This document shows, in pieces, positions 1-64,000 of a stretch of 64,000 nucleotides of DNA. Each line of letters starts with the position of its first letter. The first letter of the stretch is position 1. Location: the NCBI RefSeq assembly GCF_024721975.1, contig NZ_JANQBB010000005.1:372001-436000 (forward strand), in the 5' to 3' direction. Under the pieces are notes generated by a model that ran no database searches, was not told where the DNA came from, and saw only the letters and a program-made list of their open reading frames with translations. The position numbers and the translations under genes were made by a program. This DNA is from Paenibacillus endoradicis. Lineage in GTDB: Bacteria > Bacillota > Bacilli > Paenibacillales > Paenibacillaceae.

Positions 1-231
1 TCTATATTGTTCTATGGTGTAACGGTTTCTGAAGGTAGTGTTGTGAAGGAATCTGTCATTATGCCTAAAGTAAAGGTGGGAAAAAACGTTCAAATCTATC
101 GAGCGATTATCGGTGATGGGGCAATTATTGAAGATGATGCTGTTATAGGTACAGCTGATAGTGATGAAATAACGGTTATTCCAGTTGGTGAGCATGTGTA
201 TCCACAGGATCAATTGATGGGGGTGGAGTAA
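1..231 (+). CDS. glgC: Glucose-1-phosphate adenylyltransferase GlgC, C-terminal fragment (cut by window edge)
   Basis: The reading frame is open from base 1 and ends at 231. It shows the left-handed beta-helix repeats (isoleucine/valine every sixth residue, for example VKESVIMPKVKVG and IYRAIIGDGAIIEDDAVIG) that close ADP-glucose pyrophosphorylases. GlgC makes ADP-glucose from ATP and glucose-1-phosphate for glycogen synthesis. The nucleotidyltransferase domain lies outside the window. The stop overlaps the start of the next gene (TAATG), so the two are translationally coupled. The identity rests on the C-terminal repeats plus the following glgD and glgA. Confidence 0.9.
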   Translation, partial: SILFYGVTVSEGSVVKESVIMPKVKVGKNVQIYRAIIGDGAIIEDDAVIGTADSDEITVIPVGEHVYPQDQLMGVE

Positions 232-1346
232 TGAAGAAGCAAAAGATTATGGGCGTTATTAATCTTATTCATGAAAAAGATGATCTTGATGCATTAACAC
301 TAGGCCGTTGTACCGCAACTGTTCCATTCGGATCTCGCTATCGTATTATTGATTTTACATTATCCAATATGGTTAATTCACGAATCAATGAAGTAGGTAT
401 CTTTGTCCATCGCAAATATCGCTCGCTAATGGATCATATCGGAAGTGGGAAAAGTTGGGACTTACAACATCGTCAAAGTGGATTATTTGTATTACCTCCT
501 ATAACTGACGACGTCCAAGAATTAAGTCGTGGTGATCTATTTCATTTTTACCAAAATCGTGATTACTTCTTACGTTCACAGCCAGAATATGTGCTAATTA
601 CACGTAGTCATATGATTTGTAATATTGATTATCAACAAGTGCTTGCTTTCCACCTAGAGCAAGAAGCCGATATTACTGTTGTATGTAAAGAAAGCATTGA
701 ACCATTACTTGGTAGAGCTAGAAAAGTACGTATGAATGAGTCAGGTAGAATTACTGAAATTCAAGATTCTTATGGTCCTATGATAAGTGATTTTTCGAAT
801 ATGGAAATGTATTTGATGAAGAAAGAGTTACTTATGGATCTAGTTGAAACATCATTAGCTAAAGGGCAAGATCATCTTGTAAGACATGCTATTTTCTCTA
901 AATTAGATCAGTTGAAAGTGTTTGGTTATATTCATGATGGTTTCCTAGCATGCGTGAATACGATAAATAGTTACTATGGTAATAGTATGAAATTGCTTAA
1001 TCCTCAAGTGTGGAAGGAGCTATTCTACGAGCCAGGTCCGATCTATACAAAAGTAAAAGATGGTCCTCCAGCCAGGTATAAGCAAGATGCTGTCGTTGAA
1101 CAGTCTATTATTGCAAATGGTTGTCTAATAGAAGGTACTGTACGTAATAGTATCCTGTTCCGCGGGGTACATGTTCATAAAGGGGCAGTTGTTGAAGATA
1201 GTATTATTATGCAAAATGGAGTCATTCTACCAAATAGTATTGTGAAATGTAGCATCTTCGATAAGGATGTTGTCATTGAGGAAAATAGGGAAGTTCGGGG
1301 CGTTGAGACTGGACCTTACCTTGCACCAAAGCGTCGTATTATCTAA
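231..1346 (+). CDS. glgD: GlgD, glucose-1-phosphate adenylyltransferase regulatory-type subunit
   Basis: A 371-residue GlgC paralogue. It has an N-terminal nucleotidyltransferase fold (GVINLIHEKDDLDALTLGR, then FGSRYRIIDFTLSNMVNS) and a C-terminal left-handed beta-helix. The N-terminal loop lacks the glycine/arginine/lysine-rich GGxGxRL motif of catalytic GlgC, as is usual for Firmicute GlgD, which assembles with GlgC and modulates its activity. The ATG overlaps the glgC stop by one base. The operon continues to glgA, but the glgD-glgA gap is filled by an interspersed repeat rather than by direct coupling. Confidence 0.93.
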   Translation: MKKQKIMGVINLIHEKDDLDALTLGRCTATVPFGSRYRIIDFTLSNMVNSRINEVGIFVHRKYRSLMDHIGSGKSWDLQHRQSGLFVLPPITDDVQELSRGDLFHFYQNRDYFLRSQPEYVLITRSHMICNIDYQQVLAFHLEQEADITVVCKESIEPLLGRARKVRMNESGRITEIQDSYGPMISDFSNMEMYLMKKELLMDLVETSLAKGQDHLVRHAIFSKLDQLKVFGYIHDGFLACVNTINSYYGNSMKLLNPQVWKELFYEPGPIYTKVKDGPPARYKQDAVVEQSIIANGCLIEGTVRNSILFRGVHVHKGAVVEDSIIMQNGVILPNSIVKCSIFDKDVVIEENREVRGVETGPYLAPKRRII

Positions 1347-1351
1347 AAATT

Positions 1352-1575
1352 CCAATAAAGGTTCAAAAAGTGGGCTTTCAGAATCGAGAAGATGAGACGC
1401 TACTTGAGAAAGGCGGAAGCGCAAGTGTACGTGATTGGTACACGCGAACCTACGATGTTTCTTTAAGAAACATACATTGGAAGCTTATGCCGTACTTTCC
1501 AAGTTCGTTTCATAGTCGATGTCGAGCATGCTACAACATGTTACTTCGTTATCAAAGCCCGCTTTTTGAACTACA
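1352..1575 (-). repeat. Interspersed repeat family A, reverse-oriented copy between glgD and glgA
   Basis: The ends are inverted repeats: GTTCAAAAAGTGGGCTTTC at 1361 and ATCAAAGCCCGCTTTTTGAAC near 1554-1573. A central GTGTACGTxATTGGTACAC near-palindrome matches the reverse complement of the copies at 24711-25080 and 37348. The GTTCAAAAAGC terminus stops about 8 bases before the glgA Shine-Dalgarno (AGGAGG). Any ORF here is an artefact of the repeat. Confidence 0.85.
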
Positions 1576-1592
1576 TTTAGGAGGTAGAGAGA

Positions 1593-3017
1593 ATGAACGT
1601 ACTGTTTGTAACTTCTGAAGCTGTGCCTGTTGCTAAGAGTGGTGGATTAGCTGATGTTGCAGGTGCACTGCCAAAGGCATTAGATGTGCAAGATGTAAAG
1701 ACAAGCATTGTATTACCTAAATACGGTTCCATTAAGCCTCAATACTTAGAACATTTCTCGCGCATAGCAGAATTTGAGGTAGGTTTTGGTTGGCGCAATC
1801 AATATTGCGGATTATGGAGGGGCGAACTTGAGGGAATAACTTATTATCTGATCGATAATGAGCATTATTTCAAGCGAAGTGGCTTATACGGATATGGCGA
1901 CGACGCTGAACGATTCGTGTTCTTCTCAGCCGCAGTTCTCGAGGCAGGACCATATTACGGACAAAAGTTCGATATCGTCCATTGTAATGATTGGCAAACA
2001 GGACTAATCCCATTCTTACTGCGTACGAGATATGAATTTCATCCCGATTGGTCACAGTCTCGTTCCGTATACACCATACATAATCTGATGTATCAAGGTA
2101 TATACAGTATTGATAATATGAAAGAATTGCTAGGCATTGGAGATAAATATTTCAATGCTGAAGGACTTGAATTTTTCGGGAATGCAAGTTGTATGAAGGC
2201 AGGATTACAATATGCGGACAAGCTTACAACGGTGAGTCCTTCGTATGCAGAGGAAATTCAAACCGCTTATTATGGCGAGAAGATGGAATCTTTACTTCAA
2301 TATCGGCGTGAAGATTTGATTGGAATCGTTAATGGAATTGATGAGAAAATGTTTGATCCAATGACGGATACCCATCTTATAGCACCTTATCGTCACTCGC
2401 TTTCTCGTAAAAAGAAAAATAAGACAGATTTACAAGCTGAAATGGGATTACCACAAGATGCTGATGTTCCTTTACTCGGTGTTGTTTCTAGATTGGTAGA
2501 GCAGAAAGGCTTCGATCTAATCATTGCTACATTGGACGAGCTATTACAAGACGATGTACAGATAATTATTCTAGGTTCTGGCGATGAGAAGTATGAGAAG
2601 TATTTCTACGAAGCTTCATTAAGGCATCCTACAAAATTAAGATTTTGGTTAGGTTACAGTGATCGAATAGCAAGTAGGATATATGGTGGAGCGGATTTGT
2701 TCTTGATGCCATCACGTTTTGAACCATGTGGTTTAAGCCAATTAATCTCACTAAGATATCGTACTGTTCCAATTGTGAGAGAAACTGGTGGGTTACGGGA
2801 CACGGTTATTCCTTATAATGAATATACTTATTCTGGGAATGGATTCACATTTACGAACTATAATGCACATGATTACTTATATACCGTTCGTCATGCACTC
2901 CAATTATACAGTGATCAAGAGGTATGGAAACGAATTGTAGATAATGGTTCTCGAGAAGATTATAGTTGGAATCGCTCAGCGAAACTATATAAAAAGCTAT
3001 ATCAACAACTTAGCTAA
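1593..3017 (+). CDS. glgA: Glycogen synthase (ADP-glucose), GT5 family
   Basis: A 474-residue, full-length bacterial glycogen synthase. It transfers glucose from ADP-glucose to the growing alpha-1,4-glucan. The N-terminal ADP-glucose-binding motif reads VAKSGGLADVAGALPKAL (about residues 13-30). The acceptor-side IHNLMYQG and the C-terminal GT-B signature SRFEPCGLSQL (E and C of the active site) are present. A strong RBS (AGGAGG) precedes the ATG. It follows glgC-glgD and precedes a glucoamylase-like gene, forming a glycogen synthesis/turnover cluster. Confidence 0.96.
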   Translation: MNVLFVTSEAVPVAKSGGLADVAGALPKALDVQDVKTSIVLPKYGSIKPQYLEHFSRIAEFEVGFGWRNQYCGLWRGELEGITYYLIDNEHYFKRSGLYGYGDDAERFVFFSAAVLEAGPYYGQKFDIVHCNDWQTGLIPFLLRTRYEFHPDWSQSRSVYTIHNLMYQGIYSIDNMKELLGIGDKYFNAEGLEFFGNASCMKAGLQYADKLTTVSPSYAEEIQTAYYGEKMESLLQYRREDLIGIVNGIDEKMFDPMTDTHLIAPYRHSLSRKKKNKTDLQAEMGLPQDADVPLLGVVSRLVEQKGFDLIIATLDELLQDDVQIIILGSGDEKYEKYFYEASLRHPTKLRFWLGYSDRIASRIYGGADLFLMPSRFEPCGLSQLISLRYRTVPIVRETGGLRDTVIPYNEYTYSGNGFTFTNYNAHDYLYTVRHALQLYSDQEVWKRIVDNGSREDYSWNRSAKLYKKLYQQLS

Positions 3018-3035
3018 AGGAGAGGGGATAGCTTC

Positions 3036-5003
3036 ATGGCACGTCACTTAGTTGTAGGTAATGGAAAGATGCTGCTTAATATGGATCAGCACGGTTTTAT
3101 TAGGGATATCTATTATCCGTATGTAGGGCAACTGAATCATGTCGGAGGACATTATTGCCGAGTTGGAATTTGGGTACAAGGTGAGTTTTCATGGTTAGAT
3201 CATGCGGAGTGGAAGTTTGAACATGATTATATGGAAGACTCGCTAGTTACCAACGTTATAGCTAGGCATGATCGATTAGGCATTGAATTACAAATTAATG
3301 ACGGAATTCATCAAAGAGAATGTATTTTCATTAAACAGGTGACAATACGCAATCATCGTGATGAAGCTCGTGAAGTGAGACTTTTCTTCCATCAAGATCT
3401 AATGATCGAGGGGACAGAAGTCGGAGATACAGCAGTATATTATCCTGAAAATCATACGATCTACCATTACAAGCGTTCTAATTACTTTATGTTTAATGGT
3501 TTCTCAGATGAAGGTGGAATCTTACAATATTCTACTGGTGTGAAACGATTCAATACAGCCGAAGGAACATGGCGGGACGCCGAAGATGGTACACTTATGG
3601 GAAATACGATTGCTCAAGGTTCAGTTGATAGTACCCTTAGTTTCCGAACCATCGTTGGTGCCCATAGTGAAAAGACTATTTTTTACTGGATGTCTATCGG
3701 TCCTAACCTGGAAGAAGTAAAACGACTAGATCAATATGTTCGTGAACATCATCCAGAAAAACTATTAAGTCGTGTAGTCGTATATTGGAATCATTGGTTA
3801 CAGCGCGCAGAGTCTGATCTTGGAGATTTGCCGAATGAGGTACGCAAATTGTTCAAATTAAGCTTATTGCTTGTTCGAACACAGACAGACGAGAAGGGCG
3901 CTATTCTGGCTGCAAATGATACAGATATTTTGCAGTACAATCGAGACCACTATAGCTATATGTGGCCACGAGACGGAGCGCTAGTGGCTGATGCAATGTC
4001 ATTAGCAGGGTATCAAAGTATGATTGCACCATTCTTCCAATTTTGTGCGAATACGATTTCGTCCGAAGGATATTTGTATCACAAGTACAATCCAGATGGA
4101 ACGGTGGGTTCAAGTTGGCATCCTTATATCGTTCAAGGAAGTCGTCGACTACCAATCCAAGAGGATGAGACAGCATTAGTTCTCTTTGCATTATGGCAAG
4201 ATTACTCTCGCCATCAAGTAATTGAGCTACCCCAAGGTTTGTATACAAAACTTATTCGGAAAGCAGCTAACTTCTTAAGTAGTTATATTGAAGAAGACAT
4301 GAATTTGCCCAAACCAAGTTATGATTTATGGGAAGAACGCTACGGAATATGGACGTACACTGTAGCGTCTGTGTACGGAGGATTAATATCAGCAGCTTCA
4401 TTCACCGATTTATTCGGAGACTATGAGCGAAGCGATCATTATCGTAGTACTGCTGAAAGAGTAAAAAGAGGAATGCTTGAACATTTGTGGGATGAAGAAG
4501 CAGGACGTTTCGCTCGTGGTCTAGTGATGAAAGATAACGTATGGGTGAAGGATATGACACTAGAAAGTAGTATGTTTGGCATTCTAGATTTTGGCGTACT
4601 TCCTGTAGATGACCATCGCGTACAAAAGACAATGTTAGCGATTAAGCAAGGGTTACAGGTAAAAACAGAAATAGGCGGAATTGCTCGTTATATGAATGAC
4701 TACTATTTCCAACAATCTGGTGATATTGAGCGTATACCGGGAAATCCATGGATTATATGTACATTATGGGTAGCTAACTTTGAGATAGAGTCTGCCAAAA
4801 CCATTGCTGATCTTGAAAGTCCAAGGCGTACGTTGGAGTGGGTATCACAACATTCCTTATCTAGCGGAGTATTGCCCGAACAATTGAATCCATTTGATGG
4901 AACACCATTGTCTGTAGCGCCGTTAACATGGTCACATGCTACGGTTGTTCAATCGGTATGCAAATACGCAGCGAAATATAAGCAATTAAGCCAAACAGTG
5001 TAG
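3036..5003 (+). CDS. Glycoside hydrolase family 15 protein (glucoamylase/glucodextranase-like)
   Basis: A 655-residue protein with an N-terminal beta-sandwich (about residues 1-260) and an (alpha/alpha)6 barrel. GH15 landmarks are YMWPRDGALVADAM (around residue 307), SYDLWEERYGIWTYT (around 430, containing the catalytic acid) and GNPWIICTLW (around 569). There is no signal peptide, so it probably acts in the cytoplasm on glycogen or maltodextrins, releasing glucose. It starts 18 bases after glgA with a good RBS (GGAGAGG). The exact substrate (alpha-1,4-glucan or trehalose-type) cannot be read from sequence alone. Confidence 0.88.
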   Translation: MARHLVVGNGKMLLNMDQHGFIRDIYYPYVGQLNHVGGHYCRVGIWVQGEFSWLDHAEWKFEHDYMEDSLVTNVIARHDRLGIELQINDGIHQRECIFIKQVTIRNHRDEAREVRLFFHQDLMIEGTEVGDTAVYYPENHTIYHYKRSNYFMFNGFSDEGGILQYSTGVKRFNTAEGTWRDAEDGTLMGNTIAQGSVDSTLSFRTIVGAHSEKTIFYWMSIGPNLEEVKRLDQYVREHHPEKLLSRVVVYWNHWLQRAESDLGDLPNEVRKLFKLSLLLVRTQTDEKGAILAANDTDILQYNRDHYSYMWPRDGALVADAMSLAGYQSMIAPFFQFCANTISSEGYLYHKYNPDGTVGSSWHPYIVQGSRRLPIQEDETALVLFALWQDYSRHQVIELPQGLYTKLIRKAANFLSSYIEEDMNLPKPSYDLWEERYGIWTYTVASVYGGLISAASFTDLFGDYERSDHYRSTAERVKRGMLEHLWDEEAGRFARGLVMKDNVWVKDMTLESSMFGILDFGVLPVDDHRVQKTMLAIKQGLQVKTEIGGIARYMNDYYFQQSGDIERIPGNPWIICTLWVANFEIESAKTIADLESPRRTLEWVSQHSLSSGVLPEQLNPFDGTPLSVAPLTWSHATVVQSVCKYAAKYKQLSQTV

Positions 5004-5066
5004 CTTATTTACTCTGAATTAAGTAATAACTATATGACGAACAGATGGTCCATTCAATCGAATAAC

Positions 5067-5117
5067 AAAAAGAGTATCCTCTCTTAACCGTTATGGTGAG
5101 AAAGGATACTCTTTTTT
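5067..5117. terminator. Bidirectional terminator between the GH15 gene and gerPE
   Basis: The perfect stem AAAAAGAGTATCCT / AGGATACTCTTTTTT has T-runs readable on both strands. It overlaps the gerPE stop codon and serves the two convergent operons. Confidence 0.85.
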
Positions 5118-5528
5118 GTGTGGTTTGGAAGTGAAATATTGCTCAAAGCTTTTCGAGCGGTACTCAGAATTAAGACGCTTGCCATTACCTATCTGGATAT
5201 TCGACGCGTCAGAGTTAGATATTACTTTCAGTCGACCGATGGTGATATCTGGTATAGCATTTAGATCCAACGGTTGTTCTATATTAGATTCTCGCTCAAT
5301 AATCCGACTAGGTGAGAGGAAGCATTGTAGATTAAGAGATGGCCGACAAAATATATGATATTGATTAAAGTTAGGCTCATCTCCCGTATTTCTTGTTATG
5401 TCTTGTAATACGACAATACTTCTACTAAACAACGAAGTGTTGTCGCGATCACCAACTTGAATGATGGAACTCGAGGAATTACTAATAATATTTAACTTTG
5501 TAACGCTTGAGAGCGTATTATGACTCAT
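5091..5528 (-). CDS. gerPE: GerPE-like spore germination protein
   Basis: A 145-residue member of the GerP family, the coat-associated proteins that let germinants cross the spore coat. Characteristic S/N-rich strands end in IQVGD and IQIGNG (VTKLNIISNSSSSIIQVGD near the N-terminus; LKVISNSDASNIQIGNG near residue 100). It is the last gene of gerPA-PB-PC-PD-PE on the minus strand and overlaps gerPD by 11 bases. In Bacillus subtilis a sixth gene, gerPF, follows. Here the operon ends at a terminator instead. Confidence 0.85.
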   Translation of the reverse strand: MSHNTLSSVTKLNIISNSSSSIIQVGDRDNTSLFSRSIVVLQDITRNTGDEPNFNQYHIFCRPSLNLQCFLSPSRIIERESNIEQPLDLNAIPDITIGRLKVISNSDASNIQIGNGKRLNSEYRSKSFEQYFTSKPHKKEYPFSP

Positions 5529-5769
5529 GGCGATATTTCCCCTTACTAACTATGGGCTCAGGTAATTGAATTAACTTGCCAGATGGACATAAAGCAGGCT
5601 TTGAGGCTGAATTAAATGGTCCAATTTGAATACCATCGGGTGGTGATTCAATGATTGAATAAAGTACAACTTGGTCGTTATCTCCTATTTGGATATTAGA
5701 ACAACTTGAGTTGGCTATGATATCAATCTGTTCCACATGTAGATGCTGCTCTTGAATAATTATTTTCAT
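5518..5769 (-). CDS. gerPD: GerPD-like spore germination protein
   Basis: An 83-residue protein with the GerP signature LHVEQIDIIANSSCSNIQIGD near the N-terminus, matching the short GerPD class (about 60 residues in B. subtilis) with a longer tail. It sits between gerPC and gerPE and overlaps gerPE. It is expected in the inner coat of the spore and to be made late in the mother cell. Assignment to PD rather than another short GerP member rests on gene order. Confidence 0.8.
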   Translation of the reverse strand: MKIIIQEQHLHVEQIDIIANSSCSNIQIGDNDQVVLYSIIESPPDGIQIGPFNSASKPALCPSGKLIQLPEPIVSKGKYRHES

Positions 5770-5779
5770 CGGATATCTC

Positions 5780-6586
5780 CTATCGCTCGGCTTGCTCTTG
5801 CAAATAGTATGTGATAGCAGTCTCTACATCGTGCCATGTGCGCTCACTTACTGATTTCTCAATCTGTTCCCATTCACGTTGTAGCTCTTGATCAGAAGAT
5901 GAATCAATTCGGTTCAATGAAGGTGCTTCATCGGCCACGTAATGATGAATTCGTGCCTCAATTTGCTTTTCCAGATCAACTATGATTTGAGAGATATGAT
6001 CATCATCCACGGGACTACGCAATTGTGAACTCATTTTGCGAATAAAGGTTACTCCCTGTTCATGGAGATAATTGCGTAGTTTTTCATACAAATACTGCTC
6101 AAATCCAGCAGGCAGGTTCGGTAAGTTTTCTGTTGGCGGGGCATTATTTGCTGCAGGGATGCTATTATTCACGGTTGTTTTAATTGGTTTGGATAGATCA
6201 TGAGCTGAATTACCTTCCATAGTTTTAACCTTAGATTTTAGATGTGATGAATTACCATGAACATTTTTCTGTTTCATTGCTAAATCTTCTATCATCGTTG
6301 GCAATTGACTGCCACTTGCTGTCGACATACCAATTTGTAAGGAACCTTCTAATGTTTCTACTTTTAATTGATCAAAATGATATTCGATTTTATCAACATG
6401 AAATACTGGAGGGTTACTGGAGTTTTGATTTTGTTGATGATTTGTTAGCTGTTGCTCAAGTTGGGATATTGTTAACTGTAATGTATCAATCGTATCTTGT
6501 TGTTCTTGCAGTCGTTGTTCGATACGGAACGCCCATTGTTGCCATGGGTTTAACTGCGAAGATGTCGAAGATTCAGAGTTATACAT
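5780..6586 (-). CDS. gerPC: GerPC-like spore germination protein
   Basis: A 268-residue protein. The N-terminus has PWQQWAFRIEQRLQEQQ followed by a heptad-rich coiled coil (about residues 25-55), the layout of GerPC. A conserved VDKIEYHFDQLKVETLEGSLQIGM motif lies near residues 84-105. The middle (about 110-160) is low-complexity S/N/P-rich, and the C-terminus is acidic and helical. It is longer than the roughly 205-residue B. subtilis protein because of that linker. It lies 10 bases upstream of gerPD. Confidence 0.85.
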   Translation of the reverse strand: MYNSESSTSSQLNPWQQWAFRIEQRLQEQQDTIDTLQLTISQLEQQLTNHQQNQNSSNPPVFHVDKIEYHFDQLKVETLEGSLQIGMSTASGSQLPTMIEDLAMKQKNVHGNSSHLKSKVKTMEGNSAHDLSKPIKTTVNNSIPAANNAPPTENLPNLPAGFEQYLYEKLRNYLHEQGVTFIRKMSSQLRSPVDDDHISQIIVDLEKQIEARIHHYVADEAPSLNRIDSSSDQELQREWEQIEKSVSERTWHDVETAITYYLQEQAER

Positions 6587-6619
6587 CGTAGATCAAGCCC
6601 TTCTATAATTAAATTATTA

Positions 6620-6838
6620 TTATCTAGGATTTGGAAGCGGGACTAGAAAAGGTGTGAATTGGTCAATTGGGTAAGGTAAATGATGTCCTGTTGTTGGAGG
6701 TAATGTTTGTGTAGAGACATGAGAAATAGCAGAAATAGCTCCTGAAGTACCAATTTGAAAAACGGAGCTATTCGAAATCGTCTCAATATGAATACTATGA
6801 ATGTTGATTTGTTGCTGTACAGTTAACATATCGATCAC
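6620..6838 (-). CDS. gerPB: GerPB-like spore germination protein
   Basis: A 72-residue protein whose start QQINIHSIHIETISNSSVFQIG matches GerPB (a beta-strand ending in FQIG), followed by a proline-rich tail. Its start overlaps the gerPA stop by 4 bases, consistent with coupling. It belongs to the coat-permeability operon running on the minus strand from 7053. Confidence 0.85.
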   Translation of the reverse strand: MIDMLTVQQQINIHSIHIETISNSSVFQIGTSGAISAISHVSTQTLPPTTGHHLPYPIDQFTPFLVPLPNPR

Positions 6839-7053
6839 AAGACTCCACTGACGTTGTCGACAAGATCATTATCTAATGAATTGGTAGCACTTAGTCCCGT
6901 ATTAGAATTTGCTAAGCTACCCGTTAAGAAGGAACCTGCTCCAGCATAGGTTTTGGAAGAACTAGAAGGTGATACTTGAACAGCATCGCCAAATTGTACA
7001 ATTCCACTAGACCCGTTACTCACTACATTTACAAAGCCGACTATTGATGGCAT
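6835..7053 (-). CDS. gerPA: GerPA/GerPF-family spore germination protein
   Basis: A 72-residue protein with the whole GerPA/GerPF pattern: MPSIVGFVNV, GIVQFGDAVQVSPSSSSKTYAGAGSF, then NTGLSATNSLDNDLVD. First gene of the operon, with RBS AGGTGA 6 bases before the ATG. GerPA and GerPF are paralogues that flank the operon in Bacillus. Only this copy is seen here, so it may serve both roles. The name gerPA follows its first position. Confidence 0.88.
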   Translation of the reverse strand: MPSIVGFVNVVSNGSSGIVQFGDAVQVSPSSSSKTYAGAGSFLTGSLANSNTGLSATNSLDNDLVDNVSGVL

Positions 7054-7081
7054 GAACTCACCTGCTTCGAGTGTTTTATTG

Positions 7082-7108
7082 TAGTTTATGCATCAGTTGC
7101 CTAAGAGT
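7082..7108 (-). promoter_or_regulatory. Sigma-K-type promoter of the gerP operon
   Basis: On the minus strand the sequence reads AC (7108-7107), 16 bases, then CATAAACTA (7090-7082). This matches the sigma-K pattern AC-N16-CATANNNTA. It lies 29 bases upstream of the gerPA start. gerP is known to be a sigma-K operon in Bacillus, so position and pattern agree. Confidence 0.7.
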
Positions 7109-7189
7109 TCCTAGATTGACAATGATAGTAGCCTACTTGTTGGCTCGTGCATAAGATAATCAATAAATGAATCGAACGAGGTGAGATTA

Positions 7190-7618
7190 TTGAAAAATTG
7201 GGATGATTTCGAGAAGTGGTTTAGCAACGCTAATTTTCCGAAAAATTTGGAGAGCCTAAGGGAAATTCCAGTGCTCGATAATTGGATTAATCAGATAAAG
7301 CAAGCAACTACCGCTACACCTACAAATAAAAACGAGTATGCACCTAAAAGTAACGTTCAGATTAAAGAAGGAAAAGATGTGCTAGAAATAACGTTTCAAC
7401 TACCAATAGGGTATGAACAAGATGAGATTCTGCTATTTGTGAGAGAAGACTTTGTAAAAATAGAAGGTTTACCGGATCAGCATATTGAATTGATAAAACT
7501 TCCGAAATTAGTGAAATCTAAAGAGTGCAAAGCAAAAATTGAGGAAGATAAGCTAATTATTCGACTTACTAAACGACCTAGACCAATAAAATTTTATCGA
7601 CATTTTATAACAAACTAG
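7190..7618 (+). CDS. Hsp20/alpha-crystallin-like protein (GerT/CotP-like)
   Basis: A 142-residue protein, divergent from gerP. The N-terminal half is a hydrophilic arm (KNWDDFEKWFSNANFPKNL). The C-terminal half resembles a small-heat-shock beta-sandwich: DVLEITFQLPIGY, ILLFVREDFVKIEG, CKAKIEEDKLIIRLTKR. GerT of Bacillus is a coat protein with this fold that affects germination, and adjacency to gerP suggests a similar role. TTG at 7190 is preferred because GAGGTGA ends 5 bases before it. GTG at 7181 lies inside that RBS. Confidence 0.6.
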   Translation: MKNWDDFEKWFSNANFPKNLESLREIPVLDNWINQIKQATTATPTNKNEYAPKSNVQIKEGKDVLEITFQLPIGYEQDEILLFVREDFVKIEGLPDQHIELIKLPKLVKSKECKAKIEEDKLIIRLTKRPRPIKFYRHFITN

Positions 7619-7683
7619 CTAATAATCTCATGATCTAGTATAATGTCTAGTGATTACGATTAGATCGTGAAGGAGTGTCCACC

Positions 7684-7884
7684 GTGTCAGTAGTAGATGT
7701 AAGCGATGTTTCTGCGGATTTATTTATCATTGCTGTTGTATTTATTTTACTTATTTTTGGTTTATTAAGCTTTGGTATTTTGCAAATGTTTCAACAAAGA
7801 TTCCGCTTGGGCTGGTACAATTTTGCAGGTGCTCTAGTAAGCTTTATTGTCCTTATGATTATTCTTAATATTTGGTATTTATAG
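7684..7884 (+). CDS. Small two-helix membrane protein, function unknown
   Basis: A 66-residue protein with two predicted membrane helices (LFIIAVVFILLIFGLLSFGIL and FAGALVSFIVLMIILNIWYL) and a short charged loop. It resembles the small DUF2768-type membrane proteins of Bacillales in size and layout, but that match is tentative. GTG at 7684 is chosen because AAGGAGTG ends 7 bases before it. A -10-like TATAAT lies near 7638. The next gene begins 17 bases on and is also a small membrane protein. Confidence 0.65.
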   Translation: MSVVDVSDVSADLFIIAVVFILLIFGLLSFGILQMFQQRFRLGWYNFAGALVSFIVLMIILNIWYL

Positions 7885-7901
7885 CAAACGGGGGTTTCAG
7901 C

Positions 7902-8126
7902 ATGTATTGGCAAGCAATATGGTTCGGCATTAATATATTGTTCGTCGCTTCACTTATTACGACGTTGTTTCTTCACCGATCTGTTTCAATGGCTCGTTTA
8001 ACGCAAGCACCTGAGTCCAAGATCCGTCAATTGACAATTATTCGTAGTTTGCTATGGGGATTAACAACGGTATTTTTCTTAGGTATGTCTGGTGCTTTTA
8101 TAGCTGATATGCATTATAACGGGTAA
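7902..8126 (+). CDS. Small two-helix membrane protein, function unknown
   Basis: A 74-residue protein with two hydrophobic helices (IWFGINILFVASLITTLFL and LLWGLTTVFFLGMSGAFIA) separated by a basic segment. The ATG at 7902 follows ACGGGGG at suitable spacing. An in-frame upstream start at 7872 would overlap the preceding gene and lacks an RBS. A terminator follows at 8132. It is probably co-transcribed with 7684-7884. I do not recognise the family. Confidence 0.65.
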   Translation: MYWQAIWFGINILFVASLITTLFLHRSVSMARLTQAPESKIRQLTIIRSLLWGLTTVFFLGMSGAFIADMHYNG

Positions 8127-8131
8127 ATACG

Positions 8132-8160
8132 AAGCTCTCTTAATGCAAGGGAGCTTTTCT
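8132..8160 (+). terminator. Terminator after the small membrane protein pair
   Basis: The stem AAGCTCTCT / AGGGAGCTT has a TAATGCA loop and is followed by TTCT. It separates the membrane pair from zur. Confidence 0.6.
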
Positions 8161-8199
8161 CAATACATGACAATAACTTTTTAGTTAGGAGGGCTTTAG

Positions 8200-8637
8200 A
8201 TGCAAACATTTGATGAGATTGTTACGCTTATGTCAGCAAGAGGTTTACGAGTTACAGATCAGCGTAAAACATTAGCAAAACTTTTCTCGGAAGCGATAGG
8301 CTATTTATCACCGAAAGATGTTTATGATCACATGGGAAAAACGTATTCAGGGCTTAGTTTTGATACGGTATATCGAAACCTTCGTGTTATGGAGGAATTA
8401 GGTGTGCTCGAACAAGTGATGTTTGAAGAAGGCGTGAAGTTTAAAATTCATTGCCGTGAAAATGATCATCACCATCATATGATCTGTCTCGGTTGTGGTA
8501 AAACTTATCCGATTAAGTTTTGTCCGATGGATCAAACGAATGTACCTACTGATTTCAAAGTGATCCGACATAAATTTGAAGTTTTCGGTCATTGCAAAGC
8601 TTGTGCTGAGGAAGAGCAAGTTCAAGGCGGCGAATAG
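8200..8637 (+). CDS. zur: Fur-family metalloregulator, most likely zinc repressor Zur
   Basis: A 145-residue Fur-family repressor. It has an N-terminal winged helix ([37 protein letters not shown]) and a C-terminal metal domain with [11 protein letters not shown] and CKAC structural zinc cysteines. Zur is favoured over Fur or PerR because a zinc ABC transporter with a palindromic operator lies 3 kb downstream and the regulatory His cluster suits zinc. Strong RBS (TTAGGAGGGC). yidD follows after 2 bases. Confidence 0.75.
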
Positions 8638-8639
8638 GG

Positions 8640-8888
8640 ATGAGTACGATTAATGTTATGAAATCAATCGCTCAAGCTCCGATTAAATTTTATCGTTTAT
8701 TCATCTCGCCTCATAAGCCACCGACTTGTCGATTTTATCCGACTTGTTCAGCATATGGTCTTGAAGCGATAGAAAAACATGGTCCATTCAAAGGATCATG
8801 TTTAACCGTGAAGCGGATTAGCAAATGTCACCCTTTTCACCAAGGTGGCATAGACTATGTACCTGAACCAAAACCAAAGAATAAATAG
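8640..8888 (+). CDS. yidD: Membrane protein insertion efficiency factor YidD
   Basis: An 82-residue protein with the YidD signature [32 protein letters not shown] and [15 protein letters not shown]. YidD is a small amphipathic protein that assists YidC-mediated insertion of membrane proteins. It begins 2 bases after the zur stop, so it shares that transcript. The length is typical of the family. Confidence 0.93.
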
Positions 8889-8944
8889 CCTCACTTGACA
8901 TTGACGTGTACATTTTTTATATTAGATATATAATAGTTCAAGTT

Positions 8945-9228
8945 CAAAATCTATAACATAATAACCAATGAAGAGATGAGTACAGTAACCTTCCTTTGTA
9001 GAGAGTACGGCGCTTGGTGGAAGCCGACATGTTGAAGGTATTGGAATATGGTCTTGGAGGTTCTTTGTTCGAGCGTATAACGTGAGGGCAAGGCGTATGT
9101 CTGCGATAAAGATATTGCCAGTTGGCAATCTAAGAAGCAAGACAAGCAGCTTTTTTGCAAGTCTTGGAATTTGGGTGGTACCACGTGAGTATTAACTCTC
9201 GTCCCATGTTGGACGAGAGTTTTTTGCG
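8945..9228 (+). ncRNA. T-box leader of metG (tRNA-Met-sensing)
   Basis: The diagnostic T-box TTGGGTGGTACCACGTG lies near 9169-9186, followed by the terminator stem ACTCTCGTCC / GGACGAGAGT and a T-run (9192-9226). Stem I and the AAGCAGCTTTTTTGCAAG helix lie upstream. The likely specifier ATG is at 9048-9050 in TGGAATATGGTC, fitting uncharged tRNA-Met. The leader should allow metG read-through only when methionine charging is low. Confidence 0.88.
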
Positions 9229-9239
9229 TTTTTTTCTGT

Positions 9240-9475
9240 ATATAAAACGTTACATCGTGATCACAAGTGAGTATTTTGAATTACAATTTCAATGAAGGTT
9301 CAAAATACTTGCTTGTCAGCACCAAGAAAATGGTATGAAGCTAGGAAACGAGAAGCGGAGTGTACGTTATTGGTACACGAGCATCGCAGGCTTCCGATGA
9401 ATGCCATCTTCGCCGTCGGTTATGCTATAAAACGTTACATCGTGATCACAATTGAGTATTTTGAACTACAATTAG
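9240..9475 (-). repeat. Interspersed repeat family A, diverged copy before metG
   Basis: It contains GAAGGTTCAAAATACTTGC near 9294, the central GTGTACGTTATTGGTACAC near 9360 and a terminus TTTTGAACTAC near 9460. These match the order and orientation of the glgA-leader copy. A 30-plus-base segment containing ACGTTACATCGTGATCACAA occurs twice (about 9246 and 9431), bracketing the element. The right end lies 6 bases before the metG RBS. Confidence 0.75.
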
Positions 9476-11449
<1,974 letters not shown>

Positions 11450-11460
11450 TAAAATGTATG

Positions 11461-11508
11461 AAAGAGCTGTTTATTGCTAATGATGGCAATAAACAGCTCT
11501 TTTTTTGT
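11461..11508 (+). terminator. Terminator after metG
   Basis: A long perfect stem, AAAGAGCTGTTTATTGC / GCAATAAACAGCTCTTT, with an 8-base loop and a T-run. Confidence 0.92.
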
Positions 11509-11521
11509 TGGTATGAAACAG

Positions 11522-11550
11522 TTGACACTATTCTATTGAGCTACTATAAT
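11522..11550 (+). promoter_or_regulatory. Consensus sigma-A promoter of the znu operon
   Basis: TTGACA at 11522-11527, a 17-base spacer, and TATAAT at 11545-11550. Both hexamers match consensus exactly. Confidence 0.88.
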
Positions 11551-11558
11551 GAAAAGCG

Positions 11559-11579
11559 TAATAGTAACGATTACTATTA
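11559..11579 (+). promoter_or_regulatory. Likely Zur operator (perfect 21-bp palindrome)
   Basis: TAATAGTAA-CGA-TTACTATTA is a perfect 9-3-9 inverted repeat, 8 bases after the -10, so it covers the transcription start. Size and AT-rich layout resemble Fur-family boxes. The first downstream gene is a zinc-binding lipoprotein, so repression by the Zur encoded at 8200 is the natural reading. Confidence 0.75.
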
Positions 11580-11607
11580 ACAAAACGCATTTATAGGAGA
11601 TTATAAG

Positions 11608-12636
11608 ATGATTAAGAAAACAAGCAAGCGTTTAAGTACACTTGTTATTATCGCAATGATTGTTATGATTACAGGTTGTGGTAATGATACGGGATCAACA
11701 AATGCAAGTAAAGATCCCTCACATATTCAAGTTGTAACGAGCTTTTATCCTATTTATTACTTAACGAAAGAAATTGGTGGAGAGCAAGTGGATGTTACTA
11801 ACCTTATCGCAACAGGTGTAGAACCACATGATTGGACGCCAAAGAGTAAAGATCTTATTACTGCTTCCAATGCAGATCTTTTGCTATATCACGGAGCAGG
11901 GCTTGAAACCTGGATTGAAAATTTCAAGCAAGGTCTGGAATCTGATAGTAAAGTAAAAGTGAAAGAAGTTAGTGTAGGCATGACGTTGATCGATACTGCC
12001 AGTGAGGAAGCTGATCAAGATCACGAGTCTACAACTGAAGAAGAGCATGACCATGATCATGCAACGGAAAACGATCACGATTCTACTGCAGATGAAGGTC
12101 ATACTCATAGTCATACAACTGATCCACATACATGGGTTTCACCTAAGTCAGCGTTAGTGTTAGCAAGCAATATTAAAGATAGCCTCATTGAAGTTGATGC
12201 AGAACATGCAGCGCAATATGAAGTAAATTATAATGCGATTGTTGCGAAACTAACAAGTATAGACAAACAATATACCGATGCATTGTCTAATCTTACAAAG
12301 CGTACCATTGTTGTATCACATCAGTCATTTGGTTATGTAGCACGCGATTATAATTTAGAACAGATATCAATTATGGGTCTTAGTCCTAATGCAGAGCCTA
12401 GAGCACAAGATATTCTAGAAATCGCTAAAACAGTTAAGGCGAACGATGTGAAATATATATTCTTTGAAGAGCTAGTATCGGATAATTTAGCAAAAATGCT
12501 TGCATCTGAAGCTAAAGTTGATACGATGGTACTATATTCTCTAGAGGGTCTAACAACAAGGCAAGAAAAAGCAGGAGAAGATTATATTAGTTTAATGGAG
12601 CTGAACTTGCAAAATTTAGTTCAAGCATTACAATAG
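11608..12636 (+). CDS. znuA: Zinc ABC transporter substrate-binding lipoprotein ZnuA/AdcA-type
   Basis: A 342-residue cluster A-I metal-binding protein. The lipobox ITGC places the modified cysteine at residue 24. The mature domain begins VTSFYPIYYLTKEIGG. A histidine/aspartate-rich loop (about residues 140-172, repeated HDHDH/HSH elements) is typical of zinc rather than manganese binders. Other metal ligands sit in GVEPHDW, DPHTWVSP and VSHQSFGY. Promoter and operator lie directly upstream, and znuC-znuB follow after a terminator-like hairpin at 12653 and a family B repeat. Confidence 0.93.
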   Translation: MIKKTSKRLSTLVIIAMIVMITGCGNDTGSTNASKDPSHIQVVTSFYPIYYLTKEIGGEQVDVTNLIATGVEPHDWTPKSKDLITASNADLLLYHGAGLETWIENFKQGLESDSKVKVKEVSVGMTLIDTASEEADQDHESTTEEEHDHDHATENDHDSTADEGHTHSHTTDPHTWVSPKSALVLASNIKDSLIEVDAEHAAQYEVNYNAIVAKLTSIDKQYTDALSNLTKRTIVVSHQSFGYVARDYNLEQISIMGLSPNAEPRAQDILEIAKTVKANDVKYIFFEELVSDNLAKMLASEAKVDTMVLYSLEGLTTRQEKAGEDYISLMELNLQNLVQALQ

Positions 12637-12652
12637 TAGTATTGGATTGGCT

Positions 12653-12677
12653 ACGGAGCTTAATAAGCTCCGTTTTG
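12653..12677 (+). terminator. Terminator or attenuating hairpin between znuA and znuC
   Basis: The stem ACGGAGCTT / AAGCTCCGT with loop AAT is followed by TTTTG. The short T-run suggests partial termination, lowering znuCB relative to znuA. Confidence 0.6.
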
Positions 12678-12734
12678 CTGTCTTGATGCTTTAGAAGTAC
12701 TTTTCATTGACGAGAAGTATAATAGATAGCTACA

Positions 12735-12812
12735 CGAAAAGTTAGTCTATGCTTCCGTAGTGACTTTTGTAGTCTAGAAGTCACTTTCGAGAAGTAACAA
12801 AAGTTTTAGGAG
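12735..12812 (+). repeat. Repeat family B copy in the znuC leader
   Basis: GAAAAGTTAGTCTATGCTTCCGTAGTGACTTTTG and AGTCACTTTCGAGAAGTAACAAAAGTTTTAGGAGG contain nested inverted repeats. The sequence resembles the leader of recN (41610-41710), which also ends in AAAAGTTTTAGGAGG. The element merges with the znuC Shine-Dalgarno. Confidence 0.6.
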
Positions 12813-12817
12813 GAAAT

Positions 12818-13609
12818 ATGGCTACTCAAATAGATGCTTCTTGCCACCGAGATATTATTACGGTTGATTCGGTATCGTTCTCCTATCAGCAACGTGAAAT
12901 ATTGAAAGATGTAAGTTTTAGTGTGAAAGAACGAGATTTTATTGGCTTGATTGGTACTAATGGAGCGGGGAAAACAACGATGCTTCGTATTATTGTAGGA
13001 TTGTTAAAGCCTACGTCTGGTGAAGTTAAACTATTCGGTCAACCGCTGTCGCAATTCAAAGCGTGGGAGAAGATAGGTTATGTGCCGCAAAAAAATTCAT
13101 TGAATCCACTATTCCCTGCTACGGTTAGAGAAGTAGTTATCTCGGGATTAGTTGGGAAACGTAAATGGTTTGGTAGAAATTCTAAAGAAGATTATATTAA
13201 ATGTGATGATGCTCTTATGGCTATGGGAGTAGAAGATTTGGCCGATAAGAAAATTGGACAATTATCTGGTGGTCAACAGCAACGAGTGTTTCTAGCGCGT
13301 GCACTTATTAATAATCCGTCTTTACTAATTCTTGATGAACCAACGGTAGGAATTGACGCAGAGACTCAAGCTAGCTTCTTCCATATGATCAAACATATGC
13401 ATCAACATCACAATATGACCTTCTTAATGGTCTCTCATGATATGGACATGATTAAAGGCTATTTAGGAGATAAGCCAGCTGCAAGCTCTGGAAAATTGAA
13501 CTTCTATATTCGTCATTCTCATGAAACACAAGACTGTGTGGAACAAAACTTAGCCCATAGCTTGCGACATTTGCGTACTCAATTGGAAAGTAAGAAAGAG
13601 GGAATATAG
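12818..13609 (+). CDS. znuC: Zinc ABC transporter ATP-binding protein
   Basis: A 263-residue ABC ATPase energising zinc uptake. Walker A GTNGAGKTT (about residues 46-54), signature LSGGQQQR, Walker B LLILDEPTVGID, and H-loop SHDMDMI. The C-terminal tail after about residue 215 is an extension with HSHETQDCVEQN. RBS AGGAGG 4 bases before the ATG. The next gene starts one base past the stop and encodes the permease. Confidence 0.93.
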   Translation: MATQIDASCHRDIITVDSVSFSYQQREILKDVSFSVKERDFIGLIGTNGAGKTTMLRIIVGLLKPTSGEVKLFGQPLSQFKAWEKIGYVPQKNSLNPLFPATVREVVISGLVGKRKWFGRNSKEDYIKCDDALMAMGVEDLADKKIGQLSGGQQQRVFLARALINNPSLLILDEPTVGIDAETQASFFHMIKHMHQHHNMTFLMVSHDMDMIKGYLGDKPAASSGKLNFYIRHSHETQDCVEQNLAHSLRHLRTQLESKKEGI

Positions 13610-13610
13610 G

Positions 13611-14420
13611 TTGGATATTTTGATGAGTGGATTTTTTCAACGTGCGCTAATCGGAGGAATTCTAATCGGCATTACTGCTCCACTAATGGGGATATTTCTA
13701 GTATTACGTCGTTTATCTATGATAGGTGATACATTATCTCATGCAGCTATCGCAGGTGTTGCATTAGGATTCGTTGTTGGAAAATATCCAATTTTATTTG
13801 GATTAATTTTTGCCTTATTAGCTTCATTTGCTATTGAAAAACTTAGAAAGTCATACAAATCATATGCTGAATTATCGCTCGCCATCATTATGTCAGGCGG
13901 GATCGCGTTAGCATCGATTTTCTTTACTTTAGGTCGTGATTTGAATATGGACCCGAATAGCTTCTTATTTGGATTCATTTATACGTTAAATTCCAGCGAT
14001 TTATGGTTGATCTTTGGCGTAACGGTTGTCGTGTTATTCATAATAGGTAAGCATATGCATGGATTATTTCTACTTACATTCGATGAGGAAGCTGCATCTG
14101 TTAGTGGTGTCCCTGTAAGTTTCTATAATATCCTTATTAGTGTAATGACTGCCTTTGTAATAAGTGTATCTATCAAAATCGTCGGAGGATTACTTGTTTC
14201 AGCATTGTTAACGATTCCTGCTGCATGTAGTCTACTACTTGCTCGAAGTTTCCGACAAAGTATATTTATCGTTGTATTAATTGGTGAATTAGCAGTTATT
14301 ATTGGTTTATTAGTTGCCGGGATATGGAATCTGGCAGCGGGTGGTACGATTGTACTTGTATTGATTGCGTTCTTACTAATTATATTATTAGGAAAGAATT
14401 TATTGCTCAGAACTAGATAA
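13611..14420 (+). CDS. znuB: Zinc ABC transporter permease
   Basis: A 269-residue integral membrane protein of the ABC-3 family with about eight hydrophobic helices. Family motifs include GDTLSHAAIAGVALGF (about residues 43-58) and GGLLVSALLTIPAACSLLLA (about 192-211). It forms the channel for zinc delivered by ZnuA. TTG at 13611 is taken as start. ATG at 13623 is an in-frame alternative. It is directly coupled to znuC. Confidence 0.93.
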   Translation: MDILMSGFFQRALIGGILIGITAPLMGIFLVLRRLSMIGDTLSHAAIAGVALGFVVGKYPILFGLIFALLASFAIEKLRKSYKSYAELSLAIIMSGGIALASIFFTLGRDLNMDPNSFLFGFIYTLNSSDLWLIFGVTVVVLFIIGKHMHGLFLLTFDEEAASVSGVPVSFYNILISVMTAFVISVSIKIVGGLLVSALLTIPAACSLLLARSFRQSIFIVVLIGELAVIIGLLVAGIWNLAAGGTIVLVLIAFLLIILLGKNLLLRTR

Positions 14421-14442
14421 TAAACTGATGAGGTGACTGGAA

Positions 14443-15156
14443 TTGAATGAGATTTCGATTTGGTTAGCGTTTGGTATAGGATTTATATCATTTATCTCAC
14501 CATGTTGCTTACCGCTGTATCCATCCTATTTATCCTACATAACGGGAATTTCAGTAGCAGGACTGAAAGAGAATGAGATGGGCTCTAAAAAGAGATGGCT
14601 AATGATGAGCCACACATTCTTCTTTATACTTGGGTTTAGTATGGTATATTACGCATTAGGCTACGGTGCGAATGCATTTAGTGAATTTTTCTACGAATAT
14701 AAGGATATCATTCGCCAAGTTTCAGCAGTTTTAATTATCGTAATGGGACTTTTACTAGTTGGTATTTTCCAACCACAATTATTAATGAAAGATACGCGTA
14801 TGAATCTTATACCTAAAAAAAGCAGCTATATTAGCTCATTTATATTCGGTATAGGCTTTTCAGCAGGATGGTCACCTTGTATTGGACCAGCATTGGCTTC
14901 AATTATATTATTGGCGGCAGCAGAGCCAGGAACATGGTTCAAGCTGACTACGGCGTATTCCCTTGGTTTTGCAATTCCGTTCTTTATATTAGCATTTTTC
15001 TTAGGATCATCGAGATGGATATTGAAATATTCAAATCTAGTTATGAAAATCGGTGGTGCTGTTATGATCTTAATGGGTATCTTACTATTCACTGATCAGA
15101 TGACGAAGATTACAATTTGGCTTAATATGATAACACCAGATTGGATGAAGTTCTGA
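14443..15156 (+). CDS. ccdA: Cytochrome c biogenesis protein CcdA
   Basis: A 237-residue membrane protein with six predicted helices. The two redox cysteine motifs are SPCCLPLYPSYLSYITG near residues 18-34 and GWSPCIGPALASI near 142-154. CcdA carries electrons from thioredoxin across the membrane to reduce apocytochrome c (or spore proteins through StoA/ResA). TTG start with RBS GAGGTGA. It lies 22 bases after znuB and may be read from that operon. Confidence 0.9.
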   Translation: MNEISIWLAFGIGFISFISPCCLPLYPSYLSYITGISVAGLKENEMGSKKRWLMMSHTFFFILGFSMVYYALGYGANAFSEFFYEYKDIIRQVSAVLIIVMGLLLVGIFQPQLLMKDTRMNLIPKKSSYISSFIFGIGFSAGWSPCIGPALASIILLAAAEPGTWFKLTTAYSLGFAIPFFILAFFLGSSRWILKYSNLVMKIGGAVMILMGILLFTDQMTKITIWLNMITPDWMKF

Positions 15157-15268
15157 TTTTAATTAAGTAATCTACAAATAGTTGCAGGGTTCCTATGAAA
15201 AAGTGTATCATAATACGAGTGACACCAAAGGCTAGACTGGTGATGAAGTAATGTAAGGGGGTTCTTCA

Positions 15269-15694
15269 ATGCCGACTCCGAGCATGGAAGACTACTTGGA
15301 AAGAATTTATAAGCTTATGGAAGAAAAGGGTTATGCGAGAGTCTCAGATATTGCTGAGGGCTTGTCAGTACATCCATCTTCTGTAACAAAAATGATCCAA
15401 AAGCTAGATAAAGATAATTATTTGATCTATGAGAAATATCGTGGATTGATCCTTACCCCTAAAGGTAAAAAAATGGGTAAACGATTGATGGAACGTCATC
15501 AACTTCTTGAGACATTTCTAACGACAATAGGTGTGCAAGCTGAAAATATATATGCTGATGTTGAAGGAATTGAACATCATCTGAGCTCAGATTCAATTAC
15601 TTGCATCGAGACTCTAGTAGAATATTTCCGTAGAGACCCTGCTCGCATGGAACAGTTTCAACAGTTTAGAACTGAATTGGATAACGAAGAATAA
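15269..15694 (+). CDS. mntR: Manganese-dependent transcriptional regulator MntR
   Basis: A 141-residue DtxR-family repressor with an N-terminal winged helix ([37 protein letters not shown]) and a dimerisation/metal domain with ligands in MERHQLLE and [12 protein letters not shown]. It lacks the SH3-like domain of DtxR, as MntR does. It represses manganese uptake genes when Mn is sufficient. RBS AAGGGGG; monocistronic with its own terminator. Confidence 0.92.
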
Positions 15695-15711
15695 GAAAAA
15701 ATACAAATGAA

Positions 15712-15759
15712 GAGGCTGTCCCAAAAGTCATTGTTCTGACTTTTAGGACAGTCTTTTTT
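15712..15759 (+). terminator. Terminator after mntR
   Basis: A long stem, AGGCTGTCCCAAAAGTCA / TGACTTTTAGGACAGTCT, followed by TTTTTTA. Confidence 0.88.
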
Positions 15760-15886
15760 ATAATGCTATCTAGAAATCACCCCATAAAAAAGTTTGATTG
15801 AAGCAATAGTATTGTGTATAGTTATACATACAAAGTAATAAATATTCATTTTACATTTGCGTTTAATTCGTTTTAGGGGGACTTTT

Positions 15887-16840
15887 ATGAAATATAAGGT
15901 ATTTGTAGACGGACAAGAAGGTACGACAGGCTTGAAGATCTTTGATTATCTGTCAGATCGATCGGACATAGAAGTTCTCAGAATAGATCCGGACAAAAGA
16001 AAAGATGCTAATGCACGAAGTGAACTCCTTAATGCAGCAGATATTGTTTTTCTCTGTCTGCCCGATGCTGCGGCAAAAGAATCCGTTGAGCTTGTGAGAA
16101 ATGAAAAAACAAAAATTATTAATACTAGCACAGCCTTCAGAACGGATAAAGACTGGGTATACGGTTTGCCAGAGTTGAAACAACAAAGAGAATTAATTCG
16201 GTCTGCAACTAAAGTCTCAGTTCCAGGTTGTCATGCCACTGGATTTATTCTTACGATTAAACCGCTAATTGAGGCTGGCATTCTTCAGCCGGAGTATCCT
16301 GTTACATGTTACTCCGTGACGGGCTACTCCGGAGCTGGAAAAAGTGGAATTGAGGAATATGAGAACTCGGCATTAGCTGCCGCAAGAAAACTCAATGTTC
16401 CTAGACATTATGCGTTGCAGCTAAATCATAAACATATCCCTGAAATGGTAATGTATTCAGGACTTTTACATGAACCATTATTCACACCGATCAAAGCTAA
16501 TTATGCACAAGGATTAGCGATGTCTATACCATTAATTAGTAGGATACTGCCAAAAAACTCTACAGCAAAAAATATACATGAAGTATTATCGACGTATTTT
16601 GAATCAGAGCGTTTTGTTCATGTAATGCCATACGAATCAGAAGCATACCTTGATGAAGGAGACTTCTTGATTTCAGAGTGCAATAATACGAATCGATTAG
16701 AGATTTTTGTTTTTGGACAGAAGGATAAAATAAATATTATTTCAAGATATGATAACTTAGGTAAAGGTGCATCAGGTGCTGCTGTGCAAAATATGAATCT
16801 TATCCTTGGATTAGATGAAGGGACTAGTTTGCAGAAATAA
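15887..16840 (+). CDS. argC: N-acetyl-gamma-glutamyl-phosphate reductase, short type-2 form
   Basis: A 317-residue NADPH-dependent reductase making N-acetylglutamate semialdehyde in arginine synthesis. It begins YKVFVDGQEGTTGLKIFDYL, the type-2 (short) ArgC signature. The catalytic cysteine is C115 in VPGCHATGF. The ATG at 15887 follows AGGGGGAC. The usual Bacillales arg operon uses the longer type-1 enzyme with argJBD, but here argC stands alone between mntR and yqhQ, hinting at separate acquisition. Function is well supported; the evolutionary reading is inference. Confidence 0.88.
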   Translation: MKYKVFVDGQEGTTGLKIFDYLSDRSDIEVLRIDPDKRKDANARSELLNAADIVFLCLPDAAAKESVELVRNEKTKIINTSTAFRTDKDWVYGLPELKQQRELIRSATKVSVPGCHATGFILTIKPLIEAGILQPEYPVTCYSVTGYSGAGKSGIEEYENSALAAARKLNVPRHYALQLNHKHIPEMVMYSGLLHEPLFTPIKANYAQGLAMSIPLISRILPKNSTAKNIHEVLSTYFESERFVHVMPYESEAYLDEGDFLISECNNTNRLEIFVFGQKDKINIISRYDNLGKGASGAAVQNMNLILGLDEGTSLQK

Positions 16841-16851
16841 ACTGGGAGCTT

Positions 16852-16886
16852 GAGAATGATATGCTTGTAAACCATTCTCTTTTTAA
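16852..16886 (+). terminator. Terminator after argC
   Basis: The stem GAGAATG / CATTCTC is followed by TTTTTAATTT. Confidence 0.7.
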
Positions 16887-16930
16887 TTTACTCTGTCTAG
16901 TAGGAAATAAGGAAATATTGACAAAAGGAA

Positions 16931-16966
16931 AGGGCATGAGTTCGGCGTAAGCCGACTCATGCCCTA
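16931..16966 (-). terminator. Terminator after the 17011-17325 gene (minus strand)
   Basis: The strong hairpin AGGGCATGAGTTCGGC-GTAA-GCCGACTCATGCCCT has one bulged base. On the minus strand it is followed by TTCCTTTTGT. Confidence 0.7.
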
Positions 16967-17010
16967 TTTCGTTACAAACATAAAATAAGTAGCATCACTA
17001 GTGTCATACA

Positions 17011-17325
17011 TTAGTGATATCGAGGTGTGTCATTATCGTCTCTTCCACCTTCAATAACTTTGAAAGGAACAGTTTTTGAACGCGGGCGATCTTTTTTAGG
17101 TTTACTTTGCTTGGATGTAGATGAACTACTCCGATAATAAGTCGCTTTTTTATCATTGCGATTAAAAGTCGGAGGGCGTTTAATCAAATAATAAACTACA
17201 CCGAAAATCACTAATGGAATGATAATCATAAATGGGCTATTAGAGATCGTTACACCGATACCAAGTACTAATAAAGCAAATATTAGATAACTGAACCAAT
17301 GACGGAACAAATGACGGAACTTCAT
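17011..17325 (-). CDS. Small membrane protein with basic C-terminal tail, unknown
   Basis: A 104-residue protein with two adjacent hydrophobic helices (WFSYLIFALLVLGIGVTI, FMIIIPLVIFGVVYYLI) and a hydrophilic, Ser/Lys/Arg-rich tail from about residue 50. RBS AAAGGAG. It follows yqhQ by 20 bases in the same operon. I do not recognise a named family. Comparable small proteins occur beside yqhQ in Paenibacillus-type genomes. Confidence 0.7.
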   Translation of the reverse strand: MKFRHLFRHWFSYLIFALLVLGIGVTISNSPFMIIIPLVIFGVVYYLIKRPPTFNRNDKKATYYRSSSSTSKQSKPKKDRPRSKTVPFKVIEGGRDDNDTPRYH

Positions 17326-17345
17326 GCAATGATGCTCCTTTCACT

Positions 17346-18326
17346 TTATTTTGTAAGTGTAGCTCCTTGAGAAATTTTGTTGTCTATTTCTAGCATACGA
17401 TTAAAAGAAGCAATTGATACTTCAACTTGATCATCTTTTGGTTCTTTAGTTGTTAAAAGTTGTAACCACAGTCCTGGATACCCTAGGAAACGTAATACCG
17501 GTATTTCACGAACAGAATTTGTTAAGCGAAGTACTTCATATGAAATACCAAGCACAACTGGTAGCAATGCAAGACGAATCCAGATTCGTTCCCAGATACT
17601 ATCCCATACAAACATAGGCATAGAGTAAATGATGACACCGACGATTACTGTGAAAATAATAAAGCTAGAACCACAACGATAATGTAATCGAGTATATTTC
17701 TGCACATTGTCAACAGTAAGAGGTACGCCTGCTTCATACGCGGTAATGACTTTATGCTCTGCACCATGATACTGGAATAGACGCTTAATCATAGGTGTTA
17801 ATGAGAGGAAATATAAGTACGCTAGTAATAAGATGATTTTAATAAGTCCTTCTAAGACAGTATGCCCGACTTTGCTTTCGAACATATTTTGAAAAATGAG
17901 CTCTTCTAATAGAGCAGGAACTGCAGTGAAGATTAGTTTGCCGAAAACAAATGATAGAACGCCAATTGCTGCTACACTTAGTACCATACCAAGATTGAAT
18001 TTCCCTTCATTTTTGGCAGCTTTAGCTCGTTCTTTCTCTTTTTCCTCTTCGGTCATTTCATCCATTTGATCTTCTGCATACGCATCCGCAGAATAATTAA
18101 GATGCTGAGACCCTTTTGCACTAGATTCAACAATACCAACGACTCCACGAACGAAAGGGATTTTTTTGAGTTTTTGAACCCAACTTGTATACGTTCTAGG
18201 AACCTCTAAATATTCTATTTCTTTATTTTTTCGACGAACGGCAGTTACATTTACATGTTTACCTTGAAACATTACGCCCTCAATGACGGCTTGTCCGCCA
18301 TAAATACTACGAGAATTGTCTGACAA
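17346..18326 (-). CDS. yqhQ: DUF1385 membrane protein YqhQ
   Basis: A 326-residue DUF1385 protein. The conserved start IYGGQAVIEGVMFQGKHVNV and RLFQYHGAEHKVITAYEAG motifs are present, along with several membrane helices and GSSFIIFTVIVGVI. The biochemical role is unknown. In Bacillus the gene lies beside yqhR and aroQ, as here (divergent). TTG start at 18326 with AAGGAG upstream. Confidence 0.9.
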   Translation of the reverse strand: MSDNSRSIYGGQAVIEGVMFQGKHVNVTAVRRKNKEIEYLEVPRTYTSWVQKLKKIPFVRGVVGIVESSAKGSQHLNYSADAYAEDQMDEMTEEEKEKERAKAAKNEGKFNLGMVLSVAAIGVLSFVFGKLIFTAVPALLEELIFQNMFESKVGHTVLEGLIKIILLLAYLYFLSLTPMIKRLFQYHGAEHKVITAYEAGVPLTVDNVQKYTRLHYRCGSSFIIFTVIVGVIIYSMPMFVWDSIWERIWIRLALLPVVLGISYEVLRLTNSVREIPVLRFLGYPGLWLQLLTTKEPKDDQVEVSIASFNRMLEIDNKISQGATLTK

Positions 18327-18515
18327 GAAAAAGTCTCCTTCCTATGCTACGATCTATTGTTCTATTGTACTTGATTTTAATGTATATTGCCAACGACTTG
18401 ATAACAACATACCATCGACTAGCAAACGGTAAATCTCCTGAGTTACTTTCGTAGACGATTAAGAATAGTTGGAATTATCCATACTAGAACAATATAACTA
18501 AGGGAGGTAAGTTCC

Positions 18516-19010
18516 ATGAATACAATATTTCAAAATTTCAAGCGAACAGGTGTGACAAAGCCGCTAGCTTATGCATTGTATATTGGTTTTTTTGCAGGAT
18601 TGTTCTGGAGTTGTATAAGAATGATAAGTTATTATTGCAACTTCACTAGTGAACCCGTGTCGTTTCTAATACGCAATTGGTTAAGTAATGAGCAAATCAC
18701 GAGCGGCTTTGGTCAGACGCTAGGTAGTCTTTCTTTTATCGCATTTTCAATAGTAGCAAGTCTCATGTATATGTGGTTTTTTCGTAATTTGATTGGACCT
18801 TGGCCAGGTTTGTGGTATGGACTAGGATGGTGGGGAATTCTGTTTGGACTTGGACCTTTATTTGGATTTACTCATATTCAAACAGGCGTTGGATTTACAT
18901 TAGCACTTACAGATTTGTGCCTATTTGTGGTATGGGGATTATTCATTGGATACTCTATTGCATTTGAATTCACAGATGAAGCATCACGTGAGCCGGCAAA
19001 AGCGTCTTAA
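18516..19010 (+). CDS. yqhR: YqhR family membrane protein
   Basis: A 164-residue integral membrane protein with four helices. It shows the YqhR features ALYIGFFAGLFWSCIRMISYY, FLIRNWLSNEQI and WYGLGWWGILFGLGPLFGF. It lies in the conserved yqhQ/yqhR/aroQ order. RBS AAGGGAGG. Role unknown, but membership in this neighbourhood is constant in Bacillales. Confidence 0.85.
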   Translation: MNTIFQNFKRTGVTKPLAYALYIGFFAGLFWSCIRMISYYCNFTSEPVSFLIRNWLSNEQITSGFGQTLGSLSFIAFSIVASLMYMWFFRNLIGPWPGLWYGLGWWGILFGLGPLFGFTHIQTGVGFTLALTDLCLFVVWGLFIGYSIAFEFTDEASREPAKAS

Positions 19011-19106
19011 CCAACTAACTTTGACTTCTCAAAACGCCCGTTTTTGTGGTAAAATGTCAAAGGCTCATTGTATGAGCTATTGAAGGCAATTTGGGAGGTG
19101 CATAAC

Positions 19107-19553
19107 GTGCATCGTATTGACGTGTTAAATGGACCAAATCTTAATATGCTTGGTATTCGTGAACCTGGTATTTACGGAGATGTATCTCTCTCAGCTATTG
19201 AGCAAATGATTACTGAAAAAGCCTCACAACTAGGGGTTCAAGTTAGTTTCTTTCAAACAAACCATGAAGGCGCAATGATTGATCGTATTCATGCAGCTTA
19301 TGGAAATGTAGATGGAATTATTATTAACCCTGGTGCATGGACACACTATAGTTATGCTATTCGTGATGCACTTAGTACGGTTTCTCTCCCTGTTGTAGAA
19401 GTCCATATTTCCAATATACATAAGAGAGAAGCTTTCAGACATCACTCTGTAATCGCACCGATTGCAGTAGGACAAATCGCTGGCTTTGGACCAATTGGTT
19501 ACACATTGGGGTTAGAGGCACTAGCAACACAAATATCCCAAACTAAAGATTGA
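19107..19553 (+). CDS. aroQ: 3-dehydroquinate dehydratase, type II
   Basis: A 148-residue dehydratase of the shikimate pathway. It carries [19 protein letters not shown] (about residues 6-24, with the catalytic Tyr), [30 protein letters not shown] and [21 protein letters not shown] at 19107 is chosen because GGGAGGTG lies 6 bases before it and the protein then matches family length. The in-frame upstream region is not conserved. pepQ follows after a repeat-derived leader. Confidence 0.95.
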
Positions 19554-19627
19554 ACAAATGATTTTTGAAATGACTACGAAGTATTATATCGTGATCACAA
19601 ACGAAAGTTTGAAAGAAGGTATTAACC

Positions 19628-20701
19628 ATGACAAACCCAAGAACACAACAACTTCACACTCTATTAGAGGCGAAGCAATTAGAAGCAATCATCATTGATA
19701 GCCCAATAAACAGACGTTATCTTAGTGGTTTTACAGGCTCAGCAGGTACATTATTGTTGACGACATCTGCGTCATATCTATTAACGGACTTCCGTTATCG
19801 TACACAAGCGGCAGAGCAGGCAAAAGGCTATCAAGTACTTGAGTATATGTCACAACCAATGGTTGAAATTAGAACATTGCTTCAAAAACTTGGTATAAAC
19901 AAAGTGGGATTTGAACAAGATCATATTTCATTTGCTCAATATAAACAATGGGAAAATGAACTTGCAGGTATTGAACTTAGTCCAACCGCAGGTCTTGTTG
20001 AACAAATTCGTATGATTAAAGATCAAGCTGAGCTTCAAATTATTCAAGAAGCAGCTGATCTTGCTGATCGTACCTTTGCTCATATATTGAATTACATTAA
20101 GCCAGGTGTTAGGGAATTAGATATCGCACTAGAGATGGAAATGTTTATGCGTTCTAACGGCGCAACAAGTTCTTCTTTTGAGACGATCGTAGCTTCTGGT
20201 GAACGTTCTGCATTACCTCATGGTATTGCCAGCGAGCGTATTATCGGCAATAATGAATTTGTTAAATTAGATTTTGGTGCTTACTATAAAGGATACTGTT
20301 CAGATATTACTAGAACAGTTGTTGTAGGTAAGCCTACTGAAAAACATCTAGAAATTTATAATATCGTACTTGAAGCACAATTGAACGCCCTAGCAAACAT
20401 TAAGCCAGGTGTGACAGGTGTACAAGGCGATGCATTTGCTCGAGATGTTATTACAAAATACGGATATGGTGAGCTGTTCGGACATGGTACAGGACATGGC
20501 ATCGGGATGGAAATTCACGAAGCACCTAGACTATCTCGCTTCAGCGATACAATATTAACACCTGGAATGACGGTTACAGTCGAGCCTGGTATTTACATCC
20601 CTGGTTTTGGTGGTGTAAGAATCGAGGATGATATCGTAATTACTCATACAGGCATTCAGATACTTACCAAGTCAACAAAAGAACTAATTTTATTGAATTA
20701 G
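19628..20701 (+). CDS. pepQ: M24 family Xaa-Pro peptidase (YqhT-like)
   Basis: A 357-residue creatinase/aminopeptidase-P-fold metallopeptidase. The C-terminal pita-bread domain has the five metal ligands: D in [13 protein letters not shown], the following D in SDITRT, H in [17 protein letters not shown] in [14 protein letters not shown] and E in VRIEDD. It likely cleaves Xaa-Pro dipeptides or N-terminal Xaa-Pro bonds. It sits between aroQ and efp as in B. subtilis (yqhT). Its leader (about 19580-19620) contains ATCGTGATCACAAACGA, a piece of repeat family A. Confidence 0.88.
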
Positions 20702-20727
20702 AAACTTATTTCAGGAGGGAATCATTC

Positions 20728-21285
20728 ATGATTTCAGTAAACGATTTTAAGACAGGCTTAACAGTTGAAGTAGAAGGCGATATTTTCACAGTAGTAGAAT
20801 TCCAACACGTTAAACCTGGTAAAGGCGCAGCGTTTGTACGTTCGAAAATGAAAAATCTTCGTAATGGTAACACAGTAGAAAGAACTTTCCGTGCAGGTGA
20901 ATCAATCGGTCGTGCGATCATTGAAAACCGTGAAGTACAGTACTTATACGGTGCTGCTGGTGAGTATTCATTCATGGATAATGAAACTTATGATCAATTC
21001 ACTTTAAGTGAATCACAACTTGAGTGGGAATTGAATTTCTTAAAAGAAAATATGAATGTAAATATTACTAGCTACCAAGGAGAAATTCTTGGTATTCAAC
21101 TTCCAAACAGTGTTGATTTGAAAGTTGTTGAAACAGAACCAGGCGTGAAAGGTAACACTGCTCAAGGTGCTACTAAAAATGCTAAGCTTGAAACTGGACA
21201 TAACGTTCAAGTGCCATTGTTCATTAACGAAGGTGATGTGCTTCTAGTAGATACTCGTGAAGGTAAATACATCTCTCGTGCATAA
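20728..21285 (+). CDS. efp: Elongation factor P
   Basis: A 185-residue, full-length EF-P with KOW-like domain I and two OB domains. The loop [17 protein letters not shown] carries the conserved lysine region (residue about 32), and the C-terminus ends in [17 protein letters not shown]. It rescues ribosomes stalled at polyproline. RBS CAGGAGGG, with its own terminator at 21299. Confidence 0.97.
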
Positions 21286-21298
21286 TTAGTAACTAACG

Positions 21299-21327
21299 GC
21301 TGCTTGAACTATTCAAGCAGCTTTTTT
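21299..21327 (+). terminator. Terminator after efp
   Basis: The stem GCTGCTTGAA / TTCAAGCAGC is followed by TTTTTT. Confidence 0.9.
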
Positions 21328-21431
21328 AATATAACTGTATTCATTAAATGCAATGGGTGATATAATATATAACCGTATGCATATATAATTAAAGGTTTAA
21401 CTACCTATGTCAAGGTTGGGAGTGAGCAGCT

Positions 21432-22685
21432 TTGTCTTTGATCGTGATGAAGTTTGGTGGTAGTTCCGTGGGAACCCCCGAGAGAATGCAACGTGTTGCA
21501 CAACGAATCATAGAAAGACAGCAAGAAGGAAACGATATTGTAGTTGTTGTGTCAGCTATGGGTGATACAACAGACGATTTGATTGAACAATCAAAATTGT
21601 TAAATTCAAATCCATCTGCAAGAGAAATGGATATGTTACTTACAGTAGGAGAACAAATTTCTATCGCACTTCTTTCGATGACGATTGAAGCTTCTGGCGG
21701 TAAAGCTAAGTCCTTTACTGGATGGCAAGTTGGTATGAAAACTGATTCCGTACATGGAAAAGCAAAGATTGTAGAGATTCAGCCTGAACGTTTACAAGAA
21801 GCGTTGAAACTCGGTTATGTTGCAGTTGTTGCTGGATTCCAAGGTGCAAGTGAAGCAGGAGAAATTACGACTCTAGGTCGTGGTGGTTCTGATACAACCG
21901 CAGTGGCACTTGCTGCGGCGATTAATGCTGATATTTGTGAAATATACACTGATGTTGATGGTGTATATACAACTGATCCGCGCGTCGTGAAAAATGCTCG
22001 TAAGCTTGATGAAATTTCATATGATGAAATGCTTGAGCTTGCGCATCTAGGTGCAGCAGTATTACATCCTAGAGCAGTTGAATATGCGAAGCATAATAAT
22101 GTACAGTTAGTCGTTCGTTCAAGCTTTACAAAGAATGAAGGCACAAGCGTGAAGGAGGAAGCGATTATGGAACAAGGCGTAGTTGTTCGCGGTATTGCCT
22201 TTGATAAAAATGTAGCAAGAATTACAATCAATGGCGTGGAAGATGTTCCAGGTGTATTAGCGAATGTGTTTGGTGCACTTGCAGATAATGGAATTGATGT
22301 TGATATTATCGTTCAAAGTGGAACTCAAAATGGTAAGGCTGATTTTGCCTTTACTCTTGCTAGTGGCGATAAAGATAAAGCAATTTCAGTTATCGAAGGC
22401 ATCAAAGATATAGTTCCATATCGTGAGACAATTTCAGAGGACAATCTTGTAAAAGTATCTATCGTAGGTGCTGGCATGGTAAGTAATCCTGGAGTTGCTG
22501 CAAAAATGTTCGCAACTATTTCTTCACTAGGAATTAGCATTAACATGGTGAGCACTTCTGAAATTAAATGTTCATGTGTAATTAGTGCTGAAAAACTTAA
22601 TGAAGTAGTTGTTGCTTTGCACACAGCCTATGGTCTAGATGCAACAGAACAAGCTTTTGTAGGTGGACCATCTGAAAGAAGATAA
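21432..22685 (+). CDS. lysC: Aspartokinase II-type, alpha subunit (full-length)
   Basis: A 417-residue lysine-sensitive aspartokinase, first step of Lys/Thr/Met and diaminopimelate synthesis. Kinase signature VMKFGGSSVGTPERM at residues 5-19, TLGRGGSDTTAVALAAA around 155-171, and two C-terminal ACT domains from about residue 265. TTG start with GGGAGTGA upstream and a -10-like TATAAT at 21361. No lysine riboswitch is visible in the 100-base leader. An internal start gives a beta subunit. Confidence 0.95.
   Translation: MSLIVMKFGGSSVGTPERMQRVAQRIIERQQEGNDIVVVVSAMGDTTDDLIEQSKLLNSNPSAREMDMLLTVGEQISIALLSMTIEASGGKAKSFTGWQVGMKTDSVHGKAKIVEIQPERLQEALKLGYVAVVAGFQGASEAGEITTLGRGGSDTTAVALAAAINADICEIYTDVDGVYTTDPRVVKNARKLDEISYDEMLELAHLGAAVLHPRAVEYAKHNNVQLVVRSSFTKNEGTSVKEEAIMEQGVVVRGIAFDKNVARITINGVEDVPGVLANVFGALADNGIDVDIIVQSGTQNGKADFAFTLASGDKDKAISVIEGIKDIVPYRETISEDNLVKVSIVGAGMVSNPGVAAKMFATISSLGISINMVSTSEIKCSCVISAEKLNEVVVALHTAYGLDATEQAFVGGPSERR
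22167..22685 (+). CDS. lysC: Aspartokinase beta subunit from an internal in-frame start
   Basis: Codon 246 is ATG, preceded by GAAGGAGGAA at ideal spacing, an unusually strong RBS inside a gene. It would give a 172-residue protein containing both ACT domains. B. subtilis LysC is known to make an alpha2-beta2 enzyme by the same arrangement, with the beta start at the equivalent position, so this is very likely a real second product. Confidence 0.8.
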   Translation: MEQGVVVRGIAFDKNVARITINGVEDVPGVLANVFGALADNGIDVDIIVQSGTQNGKADFAFTLASGDKDKAISVIEGIKDIVPYRETISEDNLVKVSIVGAGMVSNPGVAAKMFATISSLGISINMVSTSEIKCSCVISAEKLNEVVVALHTAYGLDATEQAFVGGPSERR

Positions 22686-22704
22686 ATAGCTATTATATAA
22701 ATAG

Positions 22705-22761
22705 GAGTTTCTGTCGCTAGCTCGTTAACATAACGAGTTAGAACGGAAACTCTTTTTTTTC
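22705..22761. terminator. Bidirectional terminator between lysC and comB
   Basis: The stem GAGTTTC...GAAACTC encloses a second stem, CTCGTTA / TAACGAG, and ends in a run of eight T. It serves both convergent genes. Confidence 0.85.
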
Positions 22762-22778
22762 ATAGTTTCGATAAGTTT

Positions 22779-23519
22779 CTAATTGTACGTTTCATTACTC
22801 GACTTAACGACGACAACCCCATTAAGATATACGGGCACAATATCGTACACATCAAGCCGCGCACAATCTTCAATATCAGATGTCATGTCAAGTTCTTGTA
22901 AACGATTCCCTGATAAACCTCGGCTAATAACTTCAGCAATATCACTTTTATTATGTTCATATAAGGCAAGCATTGCTTTGCCAAAATCATCAATTTGTAG
23001 TATATAATCAGTATTTTTACTATGTTCTACTAAGTGGGCTAATATATAACCTGCACATAATCCATCCTCTATTGTAAATTGATCGTGACTACCCGCACAT
23101 AGAATGACAAGGTCATTGTTACTATTTAGCGCGGCATTGGCGCATGCTTTTGCATTGTTTAGACTTGCAATGTATATGTTTGATGCTCTCTTAGAGCGAT
23201 GAATGGCTCTCGTTCCGTTCGTAGTTGTAAGAATGACTCTTCGATCTATTAGTTGTGAACTTCGATATTCTAAAGGTGAATTTCCATAATGAAATCCTGA
23301 AATTCGCTTACAAAATCTTTCCCCTCCAAGTATATCGTGCTCTTTATATATTTGTTTTGCATCCATTACTGTCTCTACTGGAATGACACAAGTTGCACCC
23401 GATGCTAAGGCACTCACAATGGAGCTAGATGATCTGAAAACATCGATAACTATTGCAGTTTTTCCAATAAACTTCCCCTGATGTGCTTCACTTGCATTGG
23501 AAATAACTTGTACTCTCAT
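22779..23519 (-). CDS. comB: 2-phosphosulfolactate phosphatase family protein (ComB-like)
   Basis: A 246-residue ComB-fold phosphatase. Motifs are AIVIDVFRSSSSIVSALASGA (about residues 24-44), LGGERFCKRI, GNSPLEY, TTNGTRAIHRS and LCAGSHDQFTIEDGLCAG. The founding enzyme removes phosphate from 2-phospho-3-sulfolactate in coenzyme M or sulfolactate synthesis. Sulfolactate is a known Bacillus spore component, which makes a location beside spoIIIA suggestive. ATG at 23519 is chosen over an upstream TTG because AAGGA precedes it at good spacing. Confidence 0.85.
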   Translation of the reverse strand: MRVQVISNASEAHQGKFIGKTAIVIDVFRSSSSIVSALASGATCVIPVETVMDAKQIYKEHDILGGERFCKRISGFHYGNSPLEYRSSQLIDRRVILTTTNGTRAIHRSKRASNIYIASLNNAKACANAALNSNNDLVILCAGSHDQFTIEDGLCAGYILAHLVEHSKNTDYILQIDDFGKAMLALYEHNKSDIAEVISRGLSGNRLQELDMTSDIEDCARLDVYDIVPVYLNGVVVVKSSNETYN

Positions 23520-23673
23520 AAACAATCCTTCTTTCTATCGCTCACCTACATATTGATATTCTATGCATGAATTATTAGGCAGGTGTCAATCCCAAATACA
23601 ACTTTAATAGCAATTAGTAACTTAGTATTTACCATTCTCTCTAGCAAGCTATTAAAACGTATGAAATAAATAG

Positions 23674-23702
23674 GGATATTTTTGAAAAGACAAGCATAGA
23701 CT
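23674..23702 (+). promoter_or_regulatory. Sigma-E-type promoter of the spoIIIA operon
   Basis: GGATATT at 23674-23680, a 14-base spacer, then CATAGACT at 23695-23702. This is close to the sigma-E pattern KMATATT-N14-CATACAHT. spoIIIA is a known sigma-E operon expressed in the mother cell. Confidence 0.7.
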
Positions 23703-23741
23703 TGTATCGTCAAGAGCAATTTGTAGGGAGTGACCATTACG

Positions 23742-24710
23742 ATGTTAGCAGATATTGTTCAGCTACTTCCAATTGAGATAAAAAAGATGCTGGAGAAGTT
23801 ACCTGCGGACATGAAGAACAGCATCGAAGAAATAAGAATCCGTGAACACAGACCATTAGAAATTACGCTTCAAGGTAACTTCTATTATGTAACTGAAGCA
23901 GGTCAACAAGAGAAAGATTCAAGATTAGCCTATCACCCAACGACAGAGCAATGTCGCAAATTACTTGAGAAAATCACAAACTATTCTCTGTATACGATGG
24001 AAGAAGAATTACGACGAGGTTACATTACAGTAGCAGGTGGACATCGAATTGGTATTGTTGGACGAACGATATTGGATGGTGGCTTTGTAAGAGGAATACG
24101 TGATATTGGCGGATTCAACATAAGAATTGCGCGAGAAGTGATAGGGGCATCTAAGCAATTATTGCCCAAGCTATTTTCACCGATGCGTGGTGGTCTTCAA
24201 TCCGTACTGATTATATCTCCACCGCAACAAGGTAAGACAACGATATTACGAGATATTGCTAGATCGTTAAGTTATGGTGATGGACAAAGACGATTACCAA
24301 TGAAAGTCGGAATTGTAGATGAACGTTCAGAAATTGCAGCTTGTGTAAGAGGGATTCCAACATTTGATGTAGGACCTCGAACAGATGTCATGGATGCTTG
24401 TCCTAAGGCAGAAGGGATGATGATGCTACTTCGATCGATGTCACCTGAAGTAATTATAGTTGATGAAATTGGACGAGTAGAAGATGCGGTATCGATACGA
24501 GAGGCAGCACATTCTGGAGTGAAGGTGATCGCTACGGCCCATGCTTACGATGTGTTAGAAGTACTTGGACGACATGAAATTATGAGACTTATTGATGAAA
24601 AAGTATTTGCTAACATTATTGAACTGCGGCGCAGTGAAAAAGGGTTTATGCATCGCATTGTACCAGTAGAAAAGGCAAGAGAAGAATTAGCTAAAGATTT
24701 TGTACTGTAG
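23742..24710 (+). CDS. spoIIIAA: Stage III sporulation protein AA (ATPase)
   Basis: A 322-residue secretion-type ATPase energising the SpoIIIA-SpoIIQ feeding channel between mother cell and forespore. Walker A in SPPQQGKTTILRDIAR (around residue 165), Walker B IIVDEIGR, and the family motif GIVDERSEIAACVRGIP. ATG at 23742 is preferred, 10 bases after AGGGAGTG; an in-frame GTG at 23730 lies within that RBS. First gene of spoIIIA, but separated from spoIIIAB by three tandem repeats. Confidence 0.95.
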   Translation: MLADIVQLLPIEIKKMLEKLPADMKNSIEEIRIREHRPLEITLQGNFYYVTEAGQQEKDSRLAYHPTTEQCRKLLEKITNYSLYTMEEELRRGYITVAGGHRIGIVGRTILDGGFVRGIRDIGGFNIRIAREVIGASKQLLPKLFSPMRGGLQSVLIISPPQQGKTTILRDIARSLSYGDGQRRLPMKVGIVDERSEIAACVRGIPTFDVGPRTDVMDACPKAEGMMMLLRSMSPEVIIVDEIGRVEDAVSIREAAHSGVKVIATAHAYDVLEVLGRHEIMRLIDEKVFANIIELRRSEKGFMHRIVPVEKAREELAKDFVL

Positions 24711-24897
24711 AGGTAGTTCAATAAGCGAACTTTGATAACAATGATTAGCTTCGAAGTGTATTCGACATCGAATATGAAGCGAACTTGGGAAGTCCGGTAC
24801 GCATGTACCAATAACGTACATTTGCGTTTCCTCCTCCCACAAGTAGCGCTTCATCTTCTTGGCTCTGAAAGGCCGCTTTTTGAACCTTTATTGATAG
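24711..24897 (+). repeat. Repeat family A, tandem copy 1 of 3
   Basis: It begins AGGTAGTTCAATAAGCGAAC and ends GGCCGCTTTTTGAACC. The middle carries TTCGACATCGAATATGAAGCGAAC and the near-palindrome TGTACCAATAACGTACA. The unit repeats with an exact 187-base period and near-identical sequence. Confidence 0.92.
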
Positions 24898-25084
24898 AGG
24901 TAGTTCAATAAGCGAACTTTGATAACGATGTTTAGCTTCGAAGTGTATTCGACATCGAATATGAAGCGAACTTGGGAAGTCCGGTACGCATGTACCAATA
25001 ACGTACATTTGCGTTTCCTCCTCCCACAAGTAGCGCTTCATCTTCTTGGCTCTGAAAGGCCGCTCTTTGAACCTTTATTGAAAG
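24898..25084 (+). repeat. Repeat family A, tandem copy 2 of 3
   Basis: Nearly identical to the preceding 187-base unit. Differences are few, for example AACGATGTTTAG for AACAATGATTAG and CGCTCTTTG for CGCTTTTTG. High identity between neighbours points to recent tandem duplication. Confidence 0.92.
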
Positions 25085-25160
25085 AGGTAGTTCAATAAGC
25101 GAACTTTGATAACAATGATTAGCTTCGAAGTGTATTCGACATCGAATATGAAGCGAACTT
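25085..25160 (+). repeat. Repeat family A, truncated tandem copy 3
   Basis: It repeats the first ~76 bases of the unit (to AATATGAAGCGAACTTG) and is then joined to GAGGAAGGTGG, the RBS of spoIIIAB. The second half of the unit is missing. Confidence 0.9.
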
Positions 25161-25178
25161 GAGGAAGGTGGATGGATA

Positions 25179-25697
25179 ATGATTAAACTGTTGGGTGCCT
25201 TACTGATTCTGTTCTCTGGAACGGCAGTTGGTTTTTTGCAAGCTGCAAAGTATGTGGATCGAGCTAAAGAATTACGAATTCTCATACATGCATTGCAACG
25301 CCTAGAGACAGAAATCAATTATGGACGAACACCTTTACCAGTTGCTTGCCTCGTTACAGCAGAAGCAACTGAACAACCTATACGCGAACTTTTTCAGATT
25401 ACCGCAGATTTGCTGCAAGGGGAGCAAGAACTATCGTTAAATGAAGCTTGGAGTATAGCGGTAGAACAATGTTGGTCCAACACTTCGATGAAAATACGAG
25501 AGAAAGAAGTTTTGCTTAGAATGGGCTCTGTGCTTGGCATGAGTGACTCAGAAGATCAGCAGAAACATCTACAACTTGCTCAATTACAATTGAAAACAGA
25601 AGAAGTAACAGCTAGAGAAGAACAAGATAAATTTGTAAGAATGTGGAGAAGTTTGGGGGCATTAGGGGCTGTTCTAATTGTGATATTGATGGTGTAA
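25179..25697 (+). CDS. spoIIIAB: Stage III sporulation protein AB
   Basis: A 172-residue membrane protein resembling type II secretion GspF-like halves. N-terminal helix LLGALLILFSGTAVGFLQAAKY, then ELRILIHALQRLETEINYG, and a C-terminal helix LGALGAVLIVILMV. Component of the SpoIIIA channel. In Bacillus it directly abuts spoIIIAA; here a 468-base repeat array intervenes. RBS GAGGAAGGTGG. Confidence 0.92.
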   Translation: MIKLLGALLILFSGTAVGFLQAAKYVDRAKELRILIHALQRLETEINYGRTPLPVACLVTAEATEQPIRELFQITADLLQGEQELSLNEAWSIAVEQCWSNTSMKIREKEVLLRMGSVLGMSDSEDQQKHLQLAQLQLKTEEVTAREEQDKFVRMWRSLGALGAVLIVILMV

Positions 25698-25706
25698 GAG
25701 GGGTAG

Positions 25707-25913
25707 ATGATAAAGATGGATGTGACAGCAATATTTCAGATTGCAGGAGTAGGCATTATTATTGCGATTATACATTCTGTATTGAAACAAATGGGAAAAG
25801 AAGATATGGCGCATTGGGTGACTGTAATGGGTTTTGTAGTAGGACTATTCATGGTTATTGATCTACTTGGAGAGCTATTTCAAGAAATTAAGGCGATTTT
25901 TCTATTTCAGTAG
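25707..25913 (+). CDS. spoIIIAC: Stage III sporulation protein AC
   Basis: A 68-residue protein with two membrane helices (FQIAGVGIIIAIIHSVL and WVTVMGFVVGLFMVIDLLGEL) and the conserved end KAIFLFQ. SpoIIIAC is a small integral subunit of the mother-cell channel. It lies 9 bases after spoIIIAB, and its stop abuts spoIIIAD. The ATG at 25716 is an alternative start. Confidence 0.92.
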   Translation: MIKMDVTAIFQIAGVGIIIAIIHSVLKQMGKEDMAHWVTVMGFVVGLFMVIDLLGELFQEIKAIFLFQ

Positions 25914-26318
25914 GTGAACACTGTGGAAATCATTCAAATTGTAGGACTTGGTTTAATAGCGACGATCCTCGTCTTAGTCCTTAAAGAGCAGAAGCCGATG
26001 TTCGCTTTTCTTATTACAACATTTACAGGTGTGTTCATCTTTCTATTAGTCATTGGAAAAATTGATGCTGTAATTACTGTAATAAATGAGCTGGCGACGA
26101 AATCCGGAATTCCCGATATTTACTTAAAAACAGTGCTCAAAATAATTGGGATCGCTTATATTGCAGAATTTGGTGCCCAAATGGTGAGGGATGCTGGACA
26201 GGAAAGCATTGCTTCAAAAATCGAGTTTGCTGGGAAAATATTTATATTAGTACTAGCAATACCTATCATAAATGTCATTATCGAAACATTGCTATCGTTA
26301 CTTCCTATGGGAAGTTGA
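25914..26318 (+). CDS. spoIIIAD: Stage III sporulation protein AD
   Basis: A 134-residue membrane protein with IIQIVGLGLIATILVLVLKEQKP at the start and LKIIGIAYIAEFGAQMVRDAGQ (about residues 74-95), both hallmarks of SpoIIIAD. Four helices. The GTG at 25914 touches the spoIIIAC stop. A second GTG at 25923, 6 bases after TAGGTGA, may be the true start and would give MEIIQIVGL. Confidence 0.92.
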   Translation: MNTVEIIQIVGLGLIATILVLVLKEQKPMFAFLITTFTGVFIFLLVIGKIDAVITVINELATKSGIPDIYLKTVLKIIGIAYIAEFGAQMVRDAGQESIASKIEFAGKIFILVLAIPIINVIIETLLSLLPMGS

Positions 26319-26333
26319 TAGGAGGAAGAGCGG

Positions 26334-27542
26334 ATGAGAATAGTAAGTAGATTACTAACATGGACAATCATGATCTTGATACTTATTTGCTTCTCGCCAG
26401 TGGTAGAAGCTAGCAGTACACCAAGTAATGAATATTCTTCAGATATGACGTCAACTTGGGTTGAGGAACAAGTCAATTCACTTGATACAAATACAATAGA
26501 GCAGTATTGGGAGCAAATGGGTAATGAGTACAGTCAGTACTTTCCAAACAACCAGCTTCCTACCATTAATGAACTTATGTTCTCTGATCAAGGTAATAAA
26601 TTTGAAGCTAGCACAATTATTAAAGGTATGTTCGCTTACTTCATTCAAGAAATCATCTATAACAGTAAACTTCTAATAATCATCGTAATGTTAGCGGTAT
26701 TCAGTATGATGCTAGAAACACTGCAGAACGCATTTGAAAGAAATGCAATTAGTAAAGTTGCCTATTCCATCGTTTTCATGGTACTAGTCACAATCGCAAT
26801 TAATAGTTTCAGTGTAGCCATAGGCTACGCGAAGGAAGCGATTGAAGAGATGATCACATTCATGCTGGCCATGATTCCACTTCTACTTACATTGTTAGCT
26901 TCGATGGGTGGTGTGGTTACGGTATCAGTTATGCATCCATTGATCATTTTTATGATTCATGTCGTTGGCACTTTAATCTATCTAGTTGTATTTCCATTGC
27001 TGTTCTTCTCAGCAGTTTTACATATTGTTAGTGCAATTACAGATCGTTTCAAAGTCACTCAGTTAGCCAATATGTTAAGAGGGGTCGCAGTTACTATACT
27101 CGGTATACTATTGACTGTATTTCTCGGAGTCATTTCTGTGCAGGGAGCAACGAGTTCAATTACAGATGGAGTTGCACTGAGGACTGCCAAATTCGTAACT
27201 GGTAACTTTGTACCTGTAGTTGGGAAAATGTTCTCAGATGCTGCTGACACCATTCTATCAGCTTCGTTGGTAGCTAAAAACGCAATCGGACTAGCAGGTG
27301 TTACTATTCTACTCGTAATTTGCGCTTTTCCTGCTATTAAGATTGTTGCACTAGCACTGATCTATCATGTTGCAGGAGCGATCATGCAGCCGCTCGGAGA
27401 TTCACCTATAGCTGCATGTCTACAAACGATAGGAAAGACAATGCTGTATGTGTTTGCGGCGCTAGCGGCTGTAAGCCTAATGTTTTTCCTTGCAGTCACA
27501 ATCATCATAACCGCAGGAAACGCCACCGTCATGGTTCGGTGA
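26334..27542 (+). CDS. spoIIIAE: Stage III sporulation protein AE
   Basis: A 402-residue polytopic membrane protein. A cleavable signal sequence (LLTWTIMILILICFSPVVEAS) is followed by an extracytoplasmic acidic domain and about eight helices (LLIIIVMLAVFSMMLETLQNAF, AMIPLLLTLLASMGG). It is the large membrane subunit of the SpoIIIA complex. RBS AGGAGG 7 bases before the ATG. Confidence 0.95.
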   Translation: MRIVSRLLTWTIMILILICFSPVVEASSTPSNEYSSDMTSTWVEEQVNSLDTNTIEQYWEQMGNEYSQYFPNNQLPTINELMFSDQGNKFEASTIIKGMFAYFIQEIIYNSKLLIIIVMLAVFSMMLETLQNAFERNAISKVAYSIVFMVLVTIAINSFSVAIGYAKEAIEEMITFMLAMIPLLLTLLASMGGVVTVSVMHPLIIFMIHVVGTLIYLVVFPLLFFSAVLHIVSAITDRFKVTQLANMLRGVAVTILGILLTVFLGVISVQGATSSITDGVALRTAKFVTGNFVPVVGKMFSDAADTILSASLVAKNAIGLAGVTILLVICAFPAIKIVALALIYHVAGAIMQPLGDSPIAACLQTIGKTMLYVFAALAAVSLMFFLAVTIIITAGNATVMVR

Positions 27543-27606
27543 CAAAGCCAAGTTATCGTAATTACAAACGAACAGTTTGAACTACCTATAAGGAGGTGAG
27601 GATAAT

Positions 27607-28323
27607 GTGCTAACCTGGCTAGGCGAATGGCTACAAAGCATAATCGCAGTAATTTTGTTGGCGGTAATTGTCGAATTAGTATTACCCAACAACAAGATGC
27701 TACGATATTCGCGGTTAGTTATTGGGTTAATTTTGTTACTTACGATGCTCAATCCATTACTGAATATCTTTCAGAAAGATTTCACCTCACAATTGGCGGC
27801 CAGCTATTCCTTATGGGATGAACAGTTTCAAGCAGATAAACTAAACGTTCCAACACTTGATGAAATTAATAAGCGTGCCACGCAATTGAAGGCTGATCGA
27901 GAGCAAGCTTCAGAACAATTAACAAAACTGGGATTAGAGGAAGCAATGAAGCAACAATTGCTTAATCAAACGGATGCTAACGTTCAACAGGTTGCTGTCC
28001 AATTAGGTTGGAACAAAGGTGCTGGTGCAGATCAATCACCATATATTGTTTCCATTACAGTTACGCTAAAACAAGCGCAATCAGAGACGAAAGTTGAAGA
28101 GGTAGTTGTTCAAGAGCCAATTATCGTGAGTGAAATCAAGGTGCAGGTTGATATGACCGAGAGTGAAGTCTCCGAATCTACAACTGAAAATGTTGATAAA
28201 TTACCCGAGCAACAGAGTGACTTCTATGCAGTGCAAGATGAGCAAGCTTTACAAATCATATCCATCCTTACAACAGGTTGGAATGTTAAAGGAAATCAAA
28301 TTTTCGTGCAGGCCAAAAAGTAG
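27607..28323 (+). CDS. spoIIIAF: Stage III sporulation protein AF
   Basis: A 238-residue protein with two N-terminal helices (LQSIIAVILLAVIVELVLP and LVIGLILLLTMLNPLLNIF) and a soluble ring-building-type domain. The GTG at 27607 follows AGGAGGTGAGG. An overlapping ATG at 27605 is closed at once. Its leader (27555-27590) contains AACAGTTTGAACTACC, the terminus of repeat family A, just before the RBS. Confidence 0.92.
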   Translation: MLTWLGEWLQSIIAVILLAVIVELVLPNNKMLRYSRLVIGLILLLTMLNPLLNIFQKDFTSQLAASYSLWDEQFQADKLNVPTLDEINKRATQLKADREQASEQLTKLGLEEAMKQQLLNQTDANVQQVAVQLGWNKGAGADQSPYIVSITVTLKQAQSETKVEEVVVQEPIIVSEIKVQVDMTESEVSESTTENVDKLPEQQSDFYAVQDEQALQIISILTTGWNVKGNQIFVQAKK

Positions 28324-28349
28324 CGGGTCATGAAATCGGAAGGCTTAAG

Positions 28350-28979
28350 GTGGTGAAATGGTTGAAATTTATTGAAAAGTGGTTTGGTGGTGGCCCTGGT
28401 GGTGAAAAACGTGTGAAAGTTATTCAGGGATTAGTCATCGTAGGAGCAATTGGCATATTCCTAATGCTTATTAACTCGTTTTTTTCATTCAAAGACATCG
28501 ATACGGTTGACCAACAACCCTCTGCCGTTTCTACTACAGAGGAAGTTTTCCGTAATGGTGATACCGCAACTTCATCCTTTGCAAGTGTTGAGAGTCCACT
28601 AGAAGATAGACTCAAGGAAATACTTGAGAAGATGGTTGGAGTCGGAAAAGTAGATGTAATGGTAACCGTTGAATCTACGGAAGAAAAAGTCGTAGAGCGA
28701 GATATGAATACGAGTGAGAGTACGACCGAGGAAAATGATCGCAATGGTGGCTCAAGAAATATTACGACAGTAACCTCGGATGGAAAGGTCGTTTTGTATC
28801 AAGCCAATAACGGTGAACAACCTCTCATTACAAAAATTATCAATCCACGAATCCGTGGGATATTAATTGTAGCAGAAGGTGCAGAGGATGCAGCCGTACG
28901 GAAATTGATTATACAAGCAGTTGAAAAAGGAATGAATGTAGTGCCAACAAGAATTTCCGTAGTGCCAAGTAAAAAATAA
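28350..28979 (+). CDS. spoIIIAG: Stage III sporulation protein AG
   Basis: A 209-residue protein with one N-terminal helix (GLVIVGAIGIFLMLINSFF) and an extracellular ring domain of the SpoIIIAG type (GKVDVMVTVESTEEKVVERD, NPRIRGILIVAEGAEDAAVRKLI). SpoIIIAG forms the large ring spanning the intermembrane space toward the forespore. The start at 28350 uses a GTG inside AAGGTGGTG; a TTG at 28362 is possible. Confidence 0.93.
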   Translation: MVKWLKFIEKWFGGGPGGEKRVKVIQGLVIVGAIGIFLMLINSFFSFKDIDTVDQQPSAVSTTEEVFRNGDTATSSFASVESPLEDRLKEILEKMVGVGKVDVMVTVESTEEKVVERDMNTSESTTEENDRNGGSRNITTVTSDGKVVLYQANNGEQPLITKIINPRIRGILIVAEGAEDAAVRKLIIQAVEKGMNVVPTRISVVPSKK

Positions 28980-29001
28980 TGACTATATGGAGGGTTTTAT
29001 A

Positions 29002-29622
29002 ATGAATACAAAAAGACAAACGATTTGGTTGATTTCAATGCTTAGTTTAATGGTGGTATTATCCGCATACTATTTGTTCACACAAGATATTGGTGGTAAA
29101 GATAAAGTGACTGACGCAACTAATTTGCAAAATGTAGCTGAAGTTAGCACTCCAGAAGGTCAAGATGCGACTGCAGTATCAGGTACGAATGAGGATGGTT
29201 CTACTTACACGATTAGTGCATTAGACCAAGAAGTATTGGAACAATTACAAGCAGATGGTTATTTCAAAGCTGGAGAAATCAGCCAATTACTTACAAAACG
29301 TGAACAACAATATGAGGCGGAAAATAATCGTATTATGTCAGTTATTGCTGATGTGAGTGTCGATGAAGAAACATCTATAGCAGCATTAGCTGAAATGGAT
29401 AAATTGGAAGAAAAAATGGCTAAAGTGACACAACTTGAGAACGACTTAATGCAAACGTATGAAGTTGCCCTTGTATCTGAAGAATTAAATGATAAATATA
29501 AAGTTGTCGTTACAAGTGATTTATTAGAGAAAAAGCAAGCTGCTGAAATTATTGATCAAGTGATTACTGTGATGGAAGTAAGACCTGAGCAAGTCTCCGT
29601 GCAATTTATTCCAAACCCTTAG
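29002..29622 (+). CDS. spoIIIAH: Stage III sporulation protein AH
   Basis: A 206-residue protein with an N-terminal helix (TIWLISMLSLMVVLSAYYLF) and a YscJ/FliF-like ring domain in the C-terminal half. SpoIIIAH binds SpoIIQ from the forespore to close the channel. ATG at 29002 is chosen because GGAGGG lies 7 bases before it. A putative ATG at 28987 overlaps the RBS. Confidence 0.93.
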   Translation: MNTKRQTIWLISMLSLMVVLSAYYLFTQDIGGKDKVTDATNLQNVAEVSTPEGQDATAVSGTNEDGSTYTISALDQEVLEQLQADGYFKAGEISQLLTKREQQYEAENNRIMSVIADVSVDEETSIAALAEMDKLEEKMAKVTQLENDLMQTYEVALVSEELNDKYKVVVTSDLLEKKQAAEIIDQVITVMEVRPEQVSVQFIPNP

Positions 29623-29644
29623 AAAAAAAGTAATCACTTCTGTG

Positions 29645-29692
29645 GATAACTCCAGTTATAAGTAGACATAATCTACTTATGATGGAGTTATC
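29645..29692 (+). terminator. Large hairpin after spoIIIAH
   Basis: The stem GATAACTCCA...TAAGTAG / CTACTTA...TGGAGTTATC is long, but no T-run follows directly. It is a transcript end or stabilising hairpin of the spoIIIA mRNA. Confidence 0.6.
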
Positions 29693-29713
29693 TTCAAATC
29701 TCATAAAAAAAAA

Positions 29714-29742
29714 TTCGTGTTATTGTCTATTTGTGATATAAT
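29714..29742 (+). promoter_or_regulatory. Sigma-A-type promoter of accBC
   Basis: TTCGTG at 29714-29719, a 17-base spacer and a perfect TATAAT at 29737-29742. The -35 is weak. Confidence 0.6.
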
Positions 29743-29780
29743 GTTAGACGTTATGTGAAAAATGAGGAGTGATTACGTTC

Positions 29781-30272
29781 ATGTTTAAGTTGAGCGAGAT
29801 TAAAGAAATAATCAAGCTGGTAGATCAAACATCCGTTGAAGAGCTCGAGATCGAAAATGAAGGCACTCGCCTGCATATTCGTAAACCAAGCAAATCTGAA
29901 GTGGTTACTGTTCAGACGGCTCCAGTTATGCATACATATACGCAACCAGCTGTTCAACAACAGTCAACTGCAAGTCAGCCAGTCGTACAAGCTGAAGTAG
30001 CTCCTGTTCAACCAGAAGCATCTTCTGAGCAGTATCACAAAATTACATCTCCAATGGTAGGTACTTTCTACAGTTCACCAACACCAGATGCATCTGTATT
30101 CGTTAACGTTGGCGATCGAGTGAATACGAAGTCAGTTGTATGTATTCTTGAAGCAATGAAGCTTATGAATGAACTAGAAGCAGAAGTTAATGGCGAAATC
30201 GTTGAAATTTTAGTAACGAATGGCCAATTGGTTGAATTTGGTCAACCATTGTTCCTAGTGAAAGCGGACTAA
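29781..30272 (+). CDS. accB: Acetyl-CoA carboxylase biotin carboxyl carrier protein
   Basis: A 163-residue biotin carrier for malonyl-CoA synthesis. The C-terminal biotinyl domain carries the EAMKLMNE motif with the biotin-accepting lysine at about residue 127. A Gln/Val/Pro-rich flexible linker (about 50-85) joins it to the N-terminal helix ([17 protein letters not shown]). ATG at 29781 is preferred, 6-12 bases after GAGGAGTG. accC follows after 47 bases. Confidence 0.96.
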
Positions 30273-30319
30273 TCGTTTGCCACTACAAGAATTTAATGGT
30301 TGAAAGGGGTTCGTCATTC

Positions 30320-31675
30320 GTGAAATTCCAAAAAATATTAATTGCGAATCGTGGAGAAATTGCGGTTCGAATTATTCGAGCTTGTCGTGAACTTGGTATT
30401 CAAACTGTAGCTGTATATTCTGTTGCTGACCGTGATTCGTTACATGTCAAGCTAGCAGATGAGGCTTATTGTATTGGACCAATTGCTTCCAAAGATAGCT
30501 ACTTAAATCTAACAAATATTATGAGCGTTGCCACAATTACGGAATGTGATGCTATTCACCCAGGTTATGGGTTTTTAGCTGAAAATGCTGATTTCGCAGA
30601 AATTTGTGAATCATGCAATATTACATTCATCGGACCTTCACCTGAAGCAATTAGCAAAATGGGCGATAAGGCAGTTGCAAAACTTACGATGAAGAGTGCG
30701 AATGTACCTATCATTCCTGGTTCAGATGGTCTAATTGAAGATATGGATGAAGCCATTATGGTTGCGCGCGATATCGGATATCCTGTCATTATTAAAGCTA
30801 CAGCGGGCGGCGGTGGTAAAGGTATTCGTATTGCTGAAGATGAAGATAGTCTGATTACCCAAATCGCTACTGCACAACAGGAAGCTCAAAAAGCTTTCGG
30901 TAATGGTGGAGTTTACTTGGAAAAATATTTGACTGGTATGAAACATGTTGAAGTTCAAATTATGGCTGATAAGCATGGTAATGCGATTCACCTGTTTGAA
31001 CGAGATTGTTCTGTACAACGTCGTCGTCAGAAATTAATTGAGGAAGCTCCTTGTTCTATGCTTTCTCCGGAACTTCGTACGGCGATGGGGCAAGCAGCTG
31101 TTCGTGCTGCGCTTGCAGTTAATTATTCTGGCGCAGGAACGTTAGAGTTTCTTCTAGGTCCTGACGATCAATTCTATTTCATGGAAATGAATACACGTAT
31201 TCAAGTTGAACATCCTGTTACAGAGATGATCACGAATACGGATCTGATTAAGGAAATGATCTCGGTAGCTGAAGGTAATCCACTTTCAATATCTCAAGAA
31301 GATCTAAGTATAAATGGTTGGTCAATTGAATGTCGTATCAATGCAGAAGATTCTGAACGTAACTTCATGCCATCTGCAGGGAATATTTCATTCTACTTAC
31401 CACCTGGCGGTAACGGTGTTCGTGTAGATAGCGCAGTTTATCCAGGATACACTATATCACCGCATTATGATTCTATGATTGCAAAACTTATTGTATGGGC
31501 ACCAACTCGTAATGAAGCGATTAGTCGTATGAAGCGTGCTTTGCAGGAATTTGCGATTGATGGAATTAAGACAACTATTCCGTTCCATTTGAAAGTGCTT
31601 GAGCATGAGAAGTTCATTAGTGGTGACTTTGACATTAAGTTCCTTGAGGAACATGATATTAATGGTACAGCTTAA
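30320..31675 (+). CDS. accC: Acetyl-CoA carboxylase biotin carboxylase subunit
   Basis: A 451-residue ATP-grasp enzyme that carboxylates biotin on AccB. Start [25 protein letters not shown] loop [16 protein letters not shown], active-site [15 protein letters not shown] and [21 protein letters not shown] at 30320 is chosen: AAAGGGG lies 10 bases before it and the product then begins at the conserved [10 protein letters not shown]. The ATG at 30296 would add eight unconserved residues. Confidence 0.97.
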
Positions 31676-31797
31676 GCCATCAATACACTATGCAATATAG
31701 TTTGTCATAATTCTTACTGAATGTTATAGTATAGAAATAAGTAACGAAGGTAAGCATGACCTTAGGCAGGTATTGATTATTTGGAGGTGTAACCAGC

Positions 31798-32202
31798 ATG
31801 AGTATTATTGCTGAATATGAAAAAACAGACATGGGTACAATTCAAATTGCCCCAGAAGTCATTGAAGTAATTGCAGGACTGGCGACGGTTGAAGTTGACG
31901 GAATTGCAGGTATGAGCGGTGGCTTAGCTGGTGGTATTGCTGAGCTTCTTGGTAAGAAGAACGTTGCTAAAGGCGTTAAAGTTGAAGTAGGACAGAAAGA
32001 AGCAGCAGTTGATGTTTCTGTTATTATTCAATACGGACATAAAATTCCAGAAGTTGCTAATAATGTTCAAGAAAATATTAAACGCTCCATTGAAATGATG
32101 ACTGGGCTTTCAGTTGTTGAAGTAAACGTACATGTTCATGATGTACACCTTAAACAGGATGAGAAAGTCGACAATGAAGATCAAGTGAAGCGTGTAAACT
32201 AG
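31798..32202 (+). CDS. asp23: Asp23/Gls24 family envelope stress protein (YqhY)
   Basis: A 134-residue Asp23 protein: TIQIAPEVIEVIAGLATVEVDGIAGMSGG, GVKVEVGQKEAAVDVSVIIQYG and NVQENIKRSIEMMTGLSVVEVNVHVHDV. Asp23 family members accumulate at the membrane through AmaP, encoded two genes along. In Bacillus the homologue yqhY sits between accC and nusB and affects acetyl-CoA carboxylase activity. Strong RBS TTGGAGGTG. A terminator follows. Confidence 0.93.
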   Translation: MSIIAEYEKTDMGTIQIAPEVIEVIAGLATVEVDGIAGMSGGLAGGIAELLGKKNVAKGVKVEVGQKEAAVDVSVIIQYGHKIPEVANNVQENIKRSIEMMTGLSVVEVNVHVHDVHLKQDEKVDNEDQVKRVN

Positions 32203-32209
32203 AACAATT

Positions 32210-32252
32210 AACCCCCTTGTGTTGGGCTGAAGTGCTCGGCGAAGGGGGTTGA
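32210..32252 (+). terminator. Terminator after asp23
   Basis: The stem AACCCCCTT / AAGGGGGTT with an inner GCTGAAGTGCTCGGC stem is followed only by GATTACATT, so the T-run is poor. It may be a processing hairpin. Confidence 0.6.
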
Positions 32253-32279
32253 TTACATTAATCTAGTTGTTGTTGGAAT

Positions 32280-32470
32280 CGCCAGATTGTGATCACCATC
32301 CTTCGCGTCACTAGCTTCATGCCATCTTCTTGGCTGGAGACAAACGAACGAACTGAACCTTCATTGGAAGCTTCGAGCTTTTGGATGCTCGTATACACTA
32401 GTGTATACGTTGCTAGGATATGTTACTTGGCAGTGCTGACAGGCGAACGATTTGAACTTTCAATAAATCG
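32280..32470 (-). repeat. Diverged repeat family A copy in the amaP leader
   Basis: TGTGATCACCATC, GAACCTTCATTGGAAGC and the terminus CGATTTGAACTTTCAATAA recall the family A ends. The centre is a perfect 20-bp palindrome, CGTATACACTAGTGTATACG (32390-32409), in the place of the usual GTGTACGTxxxGGTACAC core. The right end lies about 10 bases before the amaP RBS. Confidence 0.55.
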
Positions 32471-32485
32471 AGAGGATGAAGAACA

Positions 32486-33043
32486 TTGATCAGAGTAGTG
32501 GACAAGCTATTGTTGTTTTTATACAGCATTGTTATCGGAATTATTTCGGTAGTATTCGCATGTGTAGGCTTCGCTTGGATTAACGAATCACTTTCCATTG
32601 ATTTCATTGAAACGCTATATTCCAATTCTAATTATCTTATTGCGCTAGCTATTGTCGGTATCGTATTGTTCTTAATTAGTTTACGATTCTTTGTAGTCTC
32701 ACTTTCTCGCAGTACTGTTTCTTCTCAATCTGTTGATCAACGTACTGAATATGGTGACATTCGAATCTCGATTGAAACAATGGAAAATTTAGCGCTTAAA
32801 GCAGCTATGAAGATACGTGGCGTTAAAGATTTGAAAGCTAGAGTGAAAGCTACTGATACTGGTATGGATATTGTGCTCCGTACAGTTGTTGACGGCGAAG
32901 TTTCTATTCCACAATTAACAGAGGAAATTCAGATCTCTGTGAAAAATTATTTGGAAGAAATAACTGGTATTCCCGTTACGAATGTATCTGTATATATAGC
33001 GAACATTATTCAAACGAATACGATAAAAAGTCGCGTAGAATAG
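32486..33043 (+). CDS. amaP: Alkaline shock response membrane anchor protein AmaP
   Basis: A 185-residue protein with two N-terminal helices (LLLFLYSIVIGIISVVFACVGF, LIALAIVGIVLFLISLRFFVV) and a cytoplasmic Asp23-like domain (GDIRISIETMENLALKAAMKIRG, GIPVTNVSVYI). AmaP anchors Asp23 at the membrane in staphylococci. TTG start at 32486 after GAGAGGATGAA. The asp23-amaP-DUF2273 order is typical. Confidence 0.9.
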   Translation: MIRVVDKLLLFLYSIVIGIISVVFACVGFAWINESLSIDFIETLYSNSNYLIALAIVGIVLFLISLRFFVVSLSRSTVSSQSVDQRTEYGDIRISIETMENLALKAAMKIRGVKDLKARVKATDTGMDIVLRTVVDGEVSIPQLTEEIQISVKNYLEEITGIPVTNVSVYIANIIQTNTIKSRVE

Positions 33044-33056
33044 AGGTGAGCTATCT

Positions 33057-33287
33057 ATGTGGAAAGATATTTGGCCTGTATATTGGAAAAGAATAATAGG
33101 CGCTAGCATTGGGCTTTTCTTTGGAATTATTTATTTAATAGTTGGTTTTTGGGATATGCTATTTGTAGCATTGCTTGTAGGAGTTGGTTACTGGTTTGGA
33201 AAAGAGAAGGAATACGCTTCACATCCACTAGCACCATTAGAGCGGCTATGGCAGACTTTCTTAAAGCTATTTAGGCCATATCGCTAG
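33057..33287 (+). CDS. DUF2273 small membrane protein
   Basis: A 76-residue protein with two tightly spaced helices (RIIGASIGLFFGIIYLIVGF, MLFVALLVGVGYWFG) and an end LERLWQTFLKLFRPYR. DUF2273 proteins accompany Asp23/AmaP in many Firmicutes and are thought to act in the same envelope-stress complex. RBS GAGGTGA, 13 bases after amaP. Confidence 0.9.
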   Translation: MWKDIWPVYWKRIIGASIGLFFGIIYLIVGFWDMLFVALLVGVGYWFGKEKEYASHPLAPLERLWQTFLKLFRPYR

Positions 33288-33387
33288 AGCTGTGGTCTGC
33301 TCCGTACTTCGGATATCGTAAAATATTCGGGGCAGGGATGAGATCATAGATTACTGTTGATTTTGAGCAAATTGTTGTGGAGGGCAT

Positions 33388-33828
33388 ATGAAACGTAGAT
33401 TAGCGAGAGAAATGGTAGTATCAAGCTTGTATCAATTAGAGCTTAATGACGTAGAAGTATTTGAAGCGTTAGAAATGATAATTGAGGAAATAAAAGCAGA
33501 TGATGAAGTAAGTGATAAAGTTAGTGATGAAGCGACTGATGAATTTGCACGTAAGTTACTTTTAGGTGTAAATGAACATAAAGCGGCTATTGATGATCTG
33601 TTGACGAGTCATCTAACAGGGTGGCAGGTAGACCGACTATCAAGAGTTGATCTTCAAATATTACGACTTGCATGTTTTGAAATGGTATTCAGTAAAGATG
33701 CCCCACCAAAAGTAGCAGTTAACGAAGCTATTGAACTTGCAAAACATTTTGGTACTGATGAATCAGGCAAATTCGTTAATGGTGTACTAGCAAAATTACT
33801 GCAAAACCTAGATTTAGAAAAAGCATAA
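33388..33828 (+). CDS. nusB: Transcription antitermination factor NusB
   Basis: A 146-residue all-helical NusB that binds boxA RNA with NusE (S10) in rRNA antitermination. Start KRRLAREMVVSSLYQLEL, then LLTSHLTGWQVDRLSRVDLQILRLACFEM and VAVNEAIELAKHFGTDESGKFVNGVLAKL. RBS GTGGAGGG. An insertion of acidic residues (about 34-52) is slightly longer than usual. Confidence 0.96.
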   Translation: MKRRLAREMVVSSLYQLELNDVEVFEALEMIIEEIKADDEVSDKVSDEATDEFARKLLLGVNEHKAAIDDLLTSHLTGWQVDRLSRVDLQILRLACFEMVFSKDAPPKVAVNEAIELAKHFGTDESGKFVNGVLAKLLQNLDLEKA

Positions 33829-33859
33829 GCTTGTCGCGAATGATGCGATAAGCTTCTTT
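33827..33859 (+). terminator. Hairpin after nusB
   Basis: The stem AAGCTTGTCGC / GCGATAAGCTT is followed by CTTTCG. The weak T-run suggests partial termination before folD. Confidence 0.55.
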
Positions 33860-33902
33860 CGTTGTAAGGCATTAAAATCAAAAGTTGAGGGAGAGATAAT
33901 TC

Positions 33903-34757
33903 ATGAGTGCACTAATTATTGATGGAAAACAAATTTCTGCTGATATGCGTAATGAAATGATTTCTGAGGTTGCTGAATTGAAACAAAAAGGAGTAACTCC
34001 TGGCTTAGCGGTAATATTAGTAGGTGAAGATGCTGCTTCAATAGTTTATGTTGGCTCAAAAGAAAAAGCATGCATTCAATTAGGTATGTATTCTGAAGTA
34101 CATCGTATGGCTGCTGATAGCTCTGAAGAGCAGGTACTAGCTCTTATTGAGAAGCTCAACAATCAAGATTCTATTAATGGTATTCTTGTTCAATTACCTC
34201 TTCCAAAACATATTAATGAAAAAGCAATTATTGATGCTATTCGTGTTGATAAAGACGTTGATGGTTTCCATCCTGAGAGTGTTGGTAATCTAGTTATCGG
34301 AGATGACAGCTTGTTGCCATGTACTCCAGCAGGTGTTATTGAATTAATTAAACGTAGTGGAGTAGATATTGCAGGTAAACATGCTGTTGTTATCGGACGT
34401 AGTAATATTGTTGGTAAACCAGTCGCAATGCTATTACTTCGTGAGAATGCTACGGTAACGATCTGTCACTCTCGTACGGCAAATCTTGAAGAAATTGCAA
34501 AGCAAGCTGATATTCTTGTTGTTGCGATTGGGCGAGCTAATGCGATTGATAGTAAATTCGTAAAACCGGGTGCTGTCGTTGTTGATGTAGGTATTAACCG
34601 ACTTGATACTGGTAAATTAGCTGGTGATGTTGATTTCGAAAGCTGTCAAACTGTTGCTGGACACATTACACCTGTACCAGGCGGCGTAGGCCCTATGACG
34701 ATTACAATGTTAATGAAAAATACAATTACAGCAGCAAAAAAAGTAAACGGGATGTGA
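33903..34757 (+). CDS. folD: Bifunctional methylenetetrahydrofolate dehydrogenase/cyclohydrolase FolD
   Basis: A 284-residue enzyme interconverting 5,10-methylene-, methenyl- and 10-formyl-THF. Catalytic Y50-x3-K54 in IVYVGSKEKAC, GILVQLPLPKH, DGFHPESVGNL, the NADP loop GRSNIVGKPVAMLL, and GGVGPMTITMLMKNT at the C-terminus. RBS GAGGGAGAG. xseA follows 7 bases later. Confidence 0.97.
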   Translation: MSALIIDGKQISADMRNEMISEVAELKQKGVTPGLAVILVGEDAASIVYVGSKEKACIQLGMYSEVHRMAADSSEEQVLALIEKLNNQDSINGILVQLPLPKHINEKAIIDAIRVDKDVDGFHPESVGNLVIGDDSLLPCTPAGVIELIKRSGVDIAGKHAVVIGRSNIVGKPVAMLLLRENATVTICHSRTANLEEIAKQADILVVAIGRANAIDSKFVKPGAVVVDVGINRLDTGKLAGDVDFESCQTVAGHITPVPGGVGPMTITMLMKNTITAAKKVNGM

Positions 34758-34764
34758 GCCATTT

Positions 34765-36120
34765 ATGAGAAATGAGCCTCATATTTATACGATAAAGGAA
34801 GTCAACAAATATATTCGGATGGCGATGGATGTAGATCCAGTATTATCTGATGTATGGCTTAGAGGTGAAGTATCTAACTTTACTCATCATTCAAGTGGCC
34901 ATATGTATTTCACGTTGAAGGATAAAGAAAGTCGTATCAAATGTGTGATGTTTGCTTCTCATAATGCCAAACTGAAATTTATGCCACGAGAAGGGACAAA
35001 AGTTCTAGCTCGTGGTACCATTTCAGTATTTGAGCGAGACGGTGCATACCAGTTTTATGCGAATGCAATGCAGCCAGATGGTCTTGGTAGTTTGTATCTT
35101 GCATATGAACAATTGAAAGCTCGATTAGAGGAGGAGGGATTGTTTGCACAGACACGCAAACGAGCACTTCCTCTTTTTCCTAAGAGCATAGGTATCATTA
35201 CTTCGCCAACTGGCGCAGCAGTTCGAGACATCATTACAACGATACAACGTCGCTATCCAATGGCCAATATGTTAATAGCACCAGTACAAGTACAAGGTGA
35301 ATTAGCTGCTCCATCGATTGTTAAAGCAATTCATATGATGAATGAAGCATCGCACTGTGATGTAATAATAGTCGGTCGTGGTGGTGGTTCACTCGAAGAA
35401 CTATGGGCCTTCAATGAAGAAATAGTTGTCAGAGCAATCGCTACTTCTCAAATTCCGATTATTAGTGCAGTAGGGCATGAAACAGATTTTACGATATCTG
35501 ATTTTGTTGCTGATATTCGTGCAGCAACACCAACTGCAGCAGCAGAACTAGCAGTTCCTCATGTTAAAGAGCTGACTTCGACAATTGCAAGACTTAATGA
35601 AAAACTTCATTATGCGATGAATTCCAAGCTGGATCGATTAACCGAAAGACTTCGCAGAGCACAACAAGCCCCCACTTTTGTACAACCGAAAAGGTTCTTC
35701 CTGCAACAGGCTGAAAGAGTGGACTATTTGCAAACCGGTCTAAAAGTGAATTTGCGAAAACAATTGGATAGTCATAAACTTAAGCTGTCAGCACAAGAAA
35801 GTAAGTTAGCTAGACTTCATCCAGAACATCGGATTAAGTTACTAGCGCGTAATGTCAGCTATTTAAAAAATCAATTAGATGATCAGATGAAACGTGTTAT
35901 TGATGGGAAAAAAGTACAGATTGTATCTAATATGAAACAATTGGATGCATTAAGTCCTCTCAAAGTAATGGCACGTGGCTATAGCTTGACCTATACCGAT
36001 AATCAACAGCTGTTGAAAAATATAGATCAGGTTAAAGTTGGAAATCATATTGAAGTCAGATTAGCAGATGGTACATTGAATTGCGAAGTACAGCAAATAA
36101 CTAATAAGCTTTCGAAGTAA
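34765..36120 (+). CDS. xseA: Exodeoxyribonuclease VII large subunit
   Basis: A 451-residue XseA. The N-terminal OB domain (IYTIKEVNKYIRMAMD, VWLRGEVSNFTHHSSGHMYFTLKD) is followed by the catalytic domain (GAAVRDIITTIQRRYP, DVIIVGRGGGSLEELWAFNEE, SAVGHETDFTISDFVADIRAATPTAAAE) and a long C-terminal coiled coil. It degrades single-stranded DNA with XseB. folD-xseA-xseB is the conserved order. Confidence 0.97.
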   Translation: MRNEPHIYTIKEVNKYIRMAMDVDPVLSDVWLRGEVSNFTHHSSGHMYFTLKDKESRIKCVMFASHNAKLKFMPREGTKVLARGTISVFERDGAYQFYANAMQPDGLGSLYLAYEQLKARLEEEGLFAQTRKRALPLFPKSIGIITSPTGAAVRDIITTIQRRYPMANMLIAPVQVQGELAAPSIVKAIHMMNEASHCDVIIVGRGGGSLEELWAFNEEIVVRAIATSQIPIISAVGHETDFTISDFVADIRAATPTAAAELAVPHVKELTSTIARLNEKLHYAMNSKLDRLTERLRRAQQAPTFVQPKRFFLQQAERVDYLQTGLKVNLRKQLDSHKLKLSAQESKLARLHPEHRIKLLARNVSYLKNQLDDQMKRVIDGKKVQIVSNMKQLDALSPLKVMARGYSLTYTDNQQLLKNIDQVKVGNHIEVRLADGTLNCEVQQITNKLSK

Positions 36121-36176
36121 CTTTTCATTAGGTGACAAGTTATTAGATAGCAATGAAAAGTTTGGAGGGATTCGTA

Positions 36177-36425
36177 ATGAGTAAGAAGCAGGAGCAGAGC
36201 TTTGAACAGGCATTAGAGCGCCTTGAAACAATAGTTGCACAACTGGAAAATGGTGATGTGCCGCTAGAGCAAGCGATTGAGTTATACCAAGAAGGTATGC
36301 TGCTTTCTAATCTTTGTAACGGTAAATTAAAGCAAGTAGAAGCAAAAATAGAAATGCTCATTGAAACTGATAATGGTACGGAGACAAAACCATTCCCAAC
36401 AGCTCAATTAGAAAAAGGAGAGTAA
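36177..36425 (+). CDS. xseB: Exodeoxyribonuclease VII small subunit
   Basis: An 82-residue helical subunit: SFEQALERLETIVAQLENGDVPLEQAIELYQEGMLLS. ATG at 36177 follows GGAGGG by 8 bases; the upstream in-frame ATG at 36153 has no RBS. The stop at 36425 is 4 bases from the ispA GTG. Its leader (36118-36170) contains AACTTTTCATTAG...AATGAAAAGTTTGGAGG, a member of repeat family B. Confidence 0.95.
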   Translation: MSKKQEQSFEQALERLETIVAQLENGDVPLEQAIELYQEGMLLSNLCNGKLKQVEAKIEMLIETDNGTETKPFPTAQLEKGE

Positions 36426-36429
36426 TCTC

Positions 36430-37344
36430 GTGAATGACTCAATTACGATACAAGAGCATGTGAATACAGTAGCGAAGCAAGTTGGTCAGCAACTTCTATT
36501 ATCACTAAATGTACTAGAGGGAGCTCCATCCACTCTGATAGAGGCAATGGAATATTCGTTGACTGCTGGTGGTAAGCGGATTCGTCCTTACCTCGTATTA
36601 GCAACTGCTTATGCGATCCACGGGGAAGCCGACATCTATGAAAAAGCATATGGCGCTGCATGCGCAATTGAGTATATACATACCTATTCACTAATTCATG
36701 ATGATTTACCTGCGATGGATAACGATGATTTTCGTCGTGGTAAGCCGACCAACCATAAGGTTTTTGGCGAGGGAATGGCAATTCTAGCTGGAGATGCATT
36801 ACTTACGCAAAGTTTTGGTTTTGTAACTGATATGGCGAAGAAAGGTTATATCAGTGCTGCAATCGCAATAGATATCATTGATGATCTAGTTAAATATGCT
36901 GGAGCAAAAGGTATGGTTGGTGGACAAGTGGCTGATATTCAAGGTGAACAAGGGATAACTTCTATTTCTCAACTTGAATATATCCATGAACACAAAACAA
37001 GTGACCTTATTGTCTGTTCCGTACTTGCTGGGGCTAGAACAGCTGGAGCTAGTGCAGTTCAACTTGAAAAACTAGAACTATACGGAAGAAATATCGGGTT
37101 AGCTTTTCAAATTCAAGACGACATTCTTGATCTGATTGGAGATGCAGAAAAGCTTGGCAAACCGGTCCTTAGTGATATCGAGCAACAAAAAGTGACTTAT
37201 CCGTTCCTGCTCGGTTTGGACGAAAGCATTGCTCTTGTTCAGAAACTTACCGAGCAAGCGAAGACAGCTATAGTTGAAGCTAACTTACAGGAGTCGAGTC
37301 TGTTGCTGGAAATAGCAGATTACTTAGTACATAGAGAATCATAG
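36430..37344 (+). CDS. ispA: Polyprenyl (farnesyl) diphosphate synthase
   Basis: A 304-residue short-chain isoprenyl synthase. First aspartate-rich motif DDLPAMDNDD (about residues 94-103), second FQIQDDILD (about 223-231), and GGKRIRPYLVLAT near the N-terminus. It makes farnesyl or geranylgeranyl diphosphate for undecaprenyl and quinone synthesis. GTG start coupled to xseB; dxs follows after a repeat-filled gap. Confidence 0.94.
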   Translation: MNDSITIQEHVNTVAKQVGQQLLLSLNVLEGAPSTLIEAMEYSLTAGGKRIRPYLVLATAYAIHGEADIYEKAYGAACAIEYIHTYSLIHDDLPAMDNDDFRRGKPTNHKVFGEGMAILAGDALLTQSFGFVTDMAKKGYISAAIAIDIIDDLVKYAGAKGMVGGQVADIQGEQGITSISQLEYIHEHKTSDLIVCSVLAGARTAGASAVQLEKLELYGRNIGLAFQIQDDILDLIGDAEKLGKPVLSDIEQQKVTYPFLLGLDESIALVQKLTEQAKTAIVEANLQESSLLLEIADYLVHRES

Positions 37345-37347
37345 ATA

Positions 37348-37525
37348 GGAAGTTCAAAAAGCGGACTCTGATAACGATGCTAATGCTGCCGAGGTTTATT
37401 CGACATCGAATATGAAGCGAACTTGGGAAGTCCGTTACGTGTGTACCTAAGACGTACACTTGCGTTTCCTCCACCCTCAAGTAGCGCTGCATCTTCTCGG
37501 TTCTGAAAGCGGGATTTTTGAACAG
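37348..37525 (+). repeat. Repeat family A copy between ispA and dxs
   Basis: GAAGTTCAAAAAGCGGACTCTGATAACGATG begins the unit, with TTCGACATCGAATATGAAGCGAAC and GTGTACCTAAGACGTACAC in the middle and GAAAGCGGGATTTTTGAAC at the end. Same orientation as the spoIIIA copies. A further half-end, AAGAAAAAGTTCAAAAAGTAG, follows at about 37552. Confidence 0.88.
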
Positions 37526-37692
37526 TCATTGGAATTTGAACTATTATTATAAGAAAAAGTTCAAAAAGTAGACTAGTTACAGTTGTATTCCTGTCCTACC
37601 ATTAGGTAGTATACGATGAATGTGCTATAATATATGGTAATGAATAAAGGGATTGGGATCACAATCTTTTTTTTGAAAGCGAGGAAAGCAAT
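37526..37692 (+). promoter_or_regulatory. dxs promoter region
   Basis: A perfect -10 TATAAT near 37626-37631 in GTGCTATAATATATGG, with no clear -35. The RBS GCGAGGAAAG lies near 37679. The rest holds a partial family A end and nothing else I can identify. Confidence 0.5.
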
Positions 37693-39594
37693 GTGCTTTT
37701 AGAACATGTAGATGGCCCCGAAGATTTAAAACATTTAACAACAGATCAATTAGAACAATTAGCAGAAGAAATTCGTCAATTTTTAATTGGTCAATTGTCT
37801 ATTACTGGTGGTCATCTCGCTCCAAATCTTGGAGTTGTTGAGCTTACTCTAGCAATGCACTACTTATTTGACAGTCCAAAAGATAAATTTATTTTCGATG
37901 TTGGACATCAGTCATATGTTCACAAAATTATTACTGGTCGTAAAGATCAATTTGATACATTACGGAAATATAAAGGTTTATGCGGATTTGTGAAACGCAA
38001 TGAAAGTGAACATGATGTATGGGAAGCTGGACATAGCAGTACCTCATTATCTGCAGCTATAGGTATGGCAATGGCACGCGACTTTAAAGGTGAGAATAAT
38101 CGCGTTGTAGCAATGATCGGTGATGGTGCTCTAACCGGTGGTATGGCACTAGAAGCGTTAAATCATATTGGGCATGAGAAACGTAAATTAATCGTTATCT
38201 TGAATGACAATGAAATGTCTATTGCTCCAAATGTTGGTGCTCTCCATCAGTATTTAAGTAAAATTCGTACTGGTCGCCAATATCAGAAAGCAAAAGAAGA
38301 TGTTAATCAATTGCTCAATAAGATTCCTGCTATTGGTGGGAAGCTTGCTGAAACTGTATCAAGATTTAAGGATAGCGTGAAATACTTATTAATGAGCGGT
38401 ATTCTGTTTGAACAGTTTGGTCTTTCTTATCTTGGACCGGTCGATGGGCATGATATGGAAGCATTATTGGAAACACTGAAGCAAGCCGATAAGATTAATG
38501 GACCAGTCTTAGTTCATGTCATCACAACCAAAGGCAAAGGCTATAAGCCCGCTGAAAACGATTCTCATACATGGCATGGTGCATCTCCATATAAGATTGA
38601 GTCAGGAAAAATGGTCAAAGCAGTTGGACCTCCGATGTATACTAAAATTTTCGGAGATGTACTCATTGAGTTGGCTGAAAAAGATGATCGTATTGTTGCG
38701 GTAACACCAGCAATGCCAGGTGGATCAGGATTACTTGATTTTGCTAATCGATTCCCTACACGAATGATTGATGTAGGAATTGCAGAACAGCATGCTGCTA
38801 CGATGGCGGCAGCACTTGCTATTGAAGGAATGAAGCCTGTATTTGCGGTTTACTCCACATTCTTGCAACGTGCGTATGATCAAGTTGTTCATGATATTTG
38901 TCGTCAAAATCTTAATGTTATTTTTGCTATTGATCGAGCTGGATTTGTTGGTCCTGATGGGGAAACTCATCAAGGCGTATATGATATTCCTTTCTTACGT
39001 CATGTACCTAATATCGTTATTATGATGCCTAAAGATGAGAATGAACTACGTCAAATGATGAAAACAGCTGTTGAATATAATGATGGACCAATTGCAATAA
39101 GATATCCGCGTATTAACGTTGAAGGTGTTGAACTACTGCCGGAATTAACAACGCTTCCGATTGGATCATGGGAAGTATTGAAAGACGGAGAATCTGAATT
39201 CGCAATATTGGCCATTGGTCCAATGATAAAAGTTGCGAAAGAAGCAGCAGAACAGTTAAAACGTGAAGGTATCGATGTTGAAATTATTAATGCTCGTTTC
39301 GTGAAGCCGTTGGATCATGAAATGCTTCAACGATTAGCTAAACAACATAAAAAACTAATTGTTATTGAAGAAAGTGCTGAACTAGGCGGACTAGGAAGCG
39401 CAATTCTTGAACATTATTCGCAACAACATATTGATGATATGGTTATTCGTCTGATGGGTATACCTGATTTATTTGTAGAGCATGGAAGCATTGCCGAGCA
39501 GAGAGATGAGATTGGATTAAATGCCCAAAGCGTTATTAAAGTCGTGCATGATATGTTGCCAAAGCGTAAGAAAAGTGCTAATTTGCACAATTGA
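37693..39594 (+). CDS. dxs: 1-deoxy-D-xylulose-5-phosphate synthase
   Basis: A 633-residue thiamine-diphosphate transketolase-like enzyme, first step of the MEP isoprenoid pathway. ThDP motif [15 protein letters not shown]...[10 protein letters not shown] (around residues 151-180), [16 protein letters not shown], and the C-terminal [15 protein letters not shown] and YPR motifs. GTG at 37693; the overlapping ATG at 37691 is out of frame. It follows ispA, grouping isoprenoid genes, and precedes tlyA. Confidence 0.97.
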
Positions 39595-39608
39595 TAGGTA
39601 GGGATACA

Positions 39609-40445
39609 ATGACAGCAGTTCCAAAGGAACGAATAGATGTATTACTTGTTGAACTTGGTTATTTTGATAGTCGTGAGAAAGCGAAGAAAGCATTGATGGC
39701 TGGACTTGTCCTCGTTGATGAAGAACCAGTTGATAAAGCTGGAATGAAAGTTGCTCGTTCATCTGCTATTAAAGTAAAAGGTTCGATACATCCGTATGTT
39801 AGTCGAGGCGGCTTGAAATTAGAAAAAGCAATTAAAAGCTTTGAACTTAATATGCAAGATGTAATTATGCTTGATATTGGTGCTTCAACTGGTGGTTTCA
39901 CAGATTGTGCTCTGCAACATGGAGCATCTTATGTGTATGCTATAGATGTCGGATATAATCAATTGGACTGGTCTCTTAGGCAACATGAGCAAGTCAATGT
40001 GATGGAAAGAACAAATTTCAGATATCTAACCGTAGAGGAATTGCAAGGACCGAATCCGAATTTTGCGAGTATTGATGTATCATTTATCTCGTTAAAACAT
40101 ATTCTACCTACATTATCTACATTATTCCCAGTTGGATCTTCAGTAGTTGCACTTATTAAACCGCAATTCGAAGCTGGCCGTGAAAAAGTCGGTAAGTTAG
40201 GCGTAGTTCGTGAGCCAAGTGTTCACAAAGAAGTATTAGTGAATGTTCTTAGTATGGCTAACGAGATAGGTTATTCTCTTAAAAATTTGACGTTTTCTCC
40301 AATTACAGGCGGCGAAGGAAACATTGAGTTCCTAGCACAATGGACTTGGGAAAACACTCCAAATGGTGAAGAAATCCCTCTGGAACGTATTGAGAATATC
40401 GTACTTGAAGCTAATGAAACGTTTAAAGTGAACGCGAAAAAATAA
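39609..40445 (+). CDS. tlyA: TlyA family rRNA 2'-O-ribose methyltransferase
   Basis: A 278-residue protein with an N-terminal S4 domain (RIDVLLVELGYFDSREKAKKALMAG) and an FtsJ-like methyltransferase (MLDIGASTGGFTDCALQHGA, SAM-binding; IDVSFISLKHILP; LIKPQFEAG). It methylates 16S/23S rRNA cytidines. ATG at 39609 is taken after AGGTAGGG. Conserved dxs-tlyA-argR-recN neighbourhood (yqxC in Bacillus). Confidence 0.93.
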   Translation: MTAVPKERIDVLLVELGYFDSREKAKKALMAGLVLVDEEPVDKAGMKVARSSAIKVKGSIHPYVSRGGLKLEKAIKSFELNMQDVIMLDIGASTGGFTDCALQHGASYVYAIDVGYNQLDWSLRQHEQVNVMERTNFRYLTVEELQGPNPNFASIDVSFISLKHILPTLSTLFPVGSSVVALIKPQFEAGREKVGKLGVVREPSVHKEVLVNVLSMANEIGYSLKNLTFSPITGGEGNIEFLAQWTWENTPNGEEIPLERIENIVLEANETFKVNAKK

Positions 40446-40458
40446 TATCCAACAAGAA

Positions 40459-40497
40459 GGATGCCAATCGGTAATTTATCGTGAGGCATCTTTTCTC
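40459..40497 (+). terminator. Terminator after tlyA
   Basis: The stem GATGCC / GGCATC with internal pairing is followed by TTTTCTCTTT. Confidence 0.75.
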
Positions 40498-40642
40498 TTT
40501 ACAGGGACTCAGTAATTGAGATAAACTGTAAATACAAACAAATGTTCTATATCCACCTCAGATGCGCTTTTCACTCCATAGATGTATATTATTTTGAATG
40601 AGTACTTGTGGAAGTTGGAGAAGTATAGGAGGGGGAGTTAAG

Positions 40643-41107
40643 TTGGCACCATACGGTGAGTGGTTTATTATGATTGTTGCTGGAATTCTATTATTACTAT
40701 TAGCATATCGCTGGTTATATCGTTGGCTACATACCGCTCAGACAATGTCCAGAATTAAGTTAGGCAAAGGCGGGAGAATTAAGGAAGATGATCCTAATGT
40801 TACTTTACTAACGAAGAATGGATATATAGTTATATCGGGGCGTCATACAATTCCGATCGCGATTGAGTTAGATGATATAGTGCTGGATAAGGCAACTAAT
40901 GTATATGTAGACTACGTTGTTGAAAAAAAGGGTCGCATGTATCTTGTAAAGTATGAACGTGAACGTCATCCTATGGAGTGGACAAATAACGAAATACGTG
41001 ATCGTTTGTTGATGTATTCGTTATTAGTTCCTGACATGTCGGGAATAATATATATTAATTATAGAGAAGGAACGCTTAGGAAAATTGCGTTTCACTTTGT
41101 TGAATAA
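40643..41107 (+). CDS. Membrane-anchored protein of unknown function
   Basis: A 154-residue protein with one N-terminal helix (WFIMIVAGILLLLLAYRWLYRWL) and a soluble domain that looks beta-rich with an alternating pattern (YIVISGRHTIPIAIELDDIVLD, VYVDYVVEKKGRMYLVKYERERHP). TTG at 40643 follows AGGAGGGGG. The upstream in-frame start at 40598 is unlikely. It lies between tlyA and argR, a spot where Paenibacillus-type genomes carry a small unnamed membrane gene. I do not recognise a domain. Confidence 0.7.
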   Translation: MAPYGEWFIMIVAGILLLLLAYRWLYRWLHTAQTMSRIKLGKGGRIKEDDPNVTLLTKNGYIVISGRHTIPIAIELDDIVLDKATNVYVDYVVEKKGRMYLVKYERERHPMEWTNNEIRDRLLMYSLLVPDMSGIIYINYREGTLRKIAFHFVE

Positions 41108-41128
41108 TAAGGAATAGGGGTCATATAA

Positions 41129-41581
41129 GTGAAAGGTATAAGACAGTTTAAAATAAAGGAAATTATTACGGCTCGTGATGTAGAAACTCAAGAAGATCTG
41201 GTGGAAGCATTGCGCCATAGTGGAATGCAAGTTACACAAGCAACCGTTTCTAGAGATATTAAAGAGCTAATGCTTATCAAAATTCCTTCGTCTTCAGGAA
41301 GTTATAAATATGCAATGCCCGGTGAAAGTCAAAAACCAAATCCAATTCATAAACTTCGCAGAGCGCTGCAGGATCATTTCACACATATTGATTACACAGA
41401 TAATCTGGTTGTTATGAAATGCTTACCTGGTACTGCAAATACGATTGCCGCATTAATTGACACGATGGACACTCCTGATATTATGGGCACAATTTCGGGA
41501 GATGATACGATACTTATTATTTGCCGGTCGAGTACTCAAAGTAAATTAGTTGTTGAACGTTTTATAGATATGTTGAAATAG
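41129..41581 (+). CDS. argR: Arginine repressor ArgR/AhrC
   Basis: A 150-residue ArgR. The N-terminal winged helix (FKIKEIITARDVETQEDLVEALRHSG, QATVSRDIKEL) is followed by the arginine-binding hexamer domain (NLVVMKCLPGTANTIAALIDTM, GTISGDDTILIICRS). It represses arginine biosynthesis and activates catabolism when arginine is bound. GTG start; RBS AATAGGGG. Adjacent to recN as in most Bacillales. Confidence 0.95.
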   Translation: MKGIRQFKIKEIITARDVETQEDLVEALRHSGMQVTQATVSRDIKELMLIKIPSSSGSYKYAMPGESQKPNPIHKLRRALQDHFTHIDYTDNLVVMKCLPGTANTIAALIDTMDTPDIMGTISGDDTILIICRSSTQSKLVVERFIDMLK

Positions 41582-41609
41582 GAATATATTTTTTTTCATT
41601 ACTACAGAA

Positions 41610-41704
41610 GTAAATCCATTATCTTATGAAAAGTTCAGCTTATGCTTACGAAGCAACTTTTCATTTGCCAAGTAGTAAATCCATTATCTTATGAAAAGTT
41701 TTAG
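41610..41704 (+). repeat. Repeat family B with a 26-bp direct repeat in the recN leader
   Basis: GTAAATCCATTATCTTATGA followed by AAAGTT occurs twice, at 41610-41635 and 41675-41700 (period 65). Between them lies GCTTATGCTTACGAAGCAACTTTTCATTTG, complementary in part to the flanks (AAAAGTT / AACTTTT). The second copy runs into TTAGGAGG, the recN RBS. Confidence 0.75.
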
Positions 41705-41717
41705 GAGGCGTATGTTC

Positions 41718-43424
41718 ATGCTACATGAACTTTCTATTCGCAACTTAGCAGTTATTGAAGAGGCAAGTGTACAATTTCATAATGGCTTTCATGTATTAAC
41801 GGGTGAGACCGGTGCAGGTAAATCAATATTGATTGATGCATTGAGTTTAGTTGTCGGTGGGCGAGGGTCTGCTGATATGGTTCGTTATGGTTGTGATAAA
41901 TCTGAGGTAGAAGCTATGTTTGATTTATCAACTGAACATCCTGTATGGTCGAAGTTAGCAAATCTTGGTATACAACATGACCGAAACGAAATGTTAATTG
42001 TTCGTCGTGAACTAAGTTCTACTGGCAAAAGTAGTAGCCGTGTGAACGGTCAACTTGTTACGATTACAATGTTACGAGAAATTGGAGAAAGCCTTGTTAA
42101 TATTCACGGTCAGCATGAGCATCAATCACTTCTTAAAAATGAGCAGCATCTGGAATGGTTAGATATGTATGGTGGTTCAAGCCTTCTGAATAATAAAAAA
42201 GCTTATGCACAACAATATGAACAATTATTACTTATTCGCTCACAATTACATGAATTAGAAAATACTTCACGTCACAATGTTCAAATGCAAGATCTGTATA
42301 TGTTCCAAATCGAAGAAATTAGTGCAGCCAAATTAAAACCTGGTGAAGATGAGGAATTATTAGAACAACGTAAAATGCTTATGTATGCTGAGAAACGCAC
42401 TTCATCTGTCAATGAAGCTTACGGTTTATTGAATGATGGACAAGGTATAGAAGCATTGAGTAGAGCAATAACTCGCTTAACAGATATCGTTAGTTATGAC
42501 GAAACTGCATTATCTCCAATGATCGAACAGCTTCAAGCTGCTTATTATGGTGCAGAAGATGTAATGTATCAACTTCGTAATTATAGAGATGGGATAGAAT
42601 CTGATCCTGAGCAGCTAATTTACGTAGAGGATCGACTTGATCTTATTCGATCATTAAAACGCAAATACGGTGAAAGTATTGAGGAAATCATTGCCTATTT
42701 GGCGAAAATTACAGATGAACGTGATAAGATGGAAAATCGTGATGAGCGATTGCAGCTATTAAAAGAACAAGAAGAAACAGAGTATAAACAAGCCTATGTG
42801 TTGGCTGATCAGCTATCTGTATTACGTAAGCAGGCAGCTATTAAGCTTTCTAATGAAATCAAAGAACAACTTACTGGTCTACAAATGGGTGCAGCGAAAT
42901 TCGAAGTAGAGATCAATCACACTACTCAAGACGCTGAGGAGCGAGTACGGTTAAGCGCTACTGGAATTGATCATGCAGTCTTCATGATGAGCACGAATCC
43001 AGGAGAGCCTTTGAAGCCGTTACATAAGGTAGCATCAGGCGGAGAAATGTCACGTATTATGTTGGCATTGAAATCTATCTTTGCGCAGATCGACCAAATT
43101 CCTGTACTTATATTCGATGAGGTAGATACTGGAGTAAGTGGACGAGCAGCGCAGGCCATTGCAGAAAAATTATCCTCCCTTGCAGTAGATTGCCAAGTTT
43201 TCTCAATAAGCCATTTACCTCAAGTTGCTTGTATGGCAGATCATCACTATGAAATCCGTAAGCAATTTGTAGGAGAACGAACATATACATCTGTCTCACA
43301 GCTGACAGGAGAACAAAGAATTAATGAACTTGCTCGTATGCTAGGTGGCGTAGAAATAACTGAAAAAACAAAACATCATGCTCAAGAAATGTTAGATTTG
43401 GCTCTGGGCTTGAAAGGTGCGTAA
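41718..43424 (+). CDS. recN: DNA repair protein RecN
   Basis: A 568-residue SMC-like repair ATPase. Walker A in LTGETGAGKSILIDALSL (around residue 30), a long central coiled coil (about 150-370), signature ASGGEMSRIMLALKSI and Walker B IPVLIFDEVDTGVSG. It binds ends at double-strand breaks. ATG at 41718 sits 9 bases after AGGAGG, giving the family start LHELSIRNLAVIEEA. The ATG at 41712 is too close. Confidence 0.96.
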   Translation: MLHELSIRNLAVIEEASVQFHNGFHVLTGETGAGKSILIDALSLVVGGRGSADMVRYGCDKSEVEAMFDLSTEHPVWSKLANLGIQHDRNEMLIVRRELSSTGKSSSRVNGQLVTITMLREIGESLVNIHGQHEHQSLLKNEQHLEWLDMYGGSSLLNNKKAYAQQYEQLLLIRSQLHELENTSRHNVQMQDLYMFQIEEISAAKLKPGEDEELLEQRKMLMYAEKRTSSVNEAYGLLNDGQGIEALSRAITRLTDIVSYDETALSPMIEQLQAAYYGAEDVMYQLRNYRDGIESDPEQLIYVEDRLDLIRSLKRKYGESIEEIIAYLAKITDERDKMENRDERLQLLKEQEETEYKQAYVLADQLSVLRKQAAIKLSNEIKEQLTGLQMGAAKFEVEINHTTQDAEERVRLSATGIDHAVFMMSTNPGEPLKPLHKVASGGEMSRIMLALKSIFAQIDQIPVLIFDEVDTGVSGRAAQAIAEKLSSLAVDCQVFSISHLPQVACMADHHYEIRKQFVGERTYTSVSQLTGEQRINELARMLGGVEITEKTKHHAQEMLDLALGLKGA

Positions 43425-43543
43425 TGTAAGGAAATATGGGAATGTTTTTGTGGTCATAAAACTTGTTGCTCGGGGTAACTTATAGGTACGCCATTGGCGA
43501 TCTACCTATCGTCATGCGATGGAATGACAGGAGCGTGAAAAGA

Positions 43544-44875
43544 TTGGACCCAAAGCAACCTAGACGTATTTTTGGACTAATTCTCGTAATTATGGTCGGT
43601 CTTATCGGAATATCTACACCGATGCAGCAGATTGTAGCTTTTCCCGATGAACTCAGGCTATTTACTGGGCAATTAAAAAACGTACAGTATAGTGTGCCCG
43701 TGCACGCTCGATTAACGGTAGATCCAGAAGTATTGCAAGTGAATGGTTCAACAGAATCTTCTTTGTCAGTAAGTTTGAAAGATCCGTTATCATTACATTC
43801 TTATCAAATTGGTCAGACCCAAATGAAAGTGAAATTATTTGGTAAGATCCCGTTCAAGACTGTGAAAGTAGATGTTGTGCCAGATCTTAAAGTTGTACCT
43901 GGTGGGCAAACCATCGGTGTAAAGGTAAATTCAGCTGGTGTGTTGGTGGTTGGTCATCATCAAGTAGCAGATGAATCCAGTCAGAAACAATCTCCTGGGG
44001 AAGTAGCGGGTCTTCGTCTTGGTGATCTTATTGTTGGTATTAACAGAGACAAAGTGCAGAATGTTAAGCAATTAGGTGAACTATGTGAAAAATATAGTTC
44101 TAATAAAAAGCCCTTGAACATTACTTTTATTCGTAATGGTAAATCGATGCAAACTAAGCTAAAACCAATTTATGATAAAGGTGATCAAGCTTGGAGAATC
44201 GGTCTCTATATTCGTGATTCTGCTGCAGGAGTCGGGACGTTGACATTCTATGCCCCAGATCAAGGTGTATATGGCGCATTAGGACATGTCATTACGGATA
44301 TGGACACGGGAACTCCGATCGTTGTTGGAGATGGTGAGATTTTGCAATCAAGCGTAACATCAATTAATAAGAGTCAAAATGGTGATCCAGGTGAAAAACG
44401 AGCAATCTTTGTTAAAGAGAAAAAAATTCTAGGAAGTATAGAACGTAATACTCCATTCGGAATATTTGGTAAGATGAATGAGATGCCGACGCACAGCTTT
44501 GACAGTGATGCAATTCCAGTTGCATTTGCAGAAGATGTGAAGGAAGGGCCTGCACAAATCTTAACCGTATTAAATGGACAAACGGTAGAACGTTTTGATA
44601 TTGAAGTTGTTCATGTTGCTAAGCAATCATCGCCTGCAACAAAAGGTATGGTGCTTAAGATTACAGATGAACGATTAATAAGTAAAACCGGTGGTATCGT
44701 GCAAGGGATGTCAGGTAGTCCGATTATTCAAGATGGGAAATTAATTGGAGCAGTTACACATGTATTCGTGAATGATCCTACTTCTGGGTATGGCTGTTTC
44801 ATTGAATGGATGTTACAAGATGCAGGAGTATTGTTACACTCAGAAACTGATCTTGAGCAAAATATTGCTTCATAA
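43544..44875 (+). CDS. spoIVB: SpoIVB peptidase (S55), pro-sigma-K checkpoint protease
   Basis: A 443-residue serine peptidase secreted from the forespore that triggers sigma-K processing. N-terminal helix RIFGLILVIMVGLIGIS, PDZ domain around residues 145-225 (GEVAGLRLGDLIVGINRDKV), then the S55 domain with the His region GALGHVITDMDTG and nucleophile GMSGSPIIQDGKLIGAV (serine around residue 390). TTG at 43544 fits the RBS CAGGAG and family length; upstream ATGs lack an RBS. recN-spoIVB-spo0A order is conserved. Confidence 0.93.
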   Translation: MDPKQPRRIFGLILVIMVGLIGISTPMQQIVAFPDELRLFTGQLKNVQYSVPVHARLTVDPEVLQVNGSTESSLSVSLKDPLSLHSYQIGQTQMKVKLFGKIPFKTVKVDVVPDLKVVPGGQTIGVKVNSAGVLVVGHHQVADESSQKQSPGEVAGLRLGDLIVGINRDKVQNVKQLGELCEKYSSNKKPLNITFIRNGKSMQTKLKPIYDKGDQAWRIGLYIRDSAAGVGTLTFYAPDQGVYGALGHVITDMDTGTPIVVGDGEILQSSVTSINKSQNGDPGEKRAIFVKEKKILGSIERNTPFGIFGKMNEMPTHSFDSDAIPVAFAEDVKEGPAQILTVLNGQTVERFDIEVVHVAKQSSPATKGMVLKITDERLISKTGGIVQGMSGSPIIQDGKLIGAVTHVFVNDPTSGYGCFIEWMLQDAGVLLHSETDLEQNIAS

Positions 44876-44881
44876 CGATAA

Positions 44882-44926
44882 GAAGGTCACCATTACAAGA
44901 AAAATGTAATGGTGACCTTCTCTATA
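44882..44926 (+). terminator. Terminator after spoIVB
   Basis: The perfect 15-bp stem GAAGGTCACCATTAC / GTAATGGTGACCTTC is followed by TCTAT. Confidence 0.85.
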
Positions 44927-44953
44927 GTTGTAGTAGCTTATCTTGTGAGCTTA

Positions 44954-45062
44954 TGTCGAATTGTTTCGAAGCTTGTAGTCAAATGTTTATTATATCGAAA
45001 TACTGAAAAAAAATAAAGAAAAATGATTTTCGACAGAAGGAAATCATATTCTCATGTCGAAA
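44954..45062 (+). promoter_or_regulatory. spo0A promoter region with Spo0A boxes
   Basis: TGTCGAA occurs at 44954-44960 and TGTCGAAA at 45055-45062, and the inverse TTTTCGACA at 45027-45035. These fit the 0A-box core TGNCGAA and imply autoregulation, as known for spo0A. AAGGAAAT at about 45037 could be part of a sigma-H -35, but its -10 is unclear. Confidence 0.65.
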
Positions 45063-45122
45063 CTGTAGTGAGACAGATTAATTCGACTCGACATTCATAT
45101 AATTTAAAGGGAGGCTTACATC

Positions 45123-45938
45123 TTGCAGAAGATTGACGTATTATTGGCAGATGACAACCGAGAATTTACTAACTTGTTATCGGAATTTATTTCTGAACAA
45201 AGTGATATGAATGTGTGTGGAGTAGCATTTAATAGAGATGAAGTATTAAGACATTTGGAGAGCGCTAGAAAGTTGCCAGATGTATTAATTCTCGATATCA
45301 TTATGCCTCATTTAGATGGACTAGGAGTTCTTGAAAAGATCAGAGAGATGGATCTTAATCCTATGCCGAAGATTATTATGTTGACGGCGTTCGGTCAAGA
45401 AAATATTACGCAAAAAGCAGTACAATTAGGGGCATCATATTACATATTAAAACCGTTCGATATGGATATGCTTTCTAACCGCATTAGACAATTAGTAGGT
45501 TCTCAATCAGGTTCTATGAGTTCTTCTACATTCAATTCGAGCCTTTCAATGAGCAGATCGAATGTTGTTCCAATCGGTAAAGGCAAAAATCTTGATGCTA
45601 ACATTACAAGTATCATCCATGAAATCGGTGTTCCAGCACATATTAAGGGATATCAATACCTTCGTGAAGCAATTACGATGGTATATAACAATATTGAAAT
45701 ACTTGGATCAATCACAAAAACATTGTATCCAGCTATCGCGGAAAAATTCAAAACGACACCATCTCGTGTAGAAAGAGCAATTCGTCACGCGATCGAAGTC
45801 GCTTGGACTCGCGGCAACATCGACAGCATTAGCCATCTATTCGGCTATACAGTCAATATTAGCAAGTCTAAGCCAACTAACTCGGAGTTTATTGCAATGG
45901 TGGCAGACAAACTAAGGATTGAGCATAAGGTTAGCTGA
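45123..45938 (+). CDS. spo0A: Sporulation master regulator Spo0A
   Basis: A 271-residue response regulator. The receiver has the acidic pocket D10/D11, phosphoacceptor D58 in [13 protein letters not shown], and the lysine in YILKPFD. The C-terminal DNA-binding domain contains [20 protein letters not shown] and [20 protein letters not shown]. It commits cells to sporulation on phosphorylation. TTG start after AAAGGGAGG. The accessory island begins just downstream. Confidence 0.98.
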
Positions 45939-46039
45939 ACGTAGGATACGTAAGGGGTTAAGACTACTGGGAACTGTTTACATCCAGTATATAAAAACCA
46001 ATAAACTTGTATTGAATCCTATAAACTTTTTCCATCTCA

Positions 46040-46078
46040 CCCGATAAACCTTTTTGGTTTATTGGGTTTTGTGTTTTT
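46040..46078 (+). terminator. Terminator after spo0A
   Basis: CCCGATAAACC-TTTTT-GGTTTATTGGG (11-bp stem with one G-T pair) is followed by TTTTGTGTTTTT. It is the last clear core signal before the integrase. Confidence 0.85.
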
Positions 46079-46101
46079 AGGAAAAGAGATGGAGGATTCA
46101 C

Positions 46102-47085
46102 ATGAAGTTATCGGAATTGGAGTTTTATTTAGAGGATTTTTTAGCTTATTGTCAAAACAAAAATTTATCACGAAAGACCATTAGTTCATATGAACAATCT
46201 TTGAAACTATTTGTAGCTTATTTAAAGAATCTGCATGATGTGGATAAGGTGAAAGAAGTTCGTACAGGACATATTAGGCAGTATATTGCTTATGTACAAG
46301 AGCGAGGGAAGTATACGGTAGTGAATCGAGAGTCATCGAAACTGGTTAATTTTCCTGAAAACAGAACAGATTTTAAAAAAGAGGTTTCATCAATTACAAT
46401 AAATAACTACATTCGTAACATTAAGGTTCTTTTTAATTGGTTAAAACAAGAAGGGGAGTTAATCAAAAATCCTGTTGATAATATCTCACAAATAAAAACT
46501 GTAAGAAGACAGAAAAAGGGGATAAGTCAAGAAGAGTTTAATGGATTGATTGAAAAATTTGATTATACCAAGTTTCATGGATATCGAAATAAAATGATCG
46601 TGTTATTGTTGCAAGATACTGGCATGAGAATCGGTGAATGCTTAGAATTAGTTGTCGATGCAATAGACTTTAAGAGTAAAATGATTCTATTGACTAAAAC
46701 TAAAGGTAACAAAGAACGTTATGTATATTTTTCCAATGTGATGCAAAGGGAACTAAAACAATATTTGAAATTTAAAGATAGATATACCGATAGCGAATTA
46801 CTATTCCCGACGACAAAAGGAACTAATTTAAGTATTCAATCATTTGAGAAGCAATTAAAAGATACTAGTAAGATGGCAGGGTTAGATGTACATCCTCACA
46901 TGATAAGAAATAACTTTGCTCGGCATTATTTGTTGAATGGCGGGGATTTCTATACGTTATCTCGAATTTTGGGTCATAGTTCTGTAACGGTAACCGAACA
47001 AGCCTATATGGATTTAACCCGTGAAGAAATTGCGAAGAAATATCAAAATCATTCGCCACTTAGCAAGTGGAAGCTACAAAGTTAA
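46102..47085 (+). CDS. Tyrosine recombinase/integrase
   Basis: A 327-residue phage-type integrase. N-terminal SAM-like DNA-binding domain (FLAYCQNKNLSRKTISSYEQSLKLF) and a catalytic domain with the expected residues: R in TGMRIGECLEL, K in TKTKGNKERYVYF, H-x-x-R in HPHMIRNNFARHY, H in RILGHSS and nucleophile Y in QAYMDL. RBS ATGGAGG. First gene of the island, 163 bases after spo0A. It is probably the enzyme that integrated the element here. No tRNA target is visible. Confidence 0.92.
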   Translation: MKLSELEFYLEDFLAYCQNKNLSRKTISSYEQSLKLFVAYLKNLHDVDKVKEVRTGHIRQYIAYVQERGKYTVVNRESSKLVNFPENRTDFKKEVSSITINNYIRNIKVLFNWLKQEGELIKNPVDNISQIKTVRRQKKGISQEEFNGLIEKFDYTKFHGYRNKMIVLLLQDTGMRIGECLELVVDAIDFKSKMILLTKTKGNKERYVYFSNVMQRELKQYLKFKDRYTDSELLFPTTKGTNLSIQSFEKQLKDTSKMAGLDVHPHMIRNNFARHYLLNGGDFYTLSRILGHSSVTVTEQAYMDLTREEIAKKYQNHSPLSKWKLQS

Positions 47086-47110
47086 CCGTTGAATATATTT
47101 TTTAGTAATA

Positions 47111-47150
47111 AGAGAAGGCTCTCTATCACAATAGAGAGCCTTCTCTTATT
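47111..47150 (+). terminator. Terminator after the integrase
   Basis: The perfect 16-bp stem AGAGAAGGCTCTCTAT / ATAGAGAGCCTTCTCT has a CACA loop, then TATT. Confidence 0.85.
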
Positions 47151-47408
47151 CGTATTAAATTAATCGTATAAACAAATAAGGATTTATCATGTACATAAAT
47201 ACTTGGATATGTATTACGGATGCGATAAGTTGAAGCATTCGAGAAATAATATTTAATATATTGTTTTGAATATCGTGTGATTTCAGCAATTTGTCATATA
47301 ACTATATGTGTCGGGAATTACTTATTGGTAAAACGCTATGTTGAAACTTCTTCCTCTGTTGAAATCGTTTAATTAAAGAAATTCGAGAAACTCGGAAGAG
47401 TCAAGTTA
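47151..47408. other. Non-coding gap between integrase and 47454 gene
   Basis: AT-rich, with no convincing ORF or RBS. Candidate left-end DNA of the element, but no att repeat could be paired with the right side. Confidence 0.4.
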
Positions 47409-47437
47409 TAAAAAAAGGCCGTGAGGTTACGGTCTTA
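47409..47437 (-). terminator. Terminator of the 47454-48398 gene
   Basis: On the minus strand, AAGACCGTAACCTCACGGCCTT, followed by TTTTATAA. Confidence 0.65.
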
Positions 47438-47453
47438 ATTGGGCAGTGAAAAC

Positions 47454-48398
47454 TTACTCGGATATTGAGCCATCTTCGTTTACAGTGTATATGTCCACGA
47501 TTTTGTCGTTTTCGTCGTAAACGAATGTTTTAATGTTATTACCTATTTCGTAAATAGCTATACCACCATTGGATGTACTTTCTTGACTATCTGGTTCGCC
47601 ATAAACTTTGATAACGGAACGTAGGGAGTCCCCTAATGAAATATTATTTTTCGCTTCATTTTCCGACTCGTATTCGACTATCGTAATGAGGTTATCCAAT
47701 AGTATTTCTGTTTCTTGTTTTACCCATTCTAAATGTGGTTCGTGTCTTTCTGTAATTAATGTTTTAGTACGTTCTGTAAGGTTGTTATATTCGAGATTAT
47801 CCATGAGATAAATATAAGTTGTTAGCTCCGAATATGACATATTTCCTATTTCGGGCATGTTTTTGTATCTAGTAGTTAATGTAGCGTATGTAACCTCATC
47901 GTAAAGAGAATGAATTTTCTCGCTATATGTATTCTTTGTTTCTGAATCTAACATCTCATAATATTTTAATGAATCTTGATAATCATTGATTGGATTATAA
48001 CCACGCCTTATATCGTATTCTGTATATTCTAAATAGTGTAGAACATATTTTTCTATGATTATTTGCTCCAACGAATAAAATTTTTCTAGTGTAGCTGAAT
48101 CTATAGGAGGGTTATTGTTTTCTATTTCTGATTTGAATGAATTATATGAGTTGAAAGCTTCTTCTATAGGCTTATTGTTAATTAATTGTTCGATGCGATC
48201 AATGCGATCAGATGCTTTGGAATTGGCTTCATCTTGAACAGCTTTATAGATAGCTGCTTCTTTTTGTTGTCTAGCTAATACTTTTTGGTTTTCTTCATTA
48301 ATTACGTTGAAAGCTACTATAAACGAGGCAACAATTGCTGCGACTCCAAGAGTGTACCCAACCCATTTCCAAATCCTCATATGTTGTTTGTTTTCCAC
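47454..48398 (-). CDS. Membrane-anchored protein with SmpA/OmlA-like C-terminus, unknown
   Basis: A 314-residue protein. One N-terminal helix (WVGYTLGVAAIVASFIVAFNV, about residues 10-30), then a long charged helical region (about 35-235) and a C-terminal domain ISLGDSLRSVIKVYGEPDS...IKTFVYDENDKIVDI typical of SmpA/BamE-like folds. GTG at 48398 is chosen: GAGAGAGA lies 6-8 bases upstream and the helix becomes N-terminal. The longer frame to 48593 adds a second hydrophobic stretch without an RBS. Antisense to the island's main direction, so likely cargo. Confidence 0.7.
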   Translation of the reverse strand: MENKQHMRIWKWVGYTLGVAAIVASFIVAFNVINEENQKVLARQQKEAAIYKAVQDEANSKASDRIDRIEQLINNKPIEEAFNSYNSFKSEIENNNPPIDSATLEKFYSLEQIIIEKYVLHYLEYTEYDIRRGYNPINDYQDSLKYYEMLDSETKNTYSEKIHSLYDEVTYATLTTRYKNMPEIGNMSYSELTTYIYLMDNLEYNNLTERTKTLITERHEPHLEWVKQETEILLDNLITIVEYESENEAKNNISLGDSLRSVIKVYGEPDSQESTSNGGIAIYEIGNNIKTFVYDENDKIVDIYTVNEDGSISE

Positions 48399-48822
48399 AA
48401 TTAATCTCTCTCTTTCATGTTGTGTTTTTTTGGGATAATATAACAATATAGTTAAGCCTAAAGTATTGTAACATGAATTGGATAAAAAAGAGAACCTAAA
48501 GAATAGTGTATTTTTAATAACTAAATAGTTGAACAAAAGAGAAAAAACGGAATATTGGGTTGCTATATGAAAAACATTTAAGGAGAATGACATTGAAAGA
48601 AAAATGAATCTAAAAAGAATTATGTTTGCAAAATGGGAGACACAATATGACCTAGGTGGGATTTATTGTGGATGAAGATGAAAATAGAGTTATATTTTAC
48701 AGACAGGTATCAAATATCAACATTTACCTTTAAGAGCCAAACGTTTAAAAGTCTTTAATGTTTATGTGTAGCCAAAAACGTAGAATTACCTCCCTAACAA
48801 TCACTATATGAAGTGAACCACT
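48399..48822. other. Non-coding gap left of the HTH gene
   Basis: About 420 bases with no supported gene. It contains GTTTAAAAGTCTT at 48743-48755, a 13-base match to the resolvase leader at 59141-59153. Short frames here lack RBS support. Confidence 0.4.
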
Positions 48823-48851
48823 CTCCGAGAAATACTCGGAGGGTTTTATTT
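48823..48851 (+). terminator. Terminator-like hairpin before the HTH gene
   Basis: CTCTCCGAG-AAATA-CTCGGAGGG followed by TTTTATTTTT. It may end a leader transcript or attenuate the operon at 48902. Confidence 0.75.
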
Positions 48852-48901
48852 TTGATGATAACATCACAGGTTCATTAATTCACGAAGGAGAGATGATAAG
48901 A

Positions 48902-49081
48902 ATGAATGACAAGGAATTACGTGAACGATTATTTGGTTTACAGAAGAAATATGGAACACCAACGGTTTTCATTGCAACAAAATGTGGGGTTTCAAGGGAG
49001 CATTTGAGCAGATGGCTGCACGATGAGTCATATGTAATATCCAATGAATTAAAGAGTAAACTCTGCCATTTTACAACTTAA
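48902..49081 (+). CDS. Small helix-turn-helix protein
   Basis: A 59-residue protein with a Cro/CI-like HTH: LFGLQKKYGTPTVFIATKCGVSREHLSRWLHDESYVI. ATG at 48902 lies 10 bases after AAGGAGAG; the ATG at 48893 abuts the RBS. A gene of this size at the head of an integrative element's replication operon is usually a regulator or excision control protein. A terminator follows at 49099. Confidence 0.7.
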   Translation: MNDKELRERLFGLQKKYGTPTVFIATKCGVSREHLSRWLHDESYVISNELKSKLCHFTT

Positions 49082-49098
49082 TAGAACTCAACAAATCA

Positions 49099-49128
49099 AC
49101 CCCATTCATTAAGTGAGTGGGGTTTTTA
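49099..49128 (+). terminator. Terminator after the HTH gene
   Basis: ACCCCATTCA / TGAGTGGGGT followed by TTTTAATTTT. Confidence 0.75.
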
Positions 49129-49150
49129 ATTTTAAAGGGAGATGACGAAA

Positions 49151-51016
49151 ATGAAATTGTTACTAGACACACAAACTTATACTCAGAAACCACAAGGTTC
49201 GGAGATTGGTAAAATAAACAATCGGATAGCTGATTGTGAAAGAGAAATTACGTTGGATGAACTAGCAATTGAAATCACGAAAGGTAAAACTTTTGTTCCA
49301 GCAACATTAAAACAGATAAGTGGGGAAAGAAAGAGACAAAAAAGGAACTGGCAGAGTCAACAGATAATAGCACTAGATATTGACGAGGGATTGTCATTAG
49401 AAGAAGCCCTAGAAAATCAATTTATAAAAGAACATGCTTCATTTCTATATACAACATTTTCCCATACAACGGATAAACATAAATTTAGAATAGTATTTGC
49501 ATTGGATAAGCCTATATACGAATATAGCCATTTTGAAAGTATTTAGCTATATCTCTATAAAAAACTTCCCCAAGCAGATACAGCTTGTAAAGATGGAGTA
49601 CGCCTTTTCTTCGGTGGAAGAGAGTTGCATACAATTGATTTTTGTAATCGCCTTAAAGTAGATGAGATAGTCCCTTCTAAAAAGGGTTTTGAAGCGGACA
49701 TAGAGTTAATATATAATATGTCTGCTTCGAAACCCCAATCATTAATACCTAGTCATTTATCAAACAAACTGCAAACAGAATATGGTAGAAATAAACATAG
49801 TTCAAACTTCAATGATATCAACAGTAAGAACATTAGTTCACTTCAAACTAAGCTACAGCCAAAACACATTGAATTGTTCAATATGAACGAAGTACATGAC
49901 TATCTAAAGAAGCAGGATTTACGAAAGTTTTTAGGCGTTCCAAACAGCGGGAATTTTTTTGATATTTTCCATGATGAATTGAGTCCAAGTTCTAGCATAT
50001 TCATATCTAATCAAAATAACGGACATAATTTGTATAAATGCCATAGTTCAAGTCACCGATTTCTCGGGACAATAATTCAAATAACCGAACGACTCCTTAG
50101 ATGTAGCAATGTTGAAGCGGAAGATTTCTTAATGCAAGTGTACGATATTAAACTCGTAGAAACAGAACTACAAAAACAAATGAAAAAAACACTGGATGCG
50201 AACAAACGTTTGCTAATGTCTCCTGAACTAGAGAAACTTTACCCCTTTTTTTACAAAGTAATTAACCCATTTAGGGATGATTTGTATATTTTATTTGATT
50301 TCATTAAAGAGTACTTACCCTCTGGGGATGACCCTGAAATTATGTTTTATCACTCACTGAGGACTATTGCTAAATACCTAAAGATATCTCATGATGCGAC
50401 AAATCGAAGAATAGGCTTATTTGTATTACTTGAACTAATTCTAAAATACGATGAAGAAAATATTCCAGAGGAATTGGTGCAGAGATTCTCAGAATGGAAG
50501 AAACAAAAATCCCACAAGTATAGTAACTCTGTCTATAAAATCCCTAATTACTCTTATGATTTATTGAACATTATTGATTTGAAATGTAAAAAATACATAG
50601 AAAATGGCATGACTTTAAAAACAATCAGTTATGAGGGAGTATTTAGGAATTTTGGGCGTGAAGAAGCCAATAGAGTATTTCCACAAGACAAAAATAAGGA
50701 AATCAATGAATTAAACGAACAAGTGTCTCGAATATTAGAGAAAACCCTGCTAAGTTTAATTCAAATGAATGGATTCACAACAGAAAAACAGGTTTTAGGT
50801 GAAGTTAAACTTTACTTCAAGGGTCAACAGCAATACAAATTAGAACAACTAAAGCGATGCTTAGGCGAGATAATCGAAAATTACTGTCTTTGCAGAGTTC
50901 GATTAGATAAAGTTTTAAAAGAAAAATTAGTCTTTCAAGGAAATGGCTACCCATTCGTTATAATGTTTGAAGAGGATTTAAACGCCATGAAAGAGGACCT
51001 AGAAAAAAGCGCATAA
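49151..51016 (+). pseudogene. Primase-like replication protein interrupted by one in-frame TAG
   Basis: Two halves (49151-49546 and onward to 51016) lie in the same frame, separated only by TAG at 49544-49546. Read through, the product is about 621 residues. The N-terminal half has AEP-primase-like features (QIIALDIDEGLSLEEAL, TTFSHTTDKHKFRIVFALD, and after the stop CKDGVRLFFGGRE). The middle resembles a CHC2-like primase zinc region (NLYKCHSSSHRFLGTI). The C-terminal half is helical and unassigned. RBS AAGGGAG precedes 49151. Either a recent nonsense mutation or a suppressed stop. Confidence 0.65.
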
Positions 51017-51044
51017 TCACTTTTATGAAAACCAAATAAAGTAT

Positions 51045-51072
51045 TGACATAGAATGTGTAATGCTGTAAAAT
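51045..51072 (+). promoter_or_regulatory. Promoter of the small unit at 51079-51258
   Basis: TTGACA at 51045-51050, a 16-base spacer and TAAAAT at 51067-51072, within TGCTGTAAAAT. Close to sigma-A consensus. Confidence 0.7.
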
Positions 51073-51081
51073 TATTTCCCG

Positions 51082-51105
51082 ATTTTATCAAATGTGTGAT
51101 AAAAT
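51082..51105 (+). promoter_or_regulatory. Perfect inverted repeat just past the promoter
   Basis: ATTTTATCA-AATGTG-TGATAAAAT, 9-bp perfect arms, starting 9 bases after the -10. It fits an operator at the transcription start or the first hairpin of a short RNA. Confidence 0.7.
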
Positions 51106-51138
51106 TACTTGTAAATAGCAGTGGAGTTGGAGGGCATA

Positions 51139-51237
51139 ATGAAAACACAATCATTTAATAATTATAAGGATTGCGAATCCTTATCCTTAACAAACAAAAA
51201 TTATAGTGATTTTTTTGAAAAGCAGAGTGGCTACTAA
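51139..51237 (+). CDS. Putative 32-residue peptide in a self-contained transcript
   Basis: The ATG follows TTGGAGGG by 5 bases. The peptide is hydrophilic with one cysteine (MKTQSFNNYKDCESL...SDFFEKQSGY). Its 5' half contains a perfect 9-bp-arm hairpin (51164-51184), and its last codons lie inside the terminator stem. It could be a real small peptide, a leader peptide, or an accidental frame in a structured RNA. Its start MKTxS resembles that of the next gene (MKTTS). Confidence 0.45.
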   Translation: MKTQSFNNYKDCESLSLTNKNYSDFFEKQSGY

Positions 51238-51258
51238 GCTACTCTGCTTTTTTATTTT
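51221..51258 (+). terminator. Strong terminator of the small unit
   Basis: AGCAGAGTGGCT-ACTA-AGCTACTCTGCT (12 pairs, one G-T) followed by TTTTTATTTT. Confidence 0.88.
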
Positions 51259-51370
51259 GAAAAATTGGGGTTGTACTTTCTTTGGTACTTTAAGGGAGGT
51301 GGTTCGAATGTAACTTGTTGCATCAAAACGATGTAGTAACATAATTTAATCAGAGAGGATTGGGGTTAAA

Positions 51371-51865
51371 ATGAAAACCACAAGTTTAATAGAAAACAAG
51401 GGTGATAACTTCCCTGTTAGTGAGAATCATATATTTATTGGAGTAATCTCATCTTCACCCACTGTTGGAAAAATGTTTGCTAAGAGAACGGAGTATTTGT
51501 CGGTAGTAAAGGAAGTTAAGAAAGTAGTTGGAAGTCTGGCAATGCTTAATGAAAGCAAAAAATCTACTGTTATCATACCTTTAAAGGGAAATATTGCGGT
51601 CGACATAGTTGAAAGGGAAGATTGTATTTTCTTAAACGTCTGTTTTAATGGAAAAACAAATAATGTTGGATTCGCGGGGTTAACCGATACAAAGGGAATT
51701 GGGTATAAGAAGTTTTTGGGGAAATATAAGAAACAAATTCCGATTATGCTTATACTGCATTGTAATGAGACCCATGAAGAGACTCTGATTTTTTTGAGGG
51801 AAGAAAATTCGTTTGTGAATCTTAAAGAAACAATAAGTGACATGTCACTTACTAATGAAGAGTAA
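51371..51865 (+). CDS. Hypothetical protein, first of a three-gene cluster
   Basis: A 164-residue soluble protein with a beta-rich profile (HIFIGVISSSPTVGKMFAKRTEY, KSTVIIPLKGNIAVDIVEREDCIFLNVCF, PIMLILHCNETHEETLIFL). RBS GAGAGGATTGGGG. No family recognised. It is followed after 40 bases by a YgiT-type zinc-finger protein, so a paired function is possible, but it has no visible toxin motif. Confidence 0.6.
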   Translation: MKTTSLIENKGDNFPVSENHIFIGVISSSPTVGKMFAKRTEYLSVVKEVKKVVGSLAMLNESKKSTVIIPLKGNIAVDIVEREDCIFLNVCFNGKTNNVGFAGLTDTKGIGYKKFLGKYKKQIPIMLILHCNETHEETLIFLREENSFVNLKETISDMSLTNEE

Positions 51866-51905
51866 ATAGAATCGATATTTTATTTACTATCTAAGGAGTA
51901 GGAGC

Positions 51906-52283
51906 ATGATGGGGAATAAAGATAACAGGGATGAAAATGTTCCAGATTCCTTTGAGGGCAAGACTCTTGAAGAATTATGGGCAATGGTATATGGAGAGAA
52001 AGAATTAGAAGAACGGAAAGTATTACGTCAGAGGAGGATGTTAAAGTCGGATTACGGAGAAGGAGAGAGTAATTTAATCTCCTGTCCTTCTTGTGATAGT
52101 GATGATGTTCCGAATGCTGATATAGATTTTCCTCTAGCGACACGAAACAATAAAATAAGAAGCATCAAAATTAGGGGGGCAAAATGTTCTAGTTGCGGTG
52201 AGGAATACATTAATGGTCGAGAAGTGAGAGCAATTGAAAAGGTTTTAGAGCTGTTCGAGGAATTATTTCCTGAGAAGTTGTAG
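51906..52283 (+). CDS. YgiT-type (MqsA N-terminal-like) zinc-finger protein
   Basis: A 125-residue protein. Residues 1-50 are charged and helical. Residues 58-107 form a zinc ribbon with C60-x2-C63 and C94-x2-C97 (LISCPSCDSDDVPN ... GAKCSSCGEEYINGREV), the pattern of MqsA/YgiT antitoxin zinc domains. No HTH domain follows, unlike full MqsA. RBS AAGGAG 7 bases before the ATG. The stop is followed closely by the coiled-coil gene. Known relatives act as antitoxins or small regulators, but the partner here is not a recognised MqsR. Confidence 0.65.
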   Translation: MMGNKDNRDENVPDSFEGKTLEELWAMVYGEKELEERKVLRQRRMLKSDYGEGESNLISCPSCDSDDVPNADIDFPLATRNNKIRSIKIRGAKCSSCGEEYINGREVRAIEKVLELFEELFPEKL

Positions 52284-52306
52284 GCATGAGAAGTGAGGGA
52301 TGTATG

Positions 52307-52615
52307 ATGAGCCAAACTAATGATCTTGAAGAGAAGATTGATATGATTATTACCAGCATGGATGCTATGAATGACACAATAGTTTGTACCATGTCAAGAT
52401 GTGAAGAGCGACTTAAAGCAATAGAAAAATTGATGTGGAAGATCGAGAGAAAGTTGATAGAACAAGACAAGATACTTGATTTGTTAACGAGAAATGAATT
52501 AATCGATCAGTTGGTGAAAAGGGAAATTAATATAGATCGGATTAAACCCTTACACTTACAATCAGAAATATACAGAAAGCAGACAGCAGAAGCGATGATG
52601 GATGAGGATGATTAA
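52307..52615 (+). CDS. Small coiled-coil protein
   Basis: A 102-residue, largely helical protein with heptad pattern (DLEEKIDMIITSMDAMNDTIVC, CEERLKAIEKLMWKIERKLIEQDKILDLL). ATG at 52307 suits GTGAGGGA; ATG at 52304 or 52286 are in-frame alternatives. Third gene of the 51371 cluster, with a terminator at 52630. No function assigned. Coiled-coil proteins of this size in phage-like modules are often scaffolds or chaperones. Confidence 0.6.
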   Translation: MSQTNDLEEKIDMIITSMDAMNDTIVCTMSRCEERLKAIEKLMWKIERKLIEQDKILDLLTRNELIDQLVKREINIDRIKPLHLQSEIYRKQTAEAMMDEDD

Positions 52616-52629
52616 ATAAATTTCTTGTT

Positions 52630-52672
52630 AAAGCCTTTGAGCAGATTATTGCTTCTAGGCTTTTCTTTTTTC
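52630..52672 (+). terminator. Terminator after the coiled-coil gene
   Basis: AAAGCCT...AGAAGC paired with GCTTCT...AGGCTTT, followed by TCTTTTTTC. Confidence 0.75.
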
Positions 52673-52701
52673 TTCGAAAATTAACTAAAGGAGTGTGATT
52701 A

Positions 52702-55700
52702 TTGGTGAGCAATGCTACGATAATTCAGACTAATGACAATATATTTATAGGTTCCGATACTGCTACATCAACAACTATAGGCGATCAGTTATATAGAATA
52801 GATACAAGAGCGACCAAGTTATATCAAATTGATAACTTGGTTTTGTTTTGTTCTGGAAACCTGAACTATTGCTATAGATTAGTTGACGAGTTCTTGTTGC
52901 AAGAGGTTAGAGACGTAAAAACCATCAAGAAGTTGTTGATGGAAAGCCATAATGGAGAAGATGTAGAGGTTGTTATATGCGAGGTAAAAGATAAAAAAAC
53001 ATTTGTGTATCAACTATCTCCTTATAACGACTTTGAAATTATATGTTTTACAGATATTCCAATCGGGGGAGTAAATGTTGTAACAGCAGGGATTAAAACG
53101 AAAGAGTCTCATAACCTTGCATACGACAATTTACTTAACAGAAAGAATGTTTCCGATGTATATAAAACGATATTTGATGATATCTCATATGAAGGAATTG
53201 GTGGTACTTTAACTGTGTACAGACTTAATGAAAACGGAGTGAGTAAGTATCTGACTCATGAGATTAAGGAGAAGATAGATTTGAAATTTCTTACACTAAG
53301 TGCTGTATTAAATCAATTCCAAAAGAATCTGATAGTGGGAGAGCGCATCTATGGAAAAATCTTTATGGGTGTCAACTTGGCTCTCGAAGATGAAGATGGC
53401 GTATTGAAGTTCCAAGGCTCTAAAGGTGAAATATTTGACCGCAACGGAAGGCTTGTAATGAAGCTAGGTTTAGTTGAAGAGAATCCTGATAGATTTGGTC
53501 TATGGTCATTTAATGACACTACTAGAGTTAAAATGGACAGCATAGAAGGCTTCGTGATCGACAGAGCGACAACTGACACAACTAATCATTCTGATGGATG
53601 GGAGAAGCTTATGTGGGCTGACCCGAAAGATGGAACATTATACACTAAAGGTTTGATTGCCGAGAACATTAAGATAGTTAATAAGATTGGCGATGTGATT
53701 CTTGATGCTGAAAATGGCTACTTCAATATCGGAGACTTCGATAACATTGTTATGGATAATAAGTTTACTTCATTAGAGAAGATGCAATTCATTACTGAAC
53801 TGTACAAGATTAATTCTGGTTATCACAGAACGCTTGAACAAGCAGAAGAGTATAAGAAGTCACAGCGTGATGATGTGTTCGATATGGAAGCACAATTCTT
53901 CACGAAGTCACCAAGTACAATTGATCTATACTCAACACAGCCGCTTACTGATGCTTACTTTGCGTTAATGACTTATATCGCTCAATATATTGATGTTGTA
54001 TCGGCAGACCCATTAGATATCAATGTAAACTCTCCTATGACAGACAGGACAGATGAGATTCCTGATCGTGCAGAGTTCATTTTGAAATTCAAGAACTACT
54101 ACGATGCAGAGATGAATCTTAGTAATAAAATAGAAGACGCTCAGTTCTATTCTGGTCTTAACATGGGGCAATATTACAATAACGTAGTTATTGGTCAATA
54201 TGGTTTCATTGCTCTACGTAATGATGGCAAGTACCGCTCAGTGTTGAATGCTACGAATGGTTTAGCATTACAAAAGTGGGAGAAGAACGCATGGGTCAAT
54301 AAGGTATATGCTTCTATTGGAAACTCTTCATATGAAGATGGAACATTGATTGCAGAAGATTTAGTTGCTAAACGCTTGCGTATCGAGACTAAACTTGGCG
54401 ATGTGTTGCTTGATGCAGACGCATTAAACTTTGACTTCTCTGTACTTAAATCTATCATATTAGATGATGTAATTATGTCACCAGAAAAGATAACATTAGC
54501 CAATCAAATTAAGATCATCACAAAACAATATGTCGCCCTAAAAGAGCAAATTACCAAATACGCAACGGTTATTTATAGTGAAAGAGACTCTTCTTACTAT
54601 GGTCTTGATACAGCTAAAACAGAGTTAGAAAAACTAGGAACTGAACTTGTTACCACGTATGACGCATTGACTAGCTATATGGCTCCTGTGTTTGTCGATA
54701 TGAACGCAACAACACATATCATCAATGACCTGAAATCCACTAGACTTATCTTCCATACTAAATGGGAGGACTTCTACAAAGCATATGAGGGTGGCAGAGC
54801 GAAGCTTGCTGACTTCTTAGAGAAGTCTTCGTTGCAGTTAGGTCGTAACTACAACAATACTGTTATTGATGCTTTGAATGGCATTGTGGTCACTAGAGGT
54901 GACGTTATGCAAAGAGCGATCATGAATGGTAATAATAATGGTGGTTTCAGACTTCAAAAAAATACTAACACAGCACAGTCACCAGTATGGGTTGATAAGT
55001 TCTATGCTGATTATGAAGGTAATTTATATGCCGAGGAACTACGTGCAATCAGATTGAGAATCTTGTCTGGTGATGGTGACATGCTTATTGATGGGGACGC
55101 TAAGAAGTTCTATCTTAATAAGTTTGATCTTATTGGTGCAGGACTTATTACATCTGAGCATATTATCACTAACACTATTACAGCAGACGATGGATATATT
55201 GCCGACTTAACAGTAAATCACTTGAAAACAATAGCGAAAGATGGAGAAGAAGGAGAGTATGTAGACTACATTGATATCAAAGATAATGAAGCGAGATGGA
55301 TTACTGGTAAGATTGTTACAAAGATTCCTGCAAAAGACTCTAGGGGTAATGATCTCTATTGGAAGGATTCAAGTAAAAAATACTTAACTACTGATGTAAC
55401 TCCTTACATTGCCTATGACTATGGAAAATTAGAAGAAACAGATAAGTTAAAGTTTGCTTTCGAGGATTCTGGTCAAGCTTCGTATCCGTATAGTGTTTGG
55501 GGAGCAGGAGACGGTATTAAAAAGAATACTGGAATAGAATATGCGGATAGTGCAAGAGGGTATCTTTACAAAACCTCGGATGCTTTTCACTTTAGATATA
55601 ATGCAAGTAACTCAGGGGACTTACGAGAGATCAAGTTACAGGATGACGGGATTGCAATTCATTCGAAAAATAAGCCTATTAAGATATCAGGTAAAGAAGT

Positions 55701-55917
55701 TACTATAAAATCTATAGACGGCTCAATTCAACTCGTTCATAACTCAGGGACACATATTAAGATAGATTCGACAGGGGATAATATTCAACTTCAACTCTAT
55801 AATGGTAGCGTTGTTGAGATGAATAACTCGGGATTAAACGTAGAGATAAATGGAAATATAGATATAGCTGCAACTGGAAGTATTAAACTCACAGGTTCAA
55901 GGATTGATTTGAACTAA
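52702..55917 (+). CDS. Large phage-tail-like protein with proteasome/Ntn-like N-terminus and three repeats
   Basis: A 1071-residue protein without signal or membrane segments. Residues about 3-180 resemble an HslV/proteasome (Ntn) fold: TIIQTNDNIFIGSDTATST, KLYQIDNLVLFCSGNLNYC, GGVNVVTAGIKTKES. No N-terminal Thr/Ser/Cys is generated, so peptidase activity is doubtful. Then three related units spaced about 230 residues, each with a core like KIGDVILDAENGYFNI (about 328), KLGDVLLDADALNFDF (about 563) and GDGDMLIDGDAKKFYL (about 788). The C-terminus (from about 960) is beta-helical. The layout resembles siphophage minor structural/tail-fibre proteins. RBS AAAGGAGTG, TTG start. No capsid, portal or terminase gene is nearby. 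Confidence 0.75.
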   Translation: MVSNATIIQTNDNIFIGSDTATSTTIGDQLYRIDTRATKLYQIDNLVLFCSGNLNYCYRLVDEFLLQEVRDVKTIKKLLMESHNGEDVEVVICEVKDKKTFVYQLSPYNDFEIICFTDIPIGGVNVVTAGIKTKESHNLAYDNLLNRKNVSDVYKTIFDDISYEGIGGTLTVYRLNENGVSKYLTHEIKEKIDLKFLTLSAVLNQFQKNLIVGERIYGKIFMGVNLALEDEDGVLKFQGSKGEIFDRNGRLVMKLGLVEENPDRFGLWSFNDTTRVKMDSIEGFVIDRATTDTTNHSDGWEKLMWADPKDGTLYTKGLIAENIKIVNKIGDVILDAENGYFNIGDFDNIVMDNKFTSLEKMQFITELYKINSGYHRTLEQAEEYKKSQRDDVFDMEAQFFTKSPSTIDLYSTQPLTDAYFALMTYIAQYIDVVSADPLDINVNSPMTDRTDEIPDRAEFILKFKNYYDAEMNLSNKIEDAQFYSGLNMGQYYNNVVIGQYGFIALRNDGKYRSVLNATNGLALQKWEKNAWVNKVYASIGNSSYEDGTLIAEDLVAKRLRIETKLGDVLLDADALNFDFSVLKSIILDDVIMSPEKITLANQIKIITKQYVALKEQITKYATVIYSERDSSYYGLDTAKTELEKLGTELVTTYDALTSYMAPVFVDMNATTHIINDLKSTRLIFHTKWEDFYKAYEGGRAKLADFLEKSSLQLGRNYNNTVIDALNGIVVTRGDVMQRAIMNGNNNGGFRLQKNTNTAQSPVWVDKFYADYEGNLYAEELRAIRLRILSGDGDMLIDGDAKKFYLNKFDLIGAGLITSEHIITNTITADDGYIADLTVNHLKTIAKDGEEGEYVDYIDIKDNEARWITGKIVTKIPAKDSRGNDLYWKDSSKKYLTTDVTPYIAYDYGKLEETDKLKFAFEDSGQASYPYSVWGAGDGIKKNTGIEYADSARGYLYKTSDAFHFRYNASNSGDLREIKLQDDGIAIHSKNKPIKISGKEVTIKSIDGSIQLVHNSGTHIKIDSTGDNIQLQLYNGSVVEMNNSGLNVEINGNIDIAATGSIKLTGSRIDLN

Positions 55918-56210
55918 ATCTGGTAGCAGAAGGAAAGAGCAGCCATATTCACTGAATACGAACGATTAAGGATTATAGAATTGGGGTAAAAAGTTATCAT
56001 TTTTAAAAACCGCTCTGCTACGCCCTCATTTAATAATAATCTTATATCTTATATTTTTTTATATATTATATATTATTAAATAAGAGTGGAGCTGAACGGT
56101 TTTTAAGATTCTGATACTTAGTCTAACTTAACATTCATAGCCAATTAATACTGTAACGAGATAGTAGAATAAGTGGTGTTATAAGCACTAATTTAATTAT
56201 AAGGGAGTAA
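55918..56210. other. AT-rich non-coding segment with large cruciform
   Basis: Left arm 56000-56039 and right arm 56071-56107 are imperfect inverted repeats (AAAAACCGCTCTGCT...CTCATTTAATAATA against TATTATTAAATAAGAG...AGCTGAACGGTTTTT). The loop is nearly pure A/T. Its position upstream of a replication-protein-like gene suggests an origin or oriT-type structure. No gene is seen. Confidence 0.6.
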
Positions 56211-56294
56211 ATGAATATAGAAACTGCATTGACCAACCAATTAAAGAGTTGGTCTTTTTTTATACCCAAAAATGATACTACGTGGAGTGATTGA
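56211..56294 (+). CDS. Possible 27-residue leader peptide overlapping a terminator
   Basis: The ATG follows AAGGGAG by 3 bases. The frame MNIETALTNQLKSWSF...TTWSD ends 3 bases before the next ORF and is read through the hairpin at 56231-56254. It could be an attenuation leader or chance. Confidence 0.3.
   Translation: MNIETALTNQLKSWSFFIPKNDTTWSD
56231..56262 (+). terminator. Terminator/attenuator upstream of the DUF5659-like gene
   Basis: GACCAAC / GTTGGTC with a 10-base loop, followed by TTTTTTTATA. Confidence 0.75.
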
Positions 56295-56297
56295 GAA

Positions 56298-56471
56298 ATG
56301 AGAGCAGAGCAGGATTATTTCTTTTGTTACAACGCTAAAATGATGGCGCATTTGAAGAGAAGCGGATTTAGTTATATCTGTTCTGCGCTACATGAGAAGA
56401 GCGGCAATAAGTTTTGGCTGTTTGCTAGAAACTGCGTGTTACAAGCAAGTATTGATAGCTTCGAGGGATAG
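56298..56471 (+). CDS. DUF5659-like small protein
   Basis: A 57-residue protein, QDYFFCYNAKMMAHLKRSGF...SGNKFWLFARNCVLQASIDSF. Size and pattern (YFFCY, LKRSGFxYI, KFWLF) resemble the DUF5659 family of small phage and plasmid proteins of unknown role. RBS GGAGTGA 7 bases before the ATG. It precedes the 56526 gene by 54 bases. Confidence 0.6.
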   Translation: MRAEQDYFFCYNAKMMAHLKRSGFSYICSALHEKSGNKFWLFARNCVLQASIDSFEG

Positions 56472-56525
56472 GATTATGTAAATGATAATCATTCGTATGG
56501 GATAAATAGACAGGAGAGATGGAGT

Positions 56526-57539
56526 ATGTCAAGAAAAAGACAAGCGGTTTTCACAAAATCAGAAATGACTAATCTATTAGGTGTAAGCGAGAAGCAACAT
56601 GAGGTGTACATGCCTAATGAAATTTTCAATGACCTCACAGAAGCGTTTAAGGAGAATGAGTTACAAGGCAAAACTTCGACGCATATTGCATTTGCGTATT
56701 CATACTATTTTTTGGCGAATTACATGTGGAGATATGCACGGTATCGTCACGTTGATGATAAATCAGGAGAAAGCCCAATCAATGAAGGTTTGATTAAACA
56801 GATTCTGGGTTTTCCTGCCAAATCGGAACAGTACACATATCTTACTAAGAACAAATCTGGACTACTACAAAATCTAGGTTATATTCGCAAAGAAACAGAT
56901 AAGCCCTGTAGGTACTTCTATGAAAATAACGGTAAGAAAGAAGTAGTGTTTGTCTATGAAAGCGATTATCCAGAGGTTTATGGTAACAATAAAAATTGGA
57001 AAGTATCAATGCCTGTAAAGGGAATTTGGCGATATGAGGAATCAGAGTTAGATAACTGTGAAGACGGAACATTCTATATGATTCAGAAAACTCACAAGAT
57101 TGACATTGATGTTTTTATCTACTGTATGACTGATGCAGAATTAGGTGTTGAAGGATTTTACCTTTACAGTTTCTTAAAGTATTCAACAGACAAATTCAAA
57201 GCATTCGATTGTTCGAATAAAGGAATGGCATATCTAACAGGTATGTCTATTGATGAGGTTAAGAGTCAACTTTACAAATTAGAAAAACGTAATATGATTG
57301 AAAATGACCATAAACCATTCTGTCGGAACAAACCGAATGATAAGCAAACTAAGGCAAACACATACAGAATTAATGAAAGATATGAATTTATTTCAAATAA
57401 ATTTCAGTTTAATACAATTCCTAAGCAACGCAAGATTTCGGCTGAAAGATACGAAATTGAAATTGGGTGGGCAAATGAACGTGAGATTAATGGCGATATT
57501 GAAGACTATGAAGAGATGAATGATTTGCCATTCGATTAA
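56526..57539 (+). CDS. Replication-protein-like/winged-helix protein, uncertain
   Basis: A 337-residue basic protein without membrane segments. An N-terminal region (HIAFAYSYYFLANYMWRYARYRH) and a middle part resembling a tandem winged helix (INEGLIKQILGF, FYLYSFLKYSTDKFKAFDCSN, GMAYLTGMSIDEVKSQLYKLEKRNMIEND) recall replication initiators of plasmids and phages. The C-terminus is acidic. RBS AGGAGAG. The AT-rich cruciform 400 bases upstream supports a replication role, but the family is not firmly recognised. Confidence 0.6.
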   Translation: MSRKRQAVFTKSEMTNLLGVSEKQHEVYMPNEIFNDLTEAFKENELQGKTSTHIAFAYSYYFLANYMWRYARYRHVDDKSGESPINEGLIKQILGFPAKSEQYTYLTKNKSGLLQNLGYIRKETDKPCRYFYENNGKKEVVFVYESDYPEVYGNNKNWKVSMPVKGIWRYEESELDNCEDGTFYMIQKTHKIDIDVFIYCMTDAELGVEGFYLYSFLKYSTDKFKAFDCSNKGMAYLTGMSIDEVKSQLYKLEKRNMIENDHKPFCRNKPNDKQTKANTYRINERYEFISNKFQFNTIPKQRKISAERYEIEIGWANEREINGDIEDYEEMNDLPFD

Positions 57540-57546
57540 TGGTGTA

Positions 57547-57583
57547 ACATATCCCATTCCTATTAAGTAGTGGGATATGTTTG
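57547..57583 (+). terminator. Terminator after the Rep-like gene
   Basis: ACATATCCCA / TGGGATATGT followed by TTGTTT. Confidence 0.8.
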
Positions 57584-57983
57584 TTTAGAACTATCCTGTA
57601 CGTTAGCCTAATTAACTTCAACAGAATCATGTGATTACATACCAACGATAACATATCCATCCAGCAACAGCATACTAATTATAAGCGATACGATGCGGTC
57701 AGAAGGTCATAATGCATTGTATTAGTTATACATTAGCCAATAATAATGAGTCTCATAAGTGGTGATAGGGATGTTAATGAATGCCTGAAAATATAATGCG
57801 TAATTCTCTATGCTTGAAAATTGTCGATAGTGTACCGATACATCAACGAAAAGGATAAATAGCGATCAACTACAGTTACTACGCGATCATTGTTTGCTGA
57901 CTTCTTAGCGTGAGGTCAAACAACTCAAAGAATGACTCCTAGGGCTGTTTGTTATGGATAAAATACGAGTTTTATTGAAATAC
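57584..57983. other. Non-coding segment of about 400 bases
   Basis: Stops are frequent in all frames and no RBS-supported ORF is found. It contains GTGAGGTCAAACAACTC and GGGCTGTTTGTTATGG, weakly complementary (AAACAA/TTGTTT). No assignment. Confidence 0.4.
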
Positions 57984-57997
57984 GAAGGAGCTTATTA

Positions 57998-58063
57998 ATG
58001 AGTGGAAATAATGATAATCACATTAAAAACTTACGCAGTCAACTGGAAGACATTATGTTTTAG
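57998..58063 (+). CDS. Possible 21-residue peptide
   Basis: The ATG follows GAAGGAGC at good spacing. The frame (MSGNNDNHIKNLRSQLEDIMF) ends in TAG and a strong terminator follows at 58119. Might be a small protein or a truncated gene start. Support is the RBS only. Confidence 0.3.
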   Translation: MSGNNDNHIKNLRSQLEDIMF

Positions 58064-58118
58064 TAGTAACATCTGAATGTTCCGCCCCATTTTGAGCGTA
58101 GATGACTGATGTTATAGC

Positions 58119-58157
58119 AAAGAAGACCACTTCATAATATCGAAGTGGTCTTCTTTG
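58119..58157. terminator. Bidirectional terminator
   Basis: AAAGAAGACCACTTC / GAAGTGGTCTTCTTT with an ATAATATC loop; T-runs on both strands. Shared by the + unit and the - lipoprotein gene. Confidence 0.85.
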
Positions 58158-58219
58158 TGTTACCGATCAAGTTATTTGTATGTGCAATAATCATAGTTAA
58201 CGGGAGTGATACTTTTATA

Positions 58220-58870
58220 CTATTCTTGAATAGCAGTAACTATACCATCTTCCAGATACACATATCTATCATAGTATACCCATTGTTCATGAACACCATT
58301 TTTAGTAGTTGTCTTATTTATATCAGTTGGTTTACCCCAAGTTGAAGTTAAGACTTTTTCTGCTGTCATCCCAATAGATGGTGCGTAGTATTTTTCATTA
58401 TACTCTCTTCTCGATTTATCAGCTTCCGCTTGTGATTCTGCCGCTCTTTTATCAAGTTCTGCTATTTGTTTACCTGACAAAGCCGTATAATATGACATTA
58501 ATGTTGAAGGAAGAATGATTCTCTGGTCATCATCATAATACATATCTGAAATATCTCTATAATTTTTATCACATTCGTCGTCATCTACAATAGAATCTTT
58601 ATTCATACAGCCAGCAAACGTATGTAGCATAGACATTACAGCGTCATCCTGCTTATTGTATGAGACGATTGTTTCTTGTGCTTCTGAATACATTTTATTA
58701 GTAAGTAAACATAAAACTTGGCTTTTTATGTTGTCATCTATTATTACATAATCGCTACAAGGAACTACTACCTCTTGAACAGCAATATTCTTTTCTTGTT
58801 CAAGACTGGTATTCCCACAAGCTGTTAAAATTACTGATAATGCGAGTAATACAATTATATTCTTTATCAT
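58220..58870 (-). CDS. Lipoprotein with SmpA/OmlA-like C-terminus
   Basis: A 216-residue lipoprotein: NIIVLLALSVILTACGNTS gives a lipobox LTAC with cysteine at residue 18. The middle is acidic and helical with several cysteines. The C-terminal domain IGMTAEKVLTSTWGKPTDINKT...WVYYDRYVYLEDGIVTAI is the SmpA-like pattern also seen at the end of the 47454 gene. RBS GGGAGATAA. It is antisense to neighbours and likely cargo acting at the cell surface. Confidence 0.75.
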   Translation of the reverse strand: MIKNIIVLLALSVILTACGNTSLEQEKNIAVQEVVVPCSDYVIIDDNIKSQVLCLLTNKMYSEAQETIVSYNKQDDAVMSMLHTFAGCMNKDSIVDDDECDKNYRDISDMYYDDDQRIILPSTLMSYYTALSGKQIAELDKRAAESQAEADKSRREYNEKYYAPSIGMTAEKVLTSTWGKPTDINKTTTKNGVHEQWVYYDRYVYLEDGIVTAIQE

Positions 58871-59241
58871 AGTTTATCTCCCTCTGTGTTTGATGCTTAT
58901 ATGTATCACAGATCATATTACCGTATATAAACAGATTTTCCAATGAAATTTCTGTCATATGCTCCTATAAATAATGTAAATCCTTTTATCCGCTTGTATG
59001 GAAAGGAAGTGATTAAAAATTTCATCTGACTTTTAAGGTTGGTATGAGAATGGATAAGAACACTTAGAAAAAAATGCTACATTCAAGAATCCTTAGAGTA
59101 GTTGTCCAGAAGTTTCGACTTCTGCCATATTATAAAAACAGTTTAAAAGTCTTAAACATTTATACTTGAAATAGTCCAGAAGATAGTCTAAAATAAATAG
59201 TATAGAAGTTTATTAAGATTTAGACGAATGGAGCGATTACA
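58871..59241 (+). promoter_or_regulatory. Resolvase leader with candidate res site
   Basis: Direct repeats TCCAGAAG at about 59105 and 59169, the hairpin CAGAAGT-TTCG-ACTTCTG (59107-59124), and GTTTAAAAGTCTTAAACATTTATAC (from 59141). Serine resolvase genes usually carry their res subsites in this position. 58871-59098 shows nothing else. Confidence 0.5.
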
Positions 59242-59838
59242 ATGACATTGTACGGTTATGCTAGAACATCGACAGTTGGGCAGGACAATGGACTAGAGGC
59301 TCAGAAGCAACTTCTTAAAGAAGCAGGGTGCGCTAACATCTATCATGAGCAAGTGACTGGTACATCTACAGAGAAGCGTTCTGCGTTGAAGGAACTATTA
59401 GAAGCAATGTCAAAAGGTGATACGCTTGTAATAACCAAAATAGATCGTCTAGCACGTTCCATTATAGACTTGAACAGCATTGTCAATGACTTGCTTGCCA
59501 GAGGCATTAATGTGAAGTTCTTAAAAGACAATCTACACTTTGAAGTTGTTGAGAAGGCTAGTCCTATGCAAACTCTAATGTTTAACATGCTAGGCTCATT
59601 TGCACAATTTGAGAGAGATTTGATAGTAGACCGTACAACAGAAGGTAGAGAACGTGCTAAAGCTAAAGGTACTCACATGGGTCGCCCTGCACTGGATGCA
59701 AGCATCATCAAACGTGCATTGAATCTGTACGCTGAGCGTGAGACAAATGGACTGACAGTAAGTGAGATCATCAAGTCGACTGGCATACCGAAGGCTACAT
59801 TGTACGCTGAATTAAAGAAGCAAGAGAAGTCAAAGTAG
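59242..59838 (+). CDS. Serine recombinase (resolvase/invertase family)
   Basis: A 198-residue small serine recombinase. Catalytic serine in YGYARTSTVGQDNGLEAQ (S10), the ITKIDRLARSIIDLN motif with essential arginines, and GSFAQFERDLIVDRTTEGRERA. The C-terminal HTH is SEIIKSTGIPKATLYAELKK. It could resolve multimers of the element's circular form or act in a transposon. RBS GAGCG is weak. A terminator follows at 59853. Confidence 0.92.
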   Translation: MTLYGYARTSTVGQDNGLEAQKQLLKEAGCANIYHEQVTGTSTEKRSALKELLEAMSKGDTLVITKIDRLARSIIDLNSIVNDLLARGINVKFLKDNLHFEVVEKASPMQTLMFNMLGSFAQFERDLIVDRTTEGRERAKAKGTHMGRPALDASIIKRALNLYAERETNGLTVSEIIKSTGIPKATLYAELKKQEKSK

Positions 59839-59852
59839 TCCATATAGATTGA

Positions 59853-59888
59853 ACAAGAAGCCCATCGTAGAATGATGGGCTTCTTGTC
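59853..59888 (+). terminator. Terminator after the resolvase
   Basis: ACAAGAAGCCCATC / GATGGGCTTCTTGT, perfect 14-bp stem, then CATTTTC. Confidence 0.85.
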
Positions 59889-60212
59889 ATTTTCATGGAA
59901 AATGAAGCGGGTAGGGATTCACCTGCAATTTACTACATTTAAAGTAATATACATGAGGATTAAGGTATAAGGGGGGAATGGTTAACAGTAGATTTACAAT
60001 TAGATTAGACAAGGAACAGGGGTACACTTCCATGCTAAAACCCTGCTAGAAAATTTTACGATACGAAAGAGTGGGAGGTTATTGGTAATTAGTTTGAATA
60101 ACTGGAAAAACAACAAAAAATACAATTGCGTAGAAAAAATGAATTATTTCTATTTTCGACAAAATATGGTATACATAATTAGATTGATATTACTATTTTA
60201 AATGAGGGGTTT
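59889..60212. other. Gap with a ribbon-helix-helix-like remnant
   Basis: AAGGGGGGA is followed by ATG at 59978 and a 23-codon frame, VNSRFTIRLDKEQGYTSMLK, ending at TAG 60049. The start resembles Arc/CopG proteins (RFTIRLDKE), then breaks off. The rest is AT-rich leader DNA of the nuclease gene. No other gene is seen. Confidence 0.4.
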
Positions 60213-61301
60213 ATGATTGAAAGAAAACTCATAGATACAATAAAACTAATACCCGATGATAGAAGTGGTGACCACGCACAAGATGGTTTCGACTATCAAT
60301 TCTCTACAGCTATATATTTGATGTTAAGTCATTTGAAAGATAAAAGAGACTTCGCATTTATGTATGAAAAGATAGATGATTATGTTTTTGTAAGTGATAA
60401 ACTTAATTCAGTTGACTTGTATCAGTCAAAAAGTACTTCTCGTACATTAACGGAAAATGAACTGATAAAAAGTGATCCAGTTAAAATTAAGAAAAGTAAA
60501 AATAAAACAAAAGATAATACCGATGTAGCGGAACCTAAAACTACAGGATTGTCCATATTAGAGAAGATTCAAAACAATATAGACACTGTAACAACACATA
60601 TGGGTGAATGTGTTGTTAAAGGACACTTACTTTGGAATAGTGATTATGAATTTGGTGCGAATTTAGTTAAAGATAGTATAATTACAACTAAATCTGATGC
60701 TCTTGTTTTAGACGATTTATCTATTAAGGTTAAAGATGGTTTAGTAACAAAGACTAGTAAGTCTGATTTTTCTTGGGAAAATATTAAAGTTAATAGATTG
60801 TTGTCAAAAAAGCATCACTTTGATTTAACATGTAAACATATAGAAAAAGTAATACATTCTCTGATTGGAGAAAATAATTCATATAGTGAAGCATTTTATA
60901 ATAGTTTGTTTATTAAAATAAAAGAAATAAGAATCAGTAAAAAAGAACTCACCAGTGAGTTTTTGTTACATCAAATAAAAACTATCAGTTCACTTGAATC
61001 AAAAAAAATAGAAAAAGAAAATTATAGACATTTGATAAGTGATGATGACTATAGAAACAATTTATTGCATATTGCAGTTAATGAGTTGAGTTCTTTGAAA
61101 AGTTTACCCGAATATCCTAAAAAAGAAGCATATAATTTGATTTGTGAGTATGTCGATATTAACTATTCTATAATAAAATACCCTCATAAGGTTTTTGATG
61201 AGATTTCTGCACTGGAAAAATATTCAGAGATATGTCTTATAAATTCGGAAGAAAATATAAAAGCAATGATAATTTTAGCATTCCTAGAGAAGGAGGTATG
61301 A
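60213..61301 (+). CDS. DUF4297-type (Cap4-like) nuclease of a predicted defence pair
   Basis: A 362-residue protein. Residues 19-75 match the DUF4297 PD-(D/E)xK-like core: G19-D20 with HAQDGFDYQF (21-30), E52 and D55/D56 in YEKIDDYVFVSD, and Q71-x-K73 in LYQSKS. The remainder is helical and charged, plausibly the sensing or ATPase-contact part. Known relatives cut dsDNA as effectors of CBASS (Cap4) and Lamassu. The stop is 3 bases from the ATPase start, so the pair is coupled. The DNA is markedly more AT-rich than the core. RBS AGGGG. Confidence 0.75.
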   Translation: MIERKLIDTIKLIPDDRSGDHAQDGFDYQFSTAIYLMLSHLKDKRDFAFMYEKIDDYVFVSDKLNSVDLYQSKSTSRTLTENELIKSDPVKIKKSKNKTKDNTDVAEPKTTGLSILEKIQNNIDTVTTHMGECVVKGHLLWNSDYEFGANLVKDSIITTKSDALVLDDLSIKVKDGLVTKTSKSDFSWENIKVNRLLSKKHHFDLTCKHIEKVIHSLIGENNSYSEAFYNSLFIKIKEIRISKKELTSEFLLHQIKTISSLESKKIEKENYRHLISDDDYRNNLLHIAVNELSSLKSLPEYPKKEAYNLICEYVDINYSIIKYPHKVFDEISALEKYSEICLINSEENIKAMIILAFLEKEV

Positions 61302-61304
61302 TTT

Positions 61305-62993
61305 GTGGATTTGATATACAAGGACTTTGTAATCCTTTCTCCACATGATAAAAAAGCATTTGAAATTAATTTTACCAGTGGAGTGAATCTTATATATGGA
61401 CTAAAGGATACAGGAAAGTCAACTATATCAAGGGCTATGATGTACACCTTTGGTTGTGATGTTAAAAATTTTACATTAAAGGAAAGTAATCCTAATAATA
61501 TATATATTCTTAGATTCACTATACAAGAAGATATGTATGTTTTACTTAGAAAGAAAATAAAAAGTGGCAAGGGTAAAAACTTTTTTAAACTATATAAGAA
61601 CGAACATTTTATTGATTCATTTTATAGTACAAAAGAATTTACTAATTATCTCAATCAAATTTTTAATATCGCTGTTGTGACTATGGATAATCAATCAAAC
61701 GAAACCAAGTTATATCCTAATCACATATTCTCTCTTTTTTACACAGACCAAGATAACAGTTGGCAAAATTATTTATCATCGACATTCTCGAATTTGGCTT
61801 TTATTAAGCCATACAGAAAATTAATATTAGAATATTTTACTGGTAGTAGAACTAATGAGTATTACGATTTGAGATTAGAACAGCAAAAAAAAGAGATAGA
61901 AATCAATCAAGTCAAGGCATTATTGGACAGTAAGAAATTAATTTTCAAGGAAAATCAAAATAATATTAAAGTTATTGAAAATGTTAATGAAGAAGAGTTT
62001 AAAAAACAGTACGCTATTATATTGAAAATATATGAAAACATCATTAATACTGAACATGAACTTAAAAAGAAAATTAATAAGGGATTATATCTAAAAAATA
62101 AGTACTCCGAGACATATGAGGTACTTACATCTAATATTAAAGATTACATAGAACCTGAAATAGATGACGAATGCCCAAATTGTCACCAGAATATAGTGAG
62201 AGAATTTCAAGATGATTATGAGTTGTTTGTTGCTCGGGAAAACCTTATTAATGAACGTGATAAAGTGATGATGTTTCTGAAACAAATTAATGAAGAGATA
62301 GAAATAGAAAAAAATGAGCTAAAAGAACTGAAACAAGAAGATGTTAAATTGAGAAGTAAATTGGATGCAGACGGTTCATTATTACAATTAAGTGATAGGG
62401 CAGATAGTTATGCTCTTAACAGAATAAATATGAATCTTGAAAAAGAAATAGGTGTATTAAAAATTCAGTTTGACGATTTAAAGGAAAGTAAGAAAAAAAT
62501 TGATAGTAAGATACGAAAACAAAAGGACGTAGACCTTTCACAAAAATATAAAGAATTAATGAAGGAAAGCTTTGATTTATTAGACATTGAATTTTCATAT
62601 AGGTCTTTTTATGATAATAACTTTGAATCAGTAAAAATATCACTTTCAGGAACAACAAAAGTACAGGCTTTTATTGTTCAATACCTAACAATTTATAAAT
62701 TAATGAATCAAAATAAGGACGTTATTAAAATACCTATCATAATTGATTCATATATTAAAGACCATTTTAGTGAGCAAGATGCTGATAAAACAACCAAATA
62801 TATTTTTAATACATTAGAGGAAAATTCGCATCAAGCTTTCGTATTTATTACTGATAGCGAACAGACTAAAAAATCAATAAATTTTGATGCAATTAACGCA
62901 ATTAAACTTAATGGAGTTAAAGGTTTACTAACAGATAAATACGATAAAGTGTACACAGAATACGGGAAATACGTTGAAGGTGAATTGGAATGA
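61305..62993 (+). CDS. Rad50/SMC-like ATPase of a predicted defence pair (LmuB-like)
   Basis: A 562-residue ATPase. Walker A G32LKDTGKST40, an N-lobe to about 190, coiled coil (about 190-285), C290-P-N-C293 zinc-hook-like turn, second coiled coil (about 300-420), signature-like L447SGT, Walker B IPIIIDS (D481), and FVFITDSEQ in place of the H-loop. The Ser after the Walker B Asp resembles the D(T/S)P variants of DndD-like ATPases. RBS AGGAGG inside the end of the nuclease gene. Lamassu and ABC-3C systems pair such an ATPase with a nuclease. No third gene is present. Confidence 0.75.
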   Translation: MDLIYKDFVILSPHDKKAFEINFTSGVNLIYGLKDTGKSTISRAMMYTFGCDVKNFTLKESNPNNIYILRFTIQEDMYVLLRKKIKSGKGKNFFKLYKNEHFIDSFYSTKEFTNYLNQIFNIAVVTMDNQSNETKLYPNHIFSLFYTDQDNSWQNYLSSTFSNLAFIKPYRKLILEYFTGSRTNEYYDLRLEQQKKEIEINQVKALLDSKKLIFKENQNNIKVIENVNEEEFKKQYAIILKIYENIINTEHELKKKINKGLYLKNKYSETYEVLTSNIKDYIEPEIDDECPNCHQNIVREFQDDYELFVARENLINERDKVMMFLKQINEEIEIEKNELKELKQEDVKLRSKLDADGSLLQLSDRADSYALNRINMNLEKEIGVLKIQFDDLKESKKKIDSKIRKQKDVDLSQKYKELMKESFDLLDIEFSYRSFYDNNFESVKISLSGTTKVQAFIVQYLTIYKLMNQNKDVIKIPIIIDSYIKDHFSEQDADKTTKYIFNTLEENSHQAFVFITDSEQTKKSINFDAINAIKLNGVKGLLTDKYDKVYTEYGKYVEGELE

Positions 62994-63000
62994 TAGTTAA

Positions 63001-63037
63001 GAACTGTAAGAGATATCTCTTACAGTTCTTTTTTTCT
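63001..63037 (+). terminator. Terminator after the defence pair
   Basis: GAACTGTAAGAGAT / ATCTCTTACAGTTC, a perfect 28-bp palindrome, then TTTTTTTCTTT. Confidence 0.9.
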
Positions 63038-63053
63038 TTATTAACCAATTTAT

Positions 63054-63494
63054 TAGACATATTATATGACAGGTATTAGGGTGTCTGATTTAGTAGCTTT
63101 AGACCGATTAGACTTGGATGTAAGTGACCTCAAAGGCTCACTAATTGTGAGGTTGGGCAAAGGTAACAAGGAGGGTACACTACCACTAAACGTTGAAGCA
63201 AGAAGGGTTATAGAAAGATATTTGGAAGAACGAACAGATAGTAATCCAGCATTATTCATAAGTAGCAGACAAGAGCGTATAAGCATTCGAAGCGTTCAGT
63301 ATCTATTGGAGAAGAATGGACATAATGCCCATCAGACACGCCACAGTTTCATTACAGGGCTTGTACGTGCAGGAGAAGATATTAGTGTGATACAAAGTCT
63401 TAGCGGTCATAGTTCAGCGGATATGATTTTAAGATACAGTATGCCATCCGAGGAAGATAAGCAGAAAGCTGTAGATAATATATTCAAGGACTAG
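63054..63494 (+). pseudogene. 5'-truncated tyrosine recombinase (catalytic domain only)
   Basis: 142 codons from ATG 63066, starting abruptly within the first active-site motif (TGIRVSDLVALDRLDLDV). R in TGIRVSDL, K in GKGNKEG, H/R/H in AHQTRHSFIT, LSGHSSADM and Y in RYSMP are all present, but the N-terminal DNA-binding half is missing and a TAG at 63054 closes the frame upstream. No RBS. XerC/D-like rather than similar to the 46102 integrase. It is a remnant of a recombinase cut when the defence segment arrived, or of an older element. Confidence 0.75.
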
Positions 63495-63521
63495 CCACTC
63501 AATATGAGTGGCTTTTTATAA
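63491..63521 (+). terminator. Terminator after the recombinase remnant
   Basis: AGCCACTCA / TGAGTGGCT with ATA loop, followed by TTTTATAATT. Confidence 0.8.
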
Positions 63522-63538
63522 TTGAGGAGCGGGTGGGG

Positions 63539-63637
63539 ATGGTTTGCAGTTGGAAGGCGTTTGTGGAATCGGTCAAAGATTGCAACACATACAGCCAGAG
63601 ACTCGGTTATGATTTAGAGCGATACGTAACAGACTAA
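63539..63637 (+). CDS. Possible 32-residue ORF resembling an integrase N-terminal fragment
   Basis: The ATG follows GAGGAGCGGGTGGGG. The frame contains SWKAFVESVKDCNTYSQRLG then YDLERYVTD. The pattern W..F.......T...Y...L..Y recalls the SAM-like core-binding domain of tyrosine recombinases, but it is far too short. Could be debris of the missing half of the 63066 gene. Confidence 0.3.
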   Translation: MVCSWKAFVESVKDCNTYSQRLGYDLERYVTD

Positions 63638-63873
63638 AGTCCTAATATATGGTATAGTTTGATTGAATAATAGATTGTTGTTACTAACAGGATGCTAGAG
63701 TTCGGTAGAAAATTAAGTAAGCATTGATTTGATTCTCAATCGCACACAGATAAGGTATGGATTTATCTTAGAGTGCAAGTTTATTATTTTTTCAGATCAG
63801 TATTCAGTTACTGCAGCACTCATGTTTTTGATGGTGCCTATACAAAAGAATGCACATAAATAGGAGGAGCATT
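63638..63873. other. Non-coding gap
   Basis: No RBS-supported ORF. AT-rich; the RBS TAGGAGGAG of the next gene is at its right end. The right boundary of the island may lie here, but no direct repeat pairing with 45940-46100 was found. Confidence 0.4.
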
Positions 63874-64000
63874 ATGCAAGTTTATTGTAGTAGTTGTAAG
63901 CAAAAAACGAATCATGAAACAGTAGTTGAACCGTTTGAACAAAAATCGAGTATTGACGACGATATTCAATGGTCTCAAAAATACTATATTGTTAAATGTA
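63874..64000 (+). CDS. N-terminus of a zinc-ribbon protein (DUF4145-like), cut by window edge
   Basis: The ATG follows AGGAGGAGC. 42 residues are visible: VYCSSCKQKTNHETVVE with a CxxC pair, then QKYYIVKC starting a probable second cysteine pair. The C-x2-C-x3-T-x-H start followed by W...YxIxxC is usual in DUF4145 proteins, often found near defence or mobile genes. The rest is outside the window. Confidence 0.5.
   Translation, partial: MQVYCSSCKQKTNHETVVEPFEQKSSIDDDIQWSQKYYIVKC

Follow-up and report, generated by a model that had tools for sequence, protein, structure and literature searches.

Two-gene Lamassu systems were reportedly known already from the 2018 survey that first mapped defence islands. 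A review (PMC10586767) describes both type I Lamassu and systems that lack LmuC, and a solved example is found in the PDB (codes 9ux7 and 9ux8), where the title of 9ux7, "LmuAB-DNA complex", is the source for its lack of LmuC and the LmuB chain has 562 amino acids. Type II Lamassu, represented by DdmABC and LmuACB (PDB codes 9uxh, 9hqx, and 9nyg), also contains an LmuA nuclease and an LmuB of the same fold class as the pair described here but includes LmuC, and its LmuB is larger: the 9uxh, 9hqx, and 9hqu chains have 627-653 residues, and 9nyg_B has 571 modelled residues with numbering up to 652. The HerA-DUF4297 system shares a related nuclease domain and a two-component composition, and its nuclease partner is a HerA hexamer rather than a Rad50-like ATPase (PMC11291478). 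In CBASS the Cap4 nuclease is placed beside a cyclase, whereas the nuclease here has LmuB as its partner. Excerpts of PMC12904381, PMC11811056, and PMC11084316 complete the literature used.

The window, by which we mean the whole 64-kb stretch of DNA that was analysed, carries two adjacent genes that very probably constitute a type I (two-gene) Lamassu system in which LmuB would act as a DNA sensor holding the LmuA nuclease inactive until infection. What the analysis shows of the pair, namely its profile matches, conserved pairing, conserved motifs, and predicted folds, makes it a newly seen and distant relative within an established anti-phage system whose function it may be expected to share.

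Identification and Organization of the Gene Pair

The features of the locus are collected in Table 1. The profile matches of both proteins exclude chance, with LmuA scoring 32.9 bits against the Pfam family PF14130 (Cap4_nuclease, cutoff 26.2) and E 4.5e-17 against the PADLOC LmuA model, and LmuB matching the PADLOC LmuB model with E 6.3e-60 over residues 3-557 of 562. These searches had been proposed in a preliminary description of the DNA, which took the genes for a DUF4297 nuclease and a Lamassu-like ATPase resembling Rad50, and both PADLOC calls, LmuA and LmuB, bear that assignment out. The best fold match of each predicted model is a chain of one and the same entry, 9ux7, and 9ux7_A is the top PDB match of LmuB by profile as well as by fold, the profile match spanning nearly the whole length. 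The pair resembles the solved type I complex in the predicted folds, the length of LmuB, and a Walker B serine; the sequences are only 21% (LmuB) and 14% (LmuA) identical, making it a distant relative. The locus adds a two-gene Lamassu from a Gram-positive bacterium whose sequence has diverged widely from that of 9ux7.

Table 1. Features of the lmuA-lmuB locus and its flanks, numbered from the first base of the window
Feature	Position	Strand	Description
Serine recombinase (invertase/resolvase type)	59242..59838	+	Flank, outside the system; PF00239 1.5e-40, phrog_125 2.5e-59
Terminator-like hairpin	59853..59887	+	Between the serine recombinase and the pair
lmuA	60213..61301	+	Cap4/DUF4297 nuclease effector, 362 aa, ATG start
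LmuA core residues	E52 60366-60368; D56 60378-60380; Q71 60423-60425; K73 60429-60431	+	
lmuB	61305..62993	+	Rad50/SMC-like ATPase sensor, 562 aa, GTG start
LmuB Walker A	61398..61424	+	GLKDTGKST, residues 32-40; Lys38 in 68/68 homologues listed, 2/70 gapped
LmuB zinc-hook motif	62172..62183	+	CPNC, residues 290-293; C290 in 68/70 and C293 in 68/70 homologues listed
LmuB ABC signature	62643..62660	+	LSGTTK, residues 447-452; Ser-Gly in 69/69 homologues listed, 1/70 gapped
LmuB Walker B	62733..62750	+	PIIIDS, residues 477-482; Ser482 replaces the catalytic Glu
Intrinsic terminator	62999..63040	+	Follows lmuB; 14-pair palindrome (62999-63030) with a T run/T-rich tail behind it
Tyrosine recombinase, C-terminal piece	63066..63494	+	142 aa, outside the system; PF00589 2.9e-21 from profile position 34; phrog_216, phrog_1

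Both open reading frames are present as first described, on the same strand and separated by 3 bases in the ORF list, and a ribosome site (AAGGAGG) ahead of the lmuB GTG lies within the 3' end of lmuA. The suggestion that the pair has its own terminator agrees with the hairpin and T run after lmuB. Terminator-like sites number two in the region 59800-63100 compared with 0.5 expected, and because they bracket the pair, lmuA and lmuB probably form their own transcription unit. A promoter scan of both strands stayed at chance level, with 18 sites compared with 20.4 expected. The pair is strikingly AT-rich, as had been remarked, with a G+C content of 27.2% compared with 38.3% for bases 1-46000, and only 0.4% of the windows of the same length (step 50) across the 64 kb are lower.

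The locus displays the features of type I Lamassu: an SMC-like LmuB, judged by the PADLOC model and 9ux7_A; an adjoining LmuA whose N-terminal effector domain is in this case the Cap4 nuclease; an operon without LmuC; and conserved pairing among homologues. No same-strand ORF of at least 60 amino acids separates the two genes from each other or from the recombinase gene on either side, in keeping with the earlier observation that a third component is absent. Type II Lamassu and ABC-3C were considered for the locus and rejected, as the middle component is absent and the gap is only 3 bases.

The LmuB ATPase

The Walker A motif, the CxxC hook between coiled coils, and the IIIDS sequence of the preliminary description are each located in LmuB, and in the predicted model the hook is flanked by two coiled-coil arms formed by helices 229-286 and 301-354. 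Residue counts refer to the 70 homologues listed, which are the candidates sharing most words and include near-identical groups, so they do not represent 70 independent cases. The nearest LmuB among the matches listed is 86% identical and comes from Paenibacillus sp. FSL H7-0690.

The Walker B aspartate is present in 69/69 of the homologues listed and is followed by threonine (63) or serine (6). Across 12 LmuBs, comprising that of the window and 11 distant ones, the catalytic position holds serine 11 times, alanine once, and glutamate never, and the Walker B of 9ux7_A reads MDS, again with serine at this position. Because serine or threonine occurs in all of the 69 homologues and serine in the LmuB of 9ux7, the IIIDS Walker B is a family trait, and the replacement of the catalytic glutamate is, on the alignments, normal for this kind of LmuB and not "unusual" as originally worded. 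The H-loop histidine, noted earlier as missing, is indeed lacking in LmuB, and no histidine is found at residues 517 and 518 in 69/69 homologues listed. The H-loop of the distant LmuBs aligns loosely, with a histidine nearby in the plasmid loci L025 and L026, and the loss is claimed for the close LmuB clade only. The description of the ATPase as smaller than usual depends on the reference chosen: it holds relative to the approximately 650 amino acids of the review, and it fails relative to 9ux7 and to the eight best PADLOC LmuB models, which have 550-582 positions.

The LmuA Nuclease

Residues E52, D56, Q71, and K73 are invariant across a 7-sequence alignment. In a wider set of 14 LmuAs, counting that of the window, D56, Q71, and K73 are unchanged, and residue 52 is either Glu or Asp. 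The E52-D55-QxK73 core initially proposed is thereby retained at E52, Q71, and K73; D55 varies, and the invariant acid is D56. Loss of this core among relatives had been set beforehand as an outcome that would count against the preliminary description, and the core is kept in both alignments.

Two other nuclease contexts were considered and set aside. For CBASS (Cap4), Pfam shows no cyclase in the six ORFs at 56526-63494, in a window that ends 1 kb past the pair. Hachiman protein A (PDB code 8zue) matches LmuA by profile and by fold, but the neighbouring gene is LmuB, and within the same six ORFs Pfam finds no helicase family beyond a score of 13 bits, below threshold, for the recombinase piece.

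Pairing in Relatives

Rare pairing among homologues had been named as evidence against the preliminary description, which expected conserved pairing; in each of the 13 opened loci where the sequence ahead of LmuB could be read (13 of 13), the gene immediately upstream is of the LmuA type and no other gene intervenes. One more opened locus, L026, begins inside LmuB, so its upstream side is unreadable. The opened loci come from genomes (L001-L005 and L030-L032), plasmids (L023-L026, from 4 of the 29 records that matched), and phages (L021-L022, from 2 of 13 matching records, 12 of the 13 being Klebsiella phages with the same match). The source of L030-L032 was a set of 398 genomes of one phylum, four of which matched at 1e-10, one of these being the genome of L001 itself. 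LmuA was recognised by BLAST to the LmuA of the window in L001, L002, L003, L005, and L022, by record annotation (DUF4297 or dsDNA nuclease) in L023-L025, and solely by its location, its size, and the aligned core motif in L004, L021, and L030-L032. For three of six LmuA relatives, the window's own excluded, the contig sizes match those of contigs with LmuB relatives (193459, 1120229, and 6951 bases).

The LmuB alignment gave 11 matches in 299 genomes of the phylum of the Clostridium that carries L001, one of full length and already known (G001), one partial that proved to be LmuB on further look (G154), and nine short and weak. A single-sequence scan of genome contigs returned 61 pattern matches and a scan of viral contigs with the LmuB alignment returned 57, none confirmed in either case, and a DNA-level phage search with bases 58900-64000 gave no match.

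Proposed Mechanism

From the relatives we infer complex formation, DNA sensing, nuclease release, the outcome for the cell, and slow hydrolysis. LmuB is probably a dimer joined by its CPxC hook that would bind ATP and DNA, and LmuA and LmuB would associate in a complex on DNA. The DNA sensed would most likely belong to an invading phage or plasmid, in the form of its ends or of structures arising in replication; the reviews describe sensing of DNA ends and secondary structure (hairpins) largely for three-component systems. LmuB would keep the Cap4-type nuclease of LmuA inactive until such DNA is met, whereupon LmuA could be freed or oligomerised and would cut double-stranded DNA. Infection would thus be stopped, probably at the expense of the cell, cell death being what the reviews would lead one to expect; the Lamassu section of PMC10586767 mentions abortive action and probably defective hydrolysis. 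The first description likewise took the pair for an anti-phage module, which it probably is.

As the catalytic glutamate and the H-loop histidine are both missing from LmuB, ATP may perhaps be held rather than turned over, and activation is possibly a one-way switch. In PMC10586767, a Walker B Glu-to-Gln replacement is given for LmuB generally, citing Vibrio work, and low hydrolysis is expected; serine or threonine at the catalytic position would presumably act on hydrolysis as Glu-to-Gln does. Since serine or threonine (alanine once) occupies the site in every aligned LmuB, the H-loop histidine is gone from the close clade, and glutamine is reported for the Vibrio type, where the LmuB of the window has serine, it can be put forward tentatively, at somewhat less than even likelihood, that type I LmuB is an ATP-holding, hydrolysis-defective one-shot sensor and that the two Lamassu types lost hydrolysis by separate routes, arriving at the same irreversible trigger. 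The residues kept by the relatives are Glu/Asp-52, Asp-56, Gln-71, and Lys-73 in LmuA and, in LmuB, the Walker A lysine and the Walker B aspartate with no catalytic glutamate, and they raise the question whether any ATP turnover takes place in type I LmuB. The uniform loss of this glutamate is the modestly new point; the papers behind 9ux7, 9hqx, and 9nyg may already state the Walker B residue.

Alternative Explanations

The pair had been offered as a possible new subtype of Lamassu or ABC-3C because LmuC and the H-loop histidine are missing and the ATPase is small. The absence of an LmuC-like frame between or beside the genes and of a histidine at the H-loop position would fit such a subtype, but LmuC-less type I systems already appear in PMC10586767, the Walker B and H-loop traits are common to all 69 homologues, and an LmuAB complex is already deposited with LmuB of equal length and a Walker B serine, so the proposal is largely refuted and very improbable. 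An affiliation with HerA-DUF4297-like two-component ATPase-nuclease systems has a negligible probability given an ATPase that is LmuB/Rad50-like by profile and fold and carries coiled coils and a CPxC hook.

The pair could also be the inactive remains of an old defence system left behind amid decaying mobile-element genes, as might be read from the broken replication-like gene, lone tail gene, and recombinase piece nearby and from the lack of a promoter above chance; with both frames open, a ribosome site and terminator present, and the core residues kept, this is improbable. That the pair serves its carrier mobile element against competing phages more than it serves the host is a better prospect, if still on the unlikely side. 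It is placed between two recombinase genes and downstream of phage-like genes, but no complete phage is visible and the far end of the element is outside the window. Such a role is compatible with the type I Lamassu assignment.

Genomic Surroundings

Genes of the RecN/SMC, SpoIVB, and Spo0A families at 41691-45938, upstream of the pair and taken as chromosome, identify the host as a spore-forming member of the Bacillota; the nearest LmuB would suggest Paenibacillus. A tyrosine integrase gene (46102, within 45123-47085) begins right after the Spo0A-family gene at 45123-45938, and a mobile element is possibly inserted beside this sporulation regulator at 45123-47085. From 46102 onward, remnants of phages and mobile elements seem to be pieced together in a mosaic whose far end is beyond the window. 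Two consecutive frames at 49142-51016 match the ends (1-134 and 212-613) of the 617-position phage family phrog_25531 and represent a broken gene, perhaps related to replication; the first also weakly matches phage primase and helicase families. The lone tail gene at 52702-55917 encodes 1071 amino acids. Residues 211-1071 share 50% identity (over 80%) with the minor tail protein of Brevibacillus phage Sundance, the first 210 residues lying outside that match, and the protein is 35% identical over 93% to Psychrobacillus phage Perkons in a two-piece match spanning 2-997.

A phage-type regulator follows at 56526-57539, and at 58220-58870 the minus strand encodes a protein that by eye is a small lipoprotein-like protein, without a Pfam family and with a C-terminal part matching phrog_11546 (9.1e-12). 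The recombinase genes on either side of the pair (Table 1) agree with the island first described. Directly after the tyrosine recombinase piece, the third frame of 63495-63640 resembles by eye the N-terminal part of a tyrosine recombinase, which would place the pieces in reversed order.
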